A stretch of 27,805 bases of DNA, taken from positions 1 to 27,805 of IMG/VR virus record IMGVR_UViG_3300025431_000013; one strand, written 5' to 3'. Positions 1-27,805 of this stretch are shown one piece after another; position 1 is the first letter of the stretch; the number at the start of each line of letters is the position of its first letter. Both the position numbers and the translations under genes were made by a program. Below the pieces are notes generated by a model that did no database searches, had not been told where the DNA came from, and was given only the letters and a program-made list of their open reading frames with translations. This DNA is from a virus.

Positions 1-143
1 CTAGCAGCCATAATGTCTAGCATCTGAGTGGTAGCATCAGCCTTAGCTTGTTGATTCATAGCGAATAACTTAGCAAAGAATCCTACTAAGATAGGTGCTA
101 GGCTAGTAAGCAAACTAATCAAGGGATTTAGTCCAACGCTCAA
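1..143 (-). CDS. Small membrane protein, partial at the left edge (holin-like, tentative)
   Basis: The frame is open from a TTG at 143 to the window edge, about 47 codons. A short segment containing GLNPLISLL is followed by a hydrophobic stretch (LAPILVGFFAKLFA) and then a charged helix (NQQAKADATTQMLDIM). This single-span plus cytoplasmic-helix layout is common in small phage holin-like or lysis-accessory proteins, but no family is certain. There is no ATG before codon 29 and two TGA stops lie just upstream, so the start is either TTG at 143 or the ATG at 59, which would lose the membrane segment. It overlaps the end of the 43-aa ORF in another frame. It is last in the leftward late block, next to another membrane protein, which fits a lysis module. 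The C-terminus is missing. Confidence 0.5.
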   Translation of the reverse strand, partial: MSVGLNPLISLLTSLAPILVGFFAKLFAMNQQAKADATTQMLDIMAA

Positions 144-246
144 TGCGTGTCATCATAGCATTACAGAAGTATTTAAACTTATTCAGTATCGTTAGCTTTA
201 GGTATCTGCCCCTGCTATCTCTTACTGTTTGGTTAGTGCGTGCCAT
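115..246 (-). CDS. Hypothetical 43-aa basic protein
   Basis: A 43-codon ORF whose ATG overlaps the TAA of the 88-aa membrane protein by one base (TAATG), so it is probably translationally coupled. An AAGGCGG stretch lies a suitable distance upstream as a ribosome binding site. The product is rich in Arg and Lys (MARTNQTVRDSRGRYLKL at the start, then a short hydrophobic/aromatic patch KFKYFCNAMM) and has no recognised domain. It overlaps the next gene by about 29 bases in the +1 frame, so it may be a short leader for that gene rather than a stable protein. Not recognised; a real but undetermined gene is the modest favourite over a chance ORF. Confidence 0.4.
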   Translation of the reverse strand: MARTNQTVRDSRGRYLKLTILNKFKYFCNAMMTRIERWTKSLD

Positions 247-512
247 TACTTGTCCGCCTTGTTTTCCATCTTCTCAAATAACTTCTCAATAAGATGATCT
301 GTCTTCTGGCCTTGAGCAACAATGATTGACTTCAAATCATCTATACTATCTTTGAAGTCTTCCTTTAGCACATATTTATAAGGCATATCGGTCTGGCATG
401 AGTTCATATTCTTTTCCAGTGCTTTAACATCTGAAGCCAAGCGAGATAGCCAATACCCGCCACTCGCAAAGAGGACAAATAATAAACCCTGGACTATCTC
501 TAGGTATGGCAT
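246..512 (-). CDS. Small membrane-anchored coiled-coil protein
   Basis: 88 aa. Residues about 5-25 are a hydrophobic segment (IVQGLLFVLFASGGYWL), probably one membrane span. They are followed by a mostly helical charged tail with a conserved-looking block (YKYVLKEDFKDSIDDL) and a C-terminal KMENKADK. Short proteins of this shape with a Y-x-L-K-E-D-(Y/F)-K block and a terminal KADK are, from memory, common next to tail fibre and lysis genes in marine podoviruses; their function is not established. Its ATG overlaps the stop of the 106-aa gene upstream by one base. Because a second membrane protein follows, a role in lysis or envelope attachment is plausible. It is not clearly a holin (one span only) and has no lipobox that would mark an outer spanin. 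Confidence 0.7.
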   Translation of the reverse strand: MPYLEIVQGLLFVLFASGGYWLSRLASDVKALEKNMNSCQTDMPYKYVLKEDFKDSIDDLKSIIVAQGQKTDHLIEKLFEKMENKADK

Positions 513-832
513 TATGCGTAGAACGCTAGAGTAATCTTAGTAGTAGCTGGGGCAATGATGTTCAATGTTGTTACAGTTGATACATCTCTGACACCTGGGT
601 TAAGATCAACAGTAGATGCTGCAATAGAACCAGTTGGTACTGTAGCTGCACTTCCGTCATATCTTACATAGAAGTCACCATTAGCACTGAATGCGCAGAT
701 ATTACCATCTGTTGGGATAGTTACTGACTGGTTAGTAGCCGCTGCTAGTTCGCCTGCGTAGTAAGTATCTGTTGTGTTAATTGCACCAGTTGCTTCACCT
801 CGTGCGCCTCTTAATTGTTTGAATGCTTTCAT
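512..832 (-). CDS. Hypothetical virion-associated protein, 106 aa
   Basis: 106 aa, beta-rich, with regularly spaced Thr/Ala/Val and a FSANGDFYVRYDGSAA core followed by LNPGVRDVS and a final LAFYA. There is no signal peptide or membrane span. The composition (many Thr, Ala, Gly; few Lys) and the position after the tail fibre genes suggest a small beta-sandwich structural or fibre-associated protein. I have a weak memory of similar short proteins beside tail fibres in marine podoviruses but cannot name a family. A good Shine-Dalgarno (AGGAG, about 6 bases before ATG) supports the start at 832. Its stop overlaps the ATG of the next gene (TAATG). Confidence 0.65.
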   Translation of the reverse strand: MKAFKQLRGARGEATGAINTTDTYYAGELAAATNQSVTIPTDGNICAFSANGDFYVRYDGSAATVPTGSIAASTVDLNPGVRDVSTVTTLNIIAPATTKITLAFYA

Positions 833-841
833 TTGTTACTC

Positions 842-1090
842 CTATACGTCTGTTGCATCTGCAAACTCTGGAAGAGTTTTTAGGTGTAAATATGCTTGTT
901 TGATTGGGTTGTCTCCACCAATATTATAAGCACAATCATAATTCTTAATTTCAAAAGAATCTGATTCATTGCTTGAGCGTGCCTCAACTGTAAATGTTAA
1001 TGAAGTTTTCTCTCCAGAAAATCTACAGACTTTGTAGTATGCTCCAGATACATTTATATCTTTGTAACTTGTGTTTTTCTCTAATGCCAT
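842..1090 (-). CDS. Hypothetical protein, 82 aa
   Basis: 82 aa, soluble, mixed beta (GAYYKVCRFSGEKTSLTFTVEARSS) then a short helix (NPIKQAYLHLKTL). No membrane segment, signal or known motif. AGGAGA lies seven bases before the ATG at 1090, so the start is well supported. It lies ten bases upstream of the 106-aa gene and 18 bases downstream of the second tailspike. This position is typical of small tail-fibre-associated or fibre-chaperone proteins, but nothing in the sequence proves that role. Confidence 0.65.
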   Translation of the reverse strand: MALEKNTSYKDINVSGAYYKVCRFSGEKTSLTFTVEARSSNESDSFEIKNYDCAYNIGGDNPIKQAYLHLKTLPEFADATDV

Positions 1091-1108
1091 AATATATTCT
1101 CCTGTGTA

Positions 1109-2425
1109 TTATTGTGCAGCTATCCAGTTTATTGAACAAGACGATGTTCCGTGATTGTATATTGTAACTCCTAAAGTGCTTGCGCCCGATGTTTGAGCTG
1201 ACCCGCCTTTATTATTTGTTCCATTCTGACTAACAGTTACAATTGGTGTTGTATAAAAAGCAGTAGGGAACGTAATTGCTTCATTGCCACCAGCGGCTAT
1301 TACAGAAGTAACTCCTGTTTGTACTGCTTTCGCTAAAATACTTGTTGTAGCTGTTGGTAATTTCAACTGACCAGAATATATATCTAATCTCTTTTGCCCT
1401 GAATAATCATTACTTATCTTACTCTCTATAGAGGCATATGAGGGTCCTTCTATATTGATATGATCTATGCCACTGCCTATAATGACAGTGTGTGTGCCAG
1501 GACCAGCAGACTCTACATATATATCTTTAAAGGATGAGTCTCCCTCTTTTATGAAGCACCCTGTAAAGGTGTTGTAAGCTGACTCTTGAGAGCCTGCTGT
1601 AACATCTTTATCTAGATGAATAATATGATGTGTAGGTGTAGCTGTACTATCATCACAAAAGATGTTTTCAAAAGAAGAGTGTCTAATAGATGATGCGTGA
1701 ATTGCACCACCTGTTGCTGGTAATTCAAATATTAAATTTCTAAACGTGTTAGTTCCATTGGTCGAACCACCACTAGTATCTCTTATTCTCATCATTGGTG
1801 CAGTTGCAGTGCTATTTCCGTTCATAAAGAAATGCTCAAATACATTATTAAAGTATGAGCCTGGCGCTTTACTCTTGATATAGTAAGGAGACTGTGAAAA
1901 TCCTGCTGCTGGTGAGCCATAGTGGCCACTCAGTAATAAATCAGTAGGCGATACACAATCAAAATGCATAAACGACTTTGCTGGATTCAATAGAGCAAAC
2001 TCAAGTTCTTTGAAAACTCCCTGGTCAACGCTTTGTGTGGCTTTAAAAAACTCACCTGAAGTCGTGTCTGTTTGTTTAAAAGACATCCCAACCAGAGAAG
2101 CCATTGGCAAAGTTCCGCCTCCTGATGTTTGAAACATAGGGGTTGTTGCATTATTCTTTACATAGGTTACACCACCAGCATTACCTGGCCTACCTCTTCC
2201 TGCGCCTGTTATGCTTATTCCGTGATAAGTAGTATTAATATTTACACCTGAAAAACAACCAGTGCCTGAAGGAAGGGTAACTCTACATCCGTTTGCACCA
2301 GCGTAATCTATACACGCCTGTACTGCCACGGTATCATCTGTAGTGCCATCCCATTTAGCACCAAAGTCTTTCACACTGACTGATGCCCCTTCTATCATTC
2401 TATTGTGCGCTTTAGTTAAAGCCAT
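1109..2425 (-). CDS. Second tailspike, pectate-lyase-like beta-helix, no T7-type anchor
   Basis: 438 aa. Residues about 15-60 carry the typical tailspike head motif (SVSVKDFGAKWDGTTDD followed by VAVQACIDYA and VTLPSG), which opens the pectate-lyase-3 class of right-handed beta-helix used by phage depolymerases. Residues about 60-360 have the Gly/Asn/Ser-rich turns and short strands expected of helix rungs. The last roughly 80 residues form a separate beta domain ending VTIYNHGTSSCSINWIAAQ, similar in style to trimeric fibre tip domains. No T7 gp17 N-terminal anchor is present, unlike the 764-aa tailspike. Its ATG overlaps the stop of the S74 fibre gene by one base. Role: receptor or capsule binding, perhaps cleavage. 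The substrate cannot be told from sequence. Confidence 0.8.
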   Translation of the reverse strand: MALTKAHNRMIEGASVSVKDFGAKWDGTTDDTVAVQACIDYAGANGCRVTLPSGTGCFSGVNINTTYHGISITGAGRGRPGNAGGVTYVKNNATTPMFQTSGGGTLPMASLVGMSFKQTDTTSGEFFKATQSVDQGVFKELEFALLNPAKSFMHFDCVSPTDLLLSGHYGSPAAGFSQSPYYIKSKAPGSYFNNVFEHFFMNGNSTATAPMMRIRDTSGGSTNGTNTFRNLIFELPATGGAIHASSIRHSSFENIFCDDSTATPTHHIIHLDKDVTAGSQESAYNTFTGCFIKEGDSSFKDIYVESAGPGTHTVIIGSGIDHINIEGPSYASIESKISNDYSGQKRLDIYSGQLKLPTATTSILAKAVQTGVTSVIAAGGNEAITFPTAFYTTPIVTVSQNGTNNKGGSAQTSGASTLGVTIYNHGTSSCSINWIAAQ

Positions 2426-3558
2426 TATGCGTTCTCCAATGTTTCAATTCTTGCTATTGCTTCTTGTAATGCTGATACTAATAGTGGCACAAGTTTAGAC
2501 TGATCAATTGCTTGGTAGTCCTCAACTTCTCTTGTTCCCATAACAGCTTCTACTGATGGTGTTACTTCGTTACCATTTTCATCATAAGTAGCCTCAATTG
2601 CTGGTGTTACCTCGTATTCCTCAGTCTTCATAGCATCTTTAGTACCCGTAACACACTCTGGTACTACTTCACCAGCCTCGTGAGCAAGGAAGCCATCTAC
2701 TGTAGTTTCAGCATTTGAGATAAAGTTAAATCTACTTGGTTTAAGTGCTTTAAGTCTATCAATAGAGCCAGCCATTGGTACTACATTCTCTTTTAAGCGG
2801 TAGTCTGATGATGTGTTAAAAGAAGTTGCAGAAGTAGTCACTGTGATTGAGCCGACTTGTGTATCACTTCTTGAGAATACGTGTACCTGACCATCCGAAC
2901 CGTCTCTATTTGTACGCATTGCAGTGCCAGTTGCTTGAAGGTCAAACCCATAAACTCCATCTGTTCTGCCGATATTAACCGAGCCACCTGACCTAATAGT
3001 CATTACTTTAGTTAGCGCAACACTTGGTGTAACACTAGAAGACCCTGCATTTACATAGAAAGCCAAATCACTTTTATAGTTTACGTGTGAAGCTAATCTA
3101 TTAGCGTATATTCCAGCCTGTACTGTATTGTTGTCTGTAAACGCAAGACCTGTATATCTGTCTGTTGAGTCACCAGTATCCCAACCACGCTTAATATCTA
3201 AGTTTGTTTGGAAATCAGCTGGTGCGCCTTCATCTTTATCAATGGTTAGAGCGCTTATAATTGTTGTGGCAGAATCACCAAGAGTTAAAACTTTACCTGT
3301 TGGTAATCTATCATCAATACCAGTTGATTGAAAGTTTGAAATAACACCAGCATCAATCTTATCACCACTAATCTCGTTGTTATCTACTTGAGCAATAATA
3401 TTTGCAGCAGTAGTGTCATCTACATTTACATTAGATAAAGTACCACCATCAATCTTATCTGCCGATAGTCCGTTATCTGGGAAGTCTGCACTCTCCATAG
3501 TGCCATCAACTACTGATGCACCTGTTACGTTCTTACTTGAATTTCCGTTGTTATACAT
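2425..3558 (-). CDS. Tail fibre with C-terminal S74 intramolecular chaperone
   Basis: 377 aa. Residues 1-90 hold loose repeats of a fibre type (LSADKIDGGTLSNVNV and ISGDKIDAGVISNF). Residues about 90-245 are beta-rich shaft. From residue 251 it carries a Peptidase_S74 domain: S251-D-Y-R-L-K256-E-N, then IDRLKALKPSRFNF, FLAHEAGEVVPE and a C-terminal helix (LVPLLVSALQEAIARIETLE). In endosialidase and other S74 proteins this domain trimerises the fibre, then cuts itself off just before the Ser using a Ser-Lys dyad five residues apart. That spacing is kept here, so mature fibre would end near residue 250. AGGAG precedes the ATG. It has no T7 anchor domain, so it probably attaches to another tail protein. 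Confidence 0.85.
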   Translation of the reverse strand: MYNNGNSSKNVTGASVVDGTMESADFPDNGLSADKIDGGTLSNVNVDDTTAANIIAQVDNNEISGDKIDAGVISNFQSTGIDDRLPTGKVLTLGDSATTIISALTIDKDEGAPADFQTNLDIKRGWDTGDSTDRYTGLAFTDNNTVQAGIYANRLASHVNYKSDLAFYVNAGSSSVTPSVALTKVMTIRSGGSVNIGRTDGVYGFDLQATGTAMRTNRDGSDGQVHVFSRSDTQVGSITVTTSATSFNTSSDYRLKENVVPMAGSIDRLKALKPSRFNFISNAETTVDGFLAHEAGEVVPECVTGTKDAMKTEEYEVTPAIEATYDENGNEVTPSVEAVMGTREVEDYQAIDQSKLVPLLVSALQEAIARIETLENA

Positions 3559-3560
3559 AA

Positions 3561-5855
3561 TTATAAGCTCCTATATGTGAAATAAAAGGTGACTGATCCA
3601 GCTGTTAGTGTATCTAGGTTTGCACCTGTAGCTGTGGCATAAGCAGTCCAATCATAAGCAGCAGCTTTATATAGCTCTGTTACTCCTGTGCTGCCATCCC
3701 AATATACACCCCTTCCTTTGTATCTTGTTGCTACGGTATTCGACTGCAGATCCATCGCCTCTTGAAGAACGCCATTGTTATCGCTAGAATCACCTACTAA
3801 TACATTCAAGTCTGTTAATCCAGAAGCAACAAATTGCTCATCAAGCACCATTGATACTGCAATAAGTAAAGATTGCACTGGTTGTTGCCATACAATTTCA
3901 CTATCGGTAGTTGCTGCAGCATTAAACAAGTCTGCTGTATATGTCTTCGTGACTACATCGGTTTTAATATTGTATTGTGAGAAGGCTGCAGAGGTTGCTG
4001 GCTGAACTAATTGAATCTCAGAACCTTGTACTGGGTATAAAGCTTTAGTTATTGATTTTGTGCTATCGTTAGTTTGGTTATCAACATCACCCTTAGAGTT
4101 GAATGCCCCTCTTTCTGCGGTTGTAGTACGATGTAATTTTCCTGTACTCCAGTTGCCAGAAGACATTGCACCTTGTGCGCCATACCAGTTCATAGCGTAG
4201 AAGTTGGCATCATTTGTTTGAGCAGTTGATAGATAAAACAAATTACCTGATGCTACTGCTCCAGCGATTGGCAATCCACCACTACCTTGGAAGTCAACAT
4301 AATATGAACCTGTTGTTAGAGAGTTCGCTTCAAAGTAGTTACCTGTAACTTCTGCACCTCTAGTGCCTTTCAGGGAAACAGGAGTACCTGTACAAGCCTC
4401 AATAGCGTTATCAGTAAACCTAAATCCTTGTGCGTGTCCTATATCAACAAAATCCACGCCAGAATTAACATAGCAACCAGAGAAAGAAATATCGTTTGAA
4501 GATGTGTATGAGTGTTTGTAGAATATACCAGTCCAGCCATACATATGACAGCTATCAAAGTAATGTGAGAAGGTGTTACAGCTTAAAGCCGACATACCCT
4601 TAATTCTCATAAACCTACAAGACTGGAACTGCATCCTTATATATGCACCATCTACAACATAGGCTGCTGTTGCCGCACTAGCTACTTCAAAATGAATAGT
4701 GTCAAAAGTTACTGCATCAGATACCGCTGAAGTACCAGCGAAGGAAGTGGCAGAGAACATAACGATAGCTGTGTTTACACCAAAACCTGAATTAGAGTCA
4801 ACACCTGTTATCCTAAAGTTAGTTAGATAATATGTACCACCAATCGCTCTGTCTATATTGATAGATGCTGTTAGGTAAAGAGAGCCACTAACTATCAGGT
4901 TCTTCTCATTCGCTATACAATAATCCACTGCAGCCTGCATTGCTGCTGTGTCATCAGTTGGTGAAGGATTAACACTTCCATCAGCGAGAAAATAGTCACC
5001 CACAGCACCGAAGTCTTTAACTGATACTGACTCTTGTAGCTTGTTCTCTACTGTTCTACTAGAAGCACCTGTTCCACCTTGGTTATAGGTAGCACTCGCT
5101 GCGTCTGTAGCTGTACCAAGATAAGCATTGTATCGTATTTGAATATCTGCATTAAGTGGTGGTGCAGTGCTGAATGTAACTACAGCAGCGGCAGTCGTGT
5201 ATGTGTCTGTATGTTGAGTTACACCATCAATAGTGATAATCAAAGCCTGTGCGTTAGGAATAGCAGTAACACCACCTGTTATGGTGAAGGCAACTTGAGA
5301 GCCTGTTCCAGTGAATTGATATGATGAAGCTAATACACCACCTGCAAACGCAGCGGCCACTGAAGCATCAATATCAGTCATAGTTGAGCCTGATACAGCA
5401 ACATCACCGTTACTATCAAAGCCCATCATTTTAGTAGCTCTAGTAGCAGCCTTATCCAGCAACATATTAGGATTTACATCTGTAGTAGGCGCTCTAACTG
5501 AGTTGTTAGCTGCACTCTCGTTCTGCTGTGCAAGCATGGTTAGCTTGTCTAAAGCGTTCTCATGAGTTTCGGCAGCAAAGGGATCATTCTCTACATAGTC
5601 GGTAAGTTGCGTAGCTGTAATAACACGCTCTATAGTGATAATCTCAGAGGCTGTTCTACCTGTGCCAAAGATAACATTACCTCCACCAGTCACACCAGCA
5701 TTAGTTACTGTGTAATCTGTGGTTAAGGTCTTCAATACATCATTCACGTACACCTTCAAATCCGCATCTGCAAATATCTTGAATGTATATGCAAATGTTG
5801 TTTGTGATGCTGTTGCTGTATAACTTACTTTATTTGTTGTGCTTGCTACTGTCAT
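3561..5855 (-). CDS. Main tailspike: T7 gp17-type anchor plus beta-helix
   Basis: 764 aa. Residues about 1-135 match the T7 tail fibre N-terminal domain that docks on the gp11/gp12 tail (NKVSYTATASQTTFAYTFKIF, DLKVYVND, YTVTNAG, VIFGTGRTA, ITIERVI, ENDPFAAETHENALDKL). Residues about 178-245 are a second small beta domain (YQFTGTGSQVAFTITGG to ADIQIRYN). Residues about 275-330 hold SVSVKDFGAVGD, then PTDDTAAMQAAVDYC, the start of a pectate-lyase-3 type beta-helix, followed by many Asn/Ser/Gly rungs. The C-terminus from about 640 is a different beta domain. It is the only one of the three receptor-binding proteins here with an anchor. AGAGGAA precedes the ATG, and a candidate promoter lies in the 34-base gap upstream. 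Confidence 0.88.
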   Translation of the reverse strand: MTVASTTNKVSYTATASQTTFAYTFKIFADADLKVYVNDVLKTLTTDYTVTNAGVTGGGNVIFGTGRTASEIITIERVITATQLTDYVENDPFAAETHENALDKLTMLAQQNESAANNSVRAPTTDVNPNMLLDKAATRATKMMGFDSNGDVAVSGSTMTDIDASVAAAFAGGVLASSYQFTGTGSQVAFTITGGVTAIPNAQALIITIDGVTQHTDTYTTAAAVVTFSTAPPLNADIQIRYNAYLGTATDAASATYNQGGTGASSRTVENKLQESVSVKDFGAVGDYFLADGSVNPSPTDDTAAMQAAVDYCIANEKNLIVSGSLYLTASINIDRAIGGTYYLTNFRITGVDSNSGFGVNTAIVMFSATSFAGTSAVSDAVTFDTIHFEVASAATAAYVVDGAYIRMQFQSCRFMRIKGMSALSCNTFSHYFDSCHMYGWTGIFYKHSYTSSNDISFSGCYVNSGVDFVDIGHAQGFRFTDNAIEACTGTPVSLKGTRGAEVTGNYFEANSLTTGSYYVDFQGSGGLPIAGAVASGNLFYLSTAQTNDANFYAMNWYGAQGAMSSGNWSTGKLHRTTTAERGAFNSKGDVDNQTNDSTKSITKALYPVQGSEIQLVQPATSAAFSQYNIKTDVVTKTYTADLFNAAATTDSEIVWQQPVQSLLIAVSMVLDEQFVASGLTDLNVLVGDSSDNNGVLQEAMDLQSNTVATRYKGRGVYWDGSTGVTELYKAAAYDWTAYATATGANLDTLTAGSVTFYFTYRSL

Positions 5856-5877
5856 AGTGTTCCTCTAATTGTTCTCG

Positions 5878-5886
5878 ATTATAACA
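5878..5886 (-). promoter_or_regulatory. Candidate extended -10 promoter before the tailspike
   Basis: The minus strand reads TGTTATAAT, a perfect extended -10 (TGnTATAAT), in the short gap between the giant ejection gene and the tailspike. No good -35 hexamer is seen 16-18 bases upstream, which an extended -10 can tolerate. Transcription would begin near 5871, about 15 bases before the tailspike ATG. It would let the receptor-binding and lysis genes be expressed apart from the long upstream message. AT-rich DNA makes chance matches likely. Confidence 0.35.
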
Positions 5887-5889
5887 AAA

Positions 5890-8800
5890 TTATTTGCCTG
5901 TATTTTGTAGAATTTCTTTGGCGCTTATGTTGCCCTCATCTGCAGCTTCTTGTATCTTTTTAAGTATGTGCAATCTACCCGCCTCACTTGGCGCATTAAT
6001 GAACTCTTGTAAGAATGCGTTATAATTATCCCTGACTATAATATTCCGAATCCTAACACCTAAGCCTTTCTCTTTTGCTATTACGGCCTCTATCTCTTCT
6101 TGAGTTCCCTCATAGTTCTTATCTTTCATAACATTTTGCAGGTACTGCATAGTTAAGATAGACTGTTCTGCTGACTTTTGTCTTACATCTTTAAGGTCTA
6201 AATATTCATGCACACCTTGATCTGATACCTTGATGAATCTACCAATCAAGTTTTCAATACCTGGGGCTTTAACAAACCCCTCTACGTTTTCTAACGACGG
6301 ATCTGTTAAATACGACATCAAGTCTGACTCAATCTCCTTTACATCATCTGAGAACCTACCTCTAGCAGACATAACAATCTTACCGCCAGAAGAATCCCAA
6401 ACATGCCCTAAGAAAGCATTGCTACGATAATCGCCACCAGCATCCCACTTCATCTTAGTTATAGCTGGACCATTTCTGAAGTCATCATAAGGATTTTGAT
6501 CTATATTGTATTGCCCTATCTTTGAAATTAAAGAATAATAAGGAGACATAGACGGTATCTGTCCAGCACCATAAGAGAGCCACTCTGACATTTCAGCATC
6601 TTTATCTCCCATTATCTGGGTTACGCCCTTCCATGTTATGCCACCAAAGAATCTTCCTGTCTCATCTTGTGGAATTCTAAAGTACACAGCCTTCCCTTTT
6701 TCGGTTAAACCTACAGGAATGATTATGTAGTTAGCTTTATCATATTCAGATACGGCCTGCATGATCGTCATATTCTCGTCACCCCAATCACCTGCCAACA
6801 TACTTGCCATAATAAACTTTGGCATCATATTATATTGAAATACGTTGTAGAAAAACTCTACTGGTCTTTCTTTCATTACCTCAATATCACCACGCCAACC
6901 TTCTTTCATAGCGTTTGAGAACATAAATAGGTTGTTTGTAGCAGGAGTCCACCTTCCTTGGCGAAGGAATGCTGGAGAACCAACTTGCGCTCTAATGATA
7001 TGTCCACGCTCTTCAGGAGTCATTCCAGGATGATGCTTTTTCAAATAGATATGTCCAGCAACTTTAGGGATTCTTTCTAAAGATTGTCCAATATTGTGCC
7101 ATTGTCTCCATAACCACTGAAGAGGTTTTGTCACCTGGTTGTCCCACTTATGAGGAATTTGATGCCAACGCTTCAGCATTCTTTCATGTTCACGATCAAA
7201 CTTGTTATCACCCCATCTATTCTCGATAGAGATCAACTCATTATTCTTGTACATCTCTTTCATGATTGCGTCAGGAATACCGTATGTACCCTTAAATGCA
7301 GGAACAATACCTTTGGTATAAGAGCCTAACATCTGTACAAACTTTAAGTATGGTACGCTTTTAACTATCGGTCCGCTAGATGGTATATTTCTAACTAGAC
7401 GCTTATAGTCACGCCATACGTTGAACATCCAGAAGCCATAGTTCAATTCTGTAAATACTTTTCTAAAAGGTGTATTCATAGCACGCATAAATGTAACCAT
7501 CGCCTCACCATCTAAGTGTCCTTCTTTAAATGATCTGACCACGTATTTATCTAGATAATATCCTTCCATCTTTCCGTTTCTCATTATCTCGATTAACGCA
7601 AGGTCCTTATCTTTAGGATTTTCAAACTCCCAGTGCTTTCCGTTGTACTTTTTGTCAGCAGGTTCAAATCTCATCATAGGATTTGTCTTAGACTCTACCT
7701 CATAGAATCTTAGTACCTTATCCAGAGCAAGGAATCTACTTGTTGCTTTCATTAACAGCATGTCATTAATCAGTGTTCTTGTGAAAGGGTTGGCGACATC
7801 TTTTAATGTGCCGATCTGTCCAAAAATCTTGCCGCTTGTGCCAGCGCCATAGTTGCTGTCCATATACTCAACAACATCAAAGGTTACATAGGCCTTGTTA
7901 TTTTTAATTTTAGCTACCAAGTTTGGATCGTACATGTGCGTTTGCTCAATACGATCAACTACCCATTCCTTTCTTACTTCCCAGAACTCATTAGCAAGCC
8001 GTGGAAGTTTAGGCATTGATTTTTCCATTTCTTTAATCTTTACAAGAGAGGTCTCCTTATCAAAACCTCTAGGGTTAAATATATCGCCACGCTCTTTACC
8101 ACCCTTCTCATTAACAACTCTGTGATGGAATAAATATTCACCAACATCATTAATCTTAATGCCGTTCTTTTCCATGGTTTTAATTACAGAGTTGGCCATA
8201 TCCGTCATAAATCCTTCGTTCTCAGAGCCTTGGTATTGAAACTCTTCTACTTTGTAGATAGGATTGTCTTTATCTTTGAGTGTCTTTTTAAGCGGAGCTA
8301 CATCTTTGATTAAGTCCCAGTATTTATCGTACACATCTCTCATTATTCCATGGGCTACATCTTTAATTGACTTGGCTGTGCTAACTTCCTCAAGCGCTAT
8401 TCCTTCTGCTTTATCAAATCCATCTCTTAGTCTTTGACTAGCTACATCTAAAGATTTGCCGCTAGATAAGTCTTCTTGAACCTTGTTATAGGCTTTATAG
8501 AACTCTGGCTTTTTCTCTAACCAGCTAAAGAAGCCTTTGTATGCTGATGGCGCTGTCTGTTTAGCAAAATGTGGGTTTGTTAATATAGCGCTAAGGAAGT
8601 CTGCATATAGCTCTTTAGTATTATGACGGTATGCTGTGTATTTTGGATCAGCATTGACATCAAAAGGTCTCCACATTCCTGTCAGAGTTTTTAACTCATC
8701 CATAATTACATCTCTACTAAGAAGCTCTCGTCTCTCTACTTCCTTGTAAAACATCTCTTCGTATTTAGCCTTTATCTTGTCTTTAAGGTCTTGTGAAGGC

Positions 8801-11800
8801 GACTCTTTATCTTTCTTCTCTAGCGCTCTAATTTCGGCATATACTTCACCCTTAGCGGCAGTTCTTAGTATATCTTTCTTTAGTTTTCTATCAGCCTTCT
8901 GAATAAACAACCAGATAGCAGGATCAAGTTCACCTTTGTGCATTACGCCAGTAAATATATCTTTGACTTGTTGTGGCGTTAATCCAGTCTCTTCAGAGTC
9001 TTTTACCGCTACTTCAATCTCCGACTCAAGAATCTTTTTAGCATCTCTGCGTAACTTATTCTTTTCTTTAGTAGTTAAAGGCTTCTGTCCACCTGGACGA
9101 CCCTCTAAGTAATGACTTACATACTTGCTTAAAGCGCCAATACGTCCAAGGATATTACCCCTAGACATTGTATAATTCTTTTCACCAGATAGCCAATCAA
9201 CCATGTGACCAATTTCATGTGCAAGTGTTGCTGCGGCTTCTTGTGGGTTTTTAGCAATCTCAGCTAGTAATTCAATTCTGCCACTCTCAGCATCGCCTTT
9301 TCTATGTCTGAACATGCCAGCAGCGCCACCTGATAATTTCTCAAGCACTGAAGGGAGTTTTCCATCTCTTAGTAAGTGTACTAACTCTACCAAGGCAGGC
9401 ATGTTCATTATCTTGTTAGCCTGTTGCGATCCGTTAATCACGTCCATGTTGTAGCCTGCATCAGACGCTTCACCTTTAGGAACTGTCTTCTCTGTCCATT
9501 GTGGGCGAGATGCTTCTGTTTCTTCGTAGCCTGGCTCACGGTCTTTTGCTTCAAACTCAACTCTAGCATCATTTTCTTTTCCAGTCTCTACTTTATCTTT
9601 AGCATATTCATCTACTTTTTCTTTAATAACTGCTAACTCTTTACCCGCTGCAGTCTGTTCAGCAAATGCAATGTCTTTAGCGTTTTCTGCTTTTAATACA
9701 AATATAGCATCATCACCAACTTTACCTTCTCTTTGTGCTTTGAAGATGATTGAGTCATACCCTTTATCTTGTAGTATTTCAGCAACCTTCAATAGTTGAG
9801 ATTGACTGTCAGCTATATCGAGAACACTCCTAGCTTGATCTTTGGTAAAGATTGCAGGGTGGTTTGGCGAGATTCTTGCTAATGTTTGCTGGAAGTATTC
9901 CACCATCATAGCGCCACCTTCTTTGCTTGCTATACCAGAGAAGCTATTTTGTTCAGCAGTAATTGCTAATGAAAAGTCCTCTGAATAGAATCTATATCCA
10001 GGCTCAATACCTTCATCTTTAGCAACCTTTCTCAAGTCTAATGGCGCTGTATATCTTATTTGGGTTCGTATGAAATTAGGGTTGTCATGTTGCTTAGACA
10101 TTGAGTCTGCTAATCCGTCTGAACCAAAGAGTAAAAAGCCATTTCTTGGGTTGAAACCTTCTCTTGAGATAACGTCAGCATCAGTCTTGCCAACAAGATG
10201 AGTTACTAGAACTTCACCTACTTCGTTGTCGTATTCTGGAATCTTTAGCTCATCAATACGGTCTAAAGGCTCTGCTAACTTTTGATTCTTGCTTACATAG
10301 TCTGGGTAATGGAATCCTGTTTCAACAAAACGCTTATGATCTGCTATTTGAGCCTCTACTGTTTCTTGACTCTTAACGTATTCGTCAATCTTGCCTCTAT
10401 AAGTTTCTACAAAATCCTTACCGAATGCGCTCTCTATTAATTTATATGTATTTGTTTCAGCCTCTACAGCCATATCCTCTAAGCCTAATTCTTTTAAGGC
10501 ATCTATACCCTGCTTAGACTCTTCCATAAATGACTTAATTTGCATGTCAATCTCATCTAAAGGCTTGGCTTCTGTTTCCCTACCCTCAATAATCTTTGAC
10601 ACTTCAGCAAAGCTCTCATCTAGAATAATATGTCTACCTTTCGACTCTGCGTAATCAGCAATGGCTATAATCTGTTGGGCATTAAGCTCGCCTTCAAAAT
10701 CTTTAATAACCCAATTGCCGTTTTCCACCATCTCAAAGGTAATCTTTGTATGTGGCGATCCTGGCTTCTTGTTAGTACCCATCACTTCTAATGTTGTAGC
10801 CTCGCCTTCTTTTACATCCATGAAGCGAGATAGCTTAATCTCTTCACCTTTTACGTTCACATTGCTTCGAGATACTTGCTCAATACGCTTCATTATCTGT
10901 GCAACAAGATTTAAGTAATACTCTGGCATTACAAATTCTTTCTTGCTTAGTATTTGAGATAGTTGTTGTGCTAATTCAGGATTAGCTTCCATATCTTCTC
11001 TTACCTTTCTAGGGTCGATGTTGTAGTCTTTATACATCTTAGCAAGGTTTTTACGAATGTACCAGTCTGTCTGACGAACCTGCTCTTCAATTCCTGACTT
11101 AGTGGATGAGAATGTTTTGTTACCGCCTCGCAACACTAATAACACAGCTGCAGTTTTTCCGAAATCACTCCAAGTTGGAGTGTAACCGTGCATCCAACCA
11201 CCCATTTTAACCATTGCTGCAGTTTCAGTTGCTAGTGTTGCTCCGCTTGTTATTGTTCTTCCTGTAAAAGTCTTCCCTGAAACGCCCATTATCTTTGTAG
11301 CATAACGTGTTAAAGCTCCTACTTCACCAGTGACAAGACCGATTAGAAATTCTTTGCCGCCTTCTTCTAGCGCATGTCCAAGAACTTGAAGAAACTCAAC
11401 GTCATTTTCAACAATTCCAGCCTCCATTAAGTCTGTCATAGCAGTACGCATTACAGCAGGAACACCAAACGCAGCGCCCATTGAACACCCTGCCGCTGCA
11501 GCTCCTATAACTGTTGGATGAGCGCCTACTTTTGAACACGCAATACCACCAGCAATACCAGCTGGAATCATAACTGGCAGCTCTGATACTACAGCGGCAA
11601 CGTCAAATATTACTTGCTTGGAGAAGTCTTGTTGTCCGTATGCTTGAGTCGCAATAAAGAACTCTGCAATGTTCCTAGGGGCATCTGGGTCTCCAGACTT
11701 TAATGCAACCAGATTGTTAATTAAACCAATAACACTGCCGTTAGTACCTAGCCTAACAGTTTCTGGAATACTCCAATTCTTACTCATTAAATCTGGGTCA

Positions 11801-12579
11801 ATCTTATAGCGTCTAATCCATTCATTAATTTTGTCGTACCCTTGTTTTGTTGCTTCGTCTACCTCGTCACCAATGACAATCTCAGGCATTCCAGCAATAG
11901 CAAGACTCTTATTCTCAATCATGAAATTTTGAAGTTGCTCTATTTCTGCGTCAGTTAAGTTTACTGCTGGCTTCATATCTGTATAAGACTGTTGCCTGTA
12001 AGTGTCAAACTGTGCAAGACCTTCTCTAACCTCTTCCCAAGGCGTTTCATTTGTTACAGATTCATCAATAAATTCTGCAACCTTTGGATTGCCTTCCCAC
12101 ATCTGGCTAAGGATTTCCTTTCTAGTGTATGGAGTCCATGTTTTGTAATTGTTGTAGTTATCTTCAGCGTGTTCAGCTTCTTGCCAATTACCACCTTGAT
12201 AATCTTTTTCAATTTGATAATTCCAGTTTCTACCATCCGTTCCTTCAAACTGATAATGTAGTCCTGGTGTCAGGTGTGAAATAGTTGGTTTTATATCGAA
12301 GTTGAACTTACCTTCATGCCCACCAACTTCCATAATAGGACTATAGCCAGATTGTGATAAAGGGGTAATTGTTGAAAGGTTTCGCTGATTAGCGTTTCCA
12401 ATAATATTAAGATAGTGGTCAGTTCCGTAGCCAGTGTCTTCTGTAATTTCAGCATCTGTAAAACCTGCTTTAGCTAAGTTGTGACGCTCCCTAAGAAGAT
12501 CAGCGTTTATCTCATCATCCGTAAATCCTGCGTCCTTTAAATCTAGTCTATCCTGAATCTGCTGAAATGCTGGTATCAT
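5890..12579 (-). CDS. Giant internal virion/ejection protein (T7 gp16 position), polyvalent
   Basis: 2229 aa, well above the roughly 1320 aa of T7 gp16, and in the gp16 place after gp14/gp15-like genes. Residues 14-24 and 35-45 repeat LKDAGFTDDEI/LAKAGFTDAEI. About 325-378 is a long Ala/Gly-rich hydrophobic stretch that could insert in a membrane. About 783-975 resembles the ADP-ribosyltransferase-like domains of large phage polyvalent proteins (THLVGKTDADVI, GFLLFGSDGLA, GYDSIIFKAQREG). H1121-E-I-G-H1125 within LAHEIGHMVDW is a zinc metallopeptidase motif. About 1690-1970 (FNVWRDYKRLVRN, then FRIPQDETGRF) resembles LPD38. No lytic transglycosylase domain is recognisable. Starts directly after the TAG of the previous gene with AGGA upstream. 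Probably packed in the capsid core and injected with DNA; enzyme activities are inferred from motifs only. Confidence 0.8.
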   Translation of the reverse strand: MIPAFQQIQDRLDLKDAGFTDDEINADLLRERHNLAKAGFTDAEITEDTGYGTDHYLNIIGNANQRNLSTITPLSQSGYSPIMEVGGHEGKFNFDIKPTISHLTPGLHYQFEGTDGRNWNYQIEKDYQGGNWQEAEHAEDNYNNYKTWTPYTRKEILSQMWEGNPKVAEFIDESVTNETPWEEVREGLAQFDTYRQQSYTDMKPAVNLTDAEIEQLQNFMIENKSLAIAGMPEIVIGDEVDEATKQGYDKINEWIRRYKIDPDLMSKNWSIPETVRLGTNGSVIGLINNLVALKSGDPDAPRNIAEFFIATQAYGQQDFSKQVIFDVAAVVSELPVMIPAGIAGGIACSKVGAHPTVIGAAAAGCSMGAAFGVPAVMRTAMTDLMEAGIVENDVEFLQVLGHALEEGGKEFLIGLVTGEVGALTRYATKIMGVSGKTFTGRTITSGATLATETAAMVKMGGWMHGYTPTWSDFGKTAAVLLVLRGGNKTFSSTKSGIEEQVRQTDWYIRKNLAKMYKDYNIDPRKVREDMEANPELAQQLSQILSKKEFVMPEYYLNLVAQIMKRIEQVSRSNVNVKGEEIKLSRFMDVKEGEATTLEVMGTNKKPGSPHTKITFEMVENGNWVIKDFEGELNAQQIIAIADYAESKGRHIILDESFAEVSKIIEGRETEAKPLDEIDMQIKSFMEESKQGIDALKELGLEDMAVEAETNTYKLIESAFGKDFVETYRGKIDEYVKSQETVEAQIADHKRFVETGFHYPDYVSKNQKLAEPLDRIDELKIPEYDNEVGEVLVTHLVGKTDADVISREGFNPRNGFLLFGSDGLADSMSKQHDNPNFIRTQIRYTAPLDLRKVAKDEGIEPGYRFYSEDFSLAITAEQNSFSGIASKEGGAMMVEYFQQTLARISPNHPAIFTKDQARSVLDIADSQSQLLKVAEILQDKGYDSIIFKAQREGKVGDDAIFVLKAENAKDIAFAEQTAAGKELAVIKEKVDEYAKDKVETGKENDARVEFEAKDREPGYEETEASRPQWTEKTVPKGEASDAGYNMDVINGSQQANKIMNMPALVELVHLLRDGKLPSVLEKLSGGAAGMFRHRKGDAESGRIELLAEIAKNPQEAAATLAHEIGHMVDWLSGEKNYTMSRGNILGRIGALSKYVSHYLEGRPGGQKPLTTKEKNKLRRDAKKILESEIEVAVKDSEETGLTPQQVKDIFTGVMHKGELDPAIWLFIQKADRKLKKDILRTAAKGEVYAEIRALEKKDKESPSQDLKDKIKAKYEEMFYKEVERRELLSRDVIMDELKTLTGMWRPFDVNADPKYTAYRHNTKELYADFLSAILTNPHFAKQTAPSAYKGFFSWLEKKPEFYKAYNKVQEDLSSGKSLDVASQRLRDGFDKAEGIALEEVSTAKSIKDVAHGIMRDVYDKYWDLIKDVAPLKKTLKDKDNPIYKVEEFQYQGSENEGFMTDMANSVIKTMEKNGIKINDVGEYLFHHRVVNEKGGKERGDIFNPRGFDKETSLVKIKEMEKSMPKLPRLANEFWEVRKEWVVDRIEQTHMYDPNLVAKIKNNKAYVTFDVVEYMDSNYGAGTSGKIFGQIGTLKDVANPFTRTLINDMLLMKATSRFLALDKVLRFYEVESKTNPMMRFEPADKKYNGKHWEFENPKDKDLALIEIMRNGKMEGYYLDKYVVRSFKEGHLDGEAMVTFMRAMNTPFRKVFTELNYGFWMFNVWRDYKRLVRNIPSSGPIVKSVPYLKFVQMLGSYTKGIVPAFKGTYGIPDAIMKEMYKNNELISIENRWGDNKFDREHERMLKRWHQIPHKWDNQVTKPLQWLWRQWHNIGQSLERIPKVAGHIYLKKHHPGMTPEERGHIIRAQVGSPAFLRQGRWTPATNNLFMFSNAMKEGWRGDIEVMKERPVEFFYNVFQYNMMPKFIMASMLAGDWGDENMTIMQAVSEYDKANYIIIPVGLTEKGKAVYFRIPQDETGRFFGGITWKGVTQIMGDKDAEMSEWLSYGAGQIPSMSPYYSLISKIGQYNIDQNPYDDFRNGPAITKMKWDAGGDYRSNAFLGHVWDSSGGKIVMSARGRFSDDVKEIESDLMSYLTDPSLENVEGFVKAPGIENLIGRFIKVSDQGVHEYLDLKDVRQKSAEQSILTMQYLQNVMKDKNYEGTQEEIEAVIAKEKGLGVRIRNIIVRDNYNAFLQEFINAPSEAGRLHILKKIQEAADEGNISAKEILQNTGK

Positions 12580-14439
12580 CTAATTAAGTCCTAATAATTT
12601 AAGTCTAGCTCGCCACGCGGTAGGAGTTTCTGTTCCGTTTGGATACTGATTATAGCCTGGATGATCTGTTGGGAACTGTATTCTTTTAGCAGCGTTACCA
12701 TGCCACGCATCTGCGTAATTAGCATCAGTGAGAGCCTTAGCGTATTCATACGTCGTCCCTTCTGGGAAATGAGAATTGCGTCCATATAATTCGATTATCA
12801 TTTGGTTCTTACCTGACTCAATGACGTTGCCTTTTTCGTCAAGAACCACATCAGCCTTAGCATCATCGCCACCGTACCAGTCTTTAACGTCTTCCCAGAA
12901 AGTAGTCCTATCGTCGTCGAATTTCTGAGTAGGTGTCATATAGCTAGGGTCGTCTGGCTTTTCATCTGGCATAGTGCCGTTGATAGAGTTGATTAAAGTA
13001 TCCACTATGTAATCAGGACTATTAAAATCCAACATGCTCATCCACGTCTTCCCAGCCTTTTCTCCTTCCTTGAGCATTGTCTCTAGCTGCTGGTCGAAAG
13101 CTGTAACTTTGTCATCTGCTGCAGCCATTTTATTTTTAAAAATATTAAGCTTTCCTTCAGCTGTCATGTATTTTTCCATGCCTGATAATGGCCCAGAGAA
13201 TACTCGTCTCGCATGATCTGTAGCGGTGTTCATTGAAAGAGATAGTTCTGAATTTTTACTCTTGTCGCTAATAGCTTTAATCAGCTTATCCACTTCCTCT
13301 ACTGGCATGTTTTTTGCTGCAGCTCTTACAAGCCTCTCCACTTCATGCGGGTCTTTTGTAACGTCGTTAATCTTAGCGACCGTACCATCTTGTATTTTTC
13401 TTTTTATGTCTTGGAAAAGAGGAGTCCAGTGATATACACCTTTTTCTTTTAACTGATTAAACCAATACATATCTCTACCAGATGGCAGCCCTTCACTCAC
13501 AGCTTCCACATCTTGTATTGTCAACTCACCAGCTAAGAACTTCTTCGATAAACTCTTCTCTAAAGATTCAAGATTTATATTATTTTGTCTTTTTTCCGCT
13601 TTAATTCTTAGACCTAAGTTATCTTTAAAGAACTGACGTAATTTTTTCCTATCTGGCTCACCAATAGACTCATCATTGTTGATGTTAATGATTGCCTGGT
13701 CATAGTGCGCTGCTGTATATCCAGTTTCCATATTGTTGGGATTAACCTCTAAACCTAAACCTCCCAAAGCGTTCTCGTATGCAGAGAAGAATGCCAGATC
13801 AGCTTTAGCATTATCATTCAATTTTGTCCACTTGGCAACATCTCTATGAACAACAGAACCTGAAAGGGCCTCTGTGAACATGTTGTTAATACCATCAAAG
13901 GCTTCTTGCTTTTGCTGTACGCTAGGGCTTGTTTTAATTGTTTCTAAAAAGGCACTATGGTTTGTTTGGTCATTTGCTGAAAGTCTAGCAAATCTCTGTT
14001 TTCTCCCAAACACGCCAGCACTTTCATAAGCTGCATTAAACTTGTCGTTAAAAATAACACCAAACTCTGAAACAGCTTTATCATCTTTACCAGCGGTAAG
14101 CTCTTCCCATGCAGCACCCCATTGCGTCTCTTCCCTCTTCTGCCAAAATCCCTTCTCATTATTACTTAAATACGTAGGGTCGTATCTAGCCTCATTCCAT
14201 TTCTGTGACATTTTGGAAAGTCCAGAGTCCATATCTTGGACCTGTTGACGGATTTCACTCTGATCCATGTCATCGTCAAACGCTTTTTGTATTTGTAATG
14301 CTGCACTTGTTATTGAAGAACTCATATTCAATGCAGCTCGCCCCGAAGCACCAGCTTGATTAATCCACCCTGAGCTTCCGCCTGAAGTACCTTTGTAGCC
14401 GATTTGTGTGCCTTGTCTTGCTCTAATCGTAATTGCCAT
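12580..14439 (-). CDS. Internal virion protein, T7 gp15-like by position
   Basis: 619 aa, hydrophilic and largely helical, with a small-residue N-terminus (MAITIRARQGTQIGYKG, then GWINQAGASGRAALN). Long charged helical stretches follow, for example residues about 70-150 (KMSQKWNEARYD, QKREETQWGAAWEEL) and about 245-330. No catalytic motif or membrane span is seen. It sits between a gp14-like gene and the giant gp16-position gene, the place and rough length (T7 gp15 is about 750 aa) of T7 gp15, which with gp14 and gp16 forms the core and then the periplasmic conduit during DNA entry. The assignment rests on gene order and overall character, as sequence similarity across this family is weak. 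AAGGA precedes the ATG; the next gene begins immediately after its stop. Confidence 0.75.
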   Translation of the reverse strand: MAITIRARQGTQIGYKGTSGGSSGWINQAGASGRAALNMSSSITSAALQIQKAFDDDMDQSEIRQQVQDMDSGLSKMSQKWNEARYDPTYLSNNEKGFWQKREETQWGAAWEELTAGKDDKAVSEFGVIFNDKFNAAYESAGVFGRKQRFARLSANDQTNHSAFLETIKTSPSVQQKQEAFDGINNMFTEALSGSVVHRDVAKWTKLNDNAKADLAFFSAYENALGGLGLEVNPNNMETGYTAAHYDQAIININNDESIGEPDRKKLRQFFKDNLGLRIKAEKRQNNINLESLEKSLSKKFLAGELTIQDVEAVSEGLPSGRDMYWFNQLKEKGVYHWTPLFQDIKRKIQDGTVAKINDVTKDPHEVERLVRAAAKNMPVEEVDKLIKAISDKSKNSELSLSMNTATDHARRVFSGPLSGMEKYMTAEGKLNIFKNKMAAADDKVTAFDQQLETMLKEGEKAGKTWMSMLDFNSPDYIVDTLINSINGTMPDEKPDDPSYMTPTQKFDDDRTTFWEDVKDWYGGDDAKADVVLDEKGNVIESGKNQMIIELYGRNSHFPEGTTYEYAKALTDANYADAWHGNAAKRIQFPTDHPGYNQYPNGTETPTAWRARLKLLGLN

Positions 14440-14442
14440 GTG

Positions 14443-14880
14443 TTATCCTTTTTTTCCAACAGCATAAGAGCTTGCTGCGCCACTGATACCTGACAGTAGA
14501 GAGCCTGTTGCTTGACTTTGTGCTGCTGTAAATTTATCTGCTCCAGCCGCCCAGAGCTTATGTGCATTCTTAGCGCCTGTTCTATAGATCTGAGCTTGGT
14601 CTTCTTGTAAATCGTTTAGAGTGTTCATGGCTACCAACATTGGAGAGCCAACACCTGCTGCAACACCAGCACCGCCAGCTTGAGCCATCTGCATGTGCAT
14701 CTGCTCCAACATCTGACGTTGTAACACTTTTGCTTCGTAATGTGACCTTTCTAATTCTTGATGATATTCGATCTGTCCAGCTTTGTATCCAGCCTTACCA
14801 GCTTTCATAGCGCCTTGAGCGCCCATTACTCCACCAGCTAATGAGGCTGCTCCTGCAATACCTGCTGCAATCCAACTCAT
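14443..14880 (-). CDS. Internal virion protein, T7 gp14-like
   Basis: 145 aa. Residues 1-35 are Ala/Gly-rich and hydrophobic (IAAGIAGAASLAGGVMGA), then comes a Gln/Met-rich helix (RQMLEQMHMQMAQAGGAG) and the family-like GVGSPMLVAMNTLNDLQEDQAQIYRTGAK block, ending in a second Ala/Gly/Ser-rich segment. This layout fits small gp14-type ejection proteins of podoviruses, which in T7 form the outer-membrane pore. The position between tail tube genes and the two large ejection genes supports it. The stop lies four bases before the gp15-like ATG, and the start overlaps the end of the cupin gene by four bases (ATGA). AGGAGATAT precedes the ATG. Confidence 0.8.
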   Translation of the reverse strand: MSWIAAGIAGAASLAGGVMGAQGAMKAGKAGYKAGQIEYHQELERSHYEAKVLQRQMLEQMHMQMAQAGGAGVAAGVGSPMLVAMNTLNDLQEDQAQIYRTGAKNAHKLWAAGADKFTAAQSQATGSLLSGISGAASSYAVGKKG

Positions 14881-15392
14881 GATATATCTCCTAAACTATT
14901 CAACTCTTTCTCTGTGGCAATCATACCAATTTCCTCGTAAGTCTCAGCGATAACTTCACTCTCAATCTCAGCTAACTTATCTTCACCAAGATGTTGAGTT
15001 AAATGCACTGTAGTCCAGATAGTGTCTTCCTCTACCAGAACCGCTCTTTTTAAGCCGACCTCTGATACAAATGTACAGGGAGCTGTGTAATACTTCTTGC
15101 CATACTCTGTTACTACCGATACCACTCCTTTAGAGATGATATTGATATGTGAGTGCCTGTGTATCTTACCGACTACTAGTGACCCCTTGGGTAAGTGAAT
15201 CTCTCTAGCGTATGTTCCACAACCATATTCATCTACTACTGGAGCAAAGTAATGCTTTAGAGTTGATTGGTCTTTCTCAAAGTCTCCAGACTCAATGCCA
15301 CTCTCTATTGCTTCTTGCAGGTTTATAACACCTTCTCTAGCCTTTACACGAGACAATGAATTTTCACCTTCAATTTTCTCTAGTGCTTGCAT
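14877..15392 (-). CDS. Cupin-fold protein in the place of T7 gene 13
   Basis: 171 aa. Residues about 48-135 read as a small cupin (RmlC-like) barrel: YAREIHLPKGSLVVGKIHRHSHINIISKG, later APCTFVSEVG and WTTVHLT. H78, H80, H82 and H130 are candidate metal ligands, the usual number for a cupin, though no metal or substrate can be named. The N-terminal 45 residues and C-terminal 35 (LAEIESEVIAETYEEIG) are helical. It lies between gp12-like and gp14-like genes, where T7 has gene 13, and overlaps both neighbours by 1-4 bases. Similar cupins occur in this position in other marine podoviruses, from memory. It could be a virion protein, an assembly factor or an enzyme. Confidence 0.75.
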   Translation of the reverse strand: MQALEKIEGENSLSRVKAREGVINLQEAIESGIESGDFEKDQSTLKHYFAPVVDEYGCGTYAREIHLPKGSLVVGKIHRHSHINIISKGVVSVVTEYGKKYYTAPCTFVSEVGLKRAVLVEEDTIWTTVHLTQHLGEDKLAEIESEVIAETYEEIGMIATEKELNSLGDIS

Positions 15393-17797
15393 TAATCACT
15401 CACCGTTAGTGTTCCATGAATACCCAATACCGTTAATGGTAAAGGTTGTTCTTGTTTGATTTCAATAATACCATCTCTGTCCCAACCAAGATTAGTAACT
15501 CTCTTATCACCTGTAAATAAGCCTACACCAGCACTCATTAGATCTGCTGACGTTCTGAATGGTAGTTGGTCTCCATTAATCTTCACACCTGTTGTATTAA
15601 GCAATCTAACCTTAACTTCATTCCATCTCTTCTTCAGTCCTTGAGCCTTTCCTGCTTGAGAACCTGCCTCAACACGCATAGTCTTTAAAGTAGATGTAAA
15701 GTTTAATCCTACTTCAATAGCAACATTACTCCAACCTGTTGGTACAGATATAGTTATAGATCCGCTTGAGACTGTCTTATCAGGGAATACAGCATCATTT
15801 ATCACTACATTGACCGTTTCCCCTTCTAAGTGAGAAAGTCCGCTTACAGACGTTGTGGCTGTAGATACAGTACCAGTGATACCAGAGTCAACATTAATAT
15901 CTGGGTCTAGGTACTCAACGTATCTGACTGATGAACCGTTTATTGTTCTTTGTACTAACACCCATAACTGATCTTGAGTTGTGTTTGTAATTACTGTTAG
16001 GCTTTCTACTTTAGAGTCTGTACCACCTACCTCATGTCCTGCCCATGCAACAACATCTTCTGGACGTTCATAAGTCATACTAAGTAGCTTACCATCTGCT
16101 GTACAAGACCAAACAATAGAGTCTGGCTCTTGCTGATAGTCCATATCTTTAAGATAGCCAGAAGTAATATGTTCTGCTAACAATGTCATATCAGGCGCAA
16201 TGTACCCGTTGTCTTGATACTGATAAGAGAACTCTCTAAGCTTGCGTCTTGCTCTTTGGGCGAATAATATAGAATTACCTACTTGTAACGGAGGGATTGT
16301 CCAACTTCCATAAGTAGTCTGCTGAGTTACCATTACATTAGATGGTGTTAGAGGCTCACCTTGTGGGCGACCTACTTTAAATTCACCACCACCTGTACCA
16401 ACAATAAGATCTCTACTTGGTTGCATCCATCTAATAACATTCACTCTGTTAGTAGCAATAGCGTATTCCATAGATTGATCTGCAAGACCAGTACCCTGAT
16501 CGAAGTTCTCATAGTCTGCTGTTTGAGAACCCCAGATAGTTTGTGGAGATGCTGATGTACCTGCAAAGAATAATCTCTGCTCATAGAATGTTACTGTTCT
16601 TGGATAGCCATTAGCATCATTCCAAGGTGAAGTAGTTGCCCATGTAAAGTCTGGCTGACTTAATGACCATGACGTATGACCAGTTCTACTTAACTTTCTT
16701 GGTGCGTGTGCGCTATGACAGATATACATAACATCTGCTGATTGCGAGATGTGTAATTCAAATAAGTCTGTCTCTAAATATGGCGTGGTAATCTCATAGA
16801 TACCATCTGTTCCAGATACAGTAGAAGTTGCTGTTGCTCCTGTGCCTGCTCCACCTGTAAATGTTACTGTTGGTACTGAAGTATAACCAGAACCAATAGC
16901 AGTTACTGATACTGCATCCACACCCATTGTAATAGTTGCTTCTGCAATAGTAGACATGTCACCACCTTCAAACGTTACTGTAGGTGGGGTTGTGTAATCA
17001 TGACCACCGTTTGTTAGTGTAACAGTATCTATCTTCATAGTTGGGTCTAATACTGCTGGTGTATCATAAGCGCCTGCAATAGTTATCTCTGGAATTTCGG
17101 TATAACCTGTACCAGCATTGGTAATGGTTATTGCGTCTATCTTACCTGCTCCGTTGATAGTACATGTGGCCGTTGCACCAGAACCAGTGTCGTCAACATC
17201 TAAAGCAGTAATAACTATAGTCGGGGCTATTGAATAACCTGTACCACCGTCTGTGATTGTTAAATCATCAACTGCTAAATCTAACGTTGCTGAAGCTGCA
17301 GAACCAGCACCACCTGAGAATTTAATCGTAGGCACTTCTGTGTAACCAGCGCCAGATGCTGTCTTAGTAATAGACTCTACTGCTAGAGTTGCTGTTGCTG
17401 TAGCGCCAGTTCCACCACCGCCAGTAAATCCTACTGTTGGAACGGTAGTATAGTTATCACCACTAGCTGACATTAATACTTCTAGTACAGAATTTGGGGT
17501 AGTAGATATTTGACCGTTGTCTTTATAGAATCTAATGTACTGATCGCCAAACTCTAATACATAAGACTGGGTTATGTTAAACTCGAAAGGGATTAATCTT
17601 ACTTCCTTGGTTGAGTCTTTAACCTCTGAAACGAAGTGAGTTCCACCTCTACGAGTAGCACCACCATGAGGATATACCACCATGTTAGTTAGCTCACTGC
17701 AACCGTTAAAATATTTCTTAAAGTCAATCTGTCCTTCAAGACGAGGACTTAACTCCCCAGCTGTAAAGTTAGACTGAAAGGGATGTACTCTAGCCAT
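15392..17797 (-). CDS. Tail nozzle protein, T7 gp12-like (tail tubular protein B), with repeat insert
   Basis: 801 aa. The N-terminus (HPFQSNFTAGELSPRLEGQ, then GCSELTNMVVYPHGGATRRGGTHFV) is diagnostic of the podovirus tail tubular protein B / stabilisation protein family, as are YVLEFGDQYIRFYKD (residues about 79-93) and, later, WMQPSRDLIVGTGGGEF with RRKLREFSYQYQDNGY. Members form the hexameric nozzle at the tail tip below the gp11-like adaptor. Residues about 108-332 are an insert of six repeats not expected in T7 gp12. Outside the insert, about 575 residues remain, somewhat short of the nearly 800 of T7 gp12. AGAGGATAAA precedes the ATG. It ends overlapping the cupin ATG by one base and begins two bases after the gp11-like stop. 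Confidence 0.9.
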   Translation of the reverse strand: MARVHPFQSNFTAGELSPRLEGQIDFKKYFNGCSELTNMVVYPHGGATRRGGTHFVSEVKDSTKEVRLIPFEFNITQSYVLEFGDQYIRFYKDNGQISTTPNSVLEVLMSASGDNYTTVPTVGFTGGGGTGATATATLAVESITKTASGAGYTEVPTIKFSGGAGSAASATLDLAVDDLTITDGGTGYSIAPTIVITALDVDDTGSGATATCTINGAGKIDAITITNAGTGYTEIPEITIAGAYDTPAVLDPTMKIDTVTLTNGGHDYTTPPTVTFEGGDMSTIAEATITMGVDAVSVTAIGSGYTSVPTVTFTGGAGTGATATSTVSGTDGIYEITTPYLETDLFELHISQSADVMYICHSAHAPRKLSRTGHTSWSLSQPDFTWATTSPWNDANGYPRTVTFYEQRLFFAGTSASPQTIWGSQTADYENFDQGTGLADQSMEYAIATNRVNVIRWMQPSRDLIVGTGGGEFKVGRPQGEPLTPSNVMVTQQTTYGSWTIPPLQVGNSILFAQRARRKLREFSYQYQDNGYIAPDMTLLAEHITSGYLKDMDYQQEPDSIVWSCTADGKLLSMTYERPEDVVAWAGHEVGGTDSKVESLTVITNTTQDQLWVLVQRTINGSSVRYVEYLDPDINVDSGITGTVSTATTSVSGLSHLEGETVNVVINDAVFPDKTVSSGSITISVPTGWSNVAIEVGLNFTSTLKTMRVEAGSQAGKAQGLKKRWNEVKVRLLNTTGVKINGDQLPFRTSADLMSAGVGLFTGDKRVTNLGWDRDGIIEIKQEQPLPLTVLGIHGTLTVSD
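16802..17476 (-). repeat. Six-copy Gly/Thr-rich repeat inside the gp12-like gene
   Basis: Encodes residues about 108-332. Each copy has the pattern (S/T/N)-x-G-x-(G/D)-Y-(T/S)-x-x-P-(T/E)-(I/V)-x-(F/I), then a Gly/Ala/Thr-rich strand and a closing (V/I)-x-x-(I/V)-T-x-T. The repeat tyrosines are Y116, Y152, Y188, Y232, Y268 and Y305, giving spacings of 36, 36, 44, 36 and 37. Fourth and third copies are the most divergent. The pattern is that of a short beta-repeat, probably a solenoid or a string of small beta domains on the outside of the nozzle. Confidence 0.85.
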
Positions 17798-17798
17798 T

Positions 17799-18362
17799 TT
17801 ATCCTCTAAAGCTTGTAAATGTATCTGAAACTATACCGTCAATAAAACCTTCTGCACCATCTATACTTCTTGATTCTGAAACCTTAGCGTCATACAACTC
17901 CCACATCTGCTTAGATAAGGTATTACTACCTGTAACAGAATAAGCTAACTCTGCAGACATACGCGAAGTTAGTAACTCTGTGAACATGGAATCGAATTGC
18001 GCTGTGTCAGTAACTTTAGCAATGTATAAAATCTTTGCACTGTCTTCGTTACATAGTAGCTTACGACCTTCTACCTTGAAGTTAATATCTTGATAGTCCA
18101 TCTGAAGGACTCTAAGACAATAAGGATCTGTAGGTAAGGTGAACTCAGCAGTGTAATCAAATGCTGGAGTTGTTGATAGCTTACTTAACTCTGCTCTTGC
18201 TATAGCAAAGTTCCAAGGATGTGACCTTAATAGGGCATCTCTGGTTGGAGCATAAAAGGCGTTACAGAGTCTTGCTCTCTCTGTATCGTCAGTTAGGGAA
18301 GTGATTGGATCGTCACCAAGCTTGCGTAATGCGTTTGAACAAATGGAAACCTCTGTTGCCAT
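17799..18362 (-). CDS. Tail adaptor protein, T7 gp11-like (tail tubular protein A)
   Basis: 187 aa, close to the 196 aa of T7 gp11. The N-terminus (ICSNALRKLGDDPITSL, then ARLCNAFYAPTRDALLRSHPWNFA) is the signature of the tail tubular protein A family, as is the FTLPTDPYCLRVL block at about residues 93-105. It forms the ring that joins portal to nozzle and, with gp12, offers the docking site for the tailspike anchor. AGGAGAAG precedes the ATG. A 61-base gap upstream carries a hairpin and a TATAAT, noted separately. Confidence 0.92.
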   Translation of the reverse strand: MATEVSICSNALRKLGDDPITSLTDDTERARLCNAFYAPTRDALLRSHPWNFAIARAELSKLSTTPAFDYTAEFTLPTDPYCLRVLQMDYQDINFKVEGRKLLCNEDSAKILYIAKVTDTAQFDSMFTELLTSRMSAELAYSVTGSNTLSKQMWELYDAKVSESRSIDGAEGFIDGIVSDTFTSFRG

Positions 18363-18382
18363 ATCTCTTCTCCTGAATGTGG

Positions 18383-18417
18383 TGAGGACAACCCATTATA
18401 GGAAGCCCTCATTTTTT
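18383..18417. other. Hairpin in the gap between capsid genes and gp11-like gene, T-run on the plus strand
   Basis: TGAGG at 18383-18387 pairs with CCTCA at 18407-18411, with further inner pairs, and TTTTTT follows at 18412-18417 on the plus strand. Read rightward this is a rho-independent terminator shape, against the direction of the genes here. Read leftward it is a hairpin with no U-run. It lies just where T7 has T-phi, after the capsid gene and before gene 11. It may be an RNA stability or processing element for the capsid message, or a stop for antisense transcription. The minus strand loop also reads TATAAT at 18400-18395, so a weak promoter for the tail genes is an alternative. Confidence 0.4.
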
Positions 18418-18423
18418 CTTACT

Positions 18424-18903
18424 TTAGTCTAGTACGTAAACTACGTAACCAGAAGCTGTGTCAGCATCAGCAATAGCTGTATCTTCACTTGTTAAGCGAA
18501 TAGATACGCCACCTTGCGATGTGAACGTCTTAGTTCCTGCAGTTAATGCAGAACCCATAGCAACTTCACCAGTAGTATCAACGTCAATACCGTTGTCAAT
18601 ACCATCTGAATCTGCAGCTACAGCAGCACCGTCAAGATCTGTGTAAGCATCCCAACCAATGTCCATAGTAGCACTAGCAGTAGTCCAGTTGTGATCTACG
18701 CGACACATTGCACCTAGAACACGAACAGTACCAGCAGGTAAACGTACAACTTCCGTAGAAGATGTAGCATCACCAGCGCCAGACTGAGTGTGATCGAAGT
18801 AAGCAATTCTCAAGCGACCATGAATGTCAGCTGTATCTTCTCTTACAGAAGGTGAAGCGTCAAATCCAGTTACTTGAGTACCTTTTTGTGTAGTAATAGC
18901 CAT
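18424..18903 (-). CDS. Probable capsid accessory/decoration protein
   Basis: 159 aa, rich in Asp, Thr, Ala and Ser, acidic, beta-rich, no membrane span. Recognisable features are an early RLRIAYFDHTQSG strand, VVRLPAGTVRVLGAMC, and a C-terminal IRLTSEDTAIADADTASGYVVYVLD. The gene comes 13 bases after the major capsid stop with its own strong ribosome site (AGGAGAAT), which suggests high, coupled expression. Small soluble beta proteins directly after the capsid gene in podoviruses are often decoration or head-fibre proteins. That role is inferred from position and composition; I cannot name a family. Confidence 0.65.
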   Translation of the reverse strand: MAITTQKGTQVTGFDASPSVREDTADIHGRLRIAYFDHTQSGAGDATSSTEVVRLPAGTVRVLGAMCRVDHNWTTASATMDIGWDAYTDLDGAAVAADSDGIDNGIDVDTTGEVAMGSALTAGTKTFTSQGGVSIRLTSEDTAIADADTASGYVVYVLD

Positions 18904-18916
18904 TTATATTCTCCTA

Positions 18917-19777
18917 TTATTCAGTACACGCAATCTCTACTACTTTCTCGTCTTCAACACGAGTAGCACCGATTGTCATTGATAAAAATACTTGAGTAGC
19001 ATAGTTCTTGTCATCACGCTCGCTGATGCGAGTTTGAATCTCTGAACCCATTGCTAGACCAAGACCTGATTTACAGTACACAGTAACCTGACGGTTGCCA
19101 TCTGTATCTGTGCCAACACGCTCTGAACGTACAAACTTAAAGCCTAAGAAAGAATCTAATTGACCTTGTGCCAACGCTTTAACAGTGTTGTAGTCAGAAG
19201 ATTTAACTTCAGTAGAGTTAAGTAAGTCTGTAACTTGCTTCGCAGTAAGAATACAGAAACGCTCTTCTTCAGCATCTACGTCAGAACCATCAATGATTTC
19301 TTTAGCTTCTAAAAGCTTAGTAACAGTTAGACCTGCTGAACCATGAACGATCTTCTGTGCAGAAGGAAGTGCGATAGTAGTACCACCAGCAACGCCACCA
19401 TAAGCATTACCAACTGCAGCTTCAATAATTGCAGTATCCATAGCACGACCCATTGCATTAGCACCAGCCATTGCATACTCGCTCTGTGGAGTGATTAACA
19501 TACGAACCTTATCTTCCTGGTCGATTAAATCTGCCCAGTCGTAGTCATCCATTGAAACTCTACGTCTTGAATGTGGAGTATCCATACGTGGAGTATCTGA
19601 GTGACGTGAAGTACGCTTTTGCGCTGAAACTGCACCAATTCTTTCGAAGAAGTGATTCTTACCTGTTACCGATTCGTAACGAACCGTATCGCGTAATCGT
19701 GAACCTTTTTGTTGTGCAAGGTGCAACACATTACTTTTATACTGCTCGATAAAAGCAGTTGTGATTTCAGTGGACAT
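18917..19777 (-). CDS. Major capsid protein
   Basis: 286 aa. It follows the scaffold gene and precedes accessory and adaptor genes, the standard podovirus order. Sequence features fit an HK97-fold capsid of the BPP-1/marine-podovirus type: an N-terminal helix (FIEQYKSNVLHLAQQKGSRL), a charged arm region (KRTSRHSDTPRMD, then SRRRVSMDDYDWADLIDQED), a spine-like helix (AMAGANAMGRAMDTAIIEAAVGNAYGG) and a C-terminal block TRISERDDKNYATQVFLSMTIGATRVE. No maturation protease gene lies next to it. The strongest Shine-Dalgarno of the window (AAAGGAGGGC, five bases before the ATG) and a roughly 165-base leader point to high expression. Confidence 0.9.
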   Translation of the reverse strand: MSTEITTAFIEQYKSNVLHLAQQKGSRLRDTVRYESVTGKNHFFERIGAVSAQKRTSRHSDTPRMDTPHSRRRVSMDDYDWADLIDQEDKVRMLITPQSEYAMAGANAMGRAMDTAIIEAAVGNAYGGVAGGTTIALPSAQKIVHGSAGLTVTKLLEAKEIIDGSDVDAEEERFCILTAKQVTDLLNSTEVKSSDYNTVKALAQGQLDSFLGFKFVRSERVGTDTDGNRQVTVYCKSGLGLAMGSEIQTRISERDDKNYATQVFLSMTIGATRVEDEKVVEIACTE

Positions 19778-19943
19778 AATGCCCTCCTTTTATTATTAAA
19801 CAAAAAAACGGTCATTATCCTTTCGGGTGTCCTGTCTATCACGCTGACTAAACGGGTTTAAGAACCACCTTTAACCTATCGTTATCCATAAGGGCGATGT
19901 ACGGTTGGTGCGAATTTTACCTCGCTTGATTATTATCTTACCA
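19778..19943 (-). promoter_or_regulatory. Long leader of the capsid gene
   Basis: 166 non-coding bases in an otherwise tightly packed block. On the minus strand it contains a GTCA/TGAC pair with extra CG pairing around 19845 and 19810, a CCGAAAGG element near 19822, a T7 run (minus strand) at 19802-19808, then the AAAGGAGGGC ribosome site. No ORF of use is seen. It may fold as a structured 5' leader that stabilises or times capsid translation, as T7 does with its gene 10 leader. I matched it to no known RNA family. Confidence 0.4.
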
Positions 19944-20750
19944 CTAATTATAGGCTTTATCAAATAATTGTCGCATTTCTTCTTGAGCGTCTTGATGTTT
20001 AGGACTTGTTGCATCCCAGTAAGCGTTAGACTTATCTCCGTTAATCTGCTCAATACGCATCTTAGCATCTAGTGGACTCATTACTAGAGAGTTGTTAGCA
20101 GTACCTTGTGCTGAATCCTCCGTAATATCTTTACCAGCATTAGCAAGTAGTCTAATCAAGTCTGGATCATTCCCAAATCTTGGATCAGATAGTTTCTGCT
20201 GTAGCTCTGGTGTGCCATACACTCTTAATGCCCTCTGTGCTGCTGATAAACTTTTATCATAATTAGCACCAAATTCTTCTCTTAGGACTTCTTCTGTCTG
20301 AACACCTGTTGCATCACCTGCAACTTGCTCTTGATTCATTTGATAATCAACAGAACCTTTTTGCCATTCGACTAGTCCTTGCATTTGTTTAGGTGATAAC
20401 CCTAGATCATGTCCTGTTTGTTTAAATGAGTTCATCATTTCCTCTGGATAGTATTGTTCATATCCTTGAGGCACTTCAACTTCGTAACCATCTGCTGATT
20501 CAGGTCTACCAAGTTTTGCATATAACTCGTTCATCTCTTCATCATTCTTAGGGATAGGGATTCTACTGCCCATCATCTTTTGCTGATGAATAAGTGTTTT
20601 TGCTGCAGACTCGACATCATTAATACTTGAAAGCGTTGGATCTGCTCTCAATTCCTCTGATAACCCCGATCTCCAATCTTGGTTACCACTCTCAACAGGT
20701 GCTACTACTTCTGCATTATCCGTTGTTTTCGTGACCATTTCTTCACTCAT
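19944..20750 (-). CDS. Capsid assembly scaffolding protein
   Basis: 268 aa, acidic, highly helical, rich in Glu, Gln, Asp and Met, without a catalytic motif. Early residues hold WRSGLSEELRADPTL and a middle block has KLGRPESADGYEVEVPQG (about 75-95), a pattern typical of podovirus scaffolds; then come helices such as GLSPKQMQGLVEWQKG, LREEFGANYDKSLSAAQRAL and a C-terminal helix (HQDAQEEMRQLFDKAYN), the part that usually contacts the capsid protein. It lies directly before the major capsid gene. Scaffold acts inside the procapsid and is released before packaging. AGAGGAA precedes the ATG. Confidence 0.88.
   Translation of the reverse strand: MSEEMVTKTTDNAEVVAPVESGNQDWRSGLSEELRADPTLSSINDVESAAKTLIHQQKMMGSRIPIPKNDEEMNELYAKLGRPESADGYEVEVPQGYEQYYPEEMMNSFKQTGHDLGLSPKQMQGLVEWQKGSVDYQMNQEQVAGDATGVQTEEVLREEFGANYDKSLSAAQRALRVYGTPELQQKLSDPRFGNDPDLIRLLANAGKDITEDSAQGTANNSLVMSPLDAKMRIEQINGDKSNAYWDATSPKHQDAQEEMRQLFDKAYN
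19947..19974 (-). promoter_or_regulatory. Candidate sigma70-type promoter for the capsid gene
   Basis: On the minus strand GCGACA (19974-19969; four of six match TTGACA) is followed by a 16-base spacer and a perfect TATAAT (19952-19947), inside the last codons of the scaffold gene. Transcription would start near 19940 and give capsid mRNA its roughly 160-base leader. T7 places its strongest late promoter in the matching spot before gene 10. Confidence 0.4.
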
Positions 20751-20754
20751 AACT

Positions 20755-20964
20755 TTATTCCTCTTCTTTTATATTACACATATTTAAAATACGAAGGTAG
20801 ACAGCTCTTTCACCCTCTCGCCTCGCGGTTTCATACGAGTCACCTTTTACATAGGATTCTCGTAGTTGATATGCCCTGCGAAGGTCATCTAGGACTTTAC
20901 CCCCAGATATAGACCCAAAACAGTCAGCATAATCTCTTTTGATTTTAGCAATAGCTCTAGGCAT
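20755..20964 (-). CDS. Bbp19-like small protein
   Basis: 69 aa. The core FGSISGGKVLDDLRRAY, then GDSYETARREGERAVYLRIL, matches the pattern I know for the Bbp19-like family (G-x-x-V-L-x-D-L, then a central E-G-x-R/E before a hydrophobic helix), named for Bordetella phage BPP-1. The family is found beside portal and scaffold genes and its function is unknown. Here its ATG overlaps the portal stop by one base and its stop is four bases before the scaffold ATG, so it is expressed with both and probably helps head assembly. Confidence 0.75.
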   Translation of the reverse strand: MPRAIAKIKRDYADCFGSISGGKVLDDLRRAYQLRESYVKGDSYETARREGERAVYLRILNMCNIKEEE

Positions 20965-22586
20965 TATTGCATTGCCTCTACCATTTGAGCCATACCAGCT
21001 TCACTAGCTTCAACATTCTCAGATGTAAGCTGTTGTGCTACTGGTGCTACTGTGGCTGCAAGGTCTGCACCTTGTTGTGCTTGTTGCATAGCCATAGCTT
21101 CTTGTTGTTGTTGCATCTCAGCTTTACGCTTCTCTTCAATTACTGCTGGATCACGCATGATGTTCTTAGGAACACCTAGTAATTCAGCTCTTGATCTAAT
21201 TGCAGCGTCATGGTCAATGTTATCCATAACCTCTGGAGCGATTTGTGCAAGATTAGCAGCCATCTCATATAGTCTTTCTACTGCTGTAGCCTCTTCCATT
21301 CTCTGAGAACGGGCTAGAGGACCAACGTATTCAATATCAATATCAATACCATCTAACGATCCTGGTGCAGGTGCAAACATTTCATTACGTTGCATGATAG
21401 CGAAACATCTTTCGATAAGCGGATTCAAGAACTCTGTCTGGAATCTACCAAGTGTAGGACCTAATAGACGTTGCATTAATTCATAACGAACCTGAACCTC
21501 TGTAGCTGTCATTTGTGGACCACTCTGTAACTCTAACTGATCTGAATAGAATGCTTGTTTAATAGCACCACGTAATTCAGTCTCTTTCATATCGGATACA
21601 TCAAATCTTGCACCAGTATTAAGAGGTTTGATTGCGCCATCTCTACGAACAACAGTAATACCTGCTGGTGTAGTCTTAACTCTACCGATTACACCGTCAT
21701 CTTCTACTAGAAGTGGTGGATCAATAGCTTTAGCCCATGCTTTAAGACCTAACTCTACTGCTTTATTCAGAGTTTTGATGTCTGGTAGAGCGTTGTAAGC
21801 AGGTGAACGACCGTATTCTTCGCCAGAAGCCTTAGACCATCTAGTTACAAGGTATGGCATTTCGTTATAACCACCTTCTTGTACTACGTTCTTATCTTCT
21901 TTACCTATATGAATACTTATAAAAGGTAGTTTAGATTGTTTCTTGCTTTTATACTCTTCTGAAGGCATTACACAATGAATGAATGTAAACTTCTTGTCAG
22001 GGTTATTCTCAAATGCTTCTTGCACTTTAGGACCTACTGCATCACCCCACTTCTGTTTGGCTTGTCTAGCAGTGTATTCAAACTTCCTATATAAGGTATC
22101 AATCTTGCCTTGATGATTCTCTGAGATGAAATACTCTGAGATATGAAGTGTTCTGAAGTTAAAACCGTTCTCAGCTTCTTCTGTTTCAATACAAGATGTA
22201 CCAATAGAACAAATATCAAGATAGAACTCATGAACCTCTGTATTGAAGTTAGATGAATTGAATGCTTTGTACATTCTATTACGACAGTCCTCTAACCACA
22301 CCTGTACTTCTCTACTCTGGTTAAGACTCTCGTCTCTTACACGTAAGTGAAACCATGGCAGTGATGCTGATGTTAAAGTTCCTTGTAATGATGCAGCTAA
22401 TAATGTGTTCGCATGAATTGCTGACGAATCATATAGCTTCTCGGTACGTTTAGAACCTTTAGCATACTGAACTGTAACCTCTGCTTTACGAGGCATTACA
22501 TAGTCAAGAATCTCTTGCCAATGAATTTCCCATGTCTGCTTGCCTGACTCTAATCTCTCTAGTCTTTTTAATATTTGTTCGACCAT
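20964..22586 (-). CDS. Portal (head-to-tail connector) protein
   Basis: 540 aa, the usual size for T7-type connectors. Early residues (LKRLERLESGKQTWEIHWQEI, YVMPRK, KLYDSSAIHANTLLAASLQGTLTSASLPWFHLRVRDE) carry the hallmark of the podovirus head-to-tail connecting protein family. The middle has RWSKASGEEYGRSPAYNALPDIKTLNKAVE and GPQMTATEVQVRYELMQRLLGPTLGRF, both typical. The C-terminus is Gln/Met-rich (AEMQQQQEAMAMQQAQQGAD) as often seen. Twelve copies form the ring through which terminase drives DNA and to which the gp11-like adaptor binds. Starts two bases after the neighbour's... upstream gene stop with only a weak ribosome site, so coupled translation is likely. Confidence 0.95.
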   Translation of the reverse strand: MVEQILKRLERLESGKQTWEIHWQEILDYVMPRKAEVTVQYAKGSKRTEKLYDSSAIHANTLLAASLQGTLTSASLPWFHLRVRDESLNQSREVQVWLEDCRNRMYKAFNSSNFNTEVHEFYLDICSIGTSCIETEEAENGFNFRTLHISEYFISENHQGKIDTLYRKFEYTARQAKQKWGDAVGPKVQEAFENNPDKKFTFIHCVMPSEEYKSKKQSKLPFISIHIGKEDKNVVQEGGYNEMPYLVTRWSKASGEEYGRSPAYNALPDIKTLNKAVELGLKAWAKAIDPPLLVEDDGVIGRVKTTPAGITVVRRDGAIKPLNTGARFDVSDMKETELRGAIKQAFYSDQLELQSGPQMTATEVQVRYELMQRLLGPTLGRFQTEFLNPLIERCFAIMQRNEMFAPAPGSLDGIDIDIEYVGPLARSQRMEEATAVERLYEMAANLAQIAPEVMDNIDHDAAIRSRAELLGVPKNIMRDPAVIEEKRKAEMQQQQEAMAMQQAQQGADLAATVAPVAQQLTSENVEASEAGMAQMVEAMQ

Positions 22587-22588
22587 CT

Positions 22589-22828
22589 CTACACCGCCTT
22601 TTTACCTGAGCCAAGTAAAGAACGTGTTTTGACATCTGCTTCGTCTTGAACACCTTCTCCACCTGTTAATAACAGTGAATATCTGCCTGATTGCTTTTTA
22701 GCTAATAACTTGCCTTTTTCTTCAGCTAGTGACTTTTCACCCTCTGCCTTTTCTTTCTCACGAGCCTTTGACTCTGCATTGTAATCTACAGGTGCTGGTG
22801 GCACGTAAGGTGTTGATTTCTTTCCCAT
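22589..22828 (-). CDS. Small SLLG-type protein A (79 aa)
   Basis: 79 aa, highly charged. It starts MGKKSTPYVPPAP, has a Lys/Glu-rich helix (AESKAREKEKAEGEKSLAEEKG) and ends with GRYSLLLTGGEGV, a spacer and KTRSLLGSGKK. The same (R/K)-G/S-R-Y-x-x-x-L-T-(A/G)-G ... SLLG ending occurs in the 77-aa protein 600 bases upstream, and the MGKKS start occurs in the 71-aa protein. Short proteins with an ILTGG...LLG tail directly before the portal gene are frequent in podoviruses from memory; their role is unknown, perhaps portal or internal head assembly. Ribosome site TTAGGAGACTAAA is good. Confidence 0.7.
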   Translation of the reverse strand: MGKKSTPYVPPAPVDYNAESKAREKEKAEGEKSLAEEKGKLLAKKQSGRYSLLLTGGEGVQDEADVKTRSLLGSGKKAV

Positions 22829-22829
22829 T

Positions 22830-23243
22830 TTAGTCTCCTAACCATTTACATTCGCGTTCAAGCATACCATATATGTTGGCATCCTTCCCATTTTCTGATA
22901 TTTCTCGCATTGTCCCTTCGTGAACAAAACCGAGCTTTTTGAGTATTACGTTCGCCCTTTTGTTGTCCGTTTCAGTATATGCGGAAACTCTATGGCATTT
23001 AAGTTGTCTGAAAGGGTACTCACACAGAGTGCGTAATATTGATCGAGTTAGACACCCTCTATCTTCAAACGCTGCTGAAAATACAATGTCTTCTACACGA
23101 TACTCGCTAAAAACAACTCCCCCGACAAGTTCTCCGTCTTTATACATACCAAAGTTGACGCTTGCGCCAAAATTAGTAGCATTTACACGCTTTGCTACCC
23201 AGTCTGTAACCTCTTGTCCTGCATTAGGTACGAGAGTTATCAT
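22830..23243 (-). CDS. GNAT-family N-acetyltransferase
   Basis: 137 aa. The fold order fits a short GNAT of the RimJ/RimL kind: beta strands at about 28-55 (NFGMYKDGELVGGVVFSEYRVEDIVFSAAF), an acetyl-CoA loop region (EDRGCLTRSILRTLCEY, 60-76; the classic Q/R-x-x-G-x-G/A is only partly kept), KCHRVSAYTETDNKRANVILKKLGFVHEGTMRE (82-114, motif B), then the last strand. It would move an acetyl group from acetyl-CoA to an amine, protein or small molecule; the target is unknown. The ATG overlaps the previous stop (ATGA) and AAAGGA sits almost directly on the start codon, so translation probably depends on coupling. Similar genes occur between terminase and portal in other marine phages. Confidence 0.8.
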   Translation of the reverse strand: MITLVPNAGQEVTDWVAKRVNATNFGASVNFGMYKDGELVGGVVFSEYRVEDIVFSAAFEDRGCLTRSILRTLCEYPFRQLKCHRVSAYTETDNKRANVILKKLGFVHEGTMREISENGKDANIYGMLERECKWLGD

Positions 23244-23455
23244 CCTTTAAGCAATGATTCCTTCTTGTCCCAGTAGTCTCTTTCTGCTAATAGTGATGCT
23301 TGAGGTGCTTTTTCACCATCTTTTACAGATGCTGATGCTTTTTTAGCTGACTCAATCTTTCTTCGTGTGATTCTGTCTAGCTCTTTTCTATCTACCGCTT
23401 CAGTTGTTTCTTCTGCTGGTTGGATAAAAGGAGCTGGTGCGCTTTTCTTGCCCAT
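23240..23455 (-). CDS. Small SLLG-type protein B (71 aa)
   Basis: 71 aa, charged, mostly helical. It starts MGKKSAPAPFIQPAEE, like the 79-aa protein, and ends ASLLAERDYWDKKESLLKG, a degenerate form of the SLLG tail of its two neighbours. The middle is Lys/Arg/Ala-rich (RITRRKIESAKKASASVKDG). No membrane span or catalytic motif. It lies between the 77-aa relative (one base gap) and the GNAT gene (four-base overlap). Likely the same general type as proteins A and C; function unknown. Confidence 0.65.
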   Translation of the reverse strand: MGKKSAPAPFIQPAEETTEAVDRKELDRITRRKIESAKKASASVKDGEKAPQASLLAERDYWDKKESLLKG

Positions 23456-23456
23456 A

Positions 23457-23690
23457 TTAACTACCTAATAGTGATTTCTTTTCAATATCTGGACTACCCA
23501 AAGTACCGCCTGCAGTAAGTACCGTACCGTATCTACCTTTTTTCTTTAAGTTCTTGAATCCAGGATCAATTTCCTTAGCTACCTTTGGCGCTGCTTCCAC
23601 TTCTGGTGCTAACGCTACCTGTTCAACTTGTTTTGGCAAGTCTGGCTTACCAAATATTAGTCCTGTTGCCGCTCTTACTACTCCACCCAT
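23457..23690 (-). CDS. Small SLLG-type protein C (77 aa)
   Basis: 77 aa. It starts MGGVVRAATGLIFGKPDLP, a short amphipathic stretch, has a Pro/Ala/Glu-rich linker (VALAPEVEAAPKVAKE) and ends LKKKGRYGTVLTAGGTLGSPDIEKKSLLGS. The GRY-x-x-x-LT-x-GG ... KSLLGS ending parallels protein A. It is the first gene after terminase large subunit (11 bases away), with a strong AAGGAG ribosome site. Proteins with this head and tail pattern are common next to portal genes in marine podoviruses as I recall; no biochemical role is known. Confidence 0.7.
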   Translation of the reverse strand: MGGVVRAATGLIFGKPDLPKQVEQVALAPEVEAAPKVAKEIDPGFKNLKKKGRYGTVLTAGGTLGSPDIEKKSLLGS

Positions 23691-23701
23691 ATTATTACTC
23701 C

Positions 23702-25132
23702 TTAAAAAATACTAAATTCACTATCAGCTTGATACTGTCTTTGAGATACTTCATGAATCCTCGCAAGACGAAGAGACATAACCGCATATCTCATTGATGA
23801 AATCAAGTCATCTTTAAACGGAACTATTCGACCGTCCTTTCTATGATACATTCTTAACTCCTCGAACAAACCACTTTGTGTTGAAAAAATCTTCAATCTA
23901 CCTGTTTTCATCCTTTCTAACAAGTCCATTATCCCAGATTCTAGTGAAACTCCACCCGAACCTTCCCTTTGACCAGGAGTAGGAGGGTTTGTGAACCAGC
24001 CTCCCCATGATCTACCATTGCCTTTAATCATGTTTACACCTAATTCACGATACTGATCTGCTAATGGAGTGCCTGATCCTTTGTCTGCTTGTCTACCATC
24101 TCTGGGCCATACGACTGGTATCCACTTTGGTCTAGCATTAATTGCTGCTGCATGCACTGCTGGCACTTCTTGAGACTGAGAATGTGAGTCATATATATAA
24201 GCTATGTCTGCATCTCTATCCCATGCAACCCATATTGCTGTTGTCGGGTGATCCCAACCATAGTCCATGCCACAAATCCTGGGAAAGTGAGAAGGAATCT
24301 CAAATGGTTCACACTTAATAGAATCTTCTGGCACTGGAAACACTAAACCTGAGCCAAGAGAAGGAATCCCTTGTTCACGCATCTTTCTTTCATGAGGAGG
24401 CAGTGCTGCTAGAATCTGTTCTTTGACATCATCTGTCATGTGAGGTGCATCATCCCAACCAGCTTGTTGCATATACTGGCCAGGTTTTAAATCATTAATA
24501 AATTGAGCGATGGTTTCCGTCATTCCACTCTCTGGAGTAAATGTCATATAAACCATTCCACCTTTATCCGCTGTACGAGTTACAGACTGCGAGTAGATTT
24601 CTTGTGGTGGCTCTTCATCTAGCCAGATAACATCTAGTGACTCACCCATCCACTTCTCTCTGCCCATCTCATAAGCTTTAAAACCGATCCTCGACCAGCC
24701 TCCAGAAACATGCTTTACCATACAAGAGTTATGTGCATTAGGTACACCAGGCTTCCTAGTAGCATCACCGATAAGTTTAAGAGGTATTGCACCTGTACCA
24801 CGAGAATAAGGATCGTCTGGCTGCCCGAACAATTCTTTCTGGCAAATATCACGAGTAGTTTCATTCGATGCACCACCTGCCCAAGCCCTAATAGGTCTAT
24901 CCCATCTTCTACCTTTCCACCAGTCAGGGTAGAGACCAGTCAAGTGAAATGCTAACTCTGCAGCACCACAAAAAGACTTACCAATACGATTACCAGCCAT
25001 CAATAGTTTCTGTGACGCTATAGCGTTATGATATTTCTCCTGATATTCATACGGCTTGTAATACTTCAGCTTATTATGATCTTTCCTAAATTGCAATTCC
25101 TTAGCAATCTTTAATGCTTCTTCAACGTTCAT
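23702..25132 (-). CDS. Terminase large subunit (packaging ATPase/nuclease)
   Basis: 476 aa. ATPase half: AGNRIGKS at 46-53 (Walker A), VIWLDEE at 168-174 (Walker B with D172 and catalytic E173), YMTFTP at 195-200 (coupling motif). Nuclease half, RNase H-like: CGMDYGWDH at 287-295 with D290, DADIAYIYDSHS at 307-318, and DDLISSMRYAVMSL at 441-454 giving the last acidic residues. It pumps DNA into the procapsid through the portal and cuts concatemers. The ATG overlaps the stop of the 55-aa gene (ATGA), so the start at 25132 is well supported by coupling. The length is normal for podovirus TerL without extra domains. Confidence 0.96.
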   Translation of the reverse strand: MNVEEALKIAKELQFRKDHNKLKYYKPYEYQEKYHNAIASQKLLMAGNRIGKSFCGAAELAFHLTGLYPDWWKGRRWDRPIRAWAGGASNETTRDICQKELFGQPDDPYSRGTGAIPLKLIGDATRKPGVPNAHNSCMVKHVSGGWSRIGFKAYEMGREKWMGESLDVIWLDEEPPQEIYSQSVTRTADKGGMVYMTFTPESGMTETIAQFINDLKPGQYMQQAGWDDAPHMTDDVKEQILAALPPHERKMREQGIPSLGSGLVFPVPEDSIKCEPFEIPSHFPRICGMDYGWDHPTTAIWVAWDRDADIAYIYDSHSQSQEVPAVHAAAINARPKWIPVVWPRDGRQADKGSGTPLADQYRELGVNMIKGNGRSWGGWFTNPPTPGQREGSGGVSLESGIMDLLERMKTGRLKIFSTQSGLFEELRMYHRKDGRIVPFKDDLISSMRYAVMSLRLARIHEVSQRQYQADSEFSIF

Positions 25133-25296
25133 TCTTCTTCCTGTACCAAGAGTTCGGTATGGTATTGAATCTGTTCGGCCAACATTACAATCACATGACT
25201 TTCAATATCATCTACCTTCATGCCAGCCTTAATTTGACTAGCTAACTTATGAATAGCTCTTAACTTAACTTTACAATCTTCAACCTTGTGCTTCAT
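25129..25296 (-). CDS. Hypothetical 55-aa protein between TerS and TerL
   Basis: 55 codons from an ATG at 25296 with a strong AAAAGGAGAG ribosome site. Sequence MKHKVEDCKVKLRAIHKLAS, then IKAGMKVDDIESHVIVMLAEQIQYHTELLVQEEE: entirely helical in appearance, amphipathic, no span. It fills most of the gap between the two terminase genes and overlaps TerL by three bases. Its size, helical nature and place suggest a helper of packaging, possibly a partner of TerS or TerL, or a regulator. I do not recognise the family firmly. Confidence 0.7.
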   Translation of the reverse strand: MKHKVEDCKVKLRAIHKLASQIKAGMKVDDIESHVIVMLAEQIQYHTELLVQEEE

Positions 25297-25359
25297 TACT
25301 CTCCTTTTAATAACATTAATAACAAAGTGTTTCCCTACTGTAGACTCGTCACTTATCCC

Positions 25360-25833
25360 TTATGCAGCAGTATTATTAGATTCTGCTAATATAGCCTCAT
25401 CTTCTACACTTGTAGAACTTTCTGGGGTCACATCGATGACATTGGCGTTTAAAAGACGATCTAACTCTTCCTTCAACTCCTCATCTGACTTCTTATCTAA
25501 CCCCGATATCTCTATCTGATTAATAGCGTTAAACCCTGCTCTATCAAGCAAATCCTTACAAGCCTGCAGTCTAACACTATCATTACTTGCATTCTTGGCT
25601 AAGTCCAAAACCCCTGCAAGCCCTAGTGTAGCGCTATCTGCAATCATTCTAACAGTCTCCTGCTGAATCTTATCAGCAAACTTCCTCTTCAGCTGATAAC
25701 CCTTTTGCTTTGCAGTATCCTCGCTATATCCTGCTCCAGCAGCACACTTAGAAGCGTTGCCTGCCCACTGTGAACCTACGAAAAGCCTTATAAACTCTGC
25801 CTGACGCTCGTTTCTAACTAAATCTGTACTCAT
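25360..25833 (-). CDS. Terminase small subunit
   Basis: 157 aa. Residues about 7-50 form an N-terminal helix-turn-helix type block (NERQAEFIRLFVGSQWAGNASKCAAGAGYSEDTAKQKGYQLKR), followed by helices (IQQETVRMIADSATLGLAGVLDLA) and DSVRLQACKDLLDRAGF, a pattern frequent in phage small terminase subunits. The C-terminus is acidic (DEELKEELDRLL ... EDEAILAESN). It recognises the packaging site and starts TerL action. It is the first gene of the leftward block, next to the non-coding region where a pac or cos site may lie. AGGAGACC precedes the ATG. Confidence 0.9.
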   Translation of the reverse strand: MSTDLVRNERQAEFIRLFVGSQWAGNASKCAAGAGYSEDTAKQKGYQLKRKFADKIQQETVRMIADSATLGLAGVLDLAKNASNDSVRLQACKDLLDRAGFNAINQIEISGLDKKSDEELKEELDRLLNANVIDVTPESSTSVEDEAILAESNNTAA

Positions 25834-25849
25834 CTTGACTGGTCTCCTG

Positions 25850-25863
25850 TTTACTTAGGTAAA
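25850..25863. repeat. Inverted repeat upstream of terS
   Basis: TTTAC-TTAG-GTAAA: perfect 5-bp arms around TTAG, 17 bases upstream of the terS start codon. It includes TTAGGTA (25855-25861), which occurs again at 26309-26315 and inverted at 26282-26288. It could be an operator or an RNA hairpin in the terS leader. Confidence 0.45.
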
Positions 25864-26050
25864 TGATAATGTATTTTCCCTCCGCTGTGTGACTACTACC
25901 TTATGTATATAGCACGGGTAGCTGTTTGGTGGGCGGGGGGTCGTCTGAAAAGCGTTGCAATGCTGATGCCATGGCCTTTTATAGCGTTTTTGCTATGATA
26001 GGCATATTGCAGGGTTGGCACTAGGGACGTGTGAGAGTGTATGTGCAACG

Positions 26051-26086
26051 TTAATTGAAGCATTAATCGAAGCATTAACTATCGAG
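26051..26086. repeat. 12-bp tandem repeat, two and a half copies
   Basis: TTAATTGAAGCA (26051-26062) and TTAATCGAAGCA (26063-26074) match at 11 of 12 bases; TTAACTATCGAG (26075-26086) is a degenerate third unit. The 12-base period, slightly over one helical turn, suits side-by-side protein binding as in iterons or regulator sites. Confidence 0.5.
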
Positions 26087-26268
26087 TTACATTTAGAGCT
26101 ACATTGTTATGACTGAGATAATGCTTGGCTTGTTGCATGATTGTATAGCGTGGCTTGATGGGATAGCTTGAACTAACTAGACTTGTATTACTCTATACAG
26201 CTATATAGATATAAGCACTATACCAGGAGCATTGTATTCCCTTTATTAGTCGTCGACGTCGCACCCTG

Positions 26269-26315
26269 TATTGGTCAACAATACCTAAATGATATTATCA
26301 TTGCTGGCTTAGGTA
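26269..26315. repeat. Stacked inverted repeats (operator-like)
   Basis: Three dyads are packed together: TATTGGTCAACAATA (26269-26283; one mismatched pair), AATGATATTATCATT (26288-26302; perfect 7-bp arms), and TACCTAA/TTAGGTA (26282-26288 and 26309-26315) that encloses the second. The last pair copies the TTAGGTA found upstream of terS. The cluster lies 120-170 bases before the rightward genes. Confidence 0.6.
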
Positions 26316-26373
26316 CAACGCACCAAGTAAGACCGTATATATAAGTAAACAGAATTAGTTAATAAATACATTA

Positions 26374-26400
26374 CTACATATGTAGAAGTATGACTATAAT
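26374..26400 (+). promoter_or_regulatory. Candidate rightward promoter with palindromic operator
   Basis: TATAAT at 26395-26400 would start transcription near 26407, thirty bases before the first rightward gene. The -35 is weak (TTACTA at 26371-26376, 18-base spacer, three of six matches). CTACATATGTAG (26374-26385), a perfect 12-bp palindrome, covers the -35/spacer, a good place for an activator or repressor. Confidence 0.45.
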
Positions 26401-26436
26401 GTAAGAAGCAATTACGCTAACACATGGAGAAAGACA

Positions 26437-26688
26437 ATGAATACATATGAAACGCAAGAGATGACTAGGAGCGAGGCGCACAAGTTTACCGCTTGGCATG
26501 CTGATACTATTGGAACTGAATACGAGCTAAACACGGTTGGAGATGCTGGCGCTTATGTTATGGCGTTTGACATGCTACCTATTGAAATAGGACTATGCAG
26601 GGCATGGGAACAATCGCATATACCAGCACCAACGGAGAATGATATTAAACTAGGACGCATTGACGCGCAAGGCTGGGTTATATGTTAA
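26437..26688 (+). CDS. Hypothetical protein, 83 aa (first rightward gene)
   Basis: 83 aa, soluble, with a helical start (MNTYETQEMTRSEAHKFTAWHADTIG) and a middle that reads ELNTVGDAGAYVMAFDMLPIEIGLCRAWEQ, ending RIDAQGWVIC. No known motif. GGAGAAA eight bases before the ATG supports the start. It leads a rightward run of short genes behind a candidate promoter, so it is probably early or accessory. Its last seven bases overlap the start of the next small membrane gene. Not recognised. Confidence 0.65.
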   Translation: MNTYETQEMTRSEAHKFTAWHADTIGTEYELNTVGDAGAYVMAFDMLPIEIGLCRAWEQSHIPAPTENDIKLGRIDAQGWVIC

Positions 26689-26789
26689 TCAATATTATTG
26701 CACTCTTAGTTGTTGCCTTGGCTTGTTCTGCTTTATACGGGCTTTGGATAATGTATAGCGCATATAGAAAGGGGTATTTTAATGACTAA
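26682..26789 (+). CDS. Single-span membrane peptide, 35 aa
   Basis: 35 codons: MLINIIALLVVALACSALYGLWIMYSAY followed by a short polar tail RKGYFND. Residues 2-27 form one hydrophobic span and the positive tail predicts a cytoplasmic C-terminus. It overlaps the previous gene by seven bases and the next by eight, so it is probably translated by coupling; its own ribosome site (AAGG eleven bases up) is poor. Function unknown; small early phage membrane peptides can act in superinfection exclusion or host membrane takeover, which is only a guess here. Confidence 0.5.
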   Translation: MLINIIALLVVALACSALYGLWIMYSAYRKGYFND

Positions 26790-26883
26790 GTTATTAGATG
26801 TTTTTATGGAACTACTAGCGAGCGCGTTGTTCGTGGCGCTAGTTGGTGGATTGTTGTTGTTATTAATAATAGGAGAATTTTAA
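26782..26883 (+). CDS. Single-span membrane peptide, 33 aa
   Basis: 33 codons: MTKLLDVFMELLASALFVALVGGLLLLLIIGEF. An amphipathic start is followed by one hydrophobic span of about 20 residues that runs almost to the C-terminus. AAAGGGG lies eight bases before the ATG, a strong site. The stop TAA directly touches the ATG of the next gene (TAAATG). With the preceding gene it makes a pair of overlapping membrane peptides. Function unknown. Confidence 0.55.
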   Translation: MTKLLDVFMELLASALFVALVGGLLLLLIIGEF

Positions 26884-27477
26884 ATGTTAAAAGATATTAA
26901 AAAAGACTTGGAGGCGTTGCGAGGCGCTGATGTAAAAATCTTTGGTCAACCAACAACGTTGGCAACCAGGAGCGACGACGATATAACAGTCGATATTCTA
27001 GACTTGGTGGAAGCGTTTGCTGATTATGAAGTTACCTATAGAAAAGCGTGTGATTTGTTGGAAGTTGAAAGTGTTGATGATATTGAAAACTTGGATTATA
27101 CCAGCGCTGATAATAGTTACAATTGGGGAGGCATGGGAAGCAATGATTTTGATTATAAGACTTATGATTTAGAAAACGGCGATGCTTTAGTTTCTATCAA
27201 GTTTCATAGGTTTGGCGACGTTCGAGGCAACTACACTGAAACCGCTTATTTGTTGTTTGATGACATTTATATATTTGATGAGATAGTCGGGGAACAAATG
27301 CATGATTTTTATAGTGTTGTGAATGGCTTAGAGTTTATGTGCACTAGTCACATAGCTGACGAGTATATCCGATGCAGTGCAAAAACTGACTCGGGATATA
27401 TTGACTTGGACGTATTGGGTTCGGATAAATACGACGTGTTAACTGAGCTGGTTAATGAAATGGAGGCTATAAAATGA
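26884..27477 (+). CDS. Strongly acidic protein, 197 aa, unknown
   Basis: 197 aa with about 44 Asp/Glu against about 16 Lys/Arg, so a net charge near -28 and a very low pI. The start is helical (MLKDIKKDLEALRGADVK), then VDILDLVEAFADYEVTYRKACDLLEVESVDDIENL, then a beta-rich part with NWGGMGSNDFDYKTYDLENG, VSIKFHRFGDVRGNYTETAYLLF and a C-terminal helix. No catalytic motif is obvious. AGGAGA precedes the ATG. It lies among small genes behind the control region. Very acidic early proteins of phages are sometimes DNA mimics that block restriction or other DNA-binding host enzymes, but this one is aromatic and mixed alpha/beta, and no family is recognised. Confidence 0.7.
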   Translation: MLKDIKKDLEALRGADVKIFGQPTTLATRSDDDITVDILDLVEAFADYEVTYRKACDLLEVESVDDIENLDYTSADNSYNWGGMGSNDFDYKTYDLENGDALVSIKFHRFGDVRGNYTETAYLLFDDIYIFDEIVGEQMHDFYSVVNGLEFMCTSHIADEYIRCSAKTDSGYIDLDVLGSDKYDVLTELVNEMEAIK

Positions 27478-27674
27478 GTAATAACAAAAAAGCATATAAA
27501 AATGGTTTTGCAATGTTTAAAGGTGATGCATATGCTACTGAGTTTTTTAATGTATCAAGCATAAAAGATTTAAAGCAAAAAGCAAGGGATTGGCTAGATG
27601 TAAATCGTTTACCCAATGGCACTGAATTTTGGATAGATAACAATGGAGCAATAAAATGAGTAATAACAAAAAAG
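27469..27674 (+). repeat. Repeated gene-start module, 24-bp exact direct repeat
   Basis: Positions 27469-27492 and 27651-27674 are identical over 24 bases, 182 bases apart. The match extends with differences upstream through the ribosome site (ATGGAG) and downstream to ATATAAA. Each copy covers the end of one gene, ribosome site, ATG and first six codons of the next. Confidence 0.85.
27474..27659 (+). CDS. Hypothetical protein, 61 aa (tandem copy 1)
   Basis: 61 aa, basic at the start (MSNNKKAYKNGFAMFKGD), then FFNVSSIKDLKQKARDWLDVNRLPNGTEFWIDNNGAIK, alpha/beta, no known domain. Its ATG overlaps the previous stop (ATGA) with GGAGGCTATAAA before it. The 24 bases from just before the ATG recur exactly at the start of the next gene, showing a duplication. 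Not recognised. Confidence 0.65.
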   Translation: MSNNKKAYKNGFAMFKGDAYATEFFNVSSIKDLKQKARDWLDVNRLPNGTEFWIDNNGAIK

Positions 27675-27805
27675 AATATAAATGTATAGACGCTAATCAG
27701 GTTATTTTTAATAATAGTAAACCAACAAAAAAAGACTTTGATAGGTTAAGAAACGCAAAAGGGAAAAAAGAGATGTTAAACGCTTTAGACAAATTCAGAT
27801 TGCCA
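27656..27805 (+). CDS. Hypothetical protein, partial at the right edge (tandem copy 2)
   Basis: 50 codons from ATG at 27656 remain open to the edge. It starts MSNNKKEYKCIDANQVIFNN, nearly the same first eight residues as the 61-aa neighbour, then diverges (KPTKKDFDRLRNAKGKKEMLNALDKF, very basic). The ATG overlaps the previous stop (ATGA), with GGAGCAATAAA before it. Function unknown; C-terminus missing. Confidence 0.6.
   Translation, partial: MSNNKKEYKCIDANQVIFNNSKPTKKDFDRLRNAKGKKEMLNALDKFRLP

Follow-up and report, generated by a model that had tools for sequence, protein, structure and literature searches.

The window analysed here, 27,805 nucleotides of the virus record IMGVR_UViG_3300025431_000013, has the gene order terminase, portal, capsid, tail tube A and B, a 171-aa protein, a 145-aa protein, a 619-aa protein, a 2229-aa giant and tail fibre. 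The giant (P0001; 5890..12579) is encoded by an intact ORF with an ATG start; the original prediction of a 2229-aa protein holds but has to be corrected as to strand, since the gene lies on the minus strand, as do all the protein features below. In contig L001 the same ORF is unbroken and encodes a 100% identical protein, inside 17.5 kb of DNA at 99.9% identity. The 145-aa product (14443..14880) belongs to PHROG 418 (E 5.1e-6), an internal virion protein in the position of T7 gp14 and N4 gp52, and the 619-aa product (12580..14439), in the position of T7 gp15 and N4 gp51, is exchanged together with the giant gene. The gene order predicted by analogy with T7 gp16 is thus present, with the giant following gp14- and gp15-like genes and preceding the tail fibre (gp14-15-16-17). 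Pfam and PHROGs scans of the giant returned no family above the cut-off, and in bacterial genomes its sole relative is one fragment, in an Omnitrophota MAG.

Residues 1049-1362 (8494..9435) are predicted to form a zincin-like metallopeptidase, the structure model scoring Z 8.3-8.8 in VIA-align against LF-type zincins and about 4-5 against ACE-type zincins. The HEIGH motif that had suggested a peptidase (residues 1121-1125; 9205..9219) does lie within this fold, as fold prediction and alignment agree, and it is not a chance occurrence since H1121, E1122, G1124 and H1125 are unchanged across all 27 aligned proteins. E1295 and E1323 are likewise invariant in this alignment, and the latter (8611..8613), which the model places on its helix 287-300 (numbering +1034), is a candidate for the third zinc ligand that was expected downstream of H1125. 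Phage-type polyvalent peptidases are described as having a His as the last residue of strand 2 and an Asp at the third position past HExxH (Iyer et al. 2017, PMC5512222), and the giant displays this signature, with H1092 at the end of predicted strand 2 (a residue not kept in every relative), H1121-E1122-H1125, D1128 three residues past HEIGH and the downstream E1323 on a second helix. Model and alignment together support a zincin with the predicted ligand set at 1049-1362. The idea that this peptidase cuts the cell wall finds no support; the substrates of zincins of this type are proteins. The authors who catalogued the polyvalent class prefer processing of the polyvalent protein as the peptidase role (PMC5512222).

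A second enzyme-like domain is found at residues 760-980 (9640..10302), where nearly all the VIA-align matches listed are PARP/ART structures (tankyrase, PARP13 and PARP14), the best reaching Z 8.5 over 120 residues at 3.6 Å, a moderate score obtained with a single model. Weak Pfam matches to ART-PolyVal and KptA occur in the relatives L034 and L008, and a profile search links the region to the ART-PolyVal of L018. The window protein itself has no match to ART-PolyVal (PF18760), for which L034 scores 16.9 bits against a cut-off of 31.2, and a PDB sequence search with an ART profile returned no relevant match. The stretches from which an ADP-ribosyltransferase had been proposed at 783-975 are where they were said to be (THLVG with H794, LFG at 817-819 and GYDSI at 940-944) and the ART/PARP-like fold is supported by model and alignment, but the H-Y-D site is incomplete. 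Its strand-1 histidine, H794 (10198..10200), is invariant in the ART clade; D957 is present in the window, with Asp or Glu at this site in most members of the clade and Asn as third acidic residue in L022. The strand-2 Tyr is absent both in the window, which has L816-L817 there, and in the relatives aligned, so that catalysis by this domain is doubtful; the window further differs from most relatives in having no His at the strand-2 position. Of the domains measured against L007 by PSI-BLAST, the ART-like region is the least conserved: identity is about 30% here, 46% in the N-terminal region and 56% in the zincin.

The C-terminal third (residues 1400-2229; 5893..8382) is helical and, as originally proposed, LPD38-like. 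Its model matches 70 viral predicted proteins at E < 0.001, many of them named LPD or LPD38, i.e. 'Large polyvalent protein associated domain (38)'. With Pfam LPD38 (PF18857; cut-off 27) the scores of relatives are sub-threshold (17.0 bits for L004 and 15.4 bits for L039) and the window protein has no match. The C-half, modelled from an alignment without the row of phage Baldr (see below), remotely matches the C-terminal domain of N4 gp50, with Z 5.0 and 4.7 in VIA-align, which is near noise. Profile-profile comparison with eight virion RNA polymerases (vRNAPs) gave a best match of E 0.094 (controls 0.31-0.94), in roughly the same register as the structural match. A direct sequence link between the C-half and N4 vRNAP was rejected, an HMM search having given no signal above shuffles, and Foldseek alone, run on each half, yielded no PDB match at E < 0.001 and helix-dominated noise. 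Pfam and PHROG scans of the window protein found no RNA polymerase family, and residues 500-760 have no fold assignment.

At the other end of the protein, residues 1-290 (11710..12579; mean pLDDT of the N-terminal structure model 61.8) are homologous within the ART clade (PSI-BLAST). In its sister in the tree, the SLT clade, which includes the cultured SAR11 phage Baldr, this region is replaced by one of transglycosylase type (at about 225-420 in Baldr) and the ART region is absent. The sister-clade region is named from its motif only, since a PDB sequence search with the transglycosylase-type profile returned no relevant match. An SLT profile made from members of the sister clade recovers these and L031 but no ART-clade protein, the window protein included, which, with the lack of a Pfam match, bears out the prediction that the giant has no transglycosylase. 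The Gly/Ala-rich hydrophobic region that follows (318-491; 11107..11628) is conserved in both clades and in L031 and L032, and is probably the membrane-inserting part. A Tim17/22/23-like match at 346-491, helical and of low pLDDT and confidence, was set aside, and no link was found between the Gly-rich region and the N4 N-terminal domain.

Such domain combinations were catalogued in 2017 as phage polyvalent proteins (Iyer et al. 2017, PMC5512222), and the giant resembles these in having two unrelated enzyme-like domains (ART-like fold and zincin) in one late-gene polypeptide among virion genes, with a zincin hub, an ART-like domain, an LPD38-like C-third and phage-type peptidase signatures. 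It differs from them in its lack of any Pfam family above cut-off and of the strand-2 Tyr, and no RNA polymerase, lysozyme or DNA-modifying domain was seen in it. The earlier suggestion of a polyvalent ejection protein stands for the architecture and, by gene order, for the ejection setting, while the delivery idea is not new. The 'three toxin-like enzyme types' are reduced to two, since LPD38 is, to our knowledge, no known enzyme. The design is already known; what sets this case apart is that the customary cell-wall cutter is missing and that nearly identical viruses exchange the whole gene pair. Gp20 of Pelagibacter phage EXVC032P Baldr (OQ414636), an isolate for which a literature search by name gave nothing relevant, shares the gene order, the Gly-rich region and, at about 28% identity, the zincin and LPD38-type C-half, but has a transglycosylase-type ESDNRN...GLFQF and no ART region, the reverse of the window. 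Coliphage N4 gp50, the virion RNA polymerase, is comparable in that a subdomain with a zincin motif precedes a large helical C-terminal domain, the one to which the giant has its remote structural match, and in that the genes of two ejection proteins, one small and one of 66 kDa, come before it in the same order (gp52-51-50); however, its RNA polymerase domain is not seen in the window protein and the sequence relation is not significant. T7 gp16 is similar in gene position and large size, but bears a lytic transglycosylase, where the giant has zincin and ART-like domains instead. T4 Alt, a head-packaged and injected ART, is a model for what the ART-like domain could do, although Alt is of the R-S-E clade (PMC5512222) and the window domain is nearer the H-Y-D/PARP side.

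On balance, the giant probably serves a marine phage of podovirus type as its polyvalent ejection protein, with a zincin and an ART-like domain on a delivery chassis. Gene order and relatives suggest that it would be packaged along with the 145-aa and the 619-aa protein and be ejected together with the DNA or before it; the trio includes a PHROG 418 'internal virion protein', and its order and sizes resemble the 16.5 kDa, 66 kDa and vRNAP proteins of N4. The two smaller proteins would make a trans-envelope conduit, with the LPD38-type C-third and the hydrophobic Gly-rich segment acting as chassis at the membrane. If catalytic, the zincin would cleave either the giant itself, releasing domains, or a host protein, self-processing being slightly favoured. 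The ART-like domain would be the variable cargo reaching the cytoplasm, where it may ADP-ribosylate a host target or bind one non-catalytically.

It is rather unlikely that the zincin is instead a host-directed effector which, as infection begins, degrades a protein of host defence or of the envelope, with the ART-like domain modifying host RNA polymerase or translation factors in the manner suggested for T4 Alt. Compared with the best explanation, all that changes is the substrate of the zincin and the need for an active ART. The fold does match protein-cutting zincins, ARTs of polyvalent proteins have been proposed to modify host proteins (PMC5512222) and the swapping of the cassette between near-identical phages is what conflict would predict, but phage P1 DdrB offers a precedent for processing ahead of packaging (PMC5512222) and the ART site is incomplete. 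That same site, with no strand-2 Tyr and the Asn in L022, would also suit a purely structural ejection protein whose zincin and ART-like folds are relics aiding assembly or the conduit, with no enzymatic effector role, as would the low conservation of the domain against L007 and the fact that N4 vRNAP, with its HExxH subdomain, is packaged unprocessed (PMC5512222). We consider this unlikely in view of the complete set of zincin ligands, which does not vary across 27 divergent proteins, of H794 invariant clade-wide with Asp or Glu at D957 in most members, and of the clear enzyme domains on other proteins with the same chassis. That the giant is a T7 gp16-type protein with a transglycosylase diverged past recognition instead of absent appears very improbable: it shares the gene position, but the ES..N..GLxQF string at residues 173-191 looks chance-like and is not conserved, its Glu not being retained in L010 or L016, and the SLT profile that reaches the sister clade and L031 finds not one ART-clade protein.

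The exchange is best seen in L034, whose backbone is 98% identical to the window whereas its 619-aa and giant proteins are only 41% and 49% identical, the break relative to the window falling at 14345..14375, near the start of the 619-aa gene (roughly its first 30 codons). On sequence comparison, the 619-aa gene and the giant gene appear to form one cassette exchanged between nearly identical viruses. Since the transglycosylase-type region is present and the ART region absent in the sister clade, the chassis is retained and the enzyme cargo changes, one region taking the place of the other. The phages with polyvalent ejection proteins thereby gain a marine lineage whose sister is a cultured SAR11 phage type, and with this pair of sister clades two questions become testable: whether the giant itself is a substrate of the peptidase, and whether differences between hosts are met by exchanging the ejected cargo. 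More tentatively, a shared ejection chassis (hydrophobic segment, zincin and LPD38-type domain) may bring interchangeable cargo, near-identical marine phages swapping the whole cassette to alter what they deliver. The cargo types would then be transglycosylase, ART-like, radical SAM plus ART, methyltransferase and helicase, and the C-terminal domain of N4 vRNAP would be a distant relative of the chassis.

Polyvalent proteins are a class already known, of which the giant is thus a further member; what the window adds is an SLT/ART (ADP-ribosyltransferase-like) exchange between sister clades and an exchange of the cassette, i.e. the 619-aa and giant genes together, between near-identical phages. 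The giant is encoded on the minus strand (5890-12579) by a 2229-aa ORF with an ATG start and no interruption, and the features ascribed to it by the original prediction (metallopeptidase, ART-like and LPD38-like regions, no transglycosylase) proved to be real. It recurs at 100% protein identity in a second contig (L001), inside 17.5 kb of 99.9% identical DNA. The genes of the window, a virus record of 27.8 kb, are ordered terminase, portal, scaffold, capsid, tail tube A, tail tube B, 171-aa, 145-aa, 619-aa, giant and tail fibre, which is the T7 gp11-17 order. The 145-aa product is an internal virion protein (PHROG 418, E 5.1e-6), and the 145-aa/619-aa/giant trio has the same order and approximately the same sizes as the 16.5 kDa, 66 kDa and vRNAP trio of N4. 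The 171-aa tail-fibre-adhesin-like protein (14877-15392), encoded between the tail tube B and 145-aa genes, occurs in just a subset of the relatives (L001, L008, L022, L034). A stretch of about 700 bp inside the tail tube B gene (16798-17508), which carries GGxGYTxxPTVxFTGG-type repeats, is shared with L001 and L034 but missing from the majority of relatives (L007, L008, L010, L013, L015 and others). A GNAT acetyltransferase gene (22830-23243) lies near the portal gene, and one is annotated at the same place in Pelagibacter phage Baldr.

Baldr is the single cultured phage in the collection with a relative of the giant (28% identity), and some 40 further loci were found in IMG/VR (given L handles here, Baldr being L003). 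Domain mapping by PSI-BLAST and profiles separates two groups. Members of the ART group (the window, L007-L013, L015, L016, L019, L022, L033, L034, L036-L038) have the 760-980 region, and no transglycosylase-type region was found in them by this mapping. The other group (L003, L004, L006, L023, L025, L030), in which the same mapping found no ART region, has near residues 225-420 an ESDNRN...GxxQ region, putatively transglycosylase-type from its motif only and with no supporting Pfam or PDB match. A tree of the C-terminal half resolves the two groups as sisters (SH-aLRT 98), with each of them confined to one side of a branch (99 and 100), and a single SLT/ART exchange is enough to explain this pattern. 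Other cargo is joined to the same zincin and C-terminal third: radical SAM and ART-PolyVal in L018 (4161 aa, 1100-13582), and radical SAM, RadC and part of ART-PolyVal in L027 (3771 aa, 2483-13795). The same chassis carries an N6/N4 DNA methylase and KilA-N in L039 (5876-13498), and a SNF2 helicase and Eco57I-type methylase in L042 (2-9457).

In the C-terminal-half model (mean pLDDT 70.9), residues 1049-1362 match anthrax-LF-type zincin structures (Z 8.3-8.8) and ACE-type zincins (Z about 4-5); the LF-type match, made on a predicted model, is a claim about fold, not toxicity. H1121, E1122, H1125, E1295 and E1323 are invariant in a 27-sequence alignment, and E1323, on a downstream helix of the model, is the likely candidate for third zinc ligand. 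Phage-type polyvalent peptidases, unified with the LF-type fold by Iyer et al. (PMC5512222), are described there as having a His ending strand 2 and an Asp three residues past the motif; both are present in the giant, as H1092 after predicted strand 2 (1088-1091) and D1128 past HEIGH. The same model matched predicted proteins of viruses, 70 of them at E below 0.001; many of these carry the name Large polyvalent protein associated domain or LPD38, and sub-threshold Pfam LPD38 matches occur in L004 and L039. Among solved structures it matched N4 gp50 at Z 5.0 and 4.7 and, at Z 3.6, a chain of a cyanophage pre-ejectosome. When profiles were compared with those of eight vRNAPs, the best match reached only E 0.094 (vs 0.31-0.94 for reversed or shuffled controls), roughly in the register of the structural match. 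The N4 vRNAP is described as an ejected protein that has an HExxH subdomain followed by a large helical domain of no known fold (PMC12633501), a layout also that of the giant. Common ancestry of N4 vRNAP and the giant's C-terminal third is no more than suggestive.

The N-terminal-half model is weaker (mean pLDDT 61.8), with roughly 65-84 over most of the ART core and <50 in the 861-890 insert. Foldseek alone returned only noise on this model; in a second structural alignment tankyrase, PARP13 and PARP14 accounted for almost every row, aligned to residues 760-980 (best PARP/ART match Z 8.5, 120 residues, 3.6 A). Independent sequence signals, each weak, agree with this match: ART-PolyVal in L034 (16.9 bits vs a cut-off of 31.2), the ART-fold family KptA at the same place in L008 and L034, and a profile of the ART-like domain finding L018 at its Pfam ART-PolyVal region (E 0.0011). 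The 760-980 region very probably has an ART fold; ADP-ribosyltransferase activity is somewhat less likely than not. H794 is invariant among relatives; at D957 most of them have Asp or Glu, and L022 has Asn. The H-Y-D family has a Tyr on strand 2 (PMC5512222); strand 2 holds L816-L817 in the window, with His at 817 in most relatives and Tyr in none of those aligned, and the predicted catalytic set is incomplete. Residues 346-491 (11107-11544), helical and of low pLDDT, match Tim23 and the chain of a subunit of complex I at Z 9.5-9.9, possibly by chance. These two belong to one superfamily (Tim17/22/23).

The sequence, its conservation, the gene setting, the exchange and, at the confidence given above, the folds are established here; beyond them, the giant would be packaged and ejected, might insert into a membrane, and could act by cleavage and modification. 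Any role for it in disarming host defence would be speculative. Its zincin would cut either a host target or the giant itself; self-processing has a slight edge, since P1 DdrB undergoes processing and the authors of the polyvalent class argue for it (PMC5512222).

The cassette exchange emerged from comparison with L034, whose positions 1-8050 share with 14351-22396 of the window an 8 kb backbone at 98% DNA identity, rising to 99-100% in 400-bp blocks beside the junction. Backbone proteins are nearly identical (capsid 100%, tail tube B 99%, 145-aa protein 98%), whereas identity is 41% for the 619-aa protein and 49% for the giant; the break falls within roughly 30 codons of the start of the 619-aa gene. 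Ejection proteins in general are said to show mosaic conservation. The L034 cassette resembles that of L008 (84% and 92% identity for the 619-aa-type and giant proteins). Assembly chimerism is a possible source of the discordance in L034, but it would need invoking again for L007 and L015, which display the same discordance between capsid (96%) and tail tube B (94%) on the one hand and giant (34%) on the other.
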